Source: Lachnospiraceae bacterium A4
GTDB lineage: Bacteria > Bacillota > Clostridia > Lachnospirales > Lachnospiraceae
NCBI GenBank assembly: GCA_000403215.2
Contig: KE159527.1
Span: 444,114-508,113 of the forward strand
DNA length: 64,000 nucleotides
Reading direction: 5' to 3'
Shown piece after piece: positions 1 through 64,000 of this stretch. The notes under the pieces are model-generated. The model made no database searches and was not told the DNA's origin. It was given only the letters and a program-made list of their open reading frames with translations. The position numbers and the translations under genes are program-made. Numbering within the stretch: the stretch's first letter is position 1; every line of letters starts with the position of its first letter.

Positions 1-1317
1 AATCACGGAACGGGCTGTCCAGTCCGCGAACATGCCAATCCACACTGCCATCGGTCCAAACTGGTAAACCTTGACTAGAAAAATACACAAGACCACCCGG
101 CAGCACCACATCGTAACCGTGGAGACAATCATGGAAAACTGTACATCCCCAGCCGCCCGCAGTCCATAAGAGATGATAAAGGACCCTACCCATGCAAACG
201 GCTTGACAATGGTAATCGCTGTGACCATCTCAAAACACAGCTTGGCAGATGCCGCCTCCATGCCGGCAAGCCAAGTGACAGGCTTCGTGATTGCAAACAC
301 CACAAGACAGGAGATTACTATGCTGACCCACGCCGCCTTTGTCAGCTTCACAATATAATACTTTGCCTCCTCATACCTGCCCGCGCCGATGCACTGCCCG
401 ACTACGGTCATCAGCCCGATGCCAATCCCAATCCCGCATATTCCATTTAATCCTTCCAAGATACTTGCCATCGCCTGCGCTGCGATCGCTGCCGTTCCCA
501 TCGTCGAGACCGTAGACTGAATCGCCAGCTTGCCAAACTGAAACATTCCATTCTCAATGCCAGACGGAATCCCGATTGCCATAATCTTCCAGATTAAGGG
601 CATATCCGGCCTGAACCTGAGATAGTCTCTGATTACGATTACCTGACGCGGTTTGCGCAGCGCCGCAAATACGACAATCATAGAAAAAACTCTTGATATC
701 AGCGTGGCAAGTGCAGCGCCGCCGACACTCCACTTGAAACCATAGATCAGCACAACATTCCCTGCAATGTTCAACAAATTAGCATAAATAGACACCTTCA
801 TCGGAAAGCTGGAATTTCCCCCTGCCCTGAAAAGCGCAGTTCCCACGCTAAAGAGCGCCAGAAAAGGATAGGAAACCACCGTAATCAAAAAATATACAAG
901 GCAGTCTTTCATCACCTCTTCTTCTACCTCTCCGAATATCAGGCGAAGGAGCCGCTCTCCTCCCAACAGACAGATCAGCATTACCACCGTCGAGATTACT
1001 GTCACCGTGAGTACCACCTGTCTGGCTGCTTTGTTGGTCTCCTGCGCATTCCCACTGCCAAGATACTGCGAACATATGATTGCAGCACCTGCCGCCATCG
1101 CCGAAAAGACCTGAATCACTAAATTATTAAAAGAATCAACAAGCGAAACAGCAGAAATTGCTTCACTGCCGACCGTTGACACCATCATCGTATCCACCAT
1201 ACCCATAAAAGAGTTTAGCAGCTGCTCTACGACAATCGGAACTAGCAATAAGAATAACGCACGGTTGTCAAACAAGAGAGGCTTCTGGCTGATTTGTTTT
1301 TTATCATATAGTTTCAT
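1..1317 (-). CDS. MATE family multidrug/sodium exporter, 3' end outside window
   Basis: Reading the minus strand from an ATG at 1317 gives 439 uninterrupted codons that leave the window at base 1, so the C-terminus is missing. The product is a polytopic inner-membrane protein with MATE-type features: an N-terminal helix with a PIVVEQLLNSFMGMVDTMMV-like segment (residues about 26-45), then repeated hydrophobic helices, with a second half (from about residue 240) that restarts with the internal symmetry of the family. MATE proteins export drugs or metabolites in exchange for Na+ or H+. The ribosome site is weak (AAAGGTC just upstream). It is followed on the same strand side by the HAD gene, with only 27 bp between them, so the two could be co-transcribed. 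The substrate cannot be told from sequence. Confidence 0.88.
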   Translation of the reverse strand, partial: MKLYDKKQISQKPLLFDNRALFLLLVPIVVEQLLNSFMGMVDTMMVSTVGSEAISAVSLVDSFNNLVIQVFSAMAAGAAIICSQYLGSGNAQETNKAARQVVLTVTVISTVVMLICLLGGERLLRLIFGEVEEEVMKDCLVYFLITVVSYPFLALFSVGTALFRAGGNSSFPMKVSIYANLLNIAGNVVLIYGFKWSVGGAALATLISRVFSMIVVFAALRKPRQVIVIRDYLRFRPDMPLIWKIMAIGIPSGIENGMFQFGKLAIQSTVSTMGTAAIAAQAMASILEGLNGICGIGIGIGLMTVVGQCIGAGRYEEAKYYIVKLTKAAWVSIVISCLVVFAITKPVTWLAGMEAASAKLCFEMVTAITIVKPFAWVGSFIISYGLRAAGDVQFSMIVSTVTMWCCRVVLCIFLVKVYQFGPMAVWIGMFADWTARSVI

Positions 1318-1344
1318 TGGTTTGACCTTTTTTAATTCTAACTG

Positions 1345-2010
1345 TTATTGATTCATCTGTTTTAAAACATCTGCTATTTCCATTGGTGTTTCCACAAAGG
1401 TCTGCGCGCCATGCTCTATCAAAAATGCTTTGTCCCGAAATCCCCACAGCACACTGATACAGGGAAGCCCCGCATTTTTCGCTGTTGCCAAATCTACGTC
1501 AGAATCCCCCACATATACTGCCTCTTCCTTTGTCCTGCCAAGCTCCTCCAACGCAAGAAACACACTGTCCGGCTGCGGCTTCCTTCTCAGATTCTCGCGG
1601 TCGCCGATTGCGACCTCTACCTGCGAAAAATATCGGTTGTTTAAATCCTGCACCGCCGAATCTATCTTATTGGAGACAATCGCCATCGTATAACCATTGT
1701 TTTTTAATTCCTGCAAAAGTTCTGGTATGCCATCATACGCTTTTGTCGTGTCATTGCAATGCACTCCATAGTATTCCTTAAAAATATCAAATGCGCGTTC
1801 AAACTGCGGATTGTCCTCGCCGCCGGGCACTGCGCGGCACATAAGCTGCTTCACGCCATTTCCAACAAAGCGGCGTACCTCCTCCAAGGTGCGCTCTGGC
1901 ATTCCGCAGGTTTTCAATGCATAATTTGTCGCGTTCTTCAAATCCTCCAATGTATCTAAAAGCGTACCATCCAAATCAAAAATGACTGTTGTTATCTTTG
2001 TATCAGACAT
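1345..2010 (-). CDS. HAD-superfamily phosphatase, Gph/PpaX-like
   Basis: 221 residues, usual length for phosphoglycolate-phosphatase-like HAD enzymes. Motif I is FDLDGTLLDT (nucleophile Asp12, acid/base Asp14), followed by a helical cap typical of subclass IA. The motif III lysine is in RKPQPDSVF and motif IV is VGDSDVDLATAKNAG, so all catalytic residues are present. It should be a cytosolic Mg-dependent phosphatase of a small phosphorylated metabolite; phosphoglycolate, pyrophosphate or a sugar phosphate are all possible. The ATG at 2010 has AGGAGG seven bases upstream. It lies 31 bp downstream of larC on the same strand and may be read from the larB promoter, but a functional link to nickel-pincer synthesis is not shown. 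Confidence 0.85.
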   Translation of the reverse strand: MSDTKITTVIFDLDGTLLDTLEDLKNATNYALKTCGMPERTLEEVRRFVGNGVKQLMCRAVPGGEDNPQFERAFDIFKEYYGVHCNDTTKAYDGIPELLQELKNNGYTMAIVSNKIDSAVQDLNNRYFSQVEVAIGDRENLRRKPQPDSVFLALEELGRTKEEAVYVGDSDVDLATAKNAGLPCISVLWGFRDKAFLIEHGAQTFVETPMEIADVLKQMNQ

Positions 2011-2041
2011 CTTCCAACCTCCTGTTTTGCTGTATTTTATA

Positions 2042-3310
2042 CTATTGATTCAGCTCTGCATACACGATATTGTAGGCTTCCTGATACGCAGTCCCACTCT
2101 CCCGGCAGATTGCCGCAAGGGACTCGTACTCAGGATACACCCTGTCCCCGCACATCTTCACTGCGAGCATTCCAAAACTGGTGTTTTTCATAGCTTTCTC
2201 CCGCTTTAACACGGTGCGTTCCAGTTTCATGCGGCGAATGCCAATGGTCGTCGTCTCGTAAAAGATAATCTGCTCAAGCTTTGAGATGTCCTCCTCCCTG
2301 CAAATGACATTGAGCTGGTACGAAGGACGGTTTTTTTTCATATAAATCGGTGTATAGTACACATCTCTCGCCCCCGCCTCAAACAGCCTGTCCATCACGT
2401 AGCCAAATGCCTCGCCGGAGCAGTCATCAATATTCGACTCCAATTTATACATAACCTCCTGCTGTAGCAACGGTTCTTCCACAATCATCGCTCTCAAAAT
2501 ACTTGCCTTCTCATAACTGCGCTTGCCCGCGCCAATTCCCTGCGCCAGCACGCGAAACTGCGGCGGCAGGTTCTCCGCTGTCTTAACTGCGGCGGCAATC
2601 GCTGCTCCGGTCGGTGTCACAAACTCACCCTGAACTTCCATAAAATGAACTGGCAGTTCATACGCTTCTATAATATTTGCCGTCGCCGGCACAGGCACGG
2701 GCAGAATACCATGCTGGCAGCGCACACTGCCATATCCCTCGTACAACGCAGATACCACAACATCTGTTATATGATGCTTTGTTTTCAGGGAATCCATACA
2801 CACCGCAGCCGACATGATATCCACGATCGAGTCCACTGCGCCGACTTCATGAAAATGCACTTCATTGACAGGCTTACGATGCGCTTTGGCTTCTGCGTCG
2901 GCGAGAATGCCAAAGATCTTTAAAGCCAGCGCCCGTGCGCCGTCTGTGAGTGCTGCTTTATTCAAAACATCCGTTATTTCGCTTAGCCCGATATGTTCAT
3001 GATGATGGTCTGTATCATGGCATTGACTGTGTTCATGCTCTGCTTCGTGCTCATGGCTGTGTCCATGAAGATACCCCATGTCATGATCGTGGCTTTCATG
3101 TGCCTTGTCCAATATGACATTGAAATCACAGGCATCTATTCCTGACTTCTGAACCCTTTTGACCTCCACCTCAAACCCAGACACCAGCGGTTTGATGCTG
3201 TTCACTGCCGCATCGAGCGCTGTCTTGTCTGCCCCTAAATCAAGCAATGCCGCCACGGTCATATCCCCGCTGATGCCTGAATAACACTCCAAATATAATG
3301 TCTTTTTCAT
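2042..3310 (-). CDS. larC: LarC nickel-insertion protein of nickel-pincer cofactor synthesis
   Basis: 422 residues from the ATG at 3310, preceded by AGAAGG; the reading frame extends further upstream, but those codons overlap the end of larB and have no ribosome site. The start LYLECYSGISGDM is the LarC family signature. A histidine-rich stretch at residues 71-106 holds 14 His plus Asp/Glu and probably binds nickel. LarC inserts Ni into pyridinium-3,5-bisthiocarboxylic acid mononucleotide in a CTP-dependent reaction, completing the cofactor first found in lactate racemase. In some lactobacilli larC is split and joined by frameshifting; here it is a single frame. larB is immediately upstream (43-bp gap), while larE and larA are not in the window. 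Confidence 0.9.
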   Translation of the reverse strand: MKKTLYLECYSGISGDMTVAALLDLGADKTALDAAVNSIKPLVSGFEVEVKRVQKSGIDACDFNVILDKAHESHDHDMGYLHGHSHEHEAEHEHSQCHDTDHHHEHIGLSEITDVLNKAALTDGARALALKIFGILADAEAKAHRKPVNEVHFHEVGAVDSIVDIMSAAVCMDSLKTKHHITDVVVSALYEGYGSVRCQHGILPVPVPATANIIEAYELPVHFMEVQGEFVTPTGAAIAAAVKTAENLPPQFRVLAQGIGAGKRSYEKASILRAMIVEEPLLQQEVMYKLESNIDDCSGEAFGYVMDRLFEAGARDVYYTPIYMKKNRPSYQLNVICREEDISKLEQIIFYETTTIGIRRMKLERTVLKREKAMKNTSFGMLAVKMCGDRVYPEYESLAAICRESGTAYQEAYNIVYAELNQ

Positions 3311-3353
3311 CCAATATTCCCTTCTATAAAAATATACTATATAAATCAATAAA

Positions 3354-4127
3354 TTACAGATGTTTTTCTGCAAGCCTGTTGATCTGTGTCGCCAGATATC
3401 CAGCGCCGTACCCGTTGTCAATATTCACCACAGCGATTCCATTTGCACAGGAATTAATCATCGTGAGCAGTGCAGACAAACCGTGCAGGCTTGCCCCATA
3501 ACCCACAGAAGTAGGCACCGCGATAACCGGATTGCTGACCAGTCCGCCGACTACACTCGCAAGCGCCCCCTCCATACCTGCCACTGCCACGACGCAGTTT
3601 GCCTGCTGTATCGTCTCTGTGTTTGCCAGCAGTCTGTGCAGGCCGCTCACGCCCACATCATAAATCCGCGTAACGGCTGTTCCGAAATACTCCGCCGTCT
3701 GAGCAGCCTCCTCCGCCACAGGAATATCCGCTGTCCCCGCAGTGCAGACCACGACACTGCCAATGCGTTTTGCCGCCTTCTCTGCCGGGTTCTGCTCAAT
3801 TTTCAGGATTCTCGACACCGCATCATACTCAATCTGCGGAAGCGACTGCCTTACAAGCTCATATTGTGCCGGGGTTGCCCTCGTTCCAAAGACTTCGCCA
3901 TTCTTTTCATATAGTGTCTGAAAAATAGAAATCAGGTACGAATCCGGCTTGCCTGCGCAATAGACGACCTCCTGAAATCCTGTCCGAAGTTCTCTCTGCA
4001 TGTCGAGCTTGGCAAAGCCCATCTCCTCAAAGGACTCCTTTTTCAGATATTTTTCTGCTTCCTCCACTGTCAAACCACCGTTTTGCACCTGTTCTAAAAT
4101 ATGCTTCATATTCATCTTTTCATCCAT
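3354..4127 (-). CDS. larB: LarB, pyridinium-3,5-biscarboxylic acid mononucleotide synthase
   Basis: 257 residues. The C-terminal two thirds is a PurE/NCAIR-mutase-like domain (about residues 120-250) with VVCTAGTADIPVAEEA, ENCVVAVAGMEGALASVVGG-like and PVIAVPTSVGYGAS segments; the N-terminal part has the LarB-type helical start. LarB carboxylates and hydrolyses nicotinic acid adenine dinucleotide, the first step of nickel-pincer cofactor synthesis. The ATG at 4127 has AAGGTGG about 9 bases upstream. It is the first gene of a larB-larC(-HAD-MATE) run on the minus strand with a promoter candidate just upstream. The middle step (LarE, sulfur transfer) must be encoded elsewhere. Confidence 0.9.
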   Translation of the reverse strand: MDEKMNMKHILEQVQNGGLTVEEAEKYLKKESFEEMGFAKLDMQRELRTGFQEVVYCAGKPDSYLISIFQTLYEKNGEVFGTRATPAQYELVRQSLPQIEYDAVSRILKIEQNPAEKAAKRIGSVVVCTAGTADIPVAEEAAQTAEYFGTAVTRIYDVGVSGLHRLLANTETIQQANCVVAVAGMEGALASVVGGLVSNPVIAVPTSVGYGASLHGLSALLTMINSCANGIAVVNIDNGYGAGYLATQINRLAEKHL

Positions 4128-4154
4128 TCACGTCCCACCTTTCTGCCAAAGATT

Positions 4155-4183
4155 ATTATAATACATCCAACAAACGGGCGCAA
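4155..4183 (-). promoter_or_regulatory. Candidate promoter of larB
   Basis: On the minus strand, TTGCGC (4178-4183) is separated by 17 bp from TATAAT (4155-4160), about 30 bp before the larB start. The -10 is perfect; the -35 matches only in its first three bases and overlaps the hairpin that ends the upstream gene. Confidence 0.45.
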
Positions 4184-4200
4184 CCATTTCTGATGCGCCC
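4165..4200 (-). terminator. Hairpin after the REC-GGDEF-EAL gene
   Basis: GGGCGCA (4176-4182) pairs with TGCGCCC (4194-4200) across an 11-base loop. On the minus strand it is followed by a short, interrupted T stretch (GTTTGTTG), so it is a modest terminator for the gene that ends at 4282. The rest of 4128-4281 shows nothing else. Confidence 0.45.
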
Positions 4201-4281
4201 GCGCTCTCCATCATTACAGCTATCACGCCGTTTCCACGCCTTACAGCGCAGTCCTATAAAAATAACAATCGAAATTTAATT

Positions 4282-6342
4282 TTATCTATACTCACTGATC
4301 TCATAAAAAGTAACCATCATAATCATTGTGTCCGCCCGCTTTCCAATCACCTTCACCGTGACGCGGTACCAGACATCTTGTGTCAGTTCGTATTCCATGG
4401 GGCCACAGATATCTCCTTTCACAAGCTTGGCAAACGCCTCCCCCAAAAGTTCATTCTCCGCCTGCATTCTACGATTGTGCTCATACTCGTTCACACTTTT
4501 TTCAAATAAAATCTCTGTATCATATCTGGCATTGGTCCGAAGCAGCTCGATTCTGTTATTCCTGTACTCATAGACGGCTATCGGCGTCTCTAGCAGATCA
4601 AAGAACTTGCTGATGCCCGACCGCGTATTCCACAGCTCATTGACAATAGCTGCATTCTCGTCGGTACTGCTCTTTGCTCCCATCTCCTCTTCTCTGGCTA
4701 TAAATTTCTCATAGTCCGCAACGGGCATTGGTTTGGCATAATAGTATCCCTGCGCGTATTCACAGCCAATACATTTCAGAAAATCAACCTGCTCGATTGT
4801 CTCCACACCCTCCACAATCGACGGCAGATGCAGCCATTTTGCCATGCGGATCACAGAAGTCAGCACTTTCTCGCCTTTTCCGTTAAACTCCTGATCCTGC
4901 AAAAATTTCATATCGACCTTCAGATAATCAACTTCCATATCTTTTAGAACATTGAGTGAAGAATACCCGCTGCCGAAATCGTCCATCATGATCTTAAAGC
5001 CCAGACGGTGCAGGCTGCTCATGGTTTTCATAATCAAATCCTGATCTTCCATAAAGGCGCTCTCCGTCAGTTCCAAATTCAGCAACTCCGCTGGAATCTG
5101 AAACTCCGTGAGCAGTTTCTTGAAAATCTTTACCAGATGTGGGTTGTAGATATTCACACGGGATACATTGACTGAAATTGGATTTGGTGTTTTCCCCTCA
5201 TCTAACCACTTGCGCAGCAACATACAGACATGGCGCCACATATACTGGTCCAGCCTGCCAATAATCCCATTGCGCTCATAGACAGGGATAAACTCCCCCG
5301 GCGACATCATTCCCTTTTCGGGATGGTTCCAGCGCACCAGCGCCTCCGCCCCGTAGGAACGGTCTGTCACCAGATTCATCTTGGGCTGCAAATACACCTT
5401 AAACTGTTCCTCATCAATCGCGCGGTTTACCTCATTGATGATAAACTGCTCTTGGCGCATATTTTCTATCATTTTCTCATCATAGTACGCGAGGCTCTGG
5501 ACAAATTTTCCCTTGCAGCTCTTTGCCGCCAAAGATGCCCTGTCATACATTTCGGGCACATCTGCTGTATCATCTTTGATGATATATACACCGCATGAGA
5601 GCTTGATATTATAGTCTTTATTTACTTTTCTTAGATTGATTTGGAGTGCTTTCACCAGCAGCTCCACATTTTCTTCCTGATACGGCATACACACTGCAAA
5701 GATATCATTTTCCACGCGCCCGTAGACAAACTTGTCAAAAACTGTCGAAATCTTTTTTAGCTCAAGCGCGACGCTCTTTAATACTTTATCGCCTTCCTTG
5801 ATGCCATAAAAATTATTAATCATCTTAAAGCGGTCAATGTCAAAACGCGCAAATGCAAACGTCTCCTCTGTCTCCTCCATTAACATACTGCGCACGGCTC
5901 TGTAAAATTTAAACTTCGTATAAATTCCTGTGACTGCATCCCGCTCTGCCATGATCATACGGCTCTTGTCTATCGCATTCTTGATGCGAAACCGCAAAAG
6001 TACAGGATTGTATGGTTTCATCACAAAGTCCCAGACTCCCGCCTCCAGACATTTCTGTTCTGAATGCCAGTCCTCATTGGAGGTCGCGACAATCACCGGA
6101 ATATTATCATACTCCCGATGCCTGCGAAATTCATTCATAAACTGAAAACCGTCCATAACTGGCATGATTAAATCCAGCACAATCACTGCCACCTGCTCAA
6201 TATGCTCGCCAAGCAGTTCAAGCGCTTCCTGTCCATTTGACGCTTCGAGTACTTCATAATCATCTTTGATGACATCTCGGAGTCTCTGTTTCACAACCTC
6301 CTCGTCATCAACTAACAATATTGTATTTTTGCTATACCTCAA
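4282..6342 (-). CDS. Response regulator with degenerate GGDEF, EAL phosphodiesterase and C-terminal PAS-like domain
   Basis: 686 residues from a TTG at 6342, which has AAAGGAG eight bases upstream; an in-frame GTG at 6402 has no ribosome site. The receiver domain (about residues 7-120) has the DD pair and phosphoacceptor Asp57 in VIVLDLIMPVMDG. A GGDEF domain follows (about 140-300) with an intact DIDRFKMIN segment, but its signature reads ENDIF, so cyclase activity is unlikely. The EAL domain (about 315-560) keeps EALVRW, the Asn of NVSR, LELTES, DDFGSGYSS, DYLKVD, EGVET and QGYYYAKPM, so c-di-GMP hydrolysis is expected. The last 120 residues look PAS-like. It probably lowers c-di-GMP on phosphorylation, with the GGDEF remnant as a regulatory module. 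The partner kinase is not adjacent. Confidence 0.88.
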   Translation of the reverse strand: MRYSKNTILLVDDEEVVKQRLRDVIKDDYEVLEASNGQEALELLGEHIEQVAVIVLDLIMPVMDGFQFMNEFRRHREYDNIPVIVATSNEDWHSEQKCLEAGVWDFVMKPYNPVLLRFRIKNAIDKSRMIMAERDAVTGIYTKFKFYRAVRSMLMEETEETFAFARFDIDRFKMINNFYGIKEGDKVLKSVALELKKISTVFDKFVYGRVENDIFAVCMPYQEENVELLVKALQINLRKVNKDYNIKLSCGVYIIKDDTADVPEMYDRASLAAKSCKGKFVQSLAYYDEKMIENMRQEQFIINEVNRAIDEEQFKVYLQPKMNLVTDRSYGAEALVRWNHPEKGMMSPGEFIPVYERNGIIGRLDQYMWRHVCMLLRKWLDEGKTPNPISVNVSRVNIYNPHLVKIFKKLLTEFQIPAELLNLELTESAFMEDQDLIMKTMSSLHRLGFKIMMDDFGSGYSSLNVLKDMEVDYLKVDMKFLQDQEFNGKGEKVLTSVIRMAKWLHLPSIVEGVETIEQVDFLKCIGCEYAQGYYYAKPMPVADYEKFIAREEEMGAKSSTDENAAIVNELWNTRSGISKFFDLLETPIAVYEYRNNRIELLRTNARYDTEILFEKSVNEYEHNRRMQAENELLGEAFAKLVKGDICGPMEYELTQDVWYRVTVKVIGKRADTMIMMVTFYEISEYR

Positions 6343-6414
6343 TGTATTCGCTCCTTTATCACATCCCAAGCCGCTTGGCGGATGTTTATGCAAATTATAC
6401 ACAACTTAATTCTA

Positions 6415-6444
6415 ATTTTACATTTTTTCTAATCAATTTGTCAA
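6415..6444 (-). promoter_or_regulatory. Candidate promoter of the REC-GGDEF-EAL gene
   Basis: TTGACA (6439-6444) and TAAAAT (6415-6420) on the minus strand are 18 bp apart, giving a leader of about 70 bases that contains the small palindrome CCAAGCGGCTTGG. A TATAAT closer to the start (about 6391-6398) lacks a -35. Confidence 0.4.
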
Positions 6445-6550
6445 TGTATTCTAAAATATTTTGTAAAATATGTGGAAATATTTCACGGATTGTCTTATTT
6501 TGCATATAAAAATACTGCTGAAAGTGACATTTTGTTTGCATCACATTGGC

Positions 6551-6605
6551 ATATCAAAACAAAACTGGAGTAAATCTGAGTTTCATCACAGATTTACTCC
6601 AGTTT
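6551..6605 (-). terminator. Strong terminator of the subtilase gene
   Basis: A perfect 17-bp stem (6562-6578 with 6589-6605) closes a 10-base loop. On the minus strand it is followed by TTTTGTTTTG. It lies 70 bp after the stop of the protease gene. On the plus strand the following bases are also T-rich, so it may work weakly in both directions. Nothing else is seen between 6445 and 6674. Confidence 0.8.
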
Positions 6606-6674
6606 GTTTCAATACGATTGCTTTGCCAATATTAATTTGGACTCTATCAGCCTAACGTCTGTAGAAGCATGGAT

Positions 6675-9600
6675 TTATTGAATGCTTACTGAATATACGG
6701 ATTTTGATCCTTTTGTCTCAATTGGTTTAACAGATAGAATCTGACCATCTTTTGTTGCTACATATTCAATGTTTACAGTTTGTTTTTTGTTTGAACCATC
6801 TTTCAGCGTTACTGTTACCTTTACTTTTTGTACTTCCTCTGGTCGAACTTCATTCGGTTGTAGACCACCACCACCTGCTACGATATCTTGATAGGTGCGA
6901 TTTGTCGTTGCCCATTTCGGAACAAGCCAAAATGCTCCTACGTTCGGATCATTCTGGTATCCGATATCTTTTCCTCCACTAATATCAACACTGTATGAAG
7001 GTGCAAAAGCCTTCCCGCCGCCTGCATATTCGACATAAGGTTGAAAATCCAATACATCAACTCTATTTGCGTTAAACTTCGTAACCTTTGGTGTTATAAT
7101 AACTGGATAGATTGCACTTGCACCGCTACCATCCATAGCTTCCGCCTTAACAATAGCCTGAGAATACCGGCCTGACGAAATATCCGACGCAATTGCCTTC
7201 ACTACACCTTTTTTCTCATCTATCGTAATATATTTCTCACCGCCCGGCATTACGCTCCATTTAACATTCTGATTTGCCGCTTTTCCAAAATTATTACTAA
7301 CCTTTGCTGAAAGTGTGATCTTTGAACCTACAGACACGATACCTTCATTAGCATTTTTAGGCACAATTGCAATTCTTGACATCGGCACACTGACTACAAC
7401 ATTACATTTTACCTTCTTATTGCTTCCATCTGTTGCACTGCATGTTATTGTCGCCTTACCGCTGGAATGTGCCTCTACCAGTCCATCAGAATCCACAGAT
7501 GCTACTTCTGGTGCACTGCTTATGTACTCAATTGCCTTGGCATCTCCACCCGTAACTACTGGTTCTAATTTCATGCTTGCTGGTGCATCATAATTTCCAG
7601 AAGTTGTAAATAGATTAAGCGTTTTCGGCAGCTCAATCTTTGTAATAGGATTTGCTACAACCTCAAACTGAATACTTGCTGTTTGGGCAGTTTTTCCTTC
7701 TGGAACATCTTTTTCTGTCGCTGTCACAGTGTATGTACCACTTGCGCCACTCTTTACTGAGACTTTTCCGCTTGCACTGACAGTTACGTTATTTGAAGGC
7801 TCCACTGTCCAGTTTAATTTTTTACTTGTCACATTTGCAGGTGTAATAATTGCCTTAATTGTTGCACTTTTTCCGACTGCTATCTTATTCGGTCCTTTTA
7901 ATTCAATATTACTTGCCAACTGTTTCACAGTGATTGTACAGCTTCCTGCTTTTTTACTTCCGTCATTGGCAGTTGCCTTGATCGTAGCTTTGCCGGGAGC
8001 CAGCGCTGTCACCATTCCGTTTGAATCTACAATTGCTACTTTTTTGTTGTTACTGCTCCATACAACATCTGTGATTTCTCCGCCTTCTATAGAGATATTA
8101 CTATTATTTTCCCCTGTCAGACTCTGTGAATCACCTGCATAGATTGTATACTTTTTCGTTGTAAATGCAATCTTCTTGATTTTCGCTGTATCAATAATAT
8201 TTAAGGTATATTGTGCAACCTGCTCTCCTGCCTTTGCCTGAATCACACATTCTCCGTTAGATGCACTTGAACTTACAGTGACTTTACCTTTATTACTTAC
8301 TGTAACGCCGTTTCCCTGCACTACACTCCATTCAACACCACTGTATTTTGCATAAGAAGGTTCTACTACTGCACTAAGTGTCAGATTTTTTCCTTTTGCA
8401 ATCTGATTCACTGAATCAGCGGCAGTAATCGTTACTTTTGATGGCGCAGGTTCAAATTTATATTTCTGCGAAACGACCTTGCTTGCCTTTCCACTCATAC
8501 GGTTTACTGCGATAACATTCAGTGTAACCTGTTTTGCACCGCCTACTTTCGCCTTACCGTCAACAAGCGGCTGCCCATTTGTGACTGTACCATTTTTAAA
8601 TACAGGCTTTTTGCCGTTGATAGAATAATAGATACTTGCACCATATGAACTACATGTAACAGGAATATCCACCCACGCTTCTGTATAAGTTGTAACTGTC
8701 TTATCAAACTCTGGTATTGCAGGAATCTCCTCTATAGTTTTCAATGTTATACCAAATACCTTAGGTAAATAAGTCGTACCAGAACCTACCTGCGGAGAAG
8801 AAGCCTTATTGGCACTCTTCTGCATTACGGAGAATAATGCGTCAACCCTTGCTCCTCCGCTCTTTCCATTAAGTTCTGACACTTTATCAGAACCCGATAA
8901 GATGACAGCCGCTGTACCTACTGCAACAGGACAAGCCATACTTGTACCCTGTAATGATGCATAAGACTGGTCAGAACTATTATAGGTAGAAACTATATCG
9001 ACACCGGGAAATGCCAGGTCTACTTTATTGCCGTAATTTGTAAATCCAGCCTTTGTTCCGTCCTGATTCAGTGCGGCAACAGAACATACTTTGTCATAGG
9101 AAGCAGGGTACTCATATCCATTTGTGGCTTCATTACCAGCCGCGGCAAATACTGCAACACCATTTTCATAAGCCTTCTTTATCGTATCTTCCTCAAGTTT
9201 GGTATAATATCCACTCCCCAAACTCATGTTCACAACATCCACACCGTCTGTAACAGCTCTGTTAATGGCTCTTATAATATATTCATCCTTCATATATCCT
9301 TCAGAGTCCATAACACTATACGCATAAATCTGCGCATCCGGAGCAATACCTGCACCGCCCTTGCCATTGTTGCCAACCGCAGCGGCAATACCTGCAACAT
9401 GTGTACCGTGTCCATCCGGGTCTGTTGTTACTGCTGTACCGTCTGACACCATAGACAAGTTCTGCTTTACATTATCCTTTAAGTCCTCATGTGTGCTATG
9501 TACACCTGTATCAATAATACCAATCTTGACACCGTCTCCCTTATAGCCTTCATCCCATGCGTACATATCTCCTACGTACTCATGTGCCCATTGATAATAT

Positions 9601-10487
9601 TCACTGGCTTCCTGCAATGCTGGATCATTATATTCCTCAAAGAGCGTGTAATAATAATTCGGCCATACTGCCGGAAGGTTGTAAGACCTGCTGGCCGCTG
9701 CCTTTACTGCCTGTCCTACAGTGCGCTTTTCGCCAAGCTGGATTACAGCTACACCGTCTCCAAAGCTTTTCAGTTCACCGCCAAAAGCCTCAGCAACAGC
9801 CTCAGCCTCTTCCCTGCTGTCTGCCAGATATACGACTTCACCCTTTGCATATGCATTGGTATTGCCCTCATTATCTGCAAGCGCTACGATCTCATCTGCA
9901 TGCTCCGCAAGCTTTAACTTATCTTCTACCTGTCTGGCTGAAAGCTTATAGCTGTCTGGCAATCCCGGGAATAACTCCTCTGTTGCGGTCTCCTCCTCTG
10001 TCGTAGTCTCCTCTTCTATCGTTAAATCTTCCTCTGTTGTTGTCGTCTCCTCTGTCTGTTCTGCGGTTATCCCTTCTCCTAAATCTGTCTCGCTTGAAGT
10101 CTCTTCTACAATCGTGGTCTCGGTCTCGGATAATTCGCTTGTCTGCTGTTCTTCTGACGCTGATGTGCTCTCTGTTCTATTTTCTGTGGAGGCTTCCTCT
10201 GTCACTGCTGTTGTCTCGGTTACATTTTCTGCGGAGGCTTCTTCTGTCGCTATTGTTGTCTCTGTTGCATTCTCTGCGGATACTTCTGCTGTCTCCACGG
10301 TTGTTTCCGCTGCGCTCTCTGCGTCTGGCTGAGGCTCTTCATTGGTCTCCTCAACACTTGTTTCTGTCTCAAGCTCTGCCACAACACCTTCACTGTTTGA
10401 TTCCGCCAGAACTGTCATTCCTGTCGTATTAAAAAGCATTGTTGCCGCTAAGATGGCAGAAAAAATTCTTGCCTTTTTCAATTTCAT
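6675..10487 (-). CDS. Secreted subtilisin-family (S8) serine protease with bacterial Ig-like repeats
   Basis: 1270 residues from the ATG at 10487 (AGGAG nine bases upstream). Residues 1-29 are a signal peptide ending VLAES. Residues 30-178 are a Glu/Thr-rich low-complexity stalk that includes three tandem 15-residue repeats (68-112). An I9-like propeptide follows, with DGVAV near residue 245. The S8 catalytic domain has Asp326 (GIIDTGVHSTHED), His363 (GHGTHVAG), the oxyanion Asn in AAAGNEATNG and Ser516 (GTSMACP). The C-terminal half has a chitobiase/Fn3-like segment and several BIG2-type domains (ATIKATANDGSKK-like endings). No LPXTG or other anchor is visible, so it may be released or held non-covalently. 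It shares an operon with the propeptide-like lipoprotein upstream. The substrate is unknown. Confidence 0.9.
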   Translation of the reverse strand: MKLKKARIFSAILAATMLFNTTGMTVLAESNSEGVVAELETETSVEETNEEPQPDAESAAETTVETAEVSAENATETTIATEEASAENVTETTAVTEEASTENRTESTSASEEQQTSELSETETTIVEETSSETDLGEGITAEQTEETTTTEEDLTIEEETTTEEETATEELFPGLPDSYKLSARQVEDKLKLAEHADEIVALADNEGNTNAYAKGEVVYLADSREEAEAVAEAFGGELKSFGDGVAVIQLGEKRTVGQAVKAAASRSYNLPAVWPNYYYTLFEEYNDPALQEASEYYQWAHEYVGDMYAWDEGYKGDGVKIGIIDTGVHSTHEDLKDNVKQNLSMVSDGTAVTTDPDGHGTHVAGIAAAVGNNGKGGAGIAPDAQIYAYSVMDSEGYMKDEYIIRAINRAVTDGVDVVNMSLGSGYYTKLEEDTIKKAYENGVAVFAAAGNEATNGYEYPASYDKVCSVAALNQDGTKAGFTNYGNKVDLAFPGVDIVSTYNSSDQSYASLQGTSMACPVAVGTAAVILSGSDKVSELNGKSGGARVDALFSVMQKSANKASSPQVGSGTTYLPKVFGITLKTIEEIPAIPEFDKTVTTYTEAWVDIPVTCSSYGASIYYSINGKKPVFKNGTVTNGQPLVDGKAKVGGAKQVTLNVIAVNRMSGKASKVVSQKYKFEPAPSKVTITAADSVNQIAKGKNLTLSAVVEPSYAKYSGVEWSVVQGNGVTVSNKGKVTVSSSASNGECVIQAKAGEQVAQYTLNIIDTAKIKKIAFTTKKYTIYAGDSQSLTGENNSNISIEGGEITDVVWSSNNKKVAIVDSNGMVTALAPGKATIKATANDGSKKAGSCTITVKQLASNIELKGPNKIAVGKSATIKAIITPANVTSKKLNWTVEPSNNVTVSASGKVSVKSGASGTYTVTATEKDVPEGKTAQTASIQFEVVANPITKIELPKTLNLFTTSGNYDAPASMKLEPVVTGGDAKAIEYISSAPEVASVDSDGLVEAHSSGKATITCSATDGSNKKVKCNVVVSVPMSRIAIVPKNANEGIVSVGSKITLSAKVSNNFGKAANQNVKWSVMPGGEKYITIDEKKGVVKAIASDISSGRYSQAIVKAEAMDGSGASAIYPVIITPKVTKFNANRVDVLDFQPYVEYAGGGKAFAPSYSVDISGGKDIGYQNDPNVGAFWLVPKWATTNRTYQDIVAGGGGLQPNEVRPEEVQKVKVTVTLKDGSNKKQTVNIEYVATKDGQILSVKPIETKGSKSVYSVSIQ

Positions 10488-10536
10488 TGATAACTTCTCC
10501 TTTTTTTCCCTCAATTACCACATTGCACCAACATTA

Positions 10537-10941
10537 TTATTTACTGGTATTCATTTCAGGTGTAAATTCTTTCAGTTGATGAGAATTACTGTTTACTGTC
10601 AGTGTCGGATAGCCGTTTATATCCTCCAGTTCTTTCAGCTCATTCAAATCCTTGTCTGTTGTAAACACTGCCACACCGTCTGAAAATGATGACAACTCGA
10701 TTCCATAGAGCGCTGCAATCTTTTCTGCTTCCTCCTGATCTTCTGCCAAGGCTATCAGCTCAAGCTCTTTTGGCTTCTCCTCAGAAGAACGCTCGGTTTC
10801 ATTTTCGGTTTCGATAAACTGCGGCATCATCTGCTGAACAGAATCCATGTCCACTTTCCGCTTGCCATTACAAGACACCAGCAGACTGCCAAACAAACCT
10901 ATACATACCACCCCAAATAATAATGCACCCATTCTGCCCAA
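10537..10941 (-). CDS. Small lipoprotein resembling the propeptide of the adjacent subtilase
   Basis: 134 residues from a TTG at 10941 with GGAGG seven bases upstream; an ATG three codons later is too far from that site. The N-terminus is a signal peptide with lipobox LLVSC, so the mature protein should be lipid-anchored outside the membrane. After a Glu-rich linker, residues about 62-92 match the propeptide of the next gene: LAEDQEEAEKIAALYG here against LADSREEAEAVAEAFG there, then ELSSFSDGVAV against ELKSFGDGVAV (17 identities in 28 by eye). I9-type propeptides fold their subtilases and inhibit them. The neighbour and the match suggest a membrane-bound inhibitor or folding helper acting in trans. 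That role is inference; no catalytic domain is present. Confidence 0.8.
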   Translation of the reverse strand: MGRMGALLFGVVCIGLFGSLLVSCNGKRKVDMDSVQQMMPQFIETENETERSSEEKPKELELIALAEDQEEAEKIAALYGIELSSFSDGVAVFTTDKDLNELKELEDINGYPTLTVNSNSHQLKEFTPEMNTSK

Positions 10942-11108
10942 TCCTTCACCTCCTTCCTAAATTGTAAACACTCCGAAGTCCATACTTCTGAATTATTTAT
11001 TTTTCTGCTTTTATGTTCAACTCTGAATCATGGGCCAGCCATGATGAGCATCCCATCAATCTAAACAAATCTTTAGAAAAATTTATTATCCATATATTAA
11101 CAACTATT

Positions 11109-11136
11109 ATTATAAACTTTTTTTCAGAATTATCAA
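11109..11136 (-). promoter_or_regulatory. Candidate promoter of the lipoprotein-subtilase operon
   Basis: TTGATA (11131-11136) and TATAAT (11109-11114) on the minus strand, 16 bp apart. The roughly 160-base leader contains a small hairpin (TCATGG/CCATGA). The rest of the 10942-11230 gap is AT-rich with no gene visible. Confidence 0.5.
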
Positions 11137-11230
11137 TAGAAATTGACAATATATTTTACACTTAATAATGCTCTTTTTTAACTGATTCCAACTCAGTATT
11201 TAATCATTTTTCCTTTGGACGCCCGTGTGC

Positions 11231-11267
11231 AAAAAAGCGCCCACCTATTCTTACATAGATGAACGCT
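11231..11267 (-). terminator. Terminator of the copper operon
   Basis: On the minus-strand RNA, AGCGUUCAUCUA pairs with UAGGUGGGCGCU (11256-11267 with 11236-11247) over an 8-base loop, using G-U pairs that hold only in this direction. A run of six T follows. It starts 17 bp after the copA stop. Confidence 0.75.
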
Positions 11268-11284
11268 CTTTTCTCATTTACCGC

Positions 11285-11494
11285 CTACTCCACCGATAAC
11301 ACCTTATAATCCTGCGCCTCCACTGTCTTTCTCAGCTCCTCATCACTCACCTCAGCGCTGAGTGTCAGCACCGCGGTTCCTGCCTCGTGGCTCACCACGG
11401 CCTCGGACACCTGCTCTAGCGCTTCCAGACACTTTTTGACCCTCGCCTCACAGTGTCCGCACATCATACCTTCGATTTTCATTGTCTTTGTCAT
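11285..11494 (-). other. Possible internally initiated CopZ-like copper chaperone (69 aa)
   Basis: Within copA, an in-frame ATG at 11494 has AAGGAG eight bases upstream, a better ribosome site than that of several genes here. Starting there gives [20 protein letters not shown] and onward, a 69-residue CopZ-sized protein with a CxxC copper site. Both a fused and a free form could therefore be made. Internal initiation is inferred from sequence only. Confidence 0.4.
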
Positions 11495-13861
11495 TGTTTT
11501 CTCTCCTTCTCTTTCTATCTCTATCTCTGTTTGATTATCACGGTAAACAGTCCCTGACTGGTTACGCCGTTTTTTGTCATGGCGCGTGCTGTAGACCTCC
11601 ACCAGATTGAGCCTGAGTGCATTCGTCACCACGCAAAAGCTTGACAGACTCATCGCCGCTGCGCCAAACATTGGGTTTAGCTGCCAGCCAAAGAAAGGAA
11701 TCCACACGCCCGCTGCCAGCGGTATCCCGATGATGTTATAAAAAAATGCCCAAAAAAGATTCTCATGGATATTTTTGAGCGTCTGGCGGCTGAGTCGGAT
11801 TGCCGCCGCAACGTCCCGCAACGAGCTTTTCATCAGCACCACATCCGCCGCGTCAATGGCAATATCGGTGCCCGCGCCAATGGCAATCCCAAGGTCTGCC
11901 CGCGTCAGCGCAGGCGCATCATTGATTCCATCGCCCACCATGGCAGTCTTTCCCTTCTCCATCAGGCGCCGTATGACGCTTTCCTTTCCGTCTGGAAGTA
12001 CACCCGCTATGACCTCATTCACGCCCGCCTGCCTGCCGATTGCCTTGGCGGTATGCACGTTGTCCCCGGTCAGCATGACAACGTAAATCCCCATTCCCTG
12101 AAGCTCCTCCACTGCCTGCCTGCTGTCCTCCTTGATGACATCTGCGACAGCAATCATGCCGGCAAGTGCATCGCCGCCAAAAAATAAAGGGGTTTTTCCT
12201 TCCAAGGCAAGCTGCTGTGCCTTTTCTAACATATCCGGTGCAATCTCAAACCGCTCAGAGATAAACTTCGCATTTCCGCCGTACAGCGGCTTTCCGTTCA
12301 CCACGGCAGTCAGGCCGTTTCCGGGCAGCGCCTTGAAATCCGTCACCTCCGCAAGCGTTCCTTTCGCCGCGTCCTCCTTTTGAGCAAAATATACTTTTGC
12401 ATATTCGTTGACAGCGCGCGCGAGGGGGTGTTCACTCTTTTGCTCTAGCAAATAAGCCATTTCAAGCAGCTTCTCCTCAGAGCTTCCCTGTGCCGGAATA
12501 AGGTCTGTCACCTTGGGTTCGCCGCTGGTGATCGTACCTGTCTTGTCAAGTGCCACCACGGACACTTTTCCTGCCTCCTCTAACGACACCGCAGTCTTGA
12601 ACATAATACCGTTCTTTGCGCCCACGCCGTTTCCAACCATGATCGCTACCGGCGTGGCAAGCCCCAGCGCACACGGGCAACTGATAACCAGCACCGATAT
12701 TCCTCTTGCAAGCGCAAAACCAATCGTCTGCCCCGCTGCCAGCCATACAAGAATTGTGACAAGTGCAATGAGCATCACCGCCGGAACAAACACACCGGAC
12801 ACTTGGTCTGCCACTTTTGCGATGGGTGCCTTCGTGGCTGCCGCGTCACTCACCATCTGGATAATCTGAGACAGCGTTGTATCCTCACCGACTCTTGACG
12901 CTCTGCATTGGATAAACCCGGACTGATTGACCGTCGCCGCTGACACGCTGTCGCCAGCCTGCTTATCCACAGGAATGCTCTCACCTGTGAGCGCCGCCTC
13001 ATTTACCGCACTCGTCCCCTCGAGCACCACGCCATCGACAGGAATGCTCTCGCCCGGTCTCACCACAAAGATATCCCCCACTGCCACCTCCTCCACAGGG
13101 ACTTTGACTTCACTGCCGCCGCGCACCAGCACAGCCGTTTTGGGCGACAGGTTCATCAGTCCTCTGAGCGCGTCCGTCGTCTTTCCCTTAGAGTGTGCCT
13201 CCAGCATTTTTCCAACTGTAATCAAGGTCAGTATCATTGCCGCTGATTCGAAATAAAACTCGTGCATATACCCCATGACGGCATCTGAATCCCCGTTTAG
13301 CTGCGCATCGGTCATGGCAAACAATGCATATGTGCTGTAGACAAACGCTGCGGCAGAGCCAAGTGCGACCAGTGTATCCATGTTGGGCGCCCTGTGCCAA
13401 AGGCTCTTGAACCCGCTGATAAAAAACTTCTGGTTCATGACCATAACTGCGATTGTGAGTAATAGCTGTATCAGCCCCATCGCCACATGATTCTGTTCCA
13501 GTATGGCTGGCACTGGGAAATTCCACATCATATGGCCCATTGAAAAGTACATCAGCAGGACCAGAAACGCAATTGAATACCAAAGCCTGCGTTTTAACAC
13601 CTGCGTCTCCTGATCTCTCAAAAGCGCCTCCTCTGCGGCGTGTGTACTGCGCTGGGCGCCGCTGCCTTTGACCGCCGCGCCATATCCAGCCTCCTCGACT
13701 GCCCGTATCACTGCCTCTGCGGCTGCGGTTCCCTCCACGCCCATGGAATTTGTCAGCAGACTCACCGAACAGGCACTCACACCTGCTACCTTGGACACTG
13801 CCTTTTCCACTCTGGCGCTACAGGCGGCACAGCTCATTCCTGTCACTGTATATTGTTCCAT
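11285..13861 (-). CDS. copA: Copper-exporting P1B-type ATPase CopA with C-terminal CopZ-like domain
   Basis: 858 residues from the ATG at 13861 (AGGAGG nine bases upstream); an ATG at 13888 is also in frame. Domains in order: N-terminal heavy-metal-associated domain with GMSCAACS (Cys11, Cys14); eight membrane segments; actuator TGES motif (ALTGESIPV); metal-site CPC in [13 protein letters not shown]; phosphorylation motif DKTGT; HP locus (EHPLARA); GDGINDAP hinge; last helix with MSLSS. These are hallmarks of Cu(I) export ATPases of the plasma membrane. After a basic linker the protein continues in frame into a second complete heavy-metal domain ([14 protein letters not shown]), which in many bacteria is the separate chaperone CopZ. 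It follows csoR closely and should be induced by copper through it. Confidence 0.93.
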
Positions 13862-13892
13862 TGCGGGTTGCCTCCTATTATCATTCATGTCC

Positions 13893-14240
13893 TTATTTCA
13901 TCAGCTTCTTGAGCGTGTTGACCAGCTCATCGACGGTCTCTTCCTTTCCATTTAAAATATCCTGCGTCACGCAGGTTTTGATGTGATTTGCAAGAAGCAC
14001 TCTGTTAAAGCTGTTGAGCGCTGCGTTGACCGCCGCCACCTGCACCAATATATCTGTGCAGTAGACATCCTTCTCAACCATTCCCTTGATGCCGCGAATC
14101 TGTCCCTCAATGCGGCTCAGCCGGTTGATCATGTCCTTGTACTCTTTCTCAGAGCGTTCCTTCGTCTTTGAAGTACAATGCTCACATGCCTCATTGGTGT
14201 TCTCTAAAGTTTCTGCATTTTCATTCATTGTATGATCCAT
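13893..14240 (-). CDS. csoR: CsoR-family copper-sensing repressor
   Basis: 115 residues from the ATG at 14240 (AGGACAGG upstream). The frame continues further 5' but through the promoter and operator, so a longer product is rejected. The all-helical CsoR/RcnR fold is recognisable from [16 protein letters not shown]. The copper ligands Cys61 (VYCTDIL), His86 and Cys90 (NHIKTC) are all present, matching the Cys-His-Cys pattern of true copper sensors rather than nickel or sulfur-sensing relatives. An N-terminal extension carries CEHC. Copper binding should release it from the operator upstream. copA begins about 30 bp downstream. Confidence 0.92.
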
Positions 14241-14277
14241 AGTTTTTCCTGTCCTTTCGTAAATATACCGTTCTCTT

Positions 14278-14309
14278 ATTATACTATACCCCTGTACGGT
14301 AGATGTCAA
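14278..14309 (-). promoter_or_regulatory. csoR-copA promoter with CsoR operator
   Basis: On the minus strand TTGACA (14304-14309) precedes TAGTATAAT (-10 region about 14278-14288). Between them lies TACCGTACAGGGGTA (14287-14301), an imperfect inverted repeat resembling known CsoR boxes (TACC...GGGTA). Its position between -35 and -10 fits repression by steric block. Confidence 0.7.
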
Positions 14310-14329
14310 GAAAAAAATAATATAAATGC

Positions 14330-14350
14330 AAAAAAAGGCGGAAAGCCTCT
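14330..14350 (-). terminator. Terminator of the REC-HD-GYP gene
   Basis: On the minus strand AGAGGC TTTCC GCCTTT forms a 6-bp stem with one G-U pair, followed by a T run. It lies 38 bp after the stop at 14388 and upstream of the csoR promoter. Confidence 0.55.
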
Positions 14351-14387
14351 CAACCACTAAGACTTTACACCTTTTTTCAAACCGTCA

Positions 14388-15473
14388 TTATACCTCTCTT
14401 GATACATTCTCCATCTTTTCTCTTGCATTCTGGAAACACTGCATAAGCTTGGGTGAAAAAGTACCGCACTCACCGTTTGTAATCATCTGAAAAGCCTGCT
14501 CCTTTGTGAATGCCTTCTTATAACAGCGCTCACTGATCAGCGCGTCATAAACATCTGCCACCGATACAATCTGCGCCGCAATCGGAATCTCGTCCCCGGC
14601 AAGCTGATCTGGATATCCTCTGCCGTCAAAGCGCTCATGATGATGCCTGCATATCTTATATGCATAGTTCTTATACCGCTCGTCCCAGACACCCTCTATG
14701 TGGTCAAGCACTTCGCAGCCCTTGACCGTATGGGATTTCATGCAGTCAAACTCCTCGTCTGTGAGACGCCCCGGCTTTAATAAAATATGGTCTGGTATTG
14801 TAATCTTTCCAATATCATGCACCGCACTCGCAGACTCAATAATGCGCACCTCCTCCTCTGTAAGATTGTACTCTGGACAAGCTGCCATCAATTCCTCTGC
14901 CAAAATCTTTGTGTAAGACTTTACGCGCTTTACATGCTCTCCGCTCTCGAGATTCCTGCTCTCGACAACCTCCGCCAAGATATCTGTAATCTTTTCATTC
15001 TGCTGTCTGAGCTCATCTGCCTGTTTGCAGATCATCTCATACTGGCGCTTCAGCGTCATCGTCTGCGACTCTACCTGCTCCTCTAAGCTGTTCCGGTACG
15101 TAAACAAATCCACCATATTCCGCACGCGCCGCATCACAAGTTCATTGTCAAACGGCTTCCTGATAAAATCAGTAACGCCATAGTCAAAACATTTCCGCTC
15201 GACAGCAACCGCCTGCTCGCCGCTAATCACCAACACAGGGATATGCTTTAAATACCCCTTCTCCTCCATAATCTCCATCACCCTGTAGCCGTCCATCACA
15301 GGCATAATCAGGTCAAGCAGGACGATGCCGACTTCACTTTGATGAATCTCGAGCAGTTCGATTCCTTTCTGTCCATCTTCCGCCGTGAGAATCTCATATT
15401 CCTTCTCCAAGATTTCTGTGAGCATCTCACGGTTAAACGCCGCATCGTCAATAATTAATACTTTATTTTTCAT
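14388..15473 (-). CDS. Response regulator with HD-GYP domain (c-di-GMP phosphodiesterase)
   Basis: 361 residues. The receiver domain (about 1-120) has the IIDD pair and phosphoacceptor Asp in IVLLDLIMPVMDG, and Lys in IRKPF. A coiled-coil linker (about 125-170) leads to an HD-GYP domain (about 170-350) with VHDIGKI, the downstream HHERFDGRGYP signature and SVADVYDAL. All metal-binding residues typical of active enzymes appear present. HD-GYP proteins hydrolyse c-di-GMP to pGpG or GMP. With the EAL protein at 4.3-6.3 kb this is the second receiver-linked c-di-GMP hydrolase nearby. It stands alone with an AGAGGA ribosome site and no adjacent kinase. Confidence 0.9.
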   Translation of the reverse strand: MKNKVLIIDDAAFNREMLTEILEKEYEILTAEDGQKGIELLEIHQSEVGIVLLDLIMPVMDGYRVMEIMEEKGYLKHIPVLVISGEQAVAVERKCFDYGVTDFIRKPFDNELVMRRVRNMVDLFTYRNSLEEQVESQTMTLKRQYEMICKQADELRQQNEKITDILAEVVESRNLESGEHVKRVKSYTKILAEELMAACPEYNLTEEEVRIIESASAVHDIGKITIPDHILLKPGRLTDEEFDCMKSHTVKGCEVLDHIEGVWDERYKNYAYKICRHHHERFDGRGYPDQLAGDEIPIAAQIVSVADVYDALISERCYKKAFTKEQAFQMITNGECGTFSPKLMQCFQNAREKMENVSREV

Positions 15474-15652
15474 GTCAATTCCTCTTATCTTGTGAAAATA
15501 CTTGATTACATTTCATGAAGCTTCCTATTACAGTCCCTCTCAACAAATGTTTCGACAATATCTTAACATACCCTGTCAGAATTATGCAACACTAAAAATA
15601 AGAACTTCTATTCAATTCTACTCAAAATTTTTGAAATACAGCATATTTATGA

Positions 15653-15681
15653 TTGATTTTCATAAAATAAAGTGCGATACT
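15653..15681 (+). promoter_or_regulatory. Candidate asnA promoter
   Basis: TTGATT (15653-15658) and GATACT (15676-15681), 17 bp apart. The 15474-15749 gap contains no T-box sequence; otherwise it is plain AT-rich DNA. Confidence 0.35.
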
Positions 15682-15749
15682 TAATTTGTTGTATTGATCG
15701 TACTGCACACGAAAAAGAAGCAATGAAAATAGAAGGAGGAAACCCAGCA

Positions 15750-16760
15750 ATGGAAAATCTTACCATTCCTAAAAATTACCACTCGGCGCTGAATCTGCAC
15801 GACACGCAGATTGCCATCAAAACCGTAAAGGATTTTTTTCAGAATCAATTGTCAAAGCGGCTCAACCTCGCGCGTGTATCTGCACCGCTTTTTGTAGATC
15901 CCCTGTCCGGACTCAACGATAACTTGAACGGTGTGGAACGCCCTGTCAGCTTTGACATCAAAGAGCAGGACGGACGCATCGCAGAGGTCGTGCAGTCCCT
16001 CGCCAAGTGGAAGCGGTACGCCCTCAAAAAATACGGCTTCTCTGTTGGAGAAGGCATCTACACTGACATGAATGCGATACGCCGTGACGAGGATACCGAC
16101 AATATCCACTCCATCTTTGTAGACCAGTGGGATTGGGAAAAAATCATCAACCGTGAGGAGAGAACCCTCGACACACTCAAGAATGTAGTACGAAACGTTT
16201 ATAAATGCTTGCAGAATACAGAAAAATATATGGCGATACAGTACGACTATATCGACGAAATCCTGCCAGACGACATCTATTTTGTCACCACGGAAGAGCT
16301 GGCTGAAATCTTCCCGGACAACACGCCAAAGGAACGGGAATACTACATAGCCAAGGCAAAAGGCGCTGCCTGCATCATGAAAATCGGCGACAAAATGGAG
16401 AACGGCAAGCCCCACGACGGACGCGCGCCAGACTACGACGACTGGGCGCTCAACGCAGATATCGTCGTGTACTACCCTGTCCTTGACATAGCGCTTGAAC
16501 TCTCAAGTATGGGGATCCGCGTTGACCGCGATTCCCTGCTCTCACAGCTTGAGAAGGCAGGCTGCCCTGAGCGCGCCAAACTTCCGTATCAGAAGTCGGT
16601 CATCAACGAAGAACTTCCGTTCACCATCGGCGGCGGTATCGGACAGTCACGCATCTGCATGTTCTTCCTCAGAAAAGCCCATATCGGCGAAGTACAGTCC
16701 TCCCTGTGGCCGGAGGAAACCGCAAAAACATGCACGGAGCACGGCATTAATCTTCTATAA
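15750..16760 (+). CDS. asnA: Aspartate-ammonia ligase (asparagine synthetase A)
   Basis: 336 residues from the ATG at 15750, preceded by AGGAGG ten bases upstream; codons further 5' lack a ribosome site. AsnA is a class-II aminoacyl-tRNA-synthetase-like enzyme making asparagine from aspartate, ammonia and ATP in the cytosol. Recognisable segments are RVSAPLFVDPLSGLNDNLNG, VQSLAKWKRYAL, GEGIYTDMNAIRRDE, SIFVDQWDWEK and the C-terminal TIGGGIGQSRICMFFL. The length matches the family (about 330). It is transcribed alone, against the flow of its neighbours, and ends in its own terminator. Confidence 0.95.
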   Translation: MENLTIPKNYHSALNLHDTQIAIKTVKDFFQNQLSKRLNLARVSAPLFVDPLSGLNDNLNGVERPVSFDIKEQDGRIAEVVQSLAKWKRYALKKYGFSVGEGIYTDMNAIRRDEDTDNIHSIFVDQWDWEKIINREERTLDTLKNVVRNVYKCLQNTEKYMAIQYDYIDEILPDDIYFVTTEELAEIFPDNTPKEREYYIAKAKGAACIMKIGDKMENGKPHDGRAPDYDDWALNADIVVYYPVLDIALELSSMGIRVDRDSLLSQLEKAGCPERAKLPYQKSVINEELPFTIGGGIGQSRICMFFLRKAHIGEVQSSLWPEETAKTCTEHGINLL

Positions 16761-16778
16761 GGCGAATCAAAACCTCAA

Positions 16779-16815
16779 ATCGGCTGAGCGCGATACACTG
16801 CCCAGCCGGTTTTTT
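16779..16815 (+). terminator. asnA terminator
   Basis: ATCGGCTG (16779-16786) pairs with CAGCCGGT (16803-16810), followed by six T. It lies between two convergent genes. Confidence 0.75.
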
Positions 16816-16819
16816 CTAT

Positions 16820-17482
16820 TCAGATATGAAAACGTCTTTTCAGCTCCACGCGCGCCCTTCTGCCTCCTATAATCACGGTTCCAAGCAACAGGATCACAGA
16901 GACATTCAATGCCACGATTGAGACGATCGGGTCCGTTACAATATGCACCAGATTAAAAATGATCGCCACCACGCTGCAAAGTACCATAAAAATTTGCAGC
17001 ATCAAGTAACTCTGCCAATTCTTACTATTCACCGCCATCAACACAAGCGTCCCCACATCAATCAGCAGAATCCCCGACGGAAGCGCATAGTTGACAGACC
17101 ACCCATTATATCCAACCGAGAAATCGATCGCCACCAACATAATGACCGCAATAATGGTGAGCACAACGGTCTTTGCAATATATCCGCTTGTTCCCAGTAT
17201 CGCATAGCGAATCACAATATAGCCAAACAGAAGCACCAATCCGCTTATGATATATACCAAAGACTGCACTTCAGACAGCATACAGATATTCACGAGAAAA
17301 ATCTCAATCACGATGGAGATAAACAGATACAACCGTGACACGAATACCAGCTTTCGAGATTTCAATCGAATGTCTGGATACATATTCTCCACTTCCACCG
17401 TCGGTTCCAATACAGTGCCGCACAGCGGGCAGCGCTGTGTCTCGTCTAACACTTCTATATTACATTGTCTGCATCTACTCAT
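16820..17482 (-). CDS. Zinc-ribbon membrane protein, DUF6320-like
   Basis: 220 residues. The N-terminus carries a four-cysteine zinc ribbon (Cys4, Cys7, Cys18, Cys21: MSRCRQC...RCPLCG). After a short linker there are about six hydrophobic segments (from residue 48 on), ending in a basic tail. It looks like the DUF6320-type proteins found in Lachnospiraceae beside acyltransferase-like genes; that family name is from memory and moderately sure. The function is unknown. Its start lies 8 bp inside the end of the acyltransferase gene, so translation is probably coupled and the two products likely work together at the membrane. Confidence 0.75.
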   Translation of the reverse strand: MSRCRQCNIEVLDETQRCPLCGTVLEPTVEVENMYPDIRLKSRKLVFVSRLYLFISIVIEIFLVNICMLSEVQSLVYIISGLVLLFGYIVIRYAILGTSGYIAKTVVLTIIAVIMLVAIDFSVGYNGWSVNYALPSGILLIDVGTLVLMAVNSKNWQSYLMLQIFMVLCSVVAIIFNLVHIVTDPIVSIVALNVSVILLLGTVIIGGRRARVELKRRFHI

Positions 17483-18845
17483 AATTCACCCCATTACTTT
17501 CAATCTCCACATGAACACCATCCGCAGCAATCTTTCTAAAAAATCCCCGTTGTATGGACGGGTCCGCAAGATCATAGCTGAAGCTGAACACCAGTGTGCT
17601 TCCATATGAACAAATATTTCCTTTAATATGCTGTCCCTTGGACATGGCAAGACAGGAATGAAACATCTCCACATAGGATTTATAGGTTTCATCGACGGTG
17701 ATGTTTCCAATGTTCGTAATCGTCGTGGTATTTGCAAGCGCCGACTGTGTGTACACAACACGCATTGCAATATTCTTAAAAAATAACGGCACAGCCCTCG
17801 CGGCCAGTAGTTTTTCATTGGATACATTATAAGAAAACAGCCGCTCCAAATTCTCCTTGTTAATCTGCTGTTTGAGGCTGTCCTTCACGATTTCCAGCAC
17901 CTCCTCAAAGGTGTATTCGTCCTTGACCGGATGAAACTCTGCCGACACCATCGCAAAAAAATTCTTGGTCGTTATTGAATTAAAATATGGGCGCAGATTC
18001 ACGGGCACTGCCACCCTGACAGGCTTGTCAGACGGCATTCCATGCATACACTCCTTGTAAACGCTCCACACAAAGACCGTCACCAGATACTCATTGATAC
18101 TTGCGCCGTACCGGTGACACACCTCTTTGAGTTCTGGAATCTGCATGTATCCATGCATAATACCAAATTCACCGGGGCTTAGCCGCTCTCCTTTCACGAG
18201 ATATGCCTTCTTGGTCTGATACCCCTTCTCCGAACTTTTGCGGTAATTTTTTAGGAAGCTGTCCTCCCTGTTTAATGAGGTGCTGCTGGCGAGCAGATCG
18301 CCCTTATCGCCCTTGAGTTCTGGGTGCACCAGTCTCAGATACTGATAGGTCAGCTCTTTTAGGAAATTAATGCCGCCCATACCGTCTGTCAGCACATGAA
18401 ATACTTCCAAATTAATGCGGTATTTGTAATACGTCACCCGAAACAGATAGCTGTTATTGCGGTTCGGATAGATATATCTGCATGGAAAAGCCGCCTCCTC
18501 TCGCACTTTGGGCGCTGGCTTTCCATTTTCTTCAAAATAATACCAGAACACGCCCTGTCTGAGTCTGAGATTGAAACCATCAAATTTGGGCAGCACAATC
18601 TCCAGCGCCTGTTGCAGCAACACCGCATCGACAAGCTCTGTGAGCGTCACGCTGATACGGTACACATTGCTCATGCTATCGCCGGCAATCACCGGAAAAA
18701 GATGGGCAGTATTATCCAGCTTATCCCATCTGATTTCCCTCGTCGTGCTTGCCGCTTTCATCGCCATCGCGCGTTTTTCACTCTTTTTATCACGATCAGA
18801 TGCCAGTGCGGCATCCGTTGTTCTTTTCTTCATAGAAAGCCCCAT
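17475..18845 (-). CDS. Condensation/alcohol-acyltransferase-superfamily protein
   Basis: 456 residues. The motif HVLTDGMGG (His near residue 150) is the HxxxDG active-site motif of CoA-dependent acyltransferases, condensation domains and PapA/WS-DGAT-like enzymes; a second-half segment with VAVPVNLRPYF resembles the family's structural core. Some such proteins are annotated as alcohol O-acetyltransferases. The first in-frame ATG is at 18845; another four codons on (ATGAAG) has comparable spacing to AGGAA, so the exact start is uncertain. The N-terminus is basic and has no signal peptide. Co-transcribed with the zinc-ribbon membrane protein downstream. A role in acylating a lipid or envelope component is a guess. 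Confidence 0.72.
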   Translation of the reverse strand: MGLSMKKRTTDAALASDRDKKSEKRAMAMKAASTTREIRWDKLDNTAHLFPVIAGDSMSNVYRISVTLTELVDAVLLQQALEIVLPKFDGFNLRLRQGVFWYYFEENGKPAPKVREEAAFPCRYIYPNRNNSYLFRVTYYKYRINLEVFHVLTDGMGGINFLKELTYQYLRLVHPELKGDKGDLLASSTSLNREDSFLKNYRKSSEKGYQTKKAYLVKGERLSPGEFGIMHGYMQIPELKEVCHRYGASINEYLVTVFVWSVYKECMHGMPSDKPVRVAVPVNLRPYFNSITTKNFFAMVSAEFHPVKDEYTFEEVLEIVKDSLKQQINKENLERLFSYNVSNEKLLAARAVPLFFKNIAMRVVYTQSALANTTTITNIGNITVDETYKSYVEMFHSCLAMSKGQHIKGNICSYGSTLVFSFSYDLADPSIQRGFFRKIAADGVHVEIESNGVNYE

Positions 18846-18872
18846 TTCCTATTTATATATATACTTGATTTT

Positions 18873-18901
18873 AGTATACACTGAACTTGAGGCTGTATCA
18901 A
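18873..18901 (-). promoter_or_regulatory. Promoter of the acyltransferase operon
   Basis: TTGATA (18896-18901) and TATACT (18873-18878) on the minus strand, exactly 17 bp apart, about 28 bp before the start codon. Confidence 0.6.
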
Positions 18902-18913
18902 GCAAAAAACAAT

Positions 18914-19489
18914 CTAATTCAGCGCCGCCTTTGTGACACGCACCCGCACTTGGGAACCAACCAGCAGCGTGATCACCATTTTCGCCAAATCACCTATGAT
19001 AAATGGCAGCACGCCGGCAGCAAATGCGGCTGGAAGCGCCTGCACAAAGCTTGACTGTGACGCCGAAGCGCCAAGCGTCATCTGGTACGCAAGCCATACT
19101 GTGCCAAAGAGATAACACACTGCTGTCCCTGCTGCCATGCCAAGAAAGCTCGCCACAAACCGCCCGTTCCATCGGTCCACGCAGTAACCGCTGATGAGCG
19201 CTATAAAGATAAAACCAATCAGATACCCGCCTGTCGGTCCAAAAAGCTTTGCCGGTCCGCTTGTAAACGCGGAAAAGACTGGCAGTCCTACAAGTCCGAG
19301 TAGCAGATACACCAGATAACTGATCGTCCCCCGCTTCATTCCCAGAATATAGACAGAAAAATAAATTGCCAGATTTGTCAATGAGATTGGTACAGGACTG
19401 AACGGCAGCGGCAGTGATAACGGCCCCGCAATGCAGGTAAGGGCAGCCATCAGCCCGATTAACGTGAGTTCTTTTGTCTTTGTATTCAT
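18914..19489 (-). CDS. bioY: BioY biotin transporter (ECF S-component)
   Basis: 191 residues, about six membrane helices. The family signature is visible as GPLSLPLPFSPVPISLTNL near the N-terminus and SGPAKLFGPTGGYLIGF in the middle. BioY captures biotin with high affinity and works with the shared EcfA/A'/T module of energy-coupling-factor transporters, which is not encoded here, or alone. The ATG at 19489 has GGGAGG upstream. A BirA-type operator overlaps the promoter, so biotin should repress it. It is the only biotin gene in the window, suggesting that the cell takes biotin up. Confidence 0.93.
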   Translation of the reverse strand: MNTKTKELTLIGLMAALTCIAGPLSLPLPFSPVPISLTNLAIYFSVYILGMKRGTISYLVYLLLGLVGLPVFSAFTSGPAKLFGPTGGYLIGFIFIALISGYCVDRWNGRFVASFLGMAAGTAVCYLFGTVWLAYQMTLGASASQSSFVQALPAAFAAGVLPFIIGDLAKMVITLLVGSQVRVRVTKAALN

Positions 19490-19523
19490 TGGTTTGTCCT
19501 CCCTTTTCGTATTGGATATTAAT

Positions 19524-19564
19524 TGTTAACCATATTTATATAATAAGTTTACATTTAAATCCAA
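19524..19564 (-). promoter_or_regulatory. bioY promoter overlapped by BirA operator
   Basis: On the minus strand TGTAAAC, 16 bp, GTTAACA (19547-19553 and 19524-19530) matches the Firmicutes BirA box, two inverted half-sites about 16 bp apart. A promoter, TTGGAT (19559-19564) and TATATA (19537-19542), lies through it, so bound biotin-BirA would block RNA polymerase. Confidence 0.7.
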
Positions 19565-19729
19565 CAAATGTCAAGACTGAAATCAAGCCAGCTTTGTTCC
19601 AGTTCACTGTTTTTGTTTAGAAAAGACTACTCTGCGCTGATCTTTCTGTTTACGATCTTAAATTTCACAGATCAGTTTTGTCCAATTTATCCAAAAAATA
19701 ACCACATATAAAACTTTTATACCACTTTA

Positions 19730-19761
19730 AGTGTTTTCTATAAACACTCTGAGTGTTTTTC
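19730..19761 (+). other. Alternating hairpins, antiterminator/terminator-like
   Basis: AGTGTTT (19730-19736), AAACACT (19742-19748) and AGTGTTT (19752-19758) can form either of two exclusive hairpins; the second is followed by T residues. No gene on this strand clearly uses it. The rest of 19565-19800 is AT-rich with no feature seen. Confidence 0.4.
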
Positions 19762-19816
19762 TACCCCTTATGCAATTATCTCCACTTTACAATAAAAATG
19801 CAGGAGGTGAATTGGT

Positions 19817-19891
19817 ATGAAGTCACGAACCACCAGCCCTGCTGGTGGTTTGCTGTTGGCCCTACGGGGCCGATGTTACTTTTCCGCCTAA
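19817..19891 (+). other. Short ORF (24 codons) with strong ribosome site inside the IS end
   Basis: AGGAGG lies nine bases before the ATG at 19817. The frame encodes MKSRTTSPAGGLLLALRGRC and four more residues. It runs through two palindromes of the IS end, so the peptide may only be a by-product; translation would melt those hairpins. Confidence 0.3.
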
Positions 19892-19984
19892 AGGCGGTCT
19901 GACAAACCATTGTCTTGTTACTCTTCCGCCTAAAGGCGGTTCAGTAAGCCATTGTCTTGTTACTGGTGGCCGCTTAAAAGCGGC
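19828..19984. repeat. Ladder of five small palindromes next to tnpA
   Basis: In order: AACCACCAG/CTGGTGGTT (19828-19850), GGCCC/GGGCC (19858-19871), CCGCCTAAAGGCGG twice (19884-19897 and 19926-19939) and GCCGCTTAAAAGCGGC (19969-19984). The last three sit about 42 bp apart, joined by near-identical spacers that contain CCATTGTCTTGTTACT, so they form an imperfect tandem repeat with palindromic cores. Confidence 0.8.
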
Positions 19985-19999
19985 TCTCTGTTACCTTGC

Positions 20000-20413
20000 T
20001 TATTCGCCCTCCATATGGTCTAGTTCATACTGTTCACTGATGTACTTCTTAATCGTTTCCTCATTTACGTTGCCTACCGTTTCACAATAGTATCCTCTTG
20101 CCCAAAAATGTCGATTGTATTTCTCGCGGTATTCTGGATGCCTGTCAAATATCATCAGTGCACTTTTTCCCTTGATTCTCCCTATCGTCTTTGATACACT
20201 TAATTTGGGCGGAATTGATACATACATATGCACATGATCAGGCAGTGTCGCCGCTTTTATGATCGTGACTTCCTCCATTTTACATACTTTACCGAGAATT
20301 TCCCCTACTTCCTTTCTCAAGCTTCCAAACATCGCTTTCTTACGATATTTTGGAATAAATACAATATGGTACGTGCAATTATACTTGCTATGTGCTAAAC
20401 TTAAATCGTCCAT
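20000..20413 (-). CDS. tnpA: IS200/IS605-family transposase TnpA (Y1 HUH)
   Basis: 137 residues, normal length for this family. The HUH metal motif is His60-Val-His62 (PDHVHMYVSIPP) and the catalytic tyrosine is probably Tyr124 (IKKYISEQY). The N-terminal HIVFIPKYRKK segment and RHFWARGYY are also typical. TnpA cuts and joins single-stranded DNA at hairpin-marked ends. The ATG at 20413 follows GGAGGTG. The gene looks intact, so the element could still move. It is unaccompanied by tnpB. Confidence 0.93.
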   Translation of the reverse strand: MDDLSLAHSKYNCTYHIVFIPKYRKKAMFGSLRKEVGEILGKVCKMEEVTIIKAATLPDHVHMYVSIPPKLSVSKTIGRIKGKSALMIFDRHPEYREKYNRHFWARGYYCETVGNVNEETIKKYISEQYELDHMEGE

Positions 20414-20552
20414 TGGACACCTCCGTTGTATATGATGCGGTTTGCCAGACCTGCATTCATTATACAGCGGAGTTTTCTATTTTGATACTCTGCTCACCGC
20501 CTCCGGCATCTGTTAGTCTCCCCAGCTCTGCTGGGGGATTTATAACTGTTTC

Positions 20553-20843
20553 ATTAAAGGATTACCAGAAAAATTAAGAGCACTGCGCACAAAGTACAAT
20601 CTTTCCCAAAAGGAGGGGGCTAGCAGAATTGGCATATCGCCCTCCATCGTTTCCAGCTATGAGACTGGCGAACGGACGCCCAGCACCGAAAATCTTCTGG
20701 CGCTGTCACGTCTGTACCGCTGTTCGACAGACTATCTTTTGGGAAACAATATTCAGTCTACAGGTGTTGTACTGGAGATTACAGGATTGTCTGACGCACA
20801 GGTTCGTGCGTTGCAGCTTTTAATCGAAACTATGAAAACGTAA
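20553..20843 (+). pseudogene. Xre-family HTH regulator that has lost its start
   Basis: A frame beginning about 20553 reads LPEKLRALRTKYNLSQKEGA and on through SRIGISPSIVSSYETGERTP to a TAA at 20841-20843. It is an almost complete HTH_3 DNA-binding domain (helices SQKEGASRIGIS and SPSIVSSYETG) with a short C-terminal tail ending IETMKT. No ATG, GTG or TTG with a ribosome site begins this frame; the IS200 end lies directly 5'. The simplest reading is that the insertion removed the promoter and start codon. Confidence 0.65.
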
Positions 20844-20865
20844 GAAAAAACGTTACAAAAGAAAA

Positions 20866-20902
20866 AAAGTGGCTGCCATATCCGAAATATGACGGCCACT
20901 TT
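20866..20902 (-). terminator. Terminator of the giant surface-protein gene (bidirectional)
   Basis: AAAGTGGC (20866-20873) pairs with GCCACTTT (20895-20902), with an inner CATAT/ATATG pairing. On the minus strand a T run follows, 32 bp after the stop at 20934. It can also end transcripts of the xre remnant. Confidence 0.75.
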
Positions 20903-20933
20903 AAGTGTAGTATTATCTTAATTTATAATATTT

Positions 20934-23900
20934 TTATTTAACAGTAATTTTAATATTTTGAATTATCGGCTTAGTGTTGTCAGCATCTGCTACTAATATT
21001 TGGTAAGGTATTGTATAAGTTCCTGAAGGAATTTTCATTCCATATTCAGATAGACTAATTACAATCCCCCCTGCGTTATCATATGATAACGTAAAATATT
21101 GACTATTGTTATTATTTTCCAGTTTAACCTGACTAATACTATACCGAGCGTCTATTGTTAATCTGACACTCAATTTACTATCTACACTTGCTTTATACAA
21201 TGTTCCTTTTGATAGGTTTGCTTTTACTTTAGGAAGCTTATTAACCGGCTTAATATTAACTTTAGTCACTGTCTGATAGCCATTATCAAAATATGTTGCA
21301 ATATCAATTGTATATTTTTCATTTGCCTTTAATGGTTTTCCTGAAACTGCTTTTAGCACCACTTTTTCATCTTCATCCATGTATGCATAAAAATACTCAG
21401 ATAACTCTCCAACCACTTCTGCTCCGATAATATTGGCGTCCATATTTCTCAATGTTGGTGTATAAATAGTAGCGCTATATTTTCTATCCGCAATATCAAT
21501 TTTTCCTGATGCAAACAGTTTTACAGATGCTTCTTTGCTTGTTACAGTTACTTTAATTGTTGTTTTCTTAATATCAATTATTCTGCCAGCTACTTCTAAG
21601 CTACCAGCTACTTCAATTTTATATGTTTTATCCTGTGCATTTTCCAATACTTGTATTGCCACAACACCATTTTGGTATAAAACAGTCATTGCGGAAGAAT
21701 CATATTGAAAAGTAATATTGGGTTCCAGTCCACTGTTTCCTTTAATTGCAACAGGTATTACCACTGTTGACAGATTCGCTTTGTTAATGGTTATTTTTTC
21801 TGTCTCTGCCTGCAATGCAAGTGAATCCGCATTAATCAGCTGAATTTTACCTGAAACCGTAACTGCCTGTGTCCAACACTCATCCTGAATGTCAACCCTG
21901 TATGATGTATTGGCTGTTCCATTATAGTTCAGCCTAAGTTTTCCATTAAATACAGATATACCAACATTTTCGGTTTTAGATTCTACCTTTGCATTGCTTA
22001 AATTATATGCTGTCTTACCATTGCGCACAATCGTAAGTACTTCATCCATTCCTGTATCTTTAATAAAGGAAGCAGGGTCTATTCGCAACGATGGTTTTTT
22101 ATTCAACACACTAACTTTTACTGTCATTTCAATGGGAGCAGCATATCCCTCAAATGTAATCTTTATTTTAGATTTTAATGCATCGGAATTTTTAGGCTTA
22201 TAACGTTCAATGTTATTTGCAATGTTTCTCGGTTCCAATGTGAGCAATCCTGCCTGTGTATCATAGTTCTTCACATGGAAACAGATTTCTGACGCACCAG
22301 AAGCATCCTCAATCTTCTCTATCGCATATTTTGAACTTACTTTAAATACTGCTTCTGCATCTGTATAAAAAATATTCGGTTTTACACTCTGTTTGAATGT
22401 TGCTTTAGGCTGTGTTACATTTACTGTTACTTTTAGCGTCTTTTCATAAACACCTTTGTCAGCTGAAATCTTTAAAACTACATTTTCTTCGGTTTTCTTA
22501 GAATAACCGCTTGCCTTTAGATACCAAATTCCTGACTTCTCTGTTGCTTCTAAGCCAGCTGCACCACTCACAGTTACCGCCTGAATCTGATTGCTACTTT
22601 GTGAAGTCAAACCAAGCTCTGTTCCATCACTACTATACTGAAATACTGTGAGCGCTTTTTTATCCATCACTGGCGTAAAGTCTTGTATCTTCAGTAAAAT
22701 CTCCTCCGTAAATGCACCCTTGTCTGTAGATGTTGCCGATATAACAGTAACACCCGCTTTTTTAACAGTCACCAATCCAGCAGCATCAATAACCGCTACT
22801 TTTGCATCGGAACTTGCCCACTGAACAGGTGTACTTTTTTCTACACCGCTTGCTGTTGTATTAGCAGTGAGTTGTATTTGAAATTGAGTAGTCTTGTTAA
22901 ATACCGCATAATCGGACTCTAATGCGCCATTAGAAGCAGCACAAGAAAGCGCCTTTTCTGGTTGTTGGTCAGCAAGCTGAATCACAATACTGTCTATAGA
23001 ATCCTTATCCAATATCTGTATTGCATAACTGCCTTGTACCTTTATATTATTTCCTGTTAGACAATTTTTAACAATCACCTCCGCCGTAAGCGTTGAGCCT
23101 CCTGATGTACCTCCAGTTTTAATTATTACTGGATTCACATTGTCTGCACCCTCTATGGAAATTCCATTATCCCCTTTCCATTGATAACTGATATCATATC
23201 CTTTAATAGTGTTTATTGGATACCCTGTATATTGATAACTCAGCCGATAACTGCCTGTACGCTCTACTGCAATTTTTGCTGCACCAGAAATATCCACAGT
23301 GTCTAATGCAGTAACAGCAACCGAAAGTCTAGCATTAATCGGCTGTCTGCCCTCTACATCATATTTTGCTGCAAAAGTTTGTACTGGAAGAGAATCATCT
23401 GCCTGAGGCACAGTATCAGGATATACCCAAGTCCATCCATCACCGATTGGAATATCCTTTAGGCTGGTATCTGCACCTTCTAAGAAATAATACGTCTTTT
23501 TCATGATATCTGCATTAATTTCATTCGTATTATCATTCACTATTACGCTATATTTTAACGTCTGTACAAATTCTTCTCCTGTTTTCGTATTTTTTATAAA
23601 TACTGTACCCTGCAAAGTATAAGTGCCGGGCATTGTGCCCGCTTGAATGGTTACTTCTCCTTGGTCCGCCTTTCCTTGAATCTTTAAGTTATCGTTCCCT
23701 ACCCATTGAAAAGACGCCGCATAAGTTGTATTGTCTGCCGGTTTATATCCGGTAAACTCAAACATAAATTTATATATTTCAACTTGTGACAGCTGCAACT
23801 CTGTAGCACCAGTAATCCTTGTGTTAACACTTGTTATATATACAGAAAGCGGTGTCGTAAAAAAGTCCAGTCCGTCTTTCTCATAAATTGCAGTAAATTC

Positions 23901-26900
23901 TTTTGCTGGGCGATTGGAATCTGCTGTCGGTTTCTGTGAAGGATTTGACCATCTCCATCCTTTAGGAAGTTTAATATCCGCAAGTGTCTGTTCTGCACCT
24001 TCAAGAAAATAAAGATTGCCAACTGACGCAACTAATTCCACTTTTTCTTCTTCTGTATATCCTGCCATTACTGTGACTGTACATTGCGTTGACAATTCCG
24101 TTCCTTCAAGCTTTGCTGTAATTGTGGCTGTTCCGGGGTTGTTCGCTGTCAAAGTAATATTTCTAGTTGTAGAATCACCAACGCTGACAATTTTTTCATC
24201 AGAACTTGTATAAGAGATTCGGCTGCTGCTGATCCATGCTTTTTCCGGTTCTACATTAACATTTGCAAAAATTTTGGTTCCTTGTACCGCCTTAGTATGA
24301 TCAAAGTTAAATTGAATCTTTTCTGCATCAATAGGAGCTTCTGTTACCTCTACAATAACCTTCTTAATATTACTACCTGAAATAACAGTAATAGAGGTTC
24401 TGCCGACACCAACGGCTTCAACAGTTGCAATATTGGGATCTTCCTCAGATACAGTTACATCTGCAATCGTAGTATCATCAGACTCAAAAGTCGGTGTTTC
24501 AGTACTATTAAATGCAGTGATTATTTTTGTTGATTCTTCTTCCACATTCAGTTTTAATGTCATAGAAGATGGCACTACACGAAAAGCATTTAATACATCA
24601 GTATCCAAAGAAATTTGAGTTCTTGTGTAGTTTAAAAACTGTCCTTCATTTCCAATTAAAACAAGATCATAATATCCATTTGCTCTTGGCAGCGCATCAA
24701 TAACATCTTGTGTAAAGTAAAGATTTCTACCATCAAAATCTTCCTCTGTCAAAATTCTACTGTAATAACTCTCCGTGCCATTAAATTTATATATGGTCAA
24801 TGTTGCAGGAAAAATTGTTATATCCTCTTGCCATATCCCAGAAATTCCTCTTAATACGCTATCTATATGAAGATAATTCCAACCATATTTTGAGTTATTG
24901 CTAATCCCCATATATTTGCCATATTTATTTTTGTAATACGTTGTTTTTAAATCTTTACATAATGCATCACCTTTCGTTTTATGCACCAATTTCATATAAT
25001 AATATCGATCAGCTTCTGACTTCTTTATCCCTGATATATTAAAAGAAACATAGGATGAGGATTCACTTTTATATGAACTCATTACTGTAAGCTCCTCTAT
25101 TTCATTGCCATTAATATCCGTCACCAGCACCGAATATTCGTCACTCTTACTACAGTTTGGTGTATAAAAGCTCACATGAAACGTATCATCCTGATTCCAT
25201 GATGCATAACAATAGTCATAAAGCACAAAAATATCATTTGGTATCACTTGTATCTCATATTCAGCTAATAAGCTGTTTCGATAATACAGTTCAATGGTAT
25301 AATCACCCACTTCCAGCACTGAGAAATCAAAATCCATTTGAATTGCTGTTTTATATGTATCAGAAGTATGATTCCATGTATATATATGCTGTGCATCTAA
25401 TGGACTCTCCAATAAATCACCTGTTATCTGTGCAGAAAAATCTTCTTCATTTCCTTCTACATACGTAATCTCGGAATAATAAGTATGAGATAGTCTGCCC
25501 ATTCCCTGTTGGATTAAATTATATTCTGAATTTGACCAATATCCATCATCCGTAAGACGTTTCGCTCTTTCTATCACAAGGCCCGGAATATGAAAACTAT
25601 AGGTTCTTATAGGATCTGTACCATCTGGACGCAAAACAGAAAATTGATAATATCCTCCATATAAAGTACATTCCTCTCCTTCCCATTTTGGAATTACATT
25701 ATAAATCGTATCCTCAACCTCTTCCAGTCTTACTGTATATTCCTCCTGAATATGTTCTGTGCTAAAATCCCATGGCAAATCTGTTCTAACAATTGAATAA
25801 GTATAATCCTCTATATTAGATTGCGAAGTTATACCAACTTCCAACAAACTCGACTGATTATTATATTGGCTAAAATACAATATGTTTTCAATACTGCAAT
25901 ATGTATATGAAGTAGCAGTATATAATGGATAATCCTCTTTGCCTGAAAAATATACTCTAATAGCTGATATACCACTATCCCAGCCTATTTTTCTCAGTTT
26001 GACTACATACCCATCAGAAATTGGCTTACTATCCACATACTCTGTCTGCAATGTTCTATAATCATTATTGCTTTTAATTGTATAGTTAATCCGGGATGGA
26101 TCCAGATAATCAGCACCGATTGCCAAGTATATGTATTCCCCTGTGTGATCATAACTGCTGCCTGCACTTACACTTTTAATAATAGCACTATTAATAACTT
26201 CAATTGTTCCCTCCAAAAGCTCTTCAGTATTATCCTGAAATACTAATTTTAAATCATATACACCTGCGTCCAGCTTTTGTTTATTGATATAAATGCTCGC
26301 ACTTGTCCTATAATAAACATCACTCCAGCCATAGTCTACCAAATGAGGATATTTATTGATATACGTGTTTTCCTCATTACTATCTAATGAACTGTTTTTT
26401 CCATACATTAATCCATCTTTCACAAGATATATCTCGGATACTTCTTTATCTCCATAAGTCTGTACTGATAAATATGTTTCCTGCGCAGATATATAATATA
26501 CATCTGCCCTTTTTGATGAATCACTCCGGTCCATCAAAAATGTCTGCTGCTCTGCAATTTCAAAATGAACCTCTTTTGTTACTGTCAGTGAATCAGATGT
26601 ACCTTCATACATTTCAAATTTTAATGTATGTGCTCCTGTTTCATATGGAATATCCCGATTATATAGAATCGTATAATGATATCCATCCTGCCCTGTATAA
26701 CTGCTTGATTCCATATCAATCAAAGTATTATCAATATAGGCCTTAAATACAGGTGAAAACCATCCATTATGTCCTTGAACACGAAGCACTACTTCGCTTT
26801 TTCCATTTGTTTGGAAATATTTTTCCTCTGTAACCAACTCAAATTCTTTTTGTCTCTGACCATATTCCCAACATTCACACCCTTCAGGCAATTTATCATA

Positions 26901-28475
26901 TCGATTTAATATTTCCGCAGAAGCTATAAAATTATTTGAGATATAAAAATACTTTAGATTTGTATTATTTGTAAGGTCAGGCAATGCTTCTATACAGTTT
27001 CCATTTAAATTTAATTGTTGAAGTTTCGTAAGCTTCTCCCACTCTATATTGCTGATATCTTCAATTTCGTGCCCACATAATTCGATATCTTGCACATTGT
27101 ATAACAATTCAATTCCTTTAATATCTTTAATAGAAGGCATTGTGATATCCCCCCTAGATTGATATAAAGAAATAATTGTTCCAAGCTGCGACTCCTTTAT
27201 CTTTGTCTCAGCTTCCTCTAATGATAGTTCGTCTCGTATTATGCCTCTAAATACTTCATCTGGAAATTCCTGTACGAAATCATAGGTTGTATCAGCTGGT
27301 GTGGTAAAATCATTTAGCATAATTGTCTGCTGATAAATATCACCCAATTCCGAATCCGTACCAGTAATTTTTATTAAAAGTTCTGCATGATAAGTAGTTT
27401 CAGCCTCTAAACCGCTTACTCTAATAGAATATGATTCATTATTCTCTCCTTTAAAATACCAACCGTATCTGCCAGATGACATTTCATCTACATTGTTAAT
27501 TCCATAATTTAATTGAACTTGAGCATAAAAATCATTGTTTTCTCTCCCGTCTGGACGATGCATATTCCCATCAAAATAGACTGGAACAGTAATACTTCCC
27601 ACACCAATCTCAAGTTCTCCATTCGAAAAATGAATTTCTGGTATCTGCTCCCTGATAAATTCATCAGAATAAACAGGATTTTCTAATTCGTAACCTGACG
27701 AATCATATTGGACTGCTTTTAGTTTAATTGATTGTACATCATTATATATCATGACTGTCTGCTCTGAGATGCTATAGACATTTGAATTATCGTCCTTATA
27801 TAACGATATATATGTATCTGTTATTTCAGCTCCATCTTTATCATATGATACTATATAAAACGATACATTGTCCGCATTTGACGCAGGAAGATATTCCGCA
27901 TTTAAAACGGCTATACATCCATCAAATACCACTGATACATTCCGAAATTCACCTAATGTTACTGATTCATCCTCATCTGTATTTTCTTCTGTTGTACTTT
28001 GATCTGTTTCAGTATTCTCTATGGTTTCAGTCGTTATATCTTCTACAGTTTCAGTTGTTTCTTCTGTTGTTGACTTTTCCGATTCTATCGTTTCCAAAAA
28101 CTGTTCTTCCGAATGTTCTGTTGTTTCTAATTCTTCTATTTCTGAATCTTCCGTCATTGATACAGTTTGTGTTTCTGAAATCTCTGTTATTTGTCCTTTT
28201 TCCGTTTCTTGATTCTCTTCCACTGACAATGTTTCCTCAGAAGTAGTACTATCTTCCATCTTATATTCGCTGTCAGTTTCTATAAAATCCATTTCAGTAC
28301 TTCCCTCTTGTGTCATTCTTTCATTTTCTGTAGATGGTTCTTCTGTATCCACATTTTTCATAGTCTCTTCTTGTGTAATCTGTTCCGCAGCAAAAATTGT
28401 CGCAGAACCACTTTGAAAAATCAATGATACACACAAAAATGCAGCCAGTAAACGTTTCGCATATCGTTTCCTCAT
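20934..28475 (-). CDS. Giant secreted LRR and Ig-like repeat protein (2513 aa)
   Basis: The signal peptide (residues 1-29, ending TIFAAE) is followed by a Glu/Thr/Ser-rich stalk to about residue 170. A leucine-rich repeat patch lies near residues 450-515 (IELLYNVQDIELCGHEI; LQQLNLNGNCIEALPDL; LKYFYISNNFI). The middle consists of many beta-sandwich-like modules, then BIG2-type Ig domains from about 1330 (for example VAVIDAAGLVTVKKAGVTVI). A module of about 165 residues is duplicated in tandem (about 1480-1820), each copy starting YFLEGA and with GWxW near its front. The C-terminus ends KITVK with no LPXTG, SLH or choline-binding motif. Adhesion or glycan binding is plausible but unproven. Its AT-rich codon use differs from the neighbours and an IS lies alongside, hinting at acquisition. 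Confidence 0.85.
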   Translation of the reverse strand: MRKRYAKRLLAAFLCVSLIFQSGSATIFAAEQITQEETMKNVDTEEPSTENERMTQEGSTEMDFIETDSEYKMEDSTTSEETLSVEENQETEKGQITEISETQTVSMTEDSEIEELETTEHSEEQFLETIESEKSTTEETTETVEDITTETIENTETDQSTTEENTDEDESVTLGEFRNVSVVFDGCIAVLNAEYLPASNADNVSFYIVSYDKDGAEITDTYISLYKDDNSNVYSISEQTVMIYNDVQSIKLKAVQYDSSGYELENPVYSDEFIREQIPEIHFSNGELEIGVGSITVPVYFDGNMHRPDGRENNDFYAQVQLNYGINNVDEMSSGRYGWYFKGENNESYSIRVSGLEAETTYHAELLIKITGTDSELGDIYQQTIMLNDFTTPADTTYDFVQEFPDEVFRGIIRDELSLEEAETKIKESQLGTIISLYQSRGDITMPSIKDIKGIELLYNVQDIELCGHEIEDISNIEWEKLTKLQQLNLNGNCIEALPDLTNNTNLKYFYISNNFIASAEILNRYDKLPEGCECWEYGQRQKEFELVTEEKYFQTNGKSEVVLRVQGHNGWFSPVFKAYIDNTLIDMESSSYTGQDGYHYTILYNRDIPYETGAHTLKFEMYEGTSDSLTVTKEVHFEIAEQQTFLMDRSDSSKRADVYYISAQETYLSVQTYGDKEVSEIYLVKDGLMYGKNSSLDSNEENTYINKYPHLVDYGWSDVYYRTSASIYINKQKLDAGVYDLKLVFQDNTEELLEGTIEVINSAIIKSVSAGSSYDHTGEYIYLAIGADYLDPSRINYTIKSNNDYRTLQTEYVDSKPISDGYVVKLRKIGWDSGISAIRVYFSGKEDYPLYTATSYTYCSIENILYFSQYNNQSSLLEVGITSQSNIEDYTYSIVRTDLPWDFSTEHIQEEYTVRLEEVEDTIYNVIPKWEGEECTLYGGYYQFSVLRPDGTDPIRTYSFHIPGLVIERAKRLTDDGYWSNSEYNLIQQGMGRLSHTYYSEITYVEGNEEDFSAQITGDLLESPLDAQHIYTWNHTSDTYKTAIQMDFDFSVLEVGDYTIELYYRNSLLAEYEIQVIPNDIFVLYDYCYASWNQDDTFHVSFYTPNCSKSDEYSVLVTDINGNEIEELTVMSSYKSESSSYVSFNISGIKKSEADRYYYMKLVHKTKGDALCKDLKTTYYKNKYGKYMGISNNSKYGWNYLHIDSVLRGISGIWQEDITIFPATLTIYKFNGTESYYSRILTEEDFDGRNLYFTQDVIDALPRANGYYDLVLIGNEGQFLNYTRTQISLDTDVLNAFRVVPSSMTLKLNVEEESTKIITAFNSTETPTFESDDTTIADVTVSEEDPNIATVEAVGVGRTSITVISGSNIKKVIVEVTEAPIDAEKIQFNFDHTKAVQGTKIFANVNVEPEKAWISSSRISYTSSDEKIVSVGDSTTRNITLTANNPGTATITAKLEGTELSTQCTVTVMAGYTEEEKVELVASVGNLYFLEGAEQTLADIKLPKGWRWSNPSQKPTADSNRPAKEFTAIYEKDGLDFFTTPLSVYITSVNTRITGATELQLSQVEIYKFMFEFTGYKPADNTTYAASFQWVGNDNLKIQGKADQGEVTIQAGTMPGTYTLQGTVFIKNTKTGEEFVQTLKYSVIVNDNTNEINADIMKKTYYFLEGADTSLKDIPIGDGWTWVYPDTVPQADDSLPVQTFAAKYDVEGRQPINARLSVAVTALDTVDISGAAKIAVERTGSYRLSYQYTGYPINTIKGYDISYQWKGDNGISIEGADNVNPVIIKTGGTSGGSTLTAEVIVKNCLTGNNIKVQGSYAIQILDKDSIDSIVIQLADQQPEKALSCAASNGALESDYAVFNKTTQFQIQLTANTTASGVEKSTPVQWASSDAKVAVIDAAGLVTVKKAGVTVISATSTDKGAFTEEILLKIQDFTPVMDKKALTVFQYSSDGTELGLTSQSSNQIQAVTVSGAAGLEATEKSGIWYLKASGYSKKTEENVVLKISADKGVYEKTLKVTVNVTQPKATFKQSVKPNIFYTDAEAVFKVSSKYAIEKIEDASGASEICFHVKNYDTQAGLLTLEPRNIANNIERYKPKNSDALKSKIKITFEGYAAPIEMTVKVSVLNKKPSLRIDPASFIKDTGMDEVLTIVRNGKTAYNLSNAKVESKTENVGISVFNGKLRLNYNGTANTSYRVDIQDECWTQAVTVSGKIQLINADSLALQAETEKITINKANLSTVVIPVAIKGNSGLEPNITFQYDSSAMTVLYQNGVVAIQVLENAQDKTYKIEVAGSLEVAGRIIDIKKTTIKVTVTSKEASVKLFASGKIDIADRKYSATIYTPTLRNMDANIIGAEVVGELSEYFYAYMDEDEKVVLKAVSGKPLKANEKYTIDIATYFDNGYQTVTKVNIKPVNKLPKVKANLSKGTLYKASVDSKLSVRLTIDARYSISQVKLENNNNSQYFTLSYDNAGGIVISLSEYGMKIPSGTYTIPYQILVADADNTKPIIQNIKITVK

Positions 28476-28531
28476 ATGAATCTCCTTTCTTGAAAACCTA
28501 ATTTGTATCCTACTTTTTAGCTGATTAATCT

Positions 28532-28560
28532 ATTGTATACTTGTTTTTCAATATTCAGAA
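28532..28560 (-). promoter_or_regulatory. Candidate promoter of the giant surface-protein gene
   Basis: TTCTGA (28555-28560) and TACAAT (28532-28537) on the minus strand, 17 bp apart. The gene's ATG at 28475 has AAAGGAG upstream. Confidence 0.4.
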
Positions 28561-28607
28561 AATAATTTCGAATAAATTCACTATATACAACATGCAGATT
28601 CACAGCG

Positions 28608-28663
28608 TATTACTTATAAAGTATACACCATATTACTTATTGATTCAATAACATATTACTTAT
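28608..28663. repeat. Three exact TATTACTTAT repeats at 23-bp spacing
   Basis: The 10-mer occurs at 28608-28617, 28631-28640 and 28654-28663, each 23 bp from the next, starting 48 bp upstream of the candidate -35. Regular direct repeats of this kind usually bind a dimeric activator. The rest of 28664-28914 holds one further inverted repeat and AT-rich DNA. Confidence 0.7.
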
Positions 28664-28748
28664 TTTGGCAGAAGTGGCAAATTTTGTTAATATTATTTGT
28701 GTATTAGCTCATTTTCTTCTCATACATCTGAAAAATGCACACTAAAAT

Positions 28749-28786
28749 GCACTTTAAAGACCATTTATAAATGTTCTTTAAAGTGC
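28749..28786. repeat. Perfect 12-bp inverted repeat
   Basis: GCACTTTAAAGA (28749-28760) and TCTTTAAAGTGC (28775-28786) enclose 14 bases. No T run follows on either strand, so it is more like a protein site or a transcript-end hairpin than a classical terminator. Confidence 0.6.
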
Positions 28787-28914
28787 TTCATCTTATATCT
28801 ATTTTACAAAGAAAACTCACAATTTCCTTATCAATATATCAATTAAACTATGGAAAACCTAAAAGTTCGGACAAAGATAAAATTATAATAAGACTTGAAT
28901 TATAAATCAAAAAA

Positions 28915-28988
28915 TGGAAGCAAGGGGGCTCGAACCCCTGACCTCTCGCGTGTGAGGCGAACGCTCATCCCGGCTGAGCTATGCTTCC
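28915..28988 (-). tRNA. tRNA-Val (anticodon CAC)
   Basis: Cloverleaf on the minus strand: acceptor GGAAGCA/TGCTTCC, D arm GCTC/GAGC, anticodon arm TTCGC-CTCACAC-GCGAG with CAC in the loop, T arm AGGGG-TTCGAGC-CCCCT, discriminator A. CCA is not encoded. A T-rich stretch follows directly and should end transcription. Confidence 0.92.
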
Positions 28989-29027
28989 ATAATACCAAAT
29001 TAAAAACCGCTCTCATAAAGAGAAAAA

Positions 29028-29100
29028 TGGAGATAGCGAGACTCGAACTCGTGACCTATACGTTGCGAACGTATCGCTCTCCCAGCTGAGCTATATCCCC
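29028..29100 (-). tRNA. tRNA-Ala (anticodon CGC)
   Basis: Cloverleaf on the minus strand: acceptor GGGGATA/TATCTCC with the G3-U70 pair that identifies alanine tRNAs, D arm GCTC/GAGC, anticodon arm ATACG-TTCGCAA-CGTAT with CGC, T arm with a first-pair A-C mismatch, discriminator A. CCA is not encoded. It is 39 bp upstream of tRNA-Val and probably in one transcript. Confidence 0.92.
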
Positions 29101-29146
29101 ATGAATAAAATTATAGCACAATTTATCCAAAATGCAAGTATAAATT

Positions 29147-29701
29147 CTATTCAAAATGCAATCCAGAAAAATCTATTTCAAGATCTTCATATATTCCAGC
29201 CTTTACCTGATCTGTAAAAGAATGTTCTTCATACGTCTCATGTTCAAAATTATAAACCATAGTCAGTTGTTTCTGTGGATCAACAATCCAATACTCCCGA
29301 ACCCCTGCCGCACTGTATTTGAATAACTTTTTGTTGTAATCCATCGAGCGGCTCGAAGGAGAGACAATCTCAATAATCCAATCAGGTGCGCCCTTGCATC
29401 CTTCCTCCGTAAGTTTGTCTTTATCACAGATGACAGAAATATCCGGCTCGACATAAATATCATGATTCGCATTCAAAAATACCGCAAAGGGCGCGGGATA
29501 TACTTCACAGTCTCCATTTTTACTATGAATGTAATTTCCGATTGTCCAATCAAAAAAGTGTACAAACTTCTGATGAACTCTGCTAGGTGCTGCCATCATA
29601 TATAACTCACCGTCAATCAATTCTGCCCGCTGTCCCTCCGGCAGATTATAAATATCATCAATGGTATAATCGTCTAATTGTTTTGCTACTGGTGCATTCA
29701 T
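29147..29701 (-). CDS. Uma2 family (DUF820) PD-(D/E)XK nuclease-like protein
   Basis: 184 residues. The family core is clear: LPEGQRAELIDGELYMM near the N-terminus, YVEPDISVICD (metal-binding Asp), PDWIIEIVSPSSRSMDYNKK (Glu-x-Val and Lys of the nuclease fold) and YWIVDPQ. These proteins have a restriction-endonuclease-like fold; their biological role is not well defined and many genomes carry several copies. The ATG at 29701 has GGAAGGTG upstream and a good promoter. It stands alone. Confidence 0.88.
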   Translation of the reverse strand: MNAPVAKQLDDYTIDDIYNLPEGQRAELIDGELYMMAAPSRVHQKFVHFFDWTIGNYIHSKNGDCEVYPAPFAVFLNANHDIYVEPDISVICDKDKLTEEGCKGAPDWIIEIVSPSSRSMDYNKKLFKYSAAGVREYWIVDPQKQLTMVYNFEHETYEEHSFTDQVKAGIYEDLEIDFSGLHFE

Positions 29702-29723
29702 TTGATCACCTTCCTTTCTTCAT

Positions 29724-29752
29724 AGTATATAGTGTTTCTATTGATGATGCAA
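29724..29752 (-). promoter_or_regulatory. Promoter of the Uma2 gene
   Basis: TTGCAT (29747-29752) and TATACT (29724-29729) on the minus strand, 17 bp apart, 22 bp before the start codon. Confidence 0.65.
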
Positions 29753-29782
29753 GTTATTTTCTCATATCTTCGCTAGAAACAC

Positions 29783-29841
29783 AAAGCCTTCAATTCTAAA
29801 ACCTCCAAATTCAAAGCCTTCAATTCAAAGCCTCCAAATTC
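29783..29841. repeat. Two-copy 30-bp tandem repeat
   Basis: Two copies of an AAAGCCTTCAATTC...CCTCCAAATTC unit (29783-29812 and 29813-29841), with the start of a third (AAAGCTTCT). It lies in the gap between divergent promoters and is probably neutral. Confidence 0.7.
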
Positions 29842-29861
29842 AAAGCTTCTATAAATATACA

Positions 29862-29890
29862 TTGCACTCTCCGCCAAAATAAGATATAAT
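29862..29890 (+). promoter_or_regulatory. Promoter of the DUF1622 gene
   Basis: TTGCAC (29862-29867) and a perfect TATAAT (29885-29890), 17 bp apart. Confidence 0.65.
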
Positions 29891-29977
29891 AAACCAAGTC
29901 AGTCAAATACATACACCGAATAATGTAACCCATAAAAGGAAAAACTACACATACAGCAAAAGAGTTGGAGGTTCTCC

Positions 29978-30340
29978 ATGCATTCGACCATAAAATTACT
30001 GGAAGTGATATTAACAAACATCGTAGAGATCTGCACGATCATATTAGAACTGTTCGGCGTCGCCATACTTGTCTTTACCGCAGTCAAGTGCTTTTGGTAC
30101 TGGATGAAGCGCGATTGCAGGATTCGGCTGGATTTGGCGCAGGGTATCGCACTGTCTCTTGAATTCAAGATGGGCAGCGAGGTTCTGCGTACCGTCATTG
30201 TCCGTGAATGGGGCGAGCTTGGCATACTGGGCGTCATCATTCTGCTGCGCAGCATACTTACCTTCTTGATACACTGGGAAATCAAGCATGAGGAGAAGGC
30301 ATTGGCGCTTGATTCTGAGAAAGACCCGAAATCCTCTTAG
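29978..30340 (+). CDS. DUF1622-family small membrane protein
   Basis: 120 residues with two or three hydrophobic segments (about 8-42 and 75-96) and a soluble middle part with LDLAQGIALSLEFKMGSEVL, followed by a charged C-terminal tail. This pattern matches DUF1622 membrane proteins of unknown function. The ATG at 29978 has GGAGG six bases upstream. No adjacent gene suggests a role; the next plus-strand gene is 88 bp on and may share the transcript. Confidence 0.8.
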   Translation: MHSTIKLLEVILTNIVEICTIILELFGVAILVFTAVKCFWYWMKRDCRIRLDLAQGIALSLEFKMGSEVLRTVIVREWGELGILGVIILLRSILTFLIHWEIKHEEKALALDSEKDPKSS

Positions 30341-30428
30341 CAAATATCTTCCCATCTCATTCCTTTTGTGCTATACTTGAATAAGGACGTGTTTGAAGCA
30401 ATATGATAAGGAAAAGGAGGTCTGTCAT

Positions 30429-30968
30429 ATGAATATTGGCAATATTTCGGGAATGTATCCCAATTATGCACTCTATGCAAATTCAATCAATCCGTCCGCC
30501 AGAACGACAGGCAGCGATGCAGATCTGGCTGCTGTAGGCACACTTGGAAAAACCGAAGAACACAGCACGGATCCTGACAAGATCAAGAAAGCCGGCAAGC
30601 GCTCGTCACCAGAAGAATGCGAGACTTGCGCCAACCGCAAATACCAAGATGGTTCTGACGAAGGCAACGTTTCATTTAAGACGGCATCTCATGTCTCTCC
30701 AGAGTCCGCAGGCGCCAGAGTCCGCGCACACGAGGGTGAGCATGTATCCAATGCCTACAAAAAGGCCGCGCAGAAAAACGGCAAGGTCGTCAATGCCTCC
30801 GTGTCCATACAAACTTCTGTCTGTCCTGAATGCGGACGCAATTATGTATCCGGCGGCGTTACCAACACCATGATCAAATACTCCAACGAGGACAATCCAT
30901 ACACCAAGAATCAAAAACAGCTTGATGCTGCGAAATTCAAGGGCGCTAATATTGACTATGCCGCATAA
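30429..30968 (+). CDS. Putative zinc metallopeptidase-like protein (HEGEH, SprA-related)
   Basis: 179 residues from the ATG at 30429 (AAGGAGG eight bases upstream). Residues 97-108 read RVRAHEGEHVSN, an HExxH zinc-protease motif (101-105). Two CxxC pairs (Cys64/67 in CETC, Cys132/135 in CPEC) could form a structural zinc site around it. The layout resembles the SprA-related putative metalloprotease family known from many bacteria. It has no signal peptide or membrane segment. A third metal ligand downstream is not obvious, so activity is uncertain. It is transcribed with or just after the DUF1622 gene and converges on the sialic-acid operon. Confidence 0.75.
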   Translation: MNIGNISGMYPNYALYANSINPSARTTGSDADLAAVGTLGKTEEHSTDPDKIKKAGKRSSPEECETCANRKYQDGSDEGNVSFKTASHVSPESAGARVRAHEGEHVSNAYKKAAQKNGKVVNASVSIQTSVCPECGRNYVSGGVTNTMIKYSNEDNPYTKNQKQLDAAKFKGANIDYAA

Positions 30969-30971
30969 AAA

Positions 30972-31005
30972 ACAGCCGGAGAGGATTTTATTCTTCTCTG
31001 GCTGT
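30972..31005 (-). terminator. Terminator between convergent genes, mainly for the sialic-acid operon
   Basis: ACAGCC plus GGAGAG pairs with TTCTCT plus GGCTGT. On the minus strand GTTTTTTATG follows, a good T run, ending the operon that stops at 31026. On the plus strand the downstream T content is weaker. Confidence 0.7.
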
Positions 31006-31025
31006 TCTACATTCTTCATCTTTTA

Positions 31026-31670
31026 TTACAAGCTCTCGAGTATCCTCTCCGCCAGCGCATCCGCAAGCTGTCTGTGCCCTTCCATCGTCAGATGCATGTA
31101 GTCAATATCATTGACTGATGCTGTAATCACACTATCCGCGTCCATAAACTGACACCCCATGAGCTCCGCAATCTTTTGAAACTCCTTCGCAAGTCCTGCC
31201 GATTTCTCCGCACAGCCGCGTCCCATCGTGCCGCCGACATCCGACTCAAGATACCGCTTGTCAATGTTCTGTGGCGACACAATCAAAATATTTGGATTTC
31301 CGCCGCGCCAGCAGTCGGTTGTCGATATCGCCTTAGCGACCAGCCGTTTCAGCCCGAGTGCGATACACTCCGCCGAAGCGCCAAAACGCTCCTTGGTATC
31401 GTTTGTCCCCAGCATGATAATCAACAAATCAACCGGTTCATGGCTCATCAGACATGGATAGATATACTCAAGACCATTCAGACCCTCGTGAATTGGGTCT
31501 GTAAAACAAGTCGTTCGGCCACTCAGCCCTTCCTCAATCACGAGGAAGTCATCACCGAGCTTTTGCTCCAGCAGACAGCACCAGCGCTGTGTCTCGTCAA
31601 ACCGACCGCCTGTGCTGGCGCAGTATCCATGTGTATTTGAATCACCAAAACATACAATATGCTTTTTCAT
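31026..31670 (-). CDS. SGNH/GDSL-family esterase in the sialic-acid operon
   Basis: 214 residues. Block I is FGDSNTHGY (nucleophile Ser), block III IIMLGTNDTKERF, and the C-terminal block V has DYMHLTMEGH with the catalytic Asp and His. It resembles aryl- and acetyl-esterases of the SGNH fold and has no signal peptide, so it acts in the cytosol. It starts three bases before nanE ends (31670 and 31674) in the minus-strand transport and nan operon. Location suggests removal of O-acetyl groups from imported sialic acid before NanA cleavage; that substrate is inferred from context. Confidence 0.82.
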   Translation of the reverse strand: MKKHIVCFGDSNTHGYCASTGGRFDETQRWCCLLEQKLGDDFLVIEEGLSGRTTCFTDPIHEGLNGLEYIYPCLMSHEPVDLLIIMLGTNDTKERFGASAECIALGLKRLVAKAISTTDCWRGGNPNILIVSPQNIDKRYLESDVGGTMGRGCAEKSAGLAKEFQKIAELMGCQFMDADSVITASVNDIDYMHLTMEGHRQLADALAERILESL

Positions 31671-31673
31671 CTT

Positions 31674-32372
31674 CTATCTGTTCTCCACTGCTTTCATAAA
31701 ACGCTGTGCGATCTCCAGAGGCCTTGTGATGGCGCCGCCTACCACAACCGCATAAGCACCCGCATTCAGCATTTCAACTGCCTGTTCAGGACTGTGCACT
31801 CTGCCCTCTCCAATCACAGGAATATCCACCGTCTCCGATAATTTCTTTACCAACTCATAATCCGGTCCGTCAATCTTTGGAGAATGTGCTGTGTATCCGC
31901 TCATCGTTGTGCCGACAATATCCATCCCAAGCTTCCACGCATTCACACCTTCCTCGTAGGTAGAAATATCCGCCATGAGAATTGCATCAGGATACTTTGT
32001 GCGCACTTCAGTGATAAACTCGCCTGTGCTCTTGCCATCGCCGCGCTTTTGGTCCGTGCAGTCAAGTGCGATGATATCCGAGCCCGCCTCAACAAGCGCA
32101 TCTACCTCTTTCATTGTGGGCGTGATATAGCTCTCAAAACCTTCGTACTGTATTTTGATCAGACCTATGACGGGAAGCCCTGTCTCCTCCTTGATCGCCA
32201 CCACATCGCGGATACTGCTGGTGCGGATCATGGGTGTTCCCGCCTGCTTCGCTGCACGCGCCATCAGATACATAATGGATTTCTCCTCCACATATAAGGG
32301 TTCTCCCGGAACTGCCTGACAGGATACAATCACTTTGCCTTTTATCTGTTCGAATAATTCCTGTTTTGTCAT
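31674..32372 (-). CDS. nanE: N-acetylmannosamine-6-phosphate 2-epimerase NanE
   Basis: 232 residues, TIM-barrel of the NanE family. Typical segments are VSCQAVPGEPLY near the start, IGLIKIQYEG, DIIALDCTDQKRGDG (catalytic Lys region), GTTMSGYT and PVIGEGRVHSPEQAVEML. It converts ManNAc-6-P to GlcNAc-6-P in the cytosol. It follows nanA by 20 bp, and the kinase and deacetylase acting before and after it are on the divergent arm. Confidence 0.95.
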   Translation of the reverse strand: MTKQELFEQIKGKVIVSCQAVPGEPLYVEEKSIMYLMARAAKQAGTPMIRTSSIRDVVAIKEETGLPVIGLIKIQYEGFESYITPTMKEVDALVEAGSDIIALDCTDQKRGDGKSTGEFITEVRTKYPDAILMADISTYEEGVNAWKLGMDIVGTTMSGYTAHSPKIDGPDYELVKKLSETVDIPVIGEGRVHSPEQAVEMLNAGAYAVVVGGAITRPLEIAQRFMKAVENR

Positions 32373-32392
32373 ACGAAACCTCCATGCCTTAT

Positions 32393-33310
32393 CTATACAT
32401 ACTTCTCAATTGCCTTGTCAATCATTTCCGCACACTTCTTTACCTGTGCCATATCGTCGGGTATCAAAAGCGGCAGCGGCTTGCGCACTCCTCCAAGCTC
32501 GAGCCCTTCACGAAGTTTTAAGATTTCCTTGATCACACCATACAGATTCCCGTGGCAGGCGCACATTCCATAGATAATTTCATTTGCCGCGTACTGTACC
32601 TGCCGTGCCTCCTCCAGCTTTCCGTCATTTACAAGCGCCATGATCTTGAGGTAAAGCTCCGGCATCACGCCATATGTGCCGCCGATGCCGCCGTCCGCAC
32701 CGATTGCAAGCCCTGCGACAAGCTGCTCGTCAGGACCATTGAACACAGCAAAGCCCTCTCCGCCTTCCGCCTTGAATAACTGAATGTCCTGCGTCGGCAT
32801 CGAGCTGTTCTTCACCGCAGCCACACGGGGATTTTTTAACATTTCACGAAACAGCGGCATCGTGAGCGCCACGCCTGCAAGCTGTGGAATGTTATAGATC
32901 ACAAAATCTGTGTCCGGCGCCGCATCGGATATGTCATTCCAGTACTGCGCTACAGCATACTCAGGAAGATGGAAATAGATGGGCGGAATCGCAGCGATAG
33001 CATCTACGCCAAGCCCCTGCGCATGTGCGGCAAGCGTCATACTATCCGCTGTATTGTTACATGCCACATGTGCGATAATTGTCAGTTTTCCATTGGCTGT
33101 GTGCACTACGCGCTCCAGGGTGCGCTTTCTGTCCTCCACACTCTGATAAATACACTCTCCTGATGAGCCTCCTACGTAGACGCCTTTGACGCCCTTTCTT
33201 ACCATATAGTCTGTCAGCTTCTCCACACGTCCCTCGTCCACTTCTCCCTGCTCATCATAACAAGCATAGAACGCTGGAATAATTCCCTGATATTTGCTGA
33301 TATCTCTCAT
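32393..33310 (-). CDS. nanA: N-acetylneuraminate lyase NanA
   Basis: 305 residues, DHDPS/NAL-family aldolase. Visible landmarks are YVGGSSGECIYQS (carboxylate-binding loop), FVIYNIPQLAGVAL (Tyr of the active site), VAAVKNSSM (Schiff-base Lys) and FNGPDEQLVAGLAIGADGGIGG. It cleaves N-acetylneuraminate to ManNAc and pyruvate. The neighbourhood (nanE, nanK, nagA, nagB, YhcH, transporter) separates it from dihydrodipicolinate synthase. The ATG at 33310 has GGGGCA-type pairing only, a weak ribosome site. Confidence 0.93.
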   Translation of the reverse strand: MRDISKYQGIIPAFYACYDEQGEVDEGRVEKLTDYMVRKGVKGVYVGGSSGECIYQSVEDRKRTLERVVHTANGKLTIIAHVACNNTADSMTLAAHAQGLGVDAIAAIPPIYFHLPEYAVAQYWNDISDAAPDTDFVIYNIPQLAGVALTMPLFREMLKNPRVAAVKNSSMPTQDIQLFKAEGGEGFAVFNGPDEQLVAGLAIGADGGIGGTYGVMPELYLKIMALVNDGKLEEARQVQYAANEIIYGMCACHGNLYGVIKEILKLREGLELGGVRKPLPLLIPDDMAQVKKCAEMIDKAIEKYV

Positions 33311-33345
33311 AACTGCCCCTTTCTGCGCACCGCGGCGCGCTCTTT

Positions 33346-33798
33346 TTATCCTATATATACTTTTATAACTGCTTTTTTTACTGCGGAAGGACTGCCCACC
33401 GCCAGCTTGACCTTGTGCGCATCCTCCGGCAGCGTGATCAGCGCCTTACCCGGTATCAGTTTGATGTAATGCTCGACGGGACCTTCCACTTCCATCAAGT
33501 CCTTCTCCTCATCAAAGCTCTTTACCGATACCTTCGACAAATCGGATACGCCGACAATCTCCTCACCGGTCACGGTCATGTGAATGTCCGCATATTTTTT
33601 GTGTGCCTCAAAAAACGCGCCCTCCTCAGGAATCGTCTCATAGTCAAACACATTCATATATACCATATTGCCATCAATATCATAATGTCCTGCCTTCACA
33701 TCATCAAGAGGATGACTGCTCAGATACGCGACCGCCTTATCCAAATATTCGCCAAGACCATGATAATGCTCTATATTTGCGATCTCTGTATAAATCAT
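33346..33798 (-). CDS. YhcH/YjgK/YiaL family protein, probable sialic-acid anomerase/mutarotase
   Basis: 150 residues from the ATG at 33798 (GGGAGG five bases upstream); longer in-frame codons overlap the permease and are rejected. The beta-barrel (cupin-like) DUF386 family is recognised from YTEIANIEHYHGLGEYLDKA, AHKKYADIHMTVTGEE and PEDAHKVKLAVG, with conserved His and Glu residues for a metal. Members in nan operons are thought to help equilibrate sialic-acid sugar forms. It lies between the permease gene and nanA, 10 bp after the former. Confidence 0.88.
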   Translation of the reverse strand: MIYTEIANIEHYHGLGEYLDKAVAYLSSHPLDDVKAGHYDIDGNMVYMNVFDYETIPEEGAFFEAHKKYADIHMTVTGEEIVGVSDLSKVSVKSFDEEKDLMEVEGPVEHYIKLIPGKALITLPEDAHKVKLAVGSPSAVKKAVIKVYIG

Positions 33799-33808
33799 AC
33801 GAACCTCC

Positions 33809-34720
33809 CTATCCTTTGACTGCGCCCATTGTGATTCCCTTCGTAAAGTATTTCTGGAAAATAAGGAAAATAACAATAATCGGAATTGCTGCCAGCGACG
33901 CACCTGCCATGATCAAGCCAAAATCTGTTGCATTTTCCGCCTGTAACTTTGCGATACCAAGCGAAATCGTGAGATTCTTAGTGCTGGTCAGCATAATCAA
34001 CTGCATAAAGTAATCATTCCATGAATTGATAAACGTAAAGATCGCCAAGGCGCCGATTCCCGGCTTAATCAATGGAAGCGCAATCGTGTAGAATGTTTTC
34101 CACTCATTTGCACCGTCAATCTTGGCAGCCTCCATCATCTCTCCCGGTATGCCCTCCGAGAACTGCTTCATCAGGAAAACACCAAACGGCCAGCCCACAA
34201 TTGGGAAGATTACCGCCCAGATCGTGTTATAAAGTTCCAAGGAAGCCATCTCACGCAGCAGCGGAATCAAGATCACCTGTTTTGGCAGTGCCATCGCACA
34301 CACGATCAAGGAGAATACAAGAGTGCGTCCGATAAAACGCTTCTTCGCCAGCGCATAGCCTGCCATCGCAGATGTGGCACAGGTAAGCAGCATCGCCGCC
34401 ACCGACATAAACACTGTATTTAAGAGCCATCTGATCGCGGCTGGCACTTCTGGTCCTTTCAAACTGATTCCTGTAAATGGGATATTGATCTCCCAGAGTT
34501 CGGCTACCTGTCTGCTAAAAAGTTTTCTGTAATTGTCAAGCACCCACTCCTGCGGCCACCACTGCGGTGTTGTGGCATTGATTGCCGCTGAAGTTTTGAA
34601 AGAGCCAATAATAATCCAATAAAGCGGAAAGGCAAACGCGAATGCCAAAATCGCAATAATGATAACCGATATCATTTTATAACAAGCTGCACGGTTAAAC
34701 TGGTTTTGTTTCATATACAT
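33809..34720 (-). CDS. ABC sugar permease (CUT1, MalG-like)
   Basis: 303 residues with six membrane helices and the EAA loop near residue 200 (GEMMEAAKIDGANEWKTFYT). It belongs to the binding-protein-dependent CUT1 permeases and pairs with the preceding MalF-like permease, 11 bp upstream. In this operon it should carry sialic acid or a sialoglycan-derived sugar. No ATP-binding subunit is encoded in the locus, so a shared MsmK/MsiK-type ATPase is likely. Confidence 0.92.
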   Translation of the reverse strand: MYMKQNQFNRAACYKMISVIIIAILAFAFAFPLYWIIIGSFKTSAAINATTPQWWPQEWVLDNYRKLFSRQVAELWEINIPFTGISLKGPEVPAAIRWLLNTVFMSVAAMLLTCATSAMAGYALAKKRFIGRTLVFSLIVCAMALPKQVILIPLLREMASLELYNTIWAVIFPIVGWPFGVFLMKQFSEGIPGEMMEAAKIDGANEWKTFYTIALPLIKPGIGALAIFTFINSWNDYFMQLIMLTSTKNLTISLGIAKLQAENATDFGLIMAGASLAAIPIIVIFLIFQKYFTKGITMGAVKG

Positions 34721-34731
34721 TTCCCCCTTTC

Positions 34732-35628
34732 CTACTTCGACTCTGCCATCTTAAACTGCACTGCCGAGAGCACTGCAATAATAATTGCGAGCACTACGCC
34801 CATCGCATTGCCATAACCATAGCGGTACAGCTTAAATGCATTGTAATAAATATAGTACATAATGGTATCTGTGCTATGGTTTGGTCCGCCGCTTGTCAGC
34901 AACTGAATCAGCGCGAAGCACTGGAAGCTGTTGATTGTCGTGATCACGAGGATATACAGTGTTGTCGGCATGATCTGCGGCCACTTAATCTTCCAGAAAC
35001 ACTGGAACTTTGTGGCGCCGTCCACCTCCGCCGCCTCCACGAGCGACTGGTCCACGTTATTGAGCGCAGATACATACAACACAATTGGCTGCCCCACAGA
35101 GGTTGTCAGCAAGATGAGAATAATACACCCCAGCGCAAACCGCTCATCACCCAGCCAATTAATATTTTTTTCAATCAGTCCGGTGTTTGTGCCTATGTAG
35201 TTAAATATGCCGTAATAATTGTTGAACATCCACTTCCACACAACGGCAACGGCAACAGAACCCGTCACGACCGGAAGATAGAAAATACAGCGAAACGCCG
35301 AGCAGGCAGGACCTGCAAGGTCGTAGATGACGGAACTTACCCACAAGGAGAAAATACAGGTCACTGGCACGGAAACGACCACGATGATCACCGTATTTTT
35401 CAGCGCGCCAAGAAATACTTTATCCTGAAACAATTCGATATAATTGGCAAAACCGACAAAAATATCCTCGCGGTTCATCGTCGCATCAAAAAAACTCGTA
35501 AACACACACTGCACCATGGGATAGATCACAAATCCCAAAAAGAAGATCAGGCTGGGAAGCATAAAAGCATAGCCAGCGATTGTCTCCCGGCGTACCAATG
35601 CCTTACTCATGCTATTGTTTTTAGACAT
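34732..35628 (-). CDS. ABC sugar permease (CUT1, MalF-like)
   Basis: 298 residues from the ATG at 35628 (AGGAGG seven bases upstream); codons further 5' overlap the intercistronic hairpin and are rejected. Six helices and an EAA loop (SLVEAAEVDGATKFQCFWKI) identify the first permease of a CUT1 transporter. The N-terminal helix segment is AGYAFMLPSLIFFLGFVIYP. It is separated from the binding-protein gene by a strong hairpin, which should make it less abundant than the binding protein. Confidence 0.92.
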   Translation of the reverse strand: MSKNNSMSKALVRRETIAGYAFMLPSLIFFLGFVIYPMVQCVFTSFFDATMNREDIFVGFANYIELFQDKVFLGALKNTVIIVVVSVPVTCIFSLWVSSVIYDLAGPACSAFRCIFYLPVVTGSVAVAVVWKWMFNNYYGIFNYIGTNTGLIEKNINWLGDERFALGCIILILLTTSVGQPIVLYVSALNNVDQSLVEAAEVDGATKFQCFWKIKWPQIMPTTLYILVITTINSFQCFALIQLLTSGGPNHSTDTIMYYIYYNAFKLYRYGYGNAMGVVLAIIIAVLSAVQFKMAESK

Positions 35629-35666
35629 AAGGATTCCTCCTTTCAATGAAACCATTTTATAAAGAA

Positions 35667-35699
35667 GCGCCCCTCCCACATCGTTTCGGGAAGGGGCGC
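35667..35699 (-). terminator. Intercistronic hairpin between binding protein and permeases
   Basis: GCGCCCCTCCC (35667-35677) pairs with GGGAAGGGGCGC (35688-35699), one bulge. On the minus strand only TTCTTTATAA follows. It likely ends part of the transcripts and protects the binding-protein mRNA. Confidence 0.75.
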
Positions 35700-35720
35700 A
35701 ACGCTACACTCTTATATAAA

Positions 35721-37118
35721 TTATTGTGCTGATGCTGCTGCGTTTGCTGTTGTGACAAACTCCTCAACTGCTGTCTTGACATCTGTGCCTGAACCAACCT
35801 GCTGAAGCATGTTCCACCATGCTGTACGAGCTTCTGCCCATCCGCCTACTACCTGATAATAGTCGCCCATGTAAGGGATAAACTTCGCATATTCTGACAT
35901 CAGTGCATCTCCGTCATAAATATTTCCAAGATCCTTTACCGGCCAGAAGTTTGACGCTTTTACGCTCTCAACAGCCTGCTTCTCATCATTTGCCATAAAG
36001 TCAATGAAAGTCTTTGCCGCTGCAATTTTTGCCGGATCGCCATTGTCAAAGATACCAAAGCCCCAAATACCGCCGCAAAGCTGAGGCTCACCGCTCTCTG
36101 TCGGGAAAGCCATCGGCAGAACATCAAAATTAATATTTCCCTGATCTGCGTTATTCTTTTCCTGTGTTGCATTCCAGCAGAATGCCATTGCAAATGTTCC
36201 GTTGCAGAACATATTCACCTCATCTCCACCTGCTATAGATGCATCAAAGTTTATGCCGTCCATACTCTTTAACAATTCAAGCGCCTTGATATTTTCCTCA
36301 CTGTTTGCCGTGTACTCTGTATGCTCAGCGTTGGTGAAAGTTCCGCCATACAGATTGTTGATCAGCGCACGCGTTCCCTGATCGCCGCCCTGTCCGCTGC
36401 AATATACTGCGCCTACATTTTGCTGTCCATAGTCATACACTGCCTGAACAGCCTTCTGGAAATTCTCTGTTGTCCATGTACCCGTTGTCTCGTCAAGATA
36501 TTGAAGTGCGCCAGCCGCCTCAAAAATATCTCTGTTGACCGCCATCGTATGTGCTGTCATACAAAGCGGATACTCATAGAATACACCATCGTTGCTCTTG
36601 CATGCACTCTGTACAGAATCATAAATCAAAGACTTTGCTTCGTCTGTCCACAAATCGCCCAAATCTACCATCAGACCCTTTGCGCCCCAGTTAGCCACCA
36701 GACGTTCTGGTCCTTCCAGCACAAGATCCGGCGCCTGTTTGCCCTCGATGGCCGTGTTGATCTGGTCATCGCCATTTGTATAATCCAGATACTCTACCGT
36801 CACATGGATATCAGGATACACTGCATTGAAATTCGAGATCATGCTGTTAACTGTTTCTGAATCTCCCCAGTTTCCAACTGGATAGGTCCACAGCGTGATA
36901 TCTGCTGCCTGTGAAGCATCTGCGGCTGTGTCCGCAGGTGTCTGGCTGTCCGCACTGCTGTCGCTGTCCGCACCGTCATCTGTTTTCTCTGCGGGTGCTG
37001 GCGCCGGTGCTGGCTCTGGAGCCGGCTGGCTCGTTCCTGTGTCTTTGCTGCCACACGCAGCAAGAGAACATACCATAACGCAGCTCAGTGCCAATGCCAT
37101 AAATTTACGCTTCTTCAT
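35721..37118 (-). CDS. ABC transporter sugar-binding lipoprotein (sialic-acid locus)
   Basis: 465 residues from the ATG at 37118 (AAAGGAGG upstream). The signal peptide ends in the lipobox SLAAC, so it is a lipoprotein outside the membrane. A Pro/Ala/Asp-rich spacer follows, then a family-1 extracellular solute-binding domain (DITLWTYPVGNWGDSE at its start, IDFMANDEKQAVE near the end). It is first in an operon with two CUT1 permeases and nan catabolic genes, so sialic acid is the expected ligand. It is divergent from nagB with candidate regulator sites between. It differs in class from TRAP (SiaP) binding proteins. Confidence 0.9.
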   Translation of the reverse strand: MKKRKFMALALSCVMVCSLAACGSKDTGTSQPAPEPAPAPAPAEKTDDGADSDSSADSQTPADTAADASQAADITLWTYPVGNWGDSETVNSMISNFNAVYPDIHVTVEYLDYTNGDDQINTAIEGKQAPDLVLEGPERLVANWGAKGLMVDLGDLWTDEAKSLIYDSVQSACKSNDGVFYEYPLCMTAHTMAVNRDIFEAAGALQYLDETTGTWTTENFQKAVQAVYDYGQQNVGAVYCSGQGGDQGTRALINNLYGGTFTNAEHTEYTANSEENIKALELLKSMDGINFDASIAGGDEVNMFCNGTFAMAFCWNATQEKNNADQGNINFDVLPMAFPTESGEPQLCGGIWGFGIFDNGDPAKIAAAKTFIDFMANDEKQAVESVKASNFWPVKDLGNIYDGDALMSEYAKFIPYMGDYYQVVGGWAEARTAWWNMLQQVGSGTDVKTAVEEFVTTANAAASAQ

Positions 37119-37195
37119 AATAAGCCCTCCTTTAATTTGGAAAAATTGTTTAAAAAAGTGCAACCTTATGTAAGGTTTTTGTTGATTATGACATC

Positions 37196-37224
37196 ATTGT
37201 ACTTTCACAGTGTATTTTTGTCAA
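37196..37224 (-). promoter_or_regulatory. Promoter of the transport/nanAE operon
   Basis: TTGACA (37219-37224) and TACAAT (37196-37201) on the minus strand, 17 bp apart. The leader contains a small hairpin AACCTTA/TAAGGTT. Confidence 0.75.
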
Positions 37225-37232
37225 TACATTTT

Positions 37233-37274
37233 TGAAAAATTTTTTCTGAATTTTTATTTTTTGAAAATTTTTCA
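37233..37274. promoter_or_regulatory. Candidate RpiR/NanR operators in the divergent promoter region
   Basis: TGAAAATTTTTCA (37262-37274) is an inverted repeat of TGAAAA around one base; TGAAAAATTTTTTC (37233-37246) is a near copy. They lie between the divergent promoters, where the RpiR-type regulator of this locus would bind. A third inverted repeat, GGGA ATATG TCCC (37332-37344), lies just after the nagB -10. Confidence 0.5.
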
Positions 37275-37293
37275 CATAATATTTTCAGAAGAA

Positions 37294-37322
37294 TTGCATC
37301 TATTCAAAATATATGCTATAGT
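37294..37322 (+). promoter_or_regulatory. Promoter of the nagB-nagA-nanK-nanR operon
   Basis: TTGCAT (37294-37299) and TATAGT (37317-37322), 17 bp apart, 63 bp before the nagB start, which has GAAGGAGG. Confidence 0.7.
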
Positions 37323-37385
37323 AGCCTCATAGGGAATATGTCCCATTTCGAACTATTGTAACAGACACATTGAAGGAGGTACACT

Positions 37386-38111
37386 ATGAAAATTTGCAGA
37401 GCAAAGGATTACAATGACATGAGCCGCAAGGCTGCCAACATCATCTCGGCGCAGATCATTTTAAAGCCAAACTGCGTGCTTGGCCTTGCCACTGGGTCCA
37501 CGCCAATAGGCACCTACAGGCAGCTCGTTGAATGGTATGAAAAAGGCGATCTCGACTTCTCCGAAGTCATGACGGTAAACCTTGATGAGTATAAGGGACT
37601 GTCCCACGAAAATCCGCAAAGCTACTACTACTTTATGAACCAAAACCTCTTTAGTAAAGTAAATATCGACAAACACAGAACCTTCCTGCCTGACGGCACA
37701 GAGCCAGACAGTGCCACAGCATGCGAAAATTACAACGAAATCCTGCGCGCAGTAGGCGAGCCAGACCTGCAACTTTTAGGGCTTGGACATAACGGACACA
37801 TTGGTTTCAATGAACCGGGCGAGATTTTCTCAACAGAGACGCATTGTATCGACCTGTCCGAGCAGACGATCAAGGCTAATGCACGCTTCTTTGAGACAGA
37901 AGAAGAAGTACCGCGCCAGGCATACACGATGGGCATCAAGACAATTATGTCTGCGCGCCGGATTCTGCTCGTGGTATCTGGCGAGGACAAGGCAGAGATC
38001 GTCAAGACAGCGTTTTACGGCCCCATCACCCCTAAGGTGCCAGCTTCCATCTTACAGCTTCACCGAAATGTGACTCTTGTGGCTGACGAAGCTGCACTCT
38101 CAAAGTGTTAA
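37386..38111 (+). CDS. nagB: Glucosamine-6-phosphate deaminase NagB
   Basis: 241 residues. The family is clear from LGLATGSTPIGTYRQLVEWY, VNLDEYKGLSHENPQSYYYF (catalytic Asp), LGLGHNGHIGFNEPG (His of the active loop) and AYTMGIKTIMSARRILLV. The enzyme converts glucosamine-6-P to fructose-6-P and ammonia, the last step of this locus. It opens the plus-strand operon; nagA follows 31 bp later. Confidence 0.96.
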   Translation: MKICRAKDYNDMSRKAANIISAQIILKPNCVLGLATGSTPIGTYRQLVEWYEKGDLDFSEVMTVNLDEYKGLSHENPQSYYYFMNQNLFSKVNIDKHRTFLPDGTEPDSATACENYNEILRAVGEPDLQLLGLGHNGHIGFNEPGEIFSTETHCIDLSEQTIKANARFFETEEEVPRQAYTMGIKTIMSARRILLVVSGEDKAEIVKTAFYGPITPKVPASILQLHRNVTLVADEAALSKC

Positions 38112-38142
38112 AGCAGTATGAAAATACAGAAAGGCGGACAAA

Positions 38143-39297
38143 ATGGCATTCAGAAAAATTATCAACGGCCTTGTCTTTCATGAGGACGGCTCTTTTACTC
38201 CAGACACGGTATATATCTGCGGTGAAAAAATCGTATCGCAGGAGGTATACGAAAAAGAATGCAGCAGTGCATCCGGCAATGAAATTGTGACGGACGCTGC
38301 CGGAAACTATGTGATTCCCGGCCTGACCGACATCCATTTTCACGGCTGTATGGGAAGCGACTGCTGTGATGGTACCGTGGAGGCATTTCAGACCATAGCG
38401 CGCTATGAACTGAGCCAAGGGATTACCTCCATCACCCCCGCTACCATGACCATGTCCGAGGAGGTCTTATCAGAAATCTGCCGCGCTGCAAAAACTTACC
38501 GCGATACAGCAGATGAAAATGCTGCGGATTTCTGTGGCCTCTATATGGAAGGACCTTTTATCAATGCCGCAAAAAAAGGCGCACAGAATGAAAAATATAT
38601 TACGCCTGCGGACACTGCCATGCTAAACCGGCTGCAAGACCTCTCAGACAACATGCTGCGCACGGTTGCGATTGCGCCCGAGACAGCGGGGGCTATGGAT
38701 TTTATCCGTGAAAACAGCAGCCGCGTCAATATTTCCATCGCCCATACCGCGGCGGATTATGACACTGCAAAGGAGGCAATTGCCTGCGGCGCTTCACAGT
38801 TGACACATACCTACAACGCCATGCCTCCCTTCAGCCACCGCGCCCCCGGTCCGATCGGTGCTGCGGCTGATGACGAGCACTGCCGGGCAGAATTAATCTG
38901 TGACGGCATTCACATCCACCCTGCTGTTGTGCGCACTACCTTTAAAATGTTTGGCGACGACAGAATCATTTTTATCAGCGACAGTATGCGCGCCGCAGGT
39001 CTTGCAGACGGACAGTACGACTTGGGCGGACAAAACGTCACTGTAAAGGGAAATCTGGCAGTCTTGGAGGACGGCACCATCGCAGGTTCTGTGACAAATC
39101 TCATGGACTGTGTGCGCACCGCTGTTCACGACATGGGCATACCTTTTGCCAGCGCTGTCAAATGTGCTGCTGTCAATCCTGCAAAGGCAGTTGGCATCTA
39201 TGATGCCTATGGGAGCCTCACGCCCGGCAAATTTGCAAACATTGTGATTTTGGATAAAAATCTGGATATCAAAACCGTGCTTCACCACGGCATATAA
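38143..39297 (+). CDS. nagA: N-acetylglucosamine-6-phosphate deacetylase NagA
   Basis: 384 residues, amidohydrolase fold. Seen are VIPGLTDIHFHGCMGSDCCD (metal-binding region near residue 65), LYMEGPFINAAKKGAQ (Glu ligand), ISIAHTAADYD, THTYNAMPPFSHR (His ligand), CDGIHIHP and FISDSMRAAG (catalytic Asp). It removes the acetyl group of GlcNAc-6-P. It sits between nagB and nanK in one operon. An alternative upstream ATG is in another frame; AGGCGG precedes this start. Confidence 0.95.
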   Translation: MAFRKIINGLVFHEDGSFTPDTVYICGEKIVSQEVYEKECSSASGNEIVTDAAGNYVIPGLTDIHFHGCMGSDCCDGTVEAFQTIARYELSQGITSITPATMTMSEEVLSEICRAAKTYRDTADENAADFCGLYMEGPFINAAKKGAQNEKYITPADTAMLNRLQDLSDNMLRTVAIAPETAGAMDFIRENSSRVNISIAHTAADYDTAKEAIACGASQLTHTYNAMPPFSHRAPGPIGAAADDEHCRAELICDGIHIHPAVVRTTFKMFGDDRIIFISDSMRAAGLADGQYDLGGQNVTVKGNLAVLEDGTIAGSVTNLMDCVRTAVHDMGIPFASAVKCAAVNPAKAVGIYDAYGSLTPGKFANIVILDKNLDIKTVLHHGI

Positions 39298-39318
39298 AGT
39301 ACAAGGAGGTAACACACT

Positions 39319-40203
39319 ATGGCAATCATGGTTCTCGATATCGGCGGCACAGCGATCAAATCTGGCTTATACATTGACGGGGAACTGACAGACATAAGAG
39401 AAACTCCTACCGAAGCACAGAAAGGCAAAGAACATGTGGTAAACCGCGCAAAGGAGATTATCACTGATTATCAGCAGCACAGTGCATTTGAGCGCATCGG
39501 CATCAGTACTGCCGGACAGGTTGACCCTGTCCGCGGCGAGATTCTCTATGCAAACGAAAATATTCCCGGCTACACTGGAACCAAACTGAAGGAAATCATG
39601 GAACAGCAATTTCATGTACCCGCCTGTGTAGAAAACGATGTCAATGCCGCCGCCATTGGCGAGTTCGTATTTGGCGCGGGAAAAGGCTTCAAGGAATTTG
39701 TCTGCCTGACTTATGGTACAGGTGTCGGCGGCGCTATTTTCACCAATGGAAAACTTTACACCGGAAGCAGCTTTTCTGCCGGGGAATTTGGTGCCATCGT
39801 CACGCATCCTGAAGCCCGCTTCGCCGGTCAAAATATATTTTCTGGCTGTTATGAAGAATATGCTTCCACAACTGCCCTTGTCAAAAATGCAAAGCGCTTT
39901 GATTCCTCCTTGTCCAATGGACGCAAAATATTTGAGCGCTTTGCTGAACCCGACGTGAAGGCACTGGTTGACCGCTGGATACTGGAAATTGTCTACGGTC
40001 TGACCACGATTATTCATATGCTGAACCCCGAGTGTGCGATTCTCGGCGGCGGCATTATGGAGCAGCCTTATGTGTTAGAACAGCTTCGCGAAAAACTGTA
40101 TCCGAATCTTATATCAAGTTTTCGTCAGGTAAAAATTGAGAAGGCTGCACTCGGCAACCGTGCAGGTATGCTGGGGGCTGCCGTATTACATGAAAGGAGA
40201 TGA
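39319..40203 (+). CDS. nanK: ROK-family N-acetylmannosamine kinase NanK
   Basis: 294 residues. ATP-binding DIGGTAIKSGLYIDGEL at the start and VENDVNAAAIGEFVFGAGKG (catalytic Asp) identify a ROK sugar kinase. The usual zinc motif CxCGxxGC is not present; the corresponding region reads NIFSGCYEEYASTTALV, as in some Firmicutes ROK kinases. The locus leaves ManNAc phosphorylation otherwise uncovered, which supports NanK. AAGGAGG precedes the ATG. Its end lies four bases before the regulator start. Confidence 0.88.
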   Translation: MAIMVLDIGGTAIKSGLYIDGELTDIRETPTEAQKGKEHVVNRAKEIITDYQQHSAFERIGISTAGQVDPVRGEILYANENIPGYTGTKLKEIMEQQFHVPACVENDVNAAAIGEFVFGAGKGFKEFVCLTYGTGVGGAIFTNGKLYTGSSFSAGEFGAIVTHPEARFAGQNIFSGCYEEYASTTALVKNAKRFDSSLSNGRKIFERFAEPDVKALVDRWILEIVYGLTTIIHMLNPECAILGGGIMEQPYVLEQLREKLYPNLISSFRQVKIEKAALGNRAGMLGAAVLHERR

Positions 40204-40207
40204 TTGT

Positions 40208-41065
40208 TTGGCAGGAAACATTCTGGAACTTATCACAGAACAGTATCATTCCCTGACCCGTTCCAGCAGAAAACTAGCTGACTACATTCTTGCCAATCCC
40301 CACGACTCACAGTATATGTCCATCTCAAGCCTTGCAGAGAGCAGCGGCGTGTCGGAGGCTTCCATCACACGCTTCTGCCGAAGCCTCGGCTTGACAGGAT
40401 ACAATAGTTTAAAACTGGCGCTCGCCAAGGCAGCTTATGTCACAGATATTGGAGATCCATCGGATATGCCCGAGACCATTACATCAGAAGATACGCTCGG
40501 AAGCATCTTTCACAAGCTATACGATGCCAATATTCTTTCCTTAAATGAAACAATGGAGTTGTTAGACGAAGATGAAATTTCCAGTGCTGTAGACCTGATC
40601 TCTGCCGCAGACCGCGTATTCTGCTTCGGTCAGGGCGGCAGCATGGTCATGGCGATGGAGGCATGGGCGCGCTTTTCCACTGCCACCTCCCACTTCGTCC
40701 ACATCGAAGATTCACATATGCAGGTTATGAATATCGCGCTGGCTACTGAAAAAGATGTCATCTTATTTTTCTCCTATTCTGGGTCCACAAAAGACATGGA
40801 AGACATTATGCACATCGCAAAGGAACGCCGTGTATCCGTTATTCTGATCACACATTTCCCCAACTCACGTGCCACAGAATATGCGGATGTCGTTCTGCTC
40901 TGCGGCTACAACGAAAGCCCTCTTCAATCTGGGTCTGTCGCTGCCAAACTAGGCCAGCTCTTTATTATAGAATGTTTGTTCTATGTTTTCTGCAAACGCA
41001 ATCCCGAAGTTTACTCGAAGGCACGGTCCTCAACCGTTGAGGCAATCATGCCAAAATTATTATAA
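40208..41065 (+). CDS. nanR: RpiR/MurR-family regulator of the sialic-acid locus
   Basis: 285 residues from a TTG at 40208, with AAAGGAG eight bases upstream; an ATG at 40190 inside nanK has no such site. N-terminal HTH_6 domain (YMSISSLAESSGVSEASITR and FCRSLGLTGYNSLK) and C-terminal SIS domain (VFCFGQGGSMVMAMEA; ILFFSYSGSTKDMEDI) that binds a phosphosugar such as ManNAc-6-P or GlcNAc-6-P. Such proteins can repress or activate nan genes. It ends its operon in a terminator. The gene symbol follows its role, since NanR proteins of other families exist. Confidence 0.88.
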   Translation: MAGNILELITEQYHSLTRSSRKLADYILANPHDSQYMSISSLAESSGVSEASITRFCRSLGLTGYNSLKLALAKAAYVTDIGDPSDMPETITSEDTLGSIFHKLYDANILSLNETMELLDEDEISSAVDLISAADRVFCFGQGGSMVMAMEAWARFSTATSHFVHIEDSHMQVMNIALATEKDVILFFSYSGSTKDMEDIMHIAKERRVSVILITHFPNSRATEYADVVLLCGYNESPLQSGSVAAKLGQLFIIECLFYVFCKRNPEVYSKARSSTVEAIMPKLL

Positions 41066-41077
41066 TAATACCTAAAA

Positions 41078-41114
41078 AATGGATTGAAGAATCAAACTCT
41101 CCAATCCGTTTTTT
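41078..41114. terminator. Bidirectional terminator between nanR and the BlaR1-like gene
   Basis: AATGGATTG (41078-41086) pairs with CAATCCGTT (41102-41110). T runs follow on both strands (GTTTTTT on plus, ATTTTTTAG on minus), so it ends both convergent genes. Confidence 0.8.
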
Positions 41115-41134
41115 ATGCCGTTAATGCTGCCCGC

Positions 41135-42493
41135 CTACTTTGTTTCCATATATGCTGCCAGTTTGTCTGTCAGGGCAAGGACTGCATCCCCAAAATCCAA
41201 GATGGTCTCTGTCATCGCCGGCTTATGTTCAATCTGACTAAGGTTTTCTTGTCTTTCCAGACCTGGTTTCTGCGCGCGGACTGTCTCCTCCGGCAGTGAT
41301 TCCCACTGGACAATCCCGCCAGGATTCAGGTCTTTTTGTTCTTCCAGCGAGGGCTTTGCCGTCAGTCCTGCCATGAGCACGATCACACTGCACAGCATGA
41401 GTACGGACAAGAATGTGCTGTGCTCTCTGAAATACAATACATTCTGAAGCCTGCATTTGAGAGATGGTTCTCCAAAGGTTATCGGGGTCAGTGTATAGCC
41501 ATTCTGTCTCGCCGCATACTTCAAAATACTCTCTGCATACTCTTTGCGGATATCCTTGTCCGCCGCCGCAATCACCGCCTCATCACATGAAATTTCCATA
41601 TCCCGCACAAACAGGAAATATGCTGCCCAGACAAACGGATTAAACCAGTGGAGTACCGCAATCATGAAAAACAGTGGTTTTACAAGATAATCCCGCCGCT
41701 TTTGGTGAAAACGCTCATGGGCAACAATATACTTGCACTCGTTCTTTTCAATTCTGCGCGGCAGATAAATCACAGGTGTGAAAATCCCCCATAAGAACGG
41801 GCTCTCTATCCCGTCTGCGGTTTTAATTTTTGTATTTTCTTCTGCCAATACCATATCACACTCAAACGGCTCTGCATCTTTTAGCCTTCTTTGCAGTTTT
41901 ACAGACGAACATATCGCCCCTGCTGCCAGCACGCACACGCCAATTCCCCACACAACTGCCAACAATTTCTGCAACCGTCCGTCAAACACCATATCTGTGT
42001 GATATGCGTGCTTGGTTATCCCAGTATTGGAGTCCGTGCCCGGCACTGCGCCAGCCAGACTTTCTGGCATATATTCGTGTCCTATGCCCGTATCATTCCC
42101 TGCAAGCTTTTCATTCGGAATATAGGCTGCGTGCCCCTCGGTTTCGTCCTGTACCGATGCAAGCCCGCTGTTTGAATCAATTCCTGATGCTGTGCCATTT
42201 CCATCTGCGGGAATATAATTGTGTGCACTGGTACTTGCCACCTCCTCCACAACTGCTTCTTCCGGCAGATAAACAGCATTTCCCCATTCTGCGAGATCGA
42301 AGTTTGCAACCCACCTTGGTATCAGACTAAACGGCCCTGAGATTCGAAATGGAATGCACAGATTGATAAAGACCATAAACCACAGCCAATACACATATTT
42401 TCTTTCGGCTCTTAACATCAGTGCACGAAACAGCATCACCACCACGATGACATAACAACTAATAAGACTGGTATTCAATATTCTGACAAACAA
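41135..42493 (-). CDS. BlaR1/MecR1-like M56 metallopeptidase sensor
   Basis: 452 residues. Several N-terminal membrane segments (about 5-25, 38-55 and 175-200) flank an extended loop. The zinc-protease motif HERFH (in YIVAHERFHQKRRDYL) is followed by another membrane region, with conserved FNPFVWAAYF and CDEAVIAAADKD. These are features of M56 antirepressor proteases. There is no penicillin-binding sensor domain at the C-terminus, so what it senses is unknown. It follows the BlaI-type gene by 21 bp, the usual pair; signal-driven cleavage of the repressor is expected. Confidence 0.88.
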   Translation of the reverse strand: MFVRILNTSLISCYVIVVVMLFRALMLRAERKYVYWLWFMVFINLCIPFRISGPFSLIPRWVANFDLAEWGNAVYLPEEAVVEEVASTSAHNYIPADGNGTASGIDSNSGLASVQDETEGHAAYIPNEKLAGNDTGIGHEYMPESLAGAVPGTDSNTGITKHAYHTDMVFDGRLQKLLAVVWGIGVCVLAAGAICSSVKLQRRLKDAEPFECDMVLAEENTKIKTADGIESPFLWGIFTPVIYLPRRIEKNECKYIVAHERFHQKRRDYLVKPLFFMIAVLHWFNPFVWAAYFLFVRDMEISCDEAVIAAADKDIRKEYAESILKYAARQNGYTLTPITFGEPSLKCRLQNVLYFREHSTFLSVLMLCSVIVLMAGLTAKPSLEEQKDLNPGGIVQWESLPEETVRAQKPGLERQENLSQIEHKPAMTETILDFGDAVLALTDKLAAYMETK

Positions 42494-42514
42494 ATTCGTT
42501 CCTCCCCTCCTGCG

Positions 42515-42874
42515 TTAATCCTTATATTCATCAATCAGTACCACAAGCTCTTCAATCTGTTTCTTGCTCAATTTCTTCCGCTTCATAAATGCAGCGACAA
42601 AATTCGGCAGAGAGCCATTATAATTCTCCTCCAGATACTGCTCTCCCTTACGGTTGATATACTCCTCACGGCTCATCTTCGAAGTAACCACTGCCCCCTT
42701 ATTCTGGAAAATACCATTTTCACAAATCTTGCGCAGCACTGTATAGGTGGTGGACTTCTTCCAGCCCAGACGCTGTGCCGCGAGCTTCACCAAATCCCCG
42801 CTTCCAATAGGTTCACTCTCCCAGATTAATTCTGCCAAGAACGTTTCCGCCTCTGTCATATTGTATGTAACCAT
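42515..42874 (-). CDS. BlaI/MecI-family repressor
   Basis: 119 residues, winged-helix domain with MTEAETFLAELIWESEPIGS, KKSTTYTVLRKICENG and a C-terminal dimerisation part with KKQIEELVVLIDEYKD. Such repressors bind dyad sites and are cleaved or released through the M56 partner. Two palindromic sites upstream fit autoregulation. No beta-lactamase or pbp gene is adjacent, so the pair probably controls genes elsewhere. The ATG at 42874 is preceded by AGGAGGAAG. Confidence 0.9.
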   Translation of the reverse strand: MVTYNMTEAETFLAELIWESEPIGSGDLVKLAAQRLGWKKSTTYTVLRKICENGIFQNKGAVVTSKMSREEYINRKGEQYLEENYNGSLPNFVAAFMKRKKLSKKQIEELVVLIDEYKD

Positions 42875-42895
42875 ATCACACTTCCTCCTTTTGTG

Positions 42896-42948
42896 GTTTA
42901 AAAGTTTTAAACTAATTATAGTCTATAACTTTTAAACCATTTTGTCAA
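42896..42948 (-). promoter_or_regulatory. BlaI-type operators and promoter
   Basis: A 17-bp perfect palindrome, GTTTAAAACTTTTAAAC on the minus strand (42896-42912), and a second half-similar site GGTTTAAAAGTTATAGAC (42921-42938) lie between TTGACA (42943-42948) and the gene. A -10 (TAGACT or TATAAT at about 42915-42925) overlaps. Autorepression is likely. Confidence 0.6.
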
Positions 42949-42950
42949 TA

Positions 42951-42988
42951 AAAAATCCACGATTACTTTTTAGCAACCGTGGATTTTT
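42951..42988 (-). terminator. rpsB-tsf operon terminator
   Basis: AAAAATCCACG (42951-42961) pairs perfectly with CGTGGATTTTT (42978-42988). T runs follow on both strands. It is 25 bp after the tsf stop. Confidence 0.8.
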
Positions 42989-43013
42989 CTATATACAAAT
43001 ATTATTATTTAAA

Positions 43014-43949
43014 TTACATTCCAGCCTGCGCTGCAACCTCTGCTGCGAAATCATCAACCTTCTTCTCGATGCCTTCACCAGTCTCAAAACGGACAAATCT
43101 CTTAACCTGAACCTCAGCTCCGTTCTCTTTCGAAACCTGCTCAAGATACTGCTTTACAGTCTGCTTTCCGTCTGTTGCCTTCACATAGATCTGATCAAGG
43201 AGACATACTTCCTTCAACTCCTTGTTGAGACGGCCCACTACAGCACCCTCGATAACATTTTCCGGCTTGCCAGCCATCTTCGGATCATTCTTGATCTGCT
43301 CTGCGATAATCTCTTTCTCATGTGCCTTGTATTCCTCAGAAATTTCATTGGAAGATACATACTTAGGATAGAGCGCTGCAACCTGCATTGCAAGATTTGT
43401 GAGGGCTTCCTTCACTGCATCATTCACTACAGCAGTCTCCGCCTCCACGATAACGCCAATCTTTCCGCCGCCATGTGTGTAGGTTACAACACAGCCGTTC
43501 TGGGCTGCCACCTTCTCAAATCTTCTGATGCTCAGTTTCTCGCCAATCACTGCAATCTTGTCAACCAATGCCTCATTTACAGTCTTGGAAGTATCCTCAT
43601 TCCATGCTTCTGCAAGGAATGCATCAATATCTGATGCAGACGTAGCAAGCGCCTGCTTTGCAACTGCTTCCACAAAATTCTGGAACTGCTCGTTCTTTGC
43701 CACAAAGTCAGTCTCTGAGTTAACCTCAACGACTGCCGCCACCTTGTCGCCCTCTGTCGCAACACGGCAAAGTCCTTCTGCTGCAATGCGGCTCTCTTTC
43801 TTTACAGCCTTAGCCTGTCCGCTTTTTCTCAAAAACTCAACAGCCTCTTCCATATTTCCGTTTGTCTCGTTCAGTGCCTTCTTGCAATCCATCATTCCAG
43901 CACCAGTTATCTCTCTTAACTCTTTTACCATTGCTGCTGTAATAGCCAT
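43014..43949 (-). CDS. tsf: Elongation factor Ts
   Basis: 311 residues. Family signatures are LREITGAGMMDCKKALNETN and GRIAAEG-like (ESRIAAEGLCRVATEG) with the core VVEVNSETDFVAKNEQFQNF. EF-Ts is the nucleotide exchange factor for EF-Tu. It follows rpsB by 59 bp, the almost universal order. AGGAGGAAT precedes the ATG. Confidence 0.97.
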   Translation of the reverse strand: MAITAAMVKELREITGAGMMDCKKALNETNGNMEEAVEFLRKSGQAKAVKKESRIAAEGLCRVATEGDKVAAVVEVNSETDFVAKNEQFQNFVEAVAKQALATSASDIDAFLAEAWNEDTSKTVNEALVDKIAVIGEKLSIRRFEKVAAQNGCVVTYTHGGGKIGVIVEAETAVVNDAVKEALTNLAMQVAALYPKYVSSNEISEEYKAHEKEIIAEQIKNDPKMAGKPENVIEGAVVGRLNKELKEVCLLDQIYVKATDGKQTVKQYLEQVSKENGAEVQVKRFVRFETGEGIEKKVDDFAAEVAAQAGM

Positions 43950-44008
43950 CTTTATATTCCTCCTGCTTCTTATATCTTCTATACAAAACAGTAACTGCCA
44001 ATCAGTAA

Positions 44009-44752
44009 CTATTCCTCTACTACTGCCTCTTCCTCACCAATCTCTTCCGGTGCAGCATCTGTCATCATTTCACCTTGATTTGCCTCGATCACAGCGTCTG
44101 CCATCGCAGAGACAATAAGCTTCACTGCTCTGATCGCATCATCATTACCCGGAATCACATAGTCGAGCTCTTCTGGATCACAGTTTGTATCCGCAATGCC
44201 AATCAGCGGAATGCCAAGTGTATGTGCCTCCTGTACGCAGATTCTCTCCTTCTTAGGATCTACAACAAAGATTGCGTCAGGAACCTTTGTCATATTCTTG
44301 ATACCGCCAAGGTTCTTCTCAAGTTTTTCCCATTCCTTCTTGATCTGAATAACTTCCTTCTTAGGAAGAACATCAAATGTGCCGTCCTCTGCCATTGTCT
44401 CAATCGCCTTGAGTCTGGCAATTCTGCTTCTGATCGTCTTGAAGTTTGTGAGCATACCGCCAAGCCATCTCTCATTTACATAGAACATGCCGCAGCGCTC
44501 TGCCTCTGTGCGGACAGCGTCCTGCGCCTGCTTCTTTGTACCAACGAAGAGAATCGTACCGCCCTGCGCTGCAATGTCAGCTACCGCCTTATACGCCTCA
44601 TCGACTTTGCCAACAGACTTCTGCAAGTCAATGATATAGATTCCGTTTCTCTCTGTAAAGATATAAGGAGCCATCTTAGGGTTCCATCTTCTTGTCTGAT
44701 GTCCAAAATGAACACCTGCCTCTAATAACTGCTTCATTGAAATAACACTCAT
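44009..44752 (-). CDS. rpsB: 30S ribosomal protein S2
   Basis: 247 residues. Recognised by [20 protein letters not shown] at the start, [31 protein letters not shown] and [21 protein letters not shown]. The acidic C-terminal tail ([12 protein letters not shown]) is normal for clostridial S2. ATGGAGGTAAG precedes the ATG at 44752. It heads rpsB-tsf, downstream of the flagellar cluster on the same strand but separated by a terminator. Confidence 0.97.
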
Positions 44753-44860
44753 GTCTTACCTCCATTTTCTGCGGGTTTACCGCGCTTCCGCCTGCTTCCT
44801 CCCTGCGGGCTACCATTGGGCATGGACCGCAAATCTGCAAACGTGATTAATGTGTAATAA

Positions 44861-44937
44861 AAAATTGATGTCGTGGCTGCTATACCCGAATACAGCCACA
44901 ACACCAATAATATAACATAAAAACTACGTATACGCAA
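44861..44937 (-). promoter_or_regulatory. rpsB leader: promoter candidate followed at once by a terminator hairpin
   Basis: TTGCGT (44932-44937) and TATATT (44909-44914), 17 bp apart, would start RNA at the base of a 13-bp stem (44893-44905 with 44867-44879) that pairs fully only on the minus strand thanks to G-U pairs, followed by TTTTTTATT. It may end the flagellar operon, attenuate rpsB, or both. From 44753 to 44860 no other promoter is obvious; a GC-rich, possibly structured segment holds CCCGCAGG and GCGGTAAACCCGC. Confidence 0.6.
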
Positions 44938-44944
44938 GCTTTTT

Positions 44945-45679
44945 TCACGAGCTTCTGGAAATCTTATCCGCAATCTCCTGCCAAGTATCAGCGACACCAA
45001 TCACTTTTTTTCCAGTGCTGATTTTCTTGTCATAACCGTGCTGCATCAGGAATGCGTCAAACTCCGATGCATTTTCTATCACGCCTGCATTCTGGAGTTT
45101 TCTGGAAACTGTTCCTGAATCGTCTCCTGACTCAATTACGATCTCAACGGTCTCTCCTGAAACCTCCTCTTCATCTGAAGGAACCACCACGATCGCCGAG
45201 GAGCCCTGCTCTGGCGTTTCCTGTCCAGAAGGCGCTGCGTTCGAAGCCTGCGAATCTGAAGTATTTCCATCTGAAACTTCTCCATCTGAAACTTCTCCAT
45301 TTGAAGGATCTCCATCTGAAACTTCTCCATTTGAAGGATCTCCATCTGAAACTTCTCCATCTGAAACTTCTCCATTCGGAGCTTGCCCATCTGACGCCCC
45401 ATTGTCCGAATTTTCTGCGTCCTTGGCAGCATCAAGCACAGACTCAATCTCAGCTTCTTTCTCATCATCTCTCATTATAACCGGCTCTGTCGATTCCGCT
45501 GCCGAAGCCTCCTCCGCCGTGCTTGTCTCCTCCGCCAGCGGGCTTTCCCCGTCAAGGCCATAATCTTTTAATACCGCGACTCTTGCATCTGCCACTGCAT
45601 TCCGGTTGTAAGCCCCCAGAACGGCTGCGGTGATGATGACGCCAAGCCCCAATCCTCTTATCATATATTTAAACTTCAT
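44945..45679 (-). CDS. Membrane-anchored protein with MltG N-terminal (LysM-like) domain only
   Basis: 244 residues. One membrane segment (about 8-25), an Ala/Glu-rich part, then a tandem repeat of GEVSDGDPSN type (about residues 97-137), and a C-terminal domain (about 170-240) with VEIVIESGDDSGTVSRKLQN and GVIENASEFDAFLMQHGYDK. That domain resembles the LysM-like subdomain of MltG/YceG endolytic transglycosylases; the catalytic domain with its Glu is absent. It may bind peptidoglycan, but activity is not expected. It overlaps the DUF6115 gene end by adjacency (45679/45680). Confidence 0.72.
   Translation of the reverse strand: MKFKYMIRGLGLGVIITAAVLGAYNRNAVADARVAVLKDYGLDGESPLAEETSTAEEASAAESTEPVIMRDDEKEAEIESVLDAAKDAENSDNGASDGQAPNGEVSDGEVSDGDPSNGEVSDGDPSNGEVSDGEVSDGNTSDSQASNAAPSGQETPEQGSSAIVVVPSDEEEVSGETVEIVIESGDDSGTVSRKLQNAGVIENASEFDAFLMQHGYDKKISTGKKVIGVADTWQEIADKISRSS
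45270..45385. repeat. In-frame 15/30-bp coding repeat
   Basis: Units such as CCATCTGAAACTTCT and CCATTTGAAGGATCT alternate in near-perfect tandem, coding for GEVSD and GDPSN blocks. Unit length is a multiple of three, so copy changes would keep the frame; it is a candidate VNTR. Confidence 0.8.
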
Positions 45680-46822
45680 TTATACAGCCCCCTTGAACAG
45701 ATTGATAACCAGCTTAACCTCTCCTACGCCAAGCCCCAGCTCCTTTGCAATCTCCACGTTGGAATGCCCTTCTTTGTGAAGCCGCAAAATCCTGTCATTG
45801 TTATTTTCTCTGAAATCATCGACAGGCTGTGAAGCCGTGTACACCTCCTGATGATTTCCTGTATTGATTCCAGCAGCCTGTGTTTCCTTCTTGGCAGGCC
45901 GTTCAATATGCGGCGCCTGCTCTACAAAGGAATACACCTCAACAGGTCTGATATCCGCCGGCTTCACGTCAACCACCTTCATATTTTCCGGGCGTGAGCC
46001 AAGTGTTTGCAGATCAGCCATGCTCACAGGCTCTATGCCTGTGCTTGCCACTACGGGCTGCATATCATTCGATGTGACAATATCGGCGGACACGATCTCC
46101 ACGCTTTTCACTACAAGCGGGCTCAGCTCCGCTGGCTTCTCGCTTGGCTGTTTATTGGCAGGACTCACCATCAAGGATCTCATATCCATCGTGCGGGGGT
46201 CCATCTGGCGGTGCATGGTCAGCTCTTGCTGCATCGGCAGTATTAGCCTTGCCATCTGGCGGCGCGCAAACTCTTTCTCCTGCGCCTCCTTATCCACCAG
46301 CATATTTTTTTCCGCCTTCTTTTTCTTCTCTTCCTCCTGCTTTTCCTTTTCCCGCTCCTTCTCCTTTGCCTCAACTTCCTCCTGCGCTTTGGCTGCGAGT
46401 GCAAGCGCTGCTGCATTGGCAGCCTCCTCTGCCTCCTTTGCAGTCCGGTCTACATGCTTGACCGTCTCCTTGAGATTGTTATGCTTATCATTTAGCATAT
46501 CATACAGGAACATTACTTCCTGATGCGACTTATTGATGTCTGCAAGGACAGTTTCCGAGTACTCGTTGATCGCCATAATCTTTTCATTTGAAATGCGCTC
46601 AGATGCACGCTCTGTCTTTTCCACAGCATACTCAAGCGTCTCATCTACCACCTCGGTGACACGCTCCTTTGCATCCCTCATCTCTTTTTCAATCACATCG
46701 CGGATCAGCTCTACATCGACATGCTGGCTGTCTGCCTCCTGCGACGATTTATCCCTGATCAAAAAACTTCCTGCAAATGCACCAACACCAAATACAAGCA
46801 TTACTATCTCTAACCAATTCAT
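45680..46822 (-). CDS. DUF6115-like membrane-anchored coiled-coil protein with C-terminal HTH-like segment
   Basis: 380 residues. One N-terminal membrane helix (LEIVMLVFGVGAFAGSFLI), then long heptad-rich charged helices (about 30-200, including a KEKEREKEKQEEEKKKK stretch), a loosely structured middle with repeated VKSVEIVSADIV-like segments, and a C-terminal RLHKEGHSNVEIAKELGLGV motif that looks like a helix-turn-helix. Such proteins occur beside sigD in clostridial flagellar clusters; their role is unknown. The small gene 46881-47192 precedes it. Confidence 0.72.
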   Translation of the reverse strand: MNWLEIVMLVFGVGAFAGSFLIRDKSSQEADSQHVDVELIRDVIEKEMRDAKERVTEVVDETLEYAVEKTERASERISNEKIMAINEYSETVLADINKSHQEVMFLYDMLNDKHNNLKETVKHVDRTAKEAEEAANAAALALAAKAQEEVEAKEKEREKEKQEEEKKKKAEKNMLVDKEAQEKEFARRQMARLILPMQQELTMHRQMDPRTMDMRSLMVSPANKQPSEKPAELSPLVVKSVEIVSADIVTSNDMQPVVASTGIEPVSMADLQTLGSRPENMKVVDVKPADIRPVEVYSFVEQAPHIERPAKKETQAAGINTGNHQEVYTASQPVDDFRENNNDRILRLHKEGHSNVEIAKELGLGVGEVKLVINLFKGAV

Positions 46823-46880
46823 CTGATACCAAACCTCTCTACTTCTTCAATATGTAAGCTTCTGTCCAAAAGGCGGACTG

Positions 46881-47192
46881 CTAGATCTTCATGTCAAAGC
46901 CTCCCTCTGACTTTGCGACCACCTTGCCGTCCTTCTTCGATTTATTTCTGCGCTTTCCGCCGTCACCAGCATAGCCGTTGCGCCCTTTTTCCTTCGCATC
47001 AAAGCGCTCTTCTTTAAACAGGGTTTCATCGGCATGAACCACCTGCTTCGCCATCTGCTGTTCCCGCTTCTCCTCCTGTACCTGTATATTTCCCTGATCA
47101 ACCATACCCTTCTCCATCTGTCTGAGCTGGTTGTGCAGGACATTGTCAGTCTGTTGTATGCTACCGTTCAATAATATTGGACTTATTGCCAT
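46881..47192 (-). CDS. Small conserved-looking protein of the flagellar cluster
   Basis: 103 residues from the ATG at 47192 (GGGGGG six bases upstream); codons further 5' lack a ribosome site. No recognisable family. It starts MAISPILLNGSIQQTDNV, has a Gln/Glu-rich helix (about 25-55), then a Lys/Arg-rich flexible tail. No signal or membrane segment. Its place between DUF342 and DUF6115 genes in the sigD end of the operon suggests a structural or regulatory part in motility, otherwise unknown. Confidence 0.65.
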   Translation of the reverse strand: MAISPILLNGSIQQTDNVLHNQLRQMEKGMVDQGNIQVQEEKREQQMAKQVVHADETLFKEERFDAKEKGRNGYAGDGGKRRNKSKKDGKVVAKSEGGFDMKI

Positions 47193-47270
47193 ATTAATCC
47201 CCCCTGAGTTTACATATCTCGACTTACTTCGCTTTATTTTAATATATTTTGACAAAAAAGGCAATAGCCC

Positions 47271-48860
47271 CTACAAATTTGTAGAAGCTATATCTGCATC
47301 TTTTTTTATCAGACGGCAATATGTGTATTCATTCTTGATTGTCATTGTGGCGCCAGAAATATTTACTACCACCCCCTGATACATGGTTCCACGGACATTA
47401 ATCTGAGCTGGAACTTCGCTCTTTAAGAGTTTGTCAAGCTGCTCGATTTCTTTTAATTCCTTCTGTATCTTAGCCTGTGTTTCTGCAATATTTACCTGTA
47501 ACATTCTGGCATTTTTGAGCTGGTCTGGTGTAAGTTTGACGCCCTTTTTTAATTTTATTGTAACTTCTTGCAGTGACTTTTTCATTTTCGGCAGATTTTT
47601 CGATTTTTCACCGACGCTTTTTTGCAGCTCAGAAAGCTGCTTCTTCAAGCCGGGATCTGTCCCGACCTCCACAATCGTGGAGGCACCCATCGCAGAGCCT
47701 ATGTTTTTGGCGTTGATCATGCTCCTTGCAACAATTCTTCCGCCTGTAATCAAGCCCTTCCCCGCATCTGCATTCACATTTGTGCCCGCAGATACCTTGG
47801 CGTTAATAATCTGCTCTGCCTCGATAAAGCCCGCTGCCTCCACCTCGGCTGCGGAGATAAATTTGGCGATAATGTTTCCGCCCGCTTTCAGCCTGCCTTT
47901 ATTCTGTCCGTGCATTCCTCTCGCGATGATGATATCGCCGCCAGCTTCAATCACTGCGCCCTCCACCACGCCAGTCACAAACACGTTTCCGTCTGTCTTG
48001 ACGCTGAAATTTTCACAGACATTTCCTTTGACCTCAACATTTCCATGATATTCGATATTTCCTGTCGAGGTGCCCACATTCTCCACCGTGTACACATCTG
48101 CCACAAACACCGTATTATCAACCAGCGATACATGGCCGTCCACTTTGCTGATTAGCTTTAAGCCGTCCTTGGACACTTCCATGTTCCTGCCATACGAGAA
48201 GGACGCCTTCTTAACCTCCCTTGCCAGCGCCACAGTTCCATACACGTCAAAGCCATCTTCACCCTTTTCTTCCGGGATAATTTCTGCCAGCACCTGCCCC
48301 TCTGTACATTGATGGAGATTGTTCAGCTTGAAGAAATCGACAGTCCCGTCCTCCTTCAACTCTGGGCGCACTGCATTGTTTGTATCAAAATGGTACACAA
48401 GCGAGGCATCACGCCCGATTGTCGGCATTCTCCCCTTCGCTATAATGATATCTGTACAGTATTCCCTGTCCTCAAGTGCTTTGTCGATTGCCCCCTCGTC
48501 GATTCCTGCCCGCACCTTGTAGCGCGCGAGCAAATCCATGATATGTGCTTTGCTGGTCTGCAAGCCGCCTGCACTTGGCGGAAACAGCCGCAAAACCGCG
48601 GTCATTTTGTCTAATGTAATTTGGATATCGCACCGCTCATTCACCGGCGCGATCTTCATTGGTGCTAAAAAAAGAACAACCTCCTCATCGCCCATCGACA
48701 ACAGGGCTGAGTTGATTGCCTTGACATCATAGGGTACGCCTACGCTGTTGAGATACTCCTTTAATTCGGCAACACGTATCCTCTCTCCGCCCCCGATGGG
48801 AGGAGACAACAGCAGGCTTACCCCCTGCTCGCTTGTCTGTAATTGAAAATATCCATTCAT
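47271..48860 (-). CDS. FapA/DUF342 family protein
   Basis: 529 residues. The ATG at 48860 has GGAGG ten bases upstream; a TTG further up overlaps the end of sigD and is less likely. The DUF342 beta-helix is recognised from repeated turns with VEVKGNVCENFSVKTDGNVF, GAVIEAGGDIIIARGMHGQN and GKGLITGGRIVARSMINAKN, followed by a coiled coil (about 410-480). DUF342 proteins, including FapA, are often linked to polarity, flagella or sporulation. It directly follows sigD. The function here is unproven. Confidence 0.85.
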   Translation of the reverse strand: MNGYFQLQTSEQGVSLLLSPPIGGGERIRVAELKEYLNSVGVPYDVKAINSALLSMGDEEVVLFLAPMKIAPVNERCDIQITLDKMTAVLRLFPPSAGGLQTSKAHIMDLLARYKVRAGIDEGAIDKALEDREYCTDIIIAKGRMPTIGRDASLVYHFDTNNAVRPELKEDGTVDFFKLNNLHQCTEGQVLAEIIPEEKGEDGFDVYGTVALAREVKKASFSYGRNMEVSKDGLKLISKVDGHVSLVDNTVFVADVYTVENVGTSTGNIEYHGNVEVKGNVCENFSVKTDGNVFVTGVVEGAVIEAGGDIIIARGMHGQNKGRLKAGGNIIAKFISAAEVEAAGFIEAEQIINAKVSAGTNVNADAGKGLITGGRIVARSMINAKNIGSAMGASTIVEVGTDPGLKKQLSELQKSVGEKSKNLPKMKKSLQEVTIKLKKGVKLTPDQLKNARMLQVNIAETQAKIQKELKEIEQLDKLLKSEVPAQINVRGTMYQGVVVNISGATMTIKNEYTYCRLIKKDADIASTNL

Positions 48861-48907
48861 ATAAGTCATGCCTCCATGCACTCGATCTACGCCATCCAAG
48901 GAAACTA

Positions 48908-49669
48908 TCAATCGAATATGCCAATGTAATTTCCCATTTTCGTTTTCATCTTCTGTAACGCTTTTGTGTGCAACTGAGATATTCTTGATTCAGATACCTC
49001 CAGCACACGGCTAATTTCCTTCAATGTTAGTTCTTCGTAATAATATAACAGGATTACTTTCTTTTCTTTATCTGTCAATACCTCCAGCGACTCTTCCAAT
49101 ACTTTTTTGAGCTCATTTTTCTCGATCACACCCTCCGGTGTGTCAAAACCTGAACTGACACTCTTTTCTGATGAAATGTCATTTCCCTGCTCAACATATT
49201 CATTCAAAGAAATGATATTGTCCGCTTTCACCTGATTCTGCCAGTCTGTAAACTCATCTTCACTGATTCCCATATATTTCGCGATCTCAGCGTCGGTAGG
49301 CGGCTTGCCGTTGCGCTGCTCTAATTCCTTCATCGCCGTATCAATCTGCTTCTGACGCTGTCTGATGGTGCGCGGTATCCAGTCCATCTTGCGGATCTGG
49401 TCAAGAATAGCACCGCGAATACGCAGACTGGCATAAGTCTCAAACTTCACTTCCTTACCCATATCAAACTTATCGATGGCGTCAATCAGGCCAAACACTC
49501 CATAACTTACCAGATCCTCATATTCTACATTATATCCAAGATACATGCTCAGCCGTCCTGCCACCACTTTTACCAGCGGTGCATATTCCAATATGAGTTT
49601 CTCCCTCAGATCAGGAGTCTTTACTCTGGCATAGTCCTCCCAAAGTTTCTTGCGTGCTGCATCATTCAT
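48908..49669 (-). CDS. sigD: Flagellar sigma factor SigD (sigma-28, FliA/WhiG)
   Basis: 253 residues. Region 2 reads YEDLVSYGVFGLIDAIDKFD, with FETYASLRIRGAILDQIRKM and DWIPRTIRQ (typical of the FliA group), and region 4 has LTLKEISRVLEVSESRISQL. This sigma drives late flagellar genes such as flagellin and motility operons. It follows cheD and an unknown membrane protein and precedes DUF342, the normal clostridial order. No anti-sigma FlgM gene is in the window. Confidence 0.95.
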   Translation of the reverse strand: MNDAARKKLWEDYARVKTPDLREKLILEYAPLVKVVAGRLSMYLGYNVEYEDLVSYGVFGLIDAIDKFDMGKEVKFETYASLRIRGAILDQIRKMDWIPRTIRQRQKQIDTAMKELEQRNGKPPTDAEIAKYMGISEDEFTDWQNQVKADNIISLNEYVEQGNDISSEKSVSSGFDTPEGVIEKNELKKVLEESLEVLTDKEKKVILLYYYEELTLKEISRVLEVSESRISQLHTKALQKMKTKMGNYIGIFD

Positions 49670-49718
49670 GTTATTCCCCCGTTATACACAATGTTGTCCA
49701 ACGAATATTTCAAAATTT

Positions 49719-50153
49719 TTAAGTTTCTTCAAATGGGCTGTCCGAATAGTCCTCCTCTGCCGCAGTCTCCCCGGCATTGTTGTAGAGCGCATCTTCAGCG
49801 TAGCCCTCCTCGAAATAATTCTCTGCATCATCTGACATGAAACCGCCTGCATCCATGCCTTCCATATCCTTTTGTTCATCATTTGCAAACGCAACAACGC
49901 TTCCCGTAAGATTGCCATTCTCTTTTGCTTTTTGAACCATGATCTCAAGATTTCCTGTAGGTATGATGCGGGGTCTGATCGACGCATAAATATACCTTGC
50001 AATATCTCCAATGATATAGAATATCACCAGCACGATCAACAAGCCCCACAACATTGTTGTCAAATCAAATCCCCTTATGTACATAATTATAGATGCTATC
50101 GCACCTGCCAAAAGCATGAAAAAAGGTGTGATAAGACCGGTCTTATTTCCCAT
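49719..50153 (-). CDS. Small membrane protein of the flagellar cluster
   Basis: 144 residues with two N-terminal membrane helices (about 8-28 and 34-55), a short soluble part and an acidic C-terminal tail (rich in Glu/Asp/Ala, ending SPFEET). No family is recognised. It lies between cheD and sigD with short gaps and probably belongs to the operon. Function unknown. Confidence 0.68.
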   Translation of the reverse strand: MGNKTGLITPFFMLLAGAIASIIMYIRGFDLTTMLWGLLIVLVIFYIIGDIARYIYASIRPRIIPTGNLEIMVQKAKENGNLTGSVVAFANDEQKDMEGMDAGGFMSDDAENYFEEGYAEDALYNNAGETAAEEDYSDSPFEET

Positions 50154-50167
50154 TCGATTATCCCTTT

Positions 50168-50653
50168 CTAAATCTTCTTCTCAGGTTTTCCTGCTGAACG
50201 TATAATCAATTCGCCCGTTTCAGGATAAAACACAATGGTACGACCATAATTAAGCCCTGTATCCTGAGCTTTTAATGGAATGCCCAGCTCTCTCAGTTTC
50301 TTTTTGCTGGCCTCCACATTTCGTTCTCCGACACGCACCATGTCTGATTTATTCTGAAATGCAAACATCTGTGCCCCACCTGCGATTTTGGCTTCCAGTC
50401 TCCCTTTTCTGCCGCCCATCGCAAGGATCTTTTTCACAAGGTCGTCGATTCCTGTGTCGGCAAACTTCGCCCTGTTTGCATTATTTTCTATCTGCCTGCT
50501 GTCCGGCAGCATCGCGTGTGCCATCCCGCCAACCTTCGCAACCGGGTCCCTGATACAGATCCCCACACAAGACCCCAGTCCCAAGGTCGTTATGCCATCA
50601 GGGCTCTTGCACACATTCAAATCTGCCATTCCTACTTTAACTATATTCGCCAT
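50168..50653 (-). CDS. cheD: Chemoreceptor glutamine deamidase CheD
   Basis: 161 residues. Catalytic Cys in TLGLGSCVGICIRD and His in GGMAHAMLPDS are visible; downstream RLEAKIAGGAQMF and GGRTIVF-like strand follow. CheD deamidates receptors and is regulated by CheC, whose gene is directly upstream (51 bp away). Function is in the bacterial chemotaxis adaptation system. Confidence 0.95.
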   Translation of the reverse strand: MANIVKVGMADLNVCKSPDGITTLGLGSCVGICIRDPVAKVGGMAHAMLPDSRQIENNANRAKFADTGIDDLVKKILAMGGRKGRLEAKIAGGAQMFAFQNKSDMVRVGERNVEASKKKLRELGIPLKAQDTGLNYGRTIVFYPETGELIIRSAGKPEKKI

Positions 50654-50704
50654 CGCTCACTATGCCCCTTCTCTATTTAGTGTTGCTAATTTATGAATGT
50701 ATAG

Positions 50705-51325
50705 TTATATTGACAGCCCAAGCCCCTTCAACATTGTTGAATATGACTCAAGATCCGGCATGAGTATAAAATAGCCATTCAGATCGACATCATCTGTAAA
50801 CACTGTCTGAATCAGCAGAATCTGATCTCCTATAATACCAAATTCTATAGCCGGCACACTTAGTATCGCATTGAGCATATCAATATTTAAGTCCGGAACC
50901 GACGGAATCATTTTAAGATTTGTCATCTGTGCCAATGAATTAAGATAAGCACCTGTGATAATATTGCCAATCTCTTTCATTGCCGAAATCTCGATTTCCG
51001 TGAACCCGCCTTCCGATGGTGGCATTCCCATGAGCTTTGATACAAGCGATTTTGCTGCATTCTGTTCCAGTATAAACATGATACTGCCTGTAATATCCCC
51101 CTCAACAGCCAGATAGATGCCTGCAACAAGCTGTTCTTCCCCGCCCATAACAACACCGACATCCTTAAAATCCAACAGCCTGACCTGTGGTACTTTCATA
51201 TCCACTTTGGTCTGGAGCATCTGGGCAAGCGCCGTTGTCGCATTGCCTGCCCCGATATTTCCCAGCTCCTTTAATACATCGTAATATTCTGTCGTAACTC
51301 TCTCGAAACTCATATTATCTGCCAT
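50705..51325 (-). CDS. cheC: CheY-P phosphatase CheC
   Basis: 206 residues. Two phosphatase half-motifs are seen: LKELGNIGAGNATTALAQML and MKEIGNIITGAYLNSLAQM. It removes phosphate from CheY and controls CheD. The pair cheC-cheD is typical of Firmicutes chemotaxis; cheY is not in the window. Confidence 0.95.
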   Translation of the reverse strand: MADNMSFERVTTEYYDVLKELGNIGAGNATTALAQMLQTKVDMKVPQVRLLDFKDVGVVMGGEEQLVAGIYLAVEGDITGSIMFILEQNAAKSLVSKLMGMPPSEGGFTEIEISAMKEIGNIITGAYLNSLAQMTNLKMIPSVPDLNIDMLNAILSVPAIEFGIIGDQILLIQTVFTDDVDLNGYFILMPDLESYSTMLKGLGLSI

Positions 51326-51376
51326 GATAAAACCTAAGCCTTTCCTAATTCAAAAGTCACAAAATATAAATCCAAT

Positions 51377-51874
51377 CTATACATCAACAACCTCTGCCAG
51401 CACAGAAGTGATGTCAAGCAGTGAGATTAACTTTCCGTCGGACTTGCCTACACCCGAAAGATATCTCTCCTTATCATCTTTCTCATATCCCATTCTCTCA
51501 ATATGTTCTTCGTCAAGCGTTACGACCTCTTTGACCTCATCCACCAGCACGCCGATGGACTCGTGCTGCTCGAGCGTCAAGATGATAATACGGGTCTTTT
51601 TGGTGACTTCATCCTCCGGCAGCCCCATTTTCAAGCGCAGGCTGATCGTCGGGATAACAACACCGCGGACATTGATCACGCCCTTGATATAGTCAGGCAC
51701 CTTTGGCACCCTTGTGATTTTTGACATTCTGATAATATTTGATATATACTTGATATCTATACCATACTGCTCACCGCCAAGCTGTGTCACAATAAACTGT
51801 GTGGTATCGCGCTCGACGGGACGGTTGAGACTCGCATTCCGCTTTTGTTCGTCCATTATTCTTACTTCATCCAT
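51377..51874 (-). CDS. cheW: Chemotaxis coupling protein CheW
   Basis: 165 residues, single CheW domain (FIVTQLGGEQYGIDIKYISN; PDYIKGVINVRGVVIPTISL). It links receptors to CheA. cheA ends 33 bp upstream. A conserved C-terminal LISLLDITSVL strand completes the domain. Confidence 0.95.
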   Translation of the reverse strand: MDEVRIMDEQKRNASLNRPVERDTTQFIVTQLGGEQYGIDIKYISNIIRMSKITRVPKVPDYIKGVINVRGVVIPTISLRLKMGLPEDEVTKKTRIIILTLEQHESIGVLVDEVKEVVTLDEEHIERMGYEKDDKERYLSGVGKSDGKLISLLDITSVLAEVVDV

Positions 51875-51906
51875 GTTCTATGCCCTGCCTTTCATTATCA
51901 ATCGGA

Positions 51907-54069
51907 TTAAATCAACGCATTGGTATCAAGAATCAGTGCCACTTCACCATTGCCCAGAATCGTAGCGCCGCTGATCATCTTTGGCACCTTGATATACTTG
52001 CCCATAGACTTGATTACAACTTCCTGCTGTCCGATGAGCTCGTCTACTACCAAACCTGCCTGTTTCTCACCCTTCTTGACGATAATCACTGTGAGATTCT
52101 TGTTCTTGTCCTCGTCGCCTTCCTTGGGCGGCATGTCAAGAACCTTATCCATCCTGATAATAGGAATCACTGTTCCACGAATATGAATGACTTCTTTTGC
52201 CTGCACAAGCTTGATATCCTCCGGCAGAACATCTTCAATCGTCTGAATCGAACCCAGTGCGATCGCATACTTTTCATCACCGATCACAACCATGAGTGCC
52301 TGAATGATAGCAAGTGTCAGCGGCAGTCTGATAATCCATGAAGAGCCTTCTCCGTAGCGGTTCTTTACCTCTACCTCGCCACTCAGGGACTCAATCTTTG
52401 ACTTGACAACATCGAGGCCAACGCCGCGCCCTGACACGTCAGACACCTTCTTTGCCGTGGAGAAGCTCGGCAGGAACAAGAGATCAATAATCTCCTTCTC
52501 CGTCATGGTCTCCGCCTGCTCTGGCGTCACGGTGCCGCGCTCAATCGCCTTGTTTCTGACAGCTTCCACATTGATTCCGCCGCCGTCGTCCCGCACCTCG
52601 ATCACAACGTTGTTGCCGTCCTGATAAGCATCTAGGAAGATGGAGCCCACCTCCGGCTTGCCGTTTGCAACACGCACATCATTCGGCTCAAGTCCATGAT
52701 CCGCAGAATTTCTGAGCATATGCATCAGCGGGTCGCCGATCTCATCGACAACAGTACGGTCGAGCTCGGTATCCTCACCTGTCATATACAGTTCCATTTT
52801 CTTATTGAGCTTTTTGGACAAATCCCTGATCATGCGGGGGAACTTCGCCACAACGCTCTCAATTGGAACCATTCGTACCTTCATCACGGATTCATGAAGA
52901 TTCGTCGTCACACTCTCAAGATATTCAATCTGTTCATTGACTGAGCCTGTATCACCTTTGCCGTCATCTGCGGCAGTCGCTGAGATAAGTGAATTTTTGG
53001 CTATGATCAGCTCACTCACCAGATTCATCAGGTTATCCAGCTTCTCGATATCGACTCTGACAGTCCTGTTTACCACCGGCTTTGCTGCGGGTTTTGAGGA
53101 GGACTGGGAAGATGCTGGCGCTGCGGGTGCAGGCTTCGGTGCAGGCGCGGCTGCCGGAACTGGCGCTGCCTTGGTTTCCGGTGCTGCCTTGACAGCTTCC
53201 TCTGCCGGTTTGCTCTCGGCAGGCTTCTCTGGCTCTGCGGGCTGTGCAGGCGCTGCTGTCACATACTCTGAACAGTATGCCTCCTCAATCTCCGATACAC
53301 TCTTGACTGCCTCTTTGATCTCTTCCGAGGTGCTTCCGGAGATAAAAATAAGACTGAAGGTAAGCTCAAATTTCTCATCCTCAATATCCTGTGCTGTCGG
53401 TGATGAGACAATGATCTCTCCCAGCTTCTCCAATGCCTTGAATACCAGAAATGCTCTGGCAGCCTTGAGCACGCAAGCCTCCTCGACATACACTGTCACG
53501 CCATAGACCTTGAGACCCTCACTGTTTGCCTTCTCGATCAGCATTTTCTCCGTATCCGTGATCTTGATCTCCTGCCATCTTTCCTTCCTGCCGTTTCCAG
53601 CATCTGCCGGCTGCTCCTCCGCAGGTGCCGCCGCTGCCGCTGCTGTATCTGCCGGCTGTGCACTGTCGCCAAGTATTACCTCGCCGTTATTTTTCAGGAT
53701 ACTGTTCAGCGCATCAATCAAATCCTGATTGTCATTCGCCCCCTCCTCTGTCGTCTGCTGGATATTGTTGACATACTCCTCCAGCGCATCAAGACTCTTG
53801 AACAGAATATCAATCATGCCGGGCTGTACCTTGAAAGTACCGTTCCGCACCTCAGAAAATACGTTCTCCATATCATGCGTAAGCGTCTGCATACGCTTAT
53901 AGCCCATAGTGCCTGCCATACCCTTCAAGGAATGGGCAGCCCTGAAAATCTCATTGATTGTATCCATATTTTCAGGATTCTGCTCCAGATCCATAATCTG
54001 ATCACTCAGATTCTGTAAATGTTCCTTTGACTCATCAAGGAAAATATCGAGATATTGACTTGTATCCAT
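51907..54069 (-). CDS. cheA: Chemotaxis histidine kinase CheA
   Basis: 720 residues from the ATG at 54069; an in-frame codon 18 bases upstream is inside the end of cheB. P1 domain with phosphoacceptor His in RAAHSLKGMAGTMGY, a P2-type domain (about 180-280), Ala/Pro-rich linker (about 295-345), dimerisation helices, HATPase with LRNSADHGLE, DDGGGIN and GRGVGLDVV, and a C-terminal CheW-like domain with HIRGTVIPIIRMDKVL. It phosphorylates CheY and CheB. Confidence 0.96.
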   Translation of the reverse strand: MDTSQYLDIFLDESKEHLQNLSDQIMDLEQNPENMDTINEIFRAAHSLKGMAGTMGYKRMQTLTHDMENVFSEVRNGTFKVQPGMIDILFKSLDALEEYVNNIQQTTEEGANDNQDLIDALNSILKNNGEVILGDSAQPADTAAAAAAPAEEQPADAGNGRKERWQEIKITDTEKMLIEKANSEGLKVYGVTVYVEEACVLKAARAFLVFKALEKLGEIIVSSPTAQDIEDEKFELTFSLIFISGSTSEEIKEAVKSVSEIEEAYCSEYVTAAPAQPAEPEKPAESKPAEEAVKAAPETKAAPVPAAAPAPKPAPAAPASSQSSSKPAAKPVVNRTVRVDIEKLDNLMNLVSELIIAKNSLISATAADDGKGDTGSVNEQIEYLESVTTNLHESVMKVRMVPIESVVAKFPRMIRDLSKKLNKKMELYMTGEDTELDRTVVDEIGDPLMHMLRNSADHGLEPNDVRVANGKPEVGSIFLDAYQDGNNVVIEVRDDGGGINVEAVRNKAIERGTVTPEQAETMTEKEIIDLLFLPSFSTAKKVSDVSGRGVGLDVVKSKIESLSGEVEVKNRYGEGSSWIIRLPLTLAIIQALMVVIGDEKYAIALGSIQTIEDVLPEDIKLVQAKEVIHIRGTVIPIIRMDKVLDMPPKEGDEDKNKNLTVIIVKKGEKQAGLVVDELIGQQEVVIKSMGKYIKVPKMISGATILGNGEVALILDTNALI

Positions 54070-54070
54070 T

Positions 54071-55189
54071 CTACCTGACCCCCACATTCATTATAATTTC
54101 CTGGGCCACGTTATCAAGCGGGACGACTTGGTTTACCAGTCCTGTCGCTGCGATTGCTTTGGGCATACCGTACACCGTTGATGACGCCTCATCCTGTGCG
54201 ATAACGTGTATCTTTTTTGAAGTTTCCAAATTCACGATTCCCTTGGTGCCATCAGCGCCCATACCGGTCAGTACCACGCAGACAATCTGCGCATAACTGC
54301 TTGCCTTCAAGGACTCATACATATAGTTTGCACACGGCTTTACGCCTTCTCTTGGAGGTTCATCTGTATATTTGATCGTCGCCCTTCCGCCCCTGGTGAC
54401 AACATTCATGTGCTTGCCGCCCATAGAAATATACACCACGCCATTCTCGAGCACATCTCCCTCTGCCGCCTCCTTGACTTTGACCTTGCTGATCGAGTCA
54501 AGACGCTCTGCGAGAGACTGTGTAAACCCTTTTGGCATATGCTGGACGATCAGAACAGGTGCTGCGAGCTCTGCCGGCAGCCTTGGCACAACACTTTGCA
54601 GTGCCTTGGGGCCTCCTGTTGAACATGCAAGCGCTACAATCTTCTGTCCGCTCACCGCTGGACTGCTTTTCCTGACAATGTTTACAAGACTTTGAGTCTT
54701 TTCCTCCTGCTTTTCCCTTGTCAATACAGGAGATACAGAAATATTGGTCTGGCGGCTCGACACGACCGCATAGAGTGTATCTAAGAACTGGTCTTTGAAT
54801 CCACTGCTCTTTAGATAGACAATGTTGACGGGCTTCTCGATAAAATCAATCGCGCCCAAATCCAGTGCCTCCATTGTGACAGCCGCGCCGTCTCTCGTAT
54901 CGGTGCTCGCCATCATCACGCGCGCCCTGATCTTATCCCGCTGTAATGCGCGTAAGAACTGGATTCCGTTCATTTTAGGCATGTTGACATCTAAAACGAT
55001 GCCATCATACTGATTCTTTTTAAGAAGTTCATATGCTGCCTGACCATCAAAAGCCTGCTCCACTACCTGGAACCGTTCATCTGAATTAATTATATCACAC
55101 ATAACTCTTCTCATAAGTGCAGAATCATCAACTATCAGAATTTTTTTCTTTATTTTTGAGACGTTTGAGTTAATTGTCATACTATTCAA
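54071..55189 (-). CDS. cheB: Chemotaxis methylesterase CheB
   Basis: 372 residues. Receiver domain with IVLDVNMPKMNG; esterase domain with catalytic Ser in VALACSTGGPKALQSVVP, His in LIVQHMPKGFT and Asp in LTGMGADGTKG. It removes methyl groups from receptors. Translation may start at a TTG (55189) that overlaps the end of the PilZ gene by four bases or at the ATG three codons later. No cheR is seen in this window. Confidence 0.95.
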   Translation of the reverse strand: MNSMTINSNVSKIKKKILIVDDSALMRRVMCDIINSDERFQVVEQAFDGQAAYELLKKNQYDGIVLDVNMPKMNGIQFLRALQRDKIRARVMMASTDTRDGAAVTMEALDLGAIDFIEKPVNIVYLKSSGFKDQFLDTLYAVVSSRQTNISVSPVLTREKQEEKTQSLVNIVRKSSPAVSGQKIVALACSTGGPKALQSVVPRLPAELAAPVLIVQHMPKGFTQSLAERLDSISKVKVKEAAEGDVLENGVVYISMGGKHMNVVTRGGRATIKYTDEPPREGVKPCANYMYESLKASSYAQIVCVVLTGMGADGTKGIVNLETSKKIHVIAQDEASSTVYGMPKAIAATGLVNQVVPLDNVAQEIIMNVGVR

Positions 55190-55911
55190 CGATCCTTCCC
55201 ATTCTTTCTATTTTTTCTTTCCTCATCAAAAATATATCGAATAATCTCCTCGCGTGTCATCGTGTCTATGTACTCAAATTTCACACGGTTTTCGTACTCT
55301 CCTTCACGGTTCTCAATCCCGCCGGAGTAAATCACCTTGGCAGCCAGCAGAAATGGTTTCTGTCTGCCCATGACTGGCAGCTCAAACTGCATCAGCAGCA
55401 TACTGCCCTCATCAAATTTCTGTCTTGATACAAACCGGGTCCCGCCGCCACTGATATCGACGATCACGCCCTTTATCATGTCCTGCTCCGATATAATATA
55501 TGTGACTCCTCTGGAAAATGCATCTTCCTCCTGTTTGGTCATCTCCCGCACCATCATATCCACAATACAGTTAAACCGGTAATATTCTCTCCGCTGGTAT
55601 TTATGCAGACTGCTGATCATCTCCACCACCAGTGTATACACGCCATTGCTTTTCTGCCTGTCAACGACTCTGACATCTGCGCGGTACACGCCTTTATGAG
55701 AATAGAAACACACATCATATTCACTGCCAATCGAAAGCACAAGCAGCTTTGTCTGCTCCATCGGCATCATCAGCTCTAGTTTTCCATCGTCCAAAATATT
55801 ATATACCGAAGTTTTATAGGTCTTTACGCCATCTGTGCCATCAGGAAGCGTAACGCGAACTGTTGATCTTAATTCTAGTTTATCTCCCGGCGCTATAAAT
55901 TTTTCTACCAT
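55186..55911 (-). CDS. PilZ-domain flagellar brake protein (YcgR/MotI-like)
   Basis: 241 residues from the ATG at 55911 (AGGAGG five bases upstream); upstream in-frame codons overlap flhG and are rejected. An N-terminal YcgR-like domain (about 1-100) precedes a PilZ domain (about 105-220) with c-di-GMP ligands in QRREYYRFN and VDISGGGTRF. Bound to c-di-GMP such proteins slow the flagellar motor. It lies between flhG and cheB, and the window encodes two likely c-di-GMP hydrolases. Confidence 0.9.
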   Translation of the reverse strand: MVEKFIAPGDKLELRSTVRVTLPDGTDGVKTYKTSVYNILDDGKLELMMPMEQTKLLVLSIGSEYDVCFYSHKGVYRADVRVVDRQKSNGVYTLVVEMISSLHKYQRREYYRFNCIVDMMVREMTKQEEDAFSRGVTYIISEQDMIKGVIVDISGGGTRFVSRQKFDEGSMLLMQFELPVMGRQKPFLLAAKVIYSGGIENREGEYENRVKFEYIDTMTREEIIRYIFDEERKNRKNGKDR

Positions 55912-55933
55912 TGGTTCCTCCTGAACACACGCT

Positions 55934-56821
55934 TTATCCCATTTTTTTATTTCCTGCCACAATATGAGAAAAGAATGCCGCCATTCCTCTCTTTACCAGC
56001 GACTTATTATATTCCTTATCCATCAGAATATATGCGATTCTCTCATACGCGACGGAGGATTTTGCATTCGGGCTCTGCATACTCACGGGCTTCTGCTGCA
56101 TCACAGCCTCCTCGAGATGACGATCGCGCGGCACAGAGCCCAAAAACGACACTGGAAGTTTGAGGTAACGGTTCGCCACAGTTTCTAATTTGTTGTACAT
56201 CGTATCGCCTTCTGTCAGGTCAGACACTTTGTTGGCGATCACCATAATCTTCGAATCCTCTCTCGAAAAGCGCGGATGCCGGTTCAACGCCTTTAAAAGC
56301 GAGTAAGAATCGGTGATAGAGGTCGGTTCCGGCGTTGCCACTACCAGAATCTCACCGCTCGCAACAAGGAAATCCAACACGGCGTCTGAGATTCCCGCGC
56401 CAGTATCTATGATAATAATATCGGCAATTGCATCTAATTTTGCAAGATTTCGAACAATATAATTTAAATATTCACTGCTCAGATTGGAAAGACCTGCGAT
56501 GCCGGAGCCACCCGATATAAAACCTATGTCCATAGGTCCCCACGTTATAATATCCGTGATATTTTTTCCCTGATATATCAGATCACACAAGTTATGCTTT
56601 GGCACAGTACCAAACATAATTTCGATATTGGCAAGACCAAAGTCCGCATCCAGTATAATGACCCTTTTTCCCAGTTTTCTAAACTGACAGGCAAGGTTTA
56701 TTGATGTATTGGATTTTCCGACGCCGCCTTTGCCGCTTGTCACCGTGATCACACGGGCATGCGGTTTTGGCGGTGGATTCAATTTAATCACATTTCTAAG
56801 TTGTTCAGCCTGATCCACCAT
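55934..56821 (-). CDS. flhG: Flagellar number/placement ATPase FlhG (YlxH, MinD-like)
   Basis: 295 residues. Deviant Walker A is VTSGKGGVGKSNTSINLACQ; switch regions ILDADFGLANIEIMFG and IIIDTGAGISDAV are in place. FlhG works with FlhF, encoded just upstream, to set where and how many flagella form. The N-terminal activation helix (AEQLRNVIKLN) that stimulates FlhF GTPase is present. Confidence 0.94.
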   Translation of the reverse strand: MVDQAEQLRNVIKLNPPPKPHARVITVTSGKGGVGKSNTSINLACQFRKLGKRVIILDADFGLANIEIMFGTVPKHNLCDLIYQGKNITDIITWGPMDIGFISGGSGIAGLSNLSSEYLNYIVRNLAKLDAIADIIIIDTGAGISDAVLDFLVASGEILVVATPEPTSITDSYSLLKALNRHPRFSREDSKIMVIANKVSDLTEGDTMYNKLETVANRYLKLPVSFLGSVPRDRHLEEAVMQQKPVSMQSPNAKSSVAYERIAYILMDKEYNKSLVKRGMAAFFSHIVAGNKKMG

Positions 56822-56835
56822 ACATTTCCCTCCTA

Positions 56836-58176
56836 TCAGCGCCTTCCCCCAAGCAACTGTTTGACAGTTGACTGTGGATTAAAATACTCAATATCATCAG
56901 GTACATTCTGACCGCATGTCACATAGGAAAGCCTTGCACCTGTATAAAGTTTTAAGTTGTAGATATTTCCTAGTGCCGAGGTCTCGTCAAGCTTGGTGAA
57001 GATCAGCTTATAATCTGTTATCTCTTTGTAGGTGTCTGTTATCCTCATCAAATCTTTGTATTTTGTCGAAGCCGACAACACCAGAAATACTTCTCTTGAA
57101 GCCTTGATATCGACGGAATTGATCAGATCACTCATATTCTCACACTGTGCCTCATCATTTGGCGAATGCCCTGTCGTATCTACAAATATATAATCATATT
57201 CCCTGAAATCTTCGACAGCAGCTTCGATTTCTTTGGCTGTATAGACTACCCTAAAGGGTACCTCCAGAATATTTGCATAGGTTCTGAGCTGTTCTGCCGC
57301 TGCAATCCTATACGTATCAGCTGTAAGCATGGCTACCTTTTTCCGGTGCTCTAACTTATAAGTCGATGCAATCTTTGCGATGGTCGTCGTCTTTCCCACG
57401 CCTGTCGGCCCCACAAAGAAAATCACCTTGGGGCTCTTTCCGTCATCCTCCATGACATAAGGTTTGCCTAATTTCAGGATCATTCTTTGATAAATCTCTG
57501 AAAGCATAAAATCCAACGTCACATCCGCCTTGCAGTTTCTGTCAATCTCATCAATCATCTCGTTTGCATACTTCTCATTGATCTCATTGTCCGTCATCTT
57601 ATTATACAAAATTTTCAAAAAGTTTATGCGCTCGGTCGTCTCCTCTTTCTTTTCCTCCTCCGCGCTTTTGGGTTCCTCCGGCTGCGGCCTGCTGTCCTGT
57701 CTGGAAAGCTGCTTCTCGATCAGATTCTGGAGACTGTCAAGCCTCTCCTCCAAGCCGTTTTCCCTGACCGGCGCAGCCGCCCTGCCCTCAAACCGGGCGC
57801 GGTCCTTCACGCCCTCATCTCTTGCAGTCTCCGGCTGGTATGTAGAAAGCACATCTGCAACTGCCAGTCCTACCGCCCTGGCGTCCTCCTTCTCCTCCGC
57901 TTTCTTCATCGGAATAATTTTTCCCTGCGGCTCATTATGGCTAAAGCTGACTGCCACGCCGTCCTTCTGGACATCTTTTGCGGAAGCGGCACTATATTTC
58001 TCATTCTCCTCTTCTCTGGCAACTGTCACCTCGAATCTTGTTCCCCGAAACAGTCCCATAATCCCCTTTGGCTTCAAAGCCTTGACGTTCATCTCTACAA
58101 TATTGGCGCCAAGCTCCCTTCTGGCACTTTCGAGCGCCTCTTCCTTTGTTCTTCCTTGAAATTTTTTAATTATCAT
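56836..58176 (-). CDS. flhF: Flagellar biosynthesis GTPase FlhF
   Basis: 446 residues. The N-terminal B domain begins MIIKKFQGRTKEEALESARR; a charged linker (about 75-180) precedes the SRP-GTPase NG domain with P-loop VGPTGVGKTTTIAKIAS, IFVDTTGHS (usual motif DTAGRS; the Ala is Thr here) and FTKLDET. FlhF marks the site of flagellar assembly. Its start overlaps the flhA stop by four bases, so they are co-translated. Confidence 0.94.
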   Translation of the reverse strand: MIIKKFQGRTKEEALESARRELGANIVEMNVKALKPKGIMGLFRGTRFEVTVAREEENEKYSAASAKDVQKDGVAVSFSHNEPQGKIIPMKKAEEKEDARAVGLAVADVLSTYQPETARDEGVKDRARFEGRAAAPVRENGLEERLDSLQNLIEKQLSRQDSRPQPEEPKSAEEEKKEETTERINFLKILYNKMTDNEINEKYANEMIDEIDRNCKADVTLDFMLSEIYQRMILKLGKPYVMEDDGKSPKVIFFVGPTGVGKTTTIAKIASTYKLEHRKKVAMLTADTYRIAAAEQLRTYANILEVPFRVVYTAKEIEAAVEDFREYDYIFVDTTGHSPNDEAQCENMSDLINSVDIKASREVFLVLSASTKYKDLMRITDTYKEITDYKLIFTKLDETSALGNIYNLKLYTGARLSYVTCGQNVPDDIEYFNPQSTVKQLLGGRR

Positions 58177-60212
58177 GCTGTCACCATTCCTACTGATTGT
58201 AATTCAACATTTGAATCGATCTCATTATAAGATACTACTACTAAATCCTTGTAATAATCCTCTGTAAGCCGCTTGAAATACATTCTGACAATCGGCGAGG
58301 TAATCACGATTGGATTCTTGCCAAGCTTCTCTAACTTACCCACTTCTGATTCGACAGAAGCCATAATTGTCTTTGTTTTTTCAGGGTCTAAGGTCAGATA
58401 TGCACCCTGTTCTGTCTGTTTGACGCTTCCCATAATCTCCTGCTCTAAGCCCGGGTCGAGCGTTACCACACTCGTCGTCTCGTTAATCGGGAAATATTTG
58501 TTGGAGATGGCGCGCTTTAGACTCTGACGCACATACTCTGTCAGGATATCCGTATCTCTTGTCGATGCCGCATGGTCTGCAAGCGTCTCAAATATCGTGA
58601 CAAGGTCACGCACAGAGATTCCTTCCCTCAAAAGATTCTGCAGTACCTTTTGGATATCGCCAAGTCCCAGAAGTTTCGGCACAAGTTCGTCCACCAGAGA
58701 AGGGTTGGTCTCCTTCACGTTGTTGACAAGGTTCTGCACATCCTGTCTTGTGAGCAGATCGGAGAGATACTGTCTGATAATCTCTGTCAGATGCGTCGCA
58801 ATGATAGATGGCGGGTCTACTACGGTATAGCCCACACTCTCCGCACGCTCTCTCTGGTTCTCTGTAATCCAGATTGCCGGCAGATGAAATGAAGGTTCGA
58901 AAGTGGGAATACCGGAGATTTCCTCCTCCACAAAACCGGGGTTCATCGCCATATAATGATCAAATAAAATCTCCCCCTCGCTCACCTGTATACCTTTTAT
59001 CTTGATGATATACTGGTTTGGATTCAACTGGATATTATCGCGCAGACGAATAATCGGCACGACTGTACCAAGCTCGAGCGCAATCTGCCTTCGTATCATG
59101 ACAACACGGTCCAGAAGGTCTCCGCCTTGGTTGACATCTGCAAGCGGAATAATACCATAACCAAATTCCAGCTCGATCGGATCCACCTGCAACAGTGAAT
59201 TGACATTCTCCGGCTTCCGGATTTCGTCGGCGGTATCCTCCTCCAGATCGGCTTCCGCCTCGATGCCCGCTGTCTCGATCGTCGATGCGATCATGCGTCC
59301 GCACACGATAAAGATAACGCCCAGAATAACGAAAATCAAAGGATTGAGTGGTGTCACTAATCCCAAAAATGCAAGCACGCCGCCTACCATGTACAGTACT
59401 TTGGGAATACCAAATAACTGGTTTACAAGCACTGTACCAAAATCGGCCTCCTTGGAGCCCTTTGTTACCAAAATACCTGTGGATAACGAAATAAGCAGTG
59501 AGGGAATCTGGCTCACCAGACCATCACCGATTGTAAGAATCGTAAATTTATCTGCGGCAGCGCCAATGTCCATGCCCTGCCTCACAACGCCCATAATAAT
59601 ACCGCCAATGATATTTACAAACGTAATGATCAGGCCCGCAGTTGCGTCTCCCTTTACGTACTTAACAGCACCGTCCATGGAACCGAAGAAGCTTGCCTCC
59701 TGCTGAAGCTTTTCACGCTGTACCTTTGCCTCTGCATCTGTGATCGCACCTGTATTTAAGTCGGCATCAATCGCCATCTGTTTACCCGGCATAGCGTCCA
59801 GTGTAAATCTCGCCGTTACCTCCGCAACTCGTTCAGAACCTTTGTTGATAACAACGAACTGTACAATAATCAAAATAATAAACACGACGATACCGATAAC
59901 CAAATCACCGCCGCCCACGAAATTACCGAATGTCGCCACGACGTTTCCCGGATTACCCGTTGATAAGATCAGACGGGTGGACGAAACGTTCAGAGCGATT
60001 CTAAAGATCGTTGTGAACAGCAAAACTGTTGGATAAAATGACAAATCCAGCACTTCTTTTGTAAACATCGTCGTAAACAGGATGGTAAATGCCAGCGAGA
60101 TATTGATCGCGAGCAGCACATCCAGCAACGTACTACTAATCGGTACAATCAACATGATGATAGCGCCAAGTAAATAGAGAGCTACACCTATATCCGCCTT
60201 CTTCATCTTCAT
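58173..60212 (-). CDS. flhA: Flagellar export gate protein FlhA
   Basis: 679 residues. Eight N-terminal membrane helices with VFIILIIVQFVVINKGSERV and the conserved FHIPEC-type loop region (EVTARFTLDAMPGKQMAIDA), then a cytoplasmic domain (about 340-679). FlhA forms the nonameric export ring. It is likely the first gene of its transcript, because a terminator-like hairpin separates it from flhB. Confidence 0.97.
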   Translation of the reverse strand: MKMKKADIGVALYLLGAIIMLIVPISSTLLDVLLAINISLAFTILFTTMFTKEVLDLSFYPTVLLFTTIFRIALNVSSTRLILSTGNPGNVVATFGNFVGGGDLVIGIVVFIILIIVQFVVINKGSERVAEVTARFTLDAMPGKQMAIDADLNTGAITDAEAKVQREKLQQEASFFGSMDGAVKYVKGDATAGLIITFVNIIGGIIMGVVRQGMDIGAAADKFTILTIGDGLVSQIPSLLISLSTGILVTKGSKEADFGTVLVNQLFGIPKVLYMVGGVLAFLGLVTPLNPLIFVILGVIFIVCGRMIASTIETAGIEAEADLEEDTADEIRKPENVNSLLQVDPIELEFGYGIIPLADVNQGGDLLDRVVMIRRQIALELGTVVPIIRLRDNIQLNPNQYIIKIKGIQVSEGEILFDHYMAMNPGFVEEEISGIPTFEPSFHLPAIWITENQRERAESVGYTVVDPPSIIATHLTEIIRQYLSDLLTRQDVQNLVNNVKETNPSLVDELVPKLLGLGDIQKVLQNLLREGISVRDLVTIFETLADHAASTRDTDILTEYVRQSLKRAISNKYFPINETTSVVTLDPGLEQEIMGSVKQTEQGAYLTLDPEKTKTIMASVESEVGKLEKLGKNPIVITSPIVRMYFKRLTEDYYKDLVVVSYNEIDSNVELQSVGMVTA

Positions 60213-60358
60213 GTCTCAGTTTCCCCCTTAACTCCTTAAAATCCCTTATAACTCCTCTTGATAATTTAAATTATCTCACAATTAACATAATTTGTATATA
60301 ATAATTTGCTAAAATTTTTATTTTTTTTATTTTTTATATTACTTCTACAAATTAAAAG

Positions 60359-60398
60359 AAAGAACTCTGTGCTTTTTTTACAAAAAACAGAGTTCTTT
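60359..60398 (-). terminator. Terminator-like hairpin between flhB and flhA
   Basis: AAAGAACTCTG (60359-60369) and CAGAGTTCTTT (60388-60398) form a perfect 11-bp stem with an 18-base loop. On the minus strand TCTTTTAATT follows. The rest of the gap (60213-60460) is very AT-rich and probably holds the flhA promoter, though no clean -35/-10 stands out. Confidence 0.65.
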
Positions 60399-60460
60399 TA
60401 TGTTAACATCATACAATTTTGGTTATTTTATCCTAGGATTTTATGTCTACCTCTCTAAGA

Positions 60461-61573
60461 TTAAATCTTACCCTGCATTTTATATACCATCGCAAGCACC
60501 TCCGCCACTGCCTGATACAATTCTGGCGGCACTTCCTGTCCTATATCCACATTGGCGTACAGCATACGGGCAAGCGGTTTATTCTCCACGATCTCCACAT
60601 GGTTCTCGCGCGCAATCTCCTTAATCCGCTGCGCCACCAGATCCGCACCTTTTGCAAGCACCACCGGCGCGGAACCTGTCTCAGCGTCATAGCGGATTGC
60701 AACCGCATAGTGCGTCGGGTTTGTGATCACGACATCCGCCTTGGGCACATCCTGCATCATACGCCTGCGGGAAGCCTCCTGCATTTTGCTTCTGATTTTT
60801 CCCTTAATCTGCGGATCTCCTTCCGCGTTCTTATACTCATCTTTTACTTCCTGCTTTGTCATCTTAATGTCATTTTTAAATTTATAGCGCTGATAAAATA
60901 AATCCGCAAATGCCACAATCATAAAGACAAGAGAAATCTTGAGTCCCATATTAATCACGACACTGCCAATCACCTCAATCGCCTGATTGAGCGGCATTCC
61001 GTAAAACTGAACCAGATAAACCCAGTCGTCCTTCACCGTCGTATATACAATCGCCATGATCAGTATAATCTTGACAATAGATTTCAGCAGCTCGACGAGC
61101 TTTCCCACTGAAAAAAGCCGCTTCATGCCGGATATCGGATTCAGCTTGCTGAATTTGGGTTTCAAAGGTTTTGTTGTAATCTGGAACCTGAACTGCATCA
61201 TGTTGATGCCGACTGCAATCACAAGACCGACAATAAAAAAAGGAAGAAGCTGTTTGAGCAGCTCTAACAGAACATTATTAATCAGGACACTATAGTCCCT
61301 TCGCACAATATTCCCTTCCCAGTAAGTTGTGTAGGCTGGCATCTTCTCATAAATCTCGCCAAACAGCTTCATAAAGTTCTCGCCCATACGGCCAACCCAG
61401 AATTTTAAGATCAGGAAAAGTGCGATAAGTTCCACACCGTTTGACAGCTCTTTACTCTTAGGAACTTTACCGTCTTTACGTGTGTCTGACTTTCTCTTGG
61501 AGGTTGGTTCCTCCGTCTTTTCACCGCCGGGACCGTCCGAGCCAAAAAATTGTAAATTATATTCTACTATCAC
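60461..61573 (-). CDS. flhB: Flagellar export switch protein FlhB
   Basis: 370 residues. Four membrane helices and a cytoplasmic domain with the autocleavage site NPTH (VITNPTHYAVAIRYD). N-terminal GGEKTEEPTSKRKSDTRKDG is typical. FlhB sets substrate order in export. It overlaps the fliR stop by four bases. Confidence 0.97.
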   Translation of the reverse strand: MIVEYNLQFFGSDGPGGEKTEEPTSKRKSDTRKDGKVPKSKELSNGVELIALFLILKFWVGRMGENFMKLFGEIYEKMPAYTTYWEGNIVRRDYSVLINNVLLELLKQLLPFFIVGLVIAVGINMMQFRFQITTKPLKPKFSKLNPISGMKRLFSVGKLVELLKSIVKIILIMAIVYTTVKDDWVYLVQFYGMPLNQAIEVIGSVVINMGLKISLVFMIVAFADLFYQRYKFKNDIKMTKQEVKDEYKNAEGDPQIKGKIRSKMQEASRRRMMQDVPKADVVITNPTHYAVAIRYDAETGSAPVVLAKGADLVAQRIKEIARENHVEIVENKPLARMLYANVDIGQEVPPELYQAVAEVLAMVYKMQGKI

Positions 61574-62361
61574 ATCATGCCCTCCACCATCGAAACAATC
61601 AGCTGCCGCATCTGTGTGGTGATAAAGTTGCAGACATCAGGAAGCAGTGTGACTGTAACCATGATCACTGCAAGTCCCATCAACAGCTTGAGCTGGATAC
61701 CTACCGAAAACATATTCATCTGCGGCGCGAGCTTTGCCAGCAGCGCAAGCACAATATTCATCAGTGTCATACTGGCAAATACCGGCAGACAAATCCGGAA
61801 ACCAATCACAATATAATCACTCAAAAATGTAATCAGCGATTCCAATAGACGGTTCGTGTCAATCACAGCCCCCCCAACCGGAATCAGCGTGAAGGTCTCC
61901 ATCAGCGCTGCGAGCAAATACCGATGAAGTCCTGTCGTATACAATATCAGCAGGACACCATACTGTAGCATCATACCTGTGATAGACGCCTGCTCATTCG
62001 TCGTCGGGTCAAACATATTTGCCATGGAAAGCCCCACTTCCATATCAATGATTCTTCCTGCAAACAAAACAATGGAAGTACACATCTGGGCTGCCAAACC
62101 TATCAGCAGGCCCACCGACACTTCCTTCAACACGACTGTAGAGAATCCAAGTATTGTATTGTATTCGGGATAGATATGTGCTGGCCCAAAGTTGTACATA
62201 ATATAAGTTACAAACACACTCAATCCTATTTTTACATTATTTGGCACACCCTTTGTACTAAAAAACGGTGCCACAAAGATAAAAGCGGATACCCGTACAA
62301 GCACAAACAGAAAATATTCCAGCTCAGACATGGAAAAAGAATAATTCACCATACTGTGCAA
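61570..62361 (-). CDS. fliR: Flagellar export protein FliR
   Basis: 263 residues, six membrane helices; ELEYFLFVLVRVSAFIFVAP at the start and GRIIDMEVGLSMANMFDP are family marks. Part of the FliPQR export core. It follows fliQ by 15 bp and overlaps flhB. Confidence 0.95.
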   Translation of the reverse strand: MHSMVNYSFSMSELEYFLFVLVRVSAFIFVAPFFSTKGVPNNVKIGLSVFVTYIMYNFGPAHIYPEYNTILGFSTVVLKEVSVGLLIGLAAQMCTSIVLFAGRIIDMEVGLSMANMFDPTTNEQASITGMMLQYGVLLILYTTGLHRYLLAALMETFTLIPVGGAVIDTNRLLESLITFLSDYIVIGFRICLPVFASMTLMNIVLALLAKLAPQMNMFSVGIQLKLLMGLAVIMVTVTLLPDVCNFITTQMRQLIVSMVEGMM

Positions 62362-62376
62362 CGCTTCTCCCTTCCA

Positions 62377-62655
62377 TTATCTGATATACAGCGAAAAGTC
62401 CTGCCATAAATCTGTCATATACGTGATCATTTGATTTAACATCCAGTCACCCAATACCATCAGACACAGAAACATTCCTACAACTTTTGGCACAAAGGTC
62501 AGTGTCTGCTCCTGAATCGAAGTGACTGTCTGGAAGATGCTGACACATAAACCAATCACCAGTGATACAAGCAATGGCGGTGCCGCGGTCTTTAGAATTA
62601 CGAACAATCCTTCCTTAACGATATCCGTAACCATTTCTGTCGTCATTTGTTCCAC
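62377..62655 (-). CDS. fliQ: Flagellar export protein FliQ
   Basis: 92 residues, two membrane helices (about 16-40 and 52-76) with VSIFQTVTSIQEQTLTFVPK, the family signature. Forms the FliPQR core with its neighbours. Start ATG at 62655 is preceded by GGGGAG. Confidence 0.95.
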   Translation of the reverse strand: MEQMTTEMVTDIVKEGLFVILKTAAPPLLVSLVIGLCVSIFQTVTSIQEQTLTFVPKVVGMFLCLMVLGDWMLNQMITYMTDLWQDFSLYIR

Positions 62656-62693
62656 ACTCCCCTTTTCCTGTCAGGCAACATCATACATCAACA

Positions 62694-63602
62694 TCAGTAA
62701 AATGTCCGAACAAGATATACAATTACCAGATTCCATCCATCTGCCAGCACGAACAGCAGAATCTTAAACGGCATAGAAATTGTCGTCGGCGGCAGCATCA
62801 TCATACCCATACTCATAAGGACCGATGCCACTACCATATCAATCACGATAAACGGTACATAAATCAAAAAGCCTATAATAAAGGCTGTGCGAAGTTCACT
62901 AATAATAAAGGCTGGTATCAATACAGACGTTGACACTTGATTCAGGCTCTCACCGTCCCACGCTGTATTGGAGATCTGCATAAACGCATCAATATCCTTC
63001 ACCTGCGTCTGCTCAAACATAAAAGCCCGCATTGGGTCTACGGCAATCTCAAACGCCTCCTCAAATCCAATTTCTCCTGCGTCATACGGCACAATCGCCT
63101 CTGTATACACTTTCGCAATCACTGGCTGCATGATAAAGAACGTAAGGAACAATGAAATCGCAATCAATACCTGATTGGGCGGCGCCGTCTGGGTATTTAA
63201 CGCCTGCCTTGTAAAATGCAATACGATCAAAATTCTTGTAAAAGAGGTAATTGTTACCAGAAGAATCGGCACAACTGCAAGTGCTGTCAAGATCAGCAGA
63301 ATCCTCAAGGTACCACTGAGTTCTCCGTTTCCATTGTCATATTCAATCGTAAGACTATTCGCAATATTTAATTTTTTCAGCTCATCACCTGTCTGGTCAG
63401 AACCGGGCTCACGAATGTTTGTCCGTTCTTCGTCCTCCTGCTGGTTATCCAGAATCCTCTCCGCAGCGGCTGCATCATCTTCTGTTGTTGTTGCGTTTAC
63501 CACAACAACATCTGCCAGAAATATCGTTACCACCATGCAGAGCATGTATACAATTTTGCGAAGCTCATGCCCAACATTGTACGTTCTGCTCTTATTCTTC
63601 AT
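62694..63602 (-). CDS. fliP: Flagellar export protein FliP
   Basis: 302 residues, longer than average because of an N-terminal signal peptide (about 1-40) and an acidic linker (about 40-75). Family marks are TSFTRILIVLHFTRQALNTQ and PPNQVLIAISLFLTFFIMQP. Pentameric part of the export gate. It follows fliO by 45 bp. Confidence 0.96.
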   Translation of the reverse strand: MKNKSRTYNVGHELRKIVYMLCMVVTIFLADVVVVNATTTEDDAAAAERILDNQQEDEERTNIREPGSDQTGDELKKLNIANSLTIEYDNGNGELSGTLRILLILTALAVVPILLVTITSFTRILIVLHFTRQALNTQTAPPNQVLIAISLFLTFFIMQPVIAKVYTEAIVPYDAGEIGFEEAFEIAVDPMRAFMFEQTQVKDIDAFMQISNTAWDGESLNQVSTSVLIPAFIISELRTAFIIGFLIYVPFIVIDMVVASVLMSMGMMMLPPTTISMPFKILLFVLADGWNLVIVYLVRTFY

Positions 63603-63647
63603 CTTATCTTATCCTTATATCCCGCCACACACCTGCAAATCTAGGTT

Positions 63648-64000
63648 TTACGACTGTTTTCTAAATTTGTCTAATATTTCCTTAAAATTCATATTGACTG
63701 CTGTTTCTGTCTCTGCTTTATGAAATGCCGTGATATCTTCCTTCGTCAGTTCTCCCAGCAGTGTGACTGTGTCCTTGCAGACGATATAGGAAAAATATTT
63801 TTCACCTATTCTCACAACCTGTATATATTTGGTCGGCGCGATTTTAAAAGTTTCCAATACCTCCACGTTAGATCCTGCAAGCCTCCCTTTTTGAAGACCT
63901 GCAGTGAGCTTTGTGGCAAAATATGTAAGAGCCAATACAAATATGAATATCAGTGTTACTGTCAATAATTGTCCAATGGAGTCAAACCTCTTTGATGCCG
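63648..64000 (-). CDS. fliO: FliO-like flagellar protein, 5' end outside window
   Basis: The frame is open to the right edge: codons upstream of a TTG at 63965 read ASKRFDSIGQLL, which continues naturally into the membrane helix TVTLIFIFVLALTYFATKL. So the start lies beyond base 64000. After the single membrane helix there is a small beta-rich domain (VLETFKIAPTKYIQVVRIGE; LLGELTKEDITAF). FliO helps assemble the FliPQR core. It begins the visible part of the operon; fliM/fliY and cheY are expected further upstream. Confidence 0.8.
   Translation of the reverse strand, partial: ASKRFDSIGQLLTVTLIFIFVLALTYFATKLTAGLQKGRLAGSNVEVLETFKIAPTKYIQVVRIGEKYFSYIVCKDTVTLLGELTKEDITAFHKAETETAVNMNFKEILDKFRKQS

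Follow-up and report, generated by a model that had tools for sequence, protein, structure and literature searches.

A predicted lipoprotein with a subtilase-propeptide-like domain, encoded beside a secreted subtilase that keeps its own propeptide: a candidate surface latch in Lachnospiraceae

Lif is a membrane-anchored foldase that serves lipases. Among subtilases, a described partner is ORF2 of Aeromonas sobria (PDB 3wqb, 2mk4): the relevant passages of PMC5638518 present it as both a chaperone and a temporary inhibitor of the S8 protease ASP, its C-terminus interacting with the ASP catalytic site, and ASP itself, according to a section of PMC9549277, has no propeptide of its own. Stand-alone inhibitors or regulators of subtilases with a propeptide fold, as covered in part of PMC6993865, include SUB1-ProM, TgMIC5, Pleurotus peptidase A inhibitor 1, yeast peptidase B inhibitor and Arabidopsis SPI-1; the gene for Plasmodium SUB1-ProM lies next to subtilase genes, and SUB1 carries a propeptide of its own. 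In the dentilisin complex of Treponema denticola, the lipoprotein PrcB, product of the first gene of the prcB-prcA-prtP operon, interacts with PrtP, is required for it and has been proposed as its anchor; the passages of PMC8167434 that describe it report no homologues outside oral treponemes. The locus described here lies in a 64,000-nt stretch of DNA (the window, whose positions are used throughout), with both genes on the minus strand (Table 1).

Table 1. Features of the lipoprotein-subtilase locus, in window positions
Feature	Position	Strand	Details and basis
Lipoprotein gene	10537..10941	-	134 aa, TTG start; signal with lipobox, acidic linker, propeptide-like domain
Lipobox LVSC, residues 21-24	10870..10881	-	Sequence and hydrophobic stretch preceding Cys; Cys24 lipidated (predicted)
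Propeptide-like domain of lipoprotein, residues 60-117	10591..10764	-	AlphaFold2 with 14 sequences
Asp88, turn between strands 2 and 3 of stand-alone domain	10678..10680	-	Same residue in cis propeptide; alignment column 31
Secreted S8 subtilase	6675..10487	-	1270 aa from likely ATG; Pfam and triad
Cis propeptide domain of subtilase	9633..9851	-	Weak PF22148 Fervidolysin_NPro-like match, E 0.0086, below cut-off
S8 catalytic domain	8877..9539	-	Pfam PF00082; model matches subtilisins, best E 8e-25
Promoter-like site TTGATA-16-TATAAT	11109..11136	-	Upstream of lipoprotein gene; consensus scan 11/12
Terminator-like hairpin	6550..6616	-	3' of subtilase gene; -35.1 kcal/mol, z -10.0 versus shuffles

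The start of the lipoprotein gene is preceded, 7 nt upstream, by AGGAGG, and a ribosome-binding site with a TTG or GTG start is placed identically in four aligned relatives from the genus; the product has the signal, lipobox and cysteine by which bacterial lipoproteins are recognized. The subtilase consists, in order, of a signal peptide, a Thr/Glu-rich linker, the cis propeptide, the catalytic domain (Peptidase_S8, E 2e-49; Asp/His/Ser triad present in an alignment of 15 S8 proteases) and Big_2 repeats (E 4e-32). The reading frame listed at 6675-10514 is real, but its start probably lies 27 nt later, at the ATG at 10487, with AGGAG 8 nt upstream, and the gap between the two genes is thus 49 nt. 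The promoter-like site belongs to a level of match (11/12) at which 22 sites were found in the region against 11.8 expected; its sequence, GTTTATAATA, is invariant across all five aligned loci of the genus. A terminator scan with a loop limit of 8 did not return the hairpin at the other end. Taken together, the promoter-like site, the short gap and the terminator-like hairpin suggest a two-gene operon, probably transcribed as one unit, as an earlier note on this DNA had supposed.

That note had also proposed that the lipoprotein carries a separate domain like the propeptide of the adjacent protease, and on this it was right: profile-profile alignment (hhalign) of the stand-alone domain with cis propeptides spans 65 columns with a probability of 98.8% and E 8e-17. 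BLASTP of the window lipoprotein against the window protease gives 18 of 33 positions identical (E 3e-4 for this one comparison), and the local alignment score of the domain against the protease is 89, the best of 1000 domain shuffles reaching 66. The similarity was correctly seen but too narrowly drawn around a DGVAV core, and by these comparisons the lipoprotein carries a complete domain homologous to the cis propeptide. AlphaFold2, run with 14 sequences, predicts a strand-helix-strand-strand-helix-strand order (E60-65, H69-79, E82-87, E90-95, H99-109 and a last strand of two residues), with pLDDT of 84-95 in blocks 61-120 and, for the whole lipoprotein, a mean of 68.6 and pTM of 0.46. The order of elements equals that in the model of the cis propeptide, and the predicted fold is propeptide-like, not unrelated. 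The model of protease with cis propeptide has a low-confidence linker and fails to recover the docking seen in solved pro-subtilisin structures, its full-length match to 3whi having an rmsd of 22.

No profile match to the I9 inhibitor family appeared: Pfam Inhibitor_I9 is not among the 14 families with E <= 1 for 14 stand-alone proteins. PF22148, a family built on propeptides fused to proteases, is matched above its cut-off by one of the 14 stand-alone relatives scanned (L080, 28.9 versus 21 bits) and below it by the cis propeptides of the window and L075; the window lipoprotein itself does not match this family. Nothing credible came from NCBIfam for the stand-alone proteins (best E 0.0024 in one of 14), and searches of PDB sequences with the stand-alone and cis profiles found no relative (best E 0.048 and 0.19). 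Among solved folds, no match of the stand-alone model reached E 0.001, and Z scores were middling; the first match in both Foldseek and VIA was ORF2, whose C-terminal domain may be of similar fold, but weakly so (E 0.0038-0.015, Z 5.7, the best seen), with unrelated ferredoxin-like folds nearly equal.

The match to ORF2, whose gene likewise adjoins its S8 gene, raises the alternative that the lipoprotein mainly aids folding of the catalytic domain at the exit of the Sec channel, as ORF2 does for ASP or Lif for lipases. A membrane anchor near that exit would suit a foldase, and active ASP needs ORF2, which inhibits it as well (passages of PMC5638518). ASP, however, has no propeptide, whereas all 15 aligned S8 proteases retain theirs, as do all 18 named S8 genes scanned (two of them identical with L073 and L074), so that a second folding template seems redundant; we consider folding as the main role rather unlikely.

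The pairing of the two genes is consistent. A scan of GTDB gave 24 loci with a relative of the lipoprotein, mostly in Lachnospiraceae, and in 24 of 24 named loci an S8 protease gene is adjacent and co-oriented; the survey of related genomes that had been suggested thus finds the pair conserved. The reading frame of the stand-alone protein is open in every locus read. In a sample of 397 genomes of the family, 11 S8 genes from nine genomes reached E <= 1e-135 and every one had the partner beside it, a result that is partly circular because paired members had gone into the S8 profile; beside 13 weaker S8 genes in the same sample (E 1e-102 to 1e-61), models of both domains picked out the proteases themselves but no stand-alone gene. 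At the level of the class, two of 391 genomes were positive, both already in the family sample. The nearest S8 gene is upstream of the stand-alone gene in five of 31 distinct loci (L079, L080, L100, L109 and L111), and the earlier order of synthesis of the lipoprotein is therefore not universal. Three hits were dismissed as chance matches: G142/L085, which looks like a lipoprotein of the sugar-binding type and was matched via the region of its signal; G152/L087, which looks unrelated; and G396, which matched only profile positions 1-53, the signal. The counts over 28 loci given below leave out L039 (a near copy of L038), L080b (the second S8 gene of the L080 locus), L100 (S8 partner unsure, at a contig end), L107 (X letters, a near copy of L106) and those on contigs shared with included loci (L090-L094, L098, L101 and L113).

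By pattern and hydrophobicity rule, 23 of 30 stand-alone proteins have a lipobox, and in another five a transmembrane-type segment replaces it. With 28 of 30 proteins so equipped, the domain might simply keep the mature protease on the membrane, as proposed for PrcB, a lipoprotein likewise encoded first in its operon and needed for the protease that it binds (PMC8167434, in the passages on the complex). We find this improbable: with its cleft filled by a propeptide-like domain, the tethered enzyme would be inactive, and the match of the window protease to the PrtP family, at 88.7 bits against a cut-off of 300 and weaker than its match to mycosins, reflects the common catalytic domain only.

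In a tree of 74 alignment columns, 26 of 28 stand-alone domains cluster separately from the cis propeptides, the exceptions (cis L079, stand-alone L080 and L088) each sitting on a long branch; this separation argues that the stand-alone protein is probably an old, dedicated partner, so that calling it a copy of the adjacent propeptide holds for homology but not for a recent duplicate. The residue in the turn between strands 2 and 3 is identical in the cis and stand-alone domains of 22 of 28 loci, where shuffling expects 7.1 and shuffling within groups 11.9 (22 was reached in 0 of 2000 shuffles under either control); changes that are independent in the phylogeny amount to 3, 5 and 2 pairs, not enough to reach significance (p not below 0.25). 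Recent copying or gene conversion as the sole cause was rejected, as the domains cluster apart and the codons of matched turns often differ (e.g., five of eight in L076). At several matched turn positions, e.g., in L088, L038 and L074, the codons are equal, and short gene conversions may have occurred there. The turn match suggests that both copies dock on the same surface. The tail motif N-x4/5-L is present in 21 of 28 stand-alone and 19 of 28 cis domains, with agreement in 26 of 28 loci (uncorrected for kinship); in the window, 17 residues follow Asn117, more than a product-like tail needs. As a separate lead, helix 1 shows a pattern in which L095-L097 and L076 combine Trp with a turn residue that is small or Lys, and L073, L074, L099 and L102-L104 combine Ala or Asp with Tyr; L105, L106 and L108, with Tyr in both, are misfits, and the fit of L111 and L112 is unclear.

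The turn residue differs in the remaining six of 28 loci, as might be expected if the stand-alone gene were a leftover duplicate devoid of present function or had a role unrelated to the subtilase. We regard such drift as very unlikely: the stand-alone domain is under purifying selection, with pN of 0.06-0.18 far below pS of 0.53-0.82 (10 pairwise comparisons among five loci of the genus), its frame is intact wherever read, and an S8 gene adjoins it in each named locus.

We therefore regard the stand-alone protein as a partner that very likely binds its cognate protease at the propeptide site and that probably serves it at the cell surface, either by latching it safely or by helping it to fold. 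On the account that we favour, though by a small step above even, the operon would yield the membrane-tethered propeptide first and the secreted subtilase second; the tethered domain would dock, as the cis propeptide does, on the two-helix surface of the catalytic domain, and its C-terminal tail, with the N-x4/5-L motif, would enter the active-site cleft in the manner of a cleavage product. Its anchor on the outer side of the membrane, and in most loci the position of its gene ahead of that of the protease, would let it act as a second latch, catching near the membrane any protease that is still folding or has lost its own propeptide and keeping it from cutting envelope proteins; protease molecules that have left this zone, or whose latch has been degraded, would be the active ones. 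A contribution to folding, as with ORF2 of Aeromonas, would be compatible with the latch, and we lean only slightly towards inhibition as the main role. More tentatively, and a little short of an even bet, one old duplication may have produced a dual-propeptide system in which the cis copy folds the enzyme and the membrane-bound trans copy re-captures it when mature, both tracking the same catalytic surface over evolutionary time; activity would then be set by distance from the producer's membrane, a self-protection by location.

If the latch is real, tethering a propeptide to the membrane is a way in which bacteria shield the envelope of the producing cell against a subtilase that they secrete, and a group of gut Lachnospiraceae lipoproteins that so far lack annotation gains a candidate function. 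The system would also be a natural pair in which the folding help of a propeptide could be told apart from its inhibition, since a single protease comes with a cis copy and a trans copy, and the matched turn residue makes specificity testable through single-residue swaps between pairs.

Of the known systems, ASP-ORF2 shares with this locus a separate gene adjoining the S8 gene. It differs in that ASP has no propeptide and the ORF2 gene lies downstream, whereas in this locus the partner is anchored to the membrane and the protease retains a propeptide; the N-terminal domain of ORF2 (PF18492, ORF_2_N) gave only E 0.077 in one of 14 stand-alone proteins, and the two have no Pfam family in common. 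SUB1-ProM, TgMIC5 and the Pleurotus, yeast and SPI-1 inhibitors are small and of propeptide fold, like the stand-alone domain, but eukaryotic, and the passages of PMC6993865 cited above mention neither a membrane anchor nor an operon for any of them. Dentilisin likewise has a lipoprotein gene first in a subtilase operon, PrcB being likened here by description only, but has three genes and a PrtP that is itself acylated (PMC8167434, same passages). The view that no system of this exact form had been described thus stands for the exact form, but stand-alone subtilase partners as such are known from ASP-ORF2 (PMC5638518) and SUB1-ProM (PMC6993865), in the passages cited above. What appears new, as far as the open-licence literature was searched and among the matches listed, is a stand-alone propeptide anchored to the membrane while the protease keeps its own.

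The lipoprotein domain resembles the propeptide of the adjacent subtilase, as the earlier note had proposed: BLASTP aligned the two proteins of the window at 18 of 33 identical positions (E 3e-4), the domain-versus-protease local alignment scored 89 against a best of 66 among 1000 shuffles, and profiles of 12 stand-alone and 15 cis domains (the latter lying within the subtilases themselves) matched over 65 columns (probability 98.8%, E 8e-17). By itself, the window lipoprotein matched no Pfam or NCBIfam model; the stand-alone protein of L080, a locus of a relative, exceeds the Pfam cut-off for the fervidolysin propeptide family (28.9 vs 21 bits). Modelled from an alignment with 13 relatives, the domain is predicted to form strand 60-65, helix 69-79, strands 82-87 and 90-95, helix 99-109 and a short final strand, with pLDDT of 84-95 in ten-residue blocks from 61 to 120 and low values elsewhere (mean 68.6, pTM 0.46). 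In a model that also includes the catalytic domain (mean pLDDT 81.1), the cis propeptide shows this succession of strands and helices too; the model as a whole did not superpose on the solved pro-subtilisin 3whi (rmsd 22) and is therefore uninformative about docking.

A survey of related genomes, which the earlier note had called for, found the pair repeatedly. The full-length lipoprotein occurs in 6 of 38 genus genomes, the subtilase alongside in every one. Among 397 family genomes, 14 matched the stand-alone protein at E <= 0.01, and nine of these hold a true stand-alone gene, in 10 loci, each adjoined by an S8 gene; on reading the loci, two of the 14 had cis propeptides only and three were set aside as apparent chance. 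A GTDB scan gave 24 loci, eight sharing contigs with genus or family-sample loci, and a co-oriented S8 gene adjoins the stand-alone gene in all 24 (by title, 19 Lachnospiraceae and one each Acetatifactor, Butyrivibrio, Pseudoflavonifractor and Oscillospiraceae); in a class-wide sample, the stand-alone gene was present in 2 of 391 genomes. From the protease side, with four candidates scored per family genome, 24 S8 genes reached E 1e-60 or better. All 11 with E <= 1e-135, in nine genomes, have a stand-alone partner; around the 13 weaker ones, two truncated close to the protease by contig ends, hmmsearch with both domain models (six frames, pieces of at least 40 aa) gave proteases only and no stand-alone gene, and the identical search recovered it at every one of the 10 loci in the stronger group. 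In L080 (7909-8550, minus strand), a single stand-alone propeptide is sandwiched by two S8 genes, as in L096 and L104.

Both genes stand as earlier described, except that the subtilase probably starts at the ATG at 10487, which has its own ribosome-binding site. A promoter-like site 168 nt upstream of the lipoprotein gene (consensus score 11/12; GTTTATAATA identical in an alignment of five genus loci), a 49-nt gap between the genes and a strong hairpin (-35.1 kcal/mol, z -10.0) 3' of the subtilase gene look like the layout of a putative two-gene operon. Two response-regulator genes, one GGDEF-EAL and one HD, lie on either side of the locus in the window, similar-looking ones do so in L035 and L036, and a cyclic-di-GMP link is possible; the ATPase-like gene is also present in genus loci L034-L039. 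The 2513-aa protein, whose Thr/Glu-rich N-terminal linker resembles the subtilase's, is a possible surface partner or substrate.

Genes of the pair and its surroundings in the window
Feature	Position	Strand	Remark
GGDEF-EAL response regulator	4282-6402	-	flanks locus
Subtilase	6675-10487	-	
Lipoprotein	10537-10941	-	
Copper-ATPase-like	11285-13888	-	directly upstream of pair, by eye
CsoR-like regulator	13893-14357	-	directly upstream of pair, by eye
HD response regulator	14388-15473	-	flanks locus
IS200-like transposase	20000-20413	-	
2513-aa protein	20934-28475	-	secreted-looking; leucine-rich and Big_2 repeats

A tree was built from 28 cis and 28 stand-alone domains (74 columns only, long branches, midpoint root). 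In it, 26 stand-alone domains form one group (branch support 99/92), which suggests that most trace to a single old split; the cis domain of L079 lies immediately outside, and the other two stand-alone domains, those of L080 and L088, are placed with the cis domains. The lipoprotein domain is under purifying selection, since pN is 0.06-0.18 against pS of 0.53-0.82 (10 comparisons, five genus loci). By our own simple rules rather than a dedicated predictor, 23 of 30 stand-alone proteins have a lipobox preceded by a hydrophobic stretch, five (L076, L077, L078, L080, L088) an N-terminal transmembrane-type segment, L079 a borderline signal and L075 neither; the common feature seems to be membrane attachment rather than the lipid itself.

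At one position of the turn that joins strand 2 to strand 3 (Asp88 in the window), the stand-alone and cis residues are the same in 22 of 28 loci, where 7.1 are expected by shuffling partners and 11.9 by shuffling inside related groups, and 22 was reached by none of 2000 shuffles under either control. Within the genus the pairs are D/D, E/E, N/N, D/D and D/D, and codons at matched residues often differ. When changes are counted only where they arose independently on the catalytic-domain tree, with the cis residue as starting point, the stand-alone domain follows in 2.6 of 3 pairs for Y, 2.4 of 5 for D and 1.0 of 2 for S, and the opposite way never, numbers too few to attain significance. Past the last strand, a tail motif in which N (or D) is separated from L by four to five residues is present in 21 of 28 stand-alone and 19 of 28 cis domains, the two agreeing in 26 of 28 loci; the stand-alone proteins of L109, L110 and L075 terminate one residue past this L. 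In ASP-ORF2, an Aeromonas sobria subtilase with external chaperone, the ORF2 C-terminal region contacts the catalytic site (passages of PMC5638518). The matched turn residue suggests that both domains dock on a shared surface, and we infer a product-like tail on the stand-alone protein. As for catalytic helix 1, it carries Trp in L095, L096, L097 and L076, where the turn residue is small or Lys; turn Tyr pairs with Ala or Asp there in L073, L074, L099 and L102-L104, and Tyr occupies both places in L105, L106 and L108.

Our preferred candidate role is that the membrane-bound propeptide would bind the protease at the site that its own propeptide had occupied and hold it inactive near the membrane. 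The Asp/His/Ser triad and the own propeptide are retained in 15 of 15 aligned proteases, and a scan of 18 named S8 genes detected a propeptide in every one; a putative pure foldase would be less needed than in ASP, because the protease here keeps its cis propeptide. As a third option, the stand-alone protein may tether the protease, a role proposed for PrcB, the lipoprotein of the Treponema denticola dentilisin operon (PMC8167434).

The earlier note knew of no system of this exact form. Stand-alone propeptide-like partners as such are already known: ASP-ORF2 occurs in four genera besides Aeromonas (PMC5638518), and eukaryotes have SUB1-ProM, TgMIC5 and three inhibitors of the I9 family (PMC6993865). 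Among the matches listed in the open-licence literature, none is a membrane-anchored stand-alone propeptide, nor one beside a bacterial protease retaining its own propeptide, and it is this anchoring and pairing that appear new. Of the known systems ASP-ORF2 comes nearest, though the fold match is weak: both ORF2 structures head the Foldseek matches in the PDB (E 0.0038 and 0.015, none as good as 0.001), and 3wqb_B heads those of VIA-align (Z 5.7), where the propeptides of subtilisin and PC1/3 score 4.8-4.9 and ferredoxin-like folds that are unrelated rank in between; the difference is that the subtilase here still has a cis propeptide.
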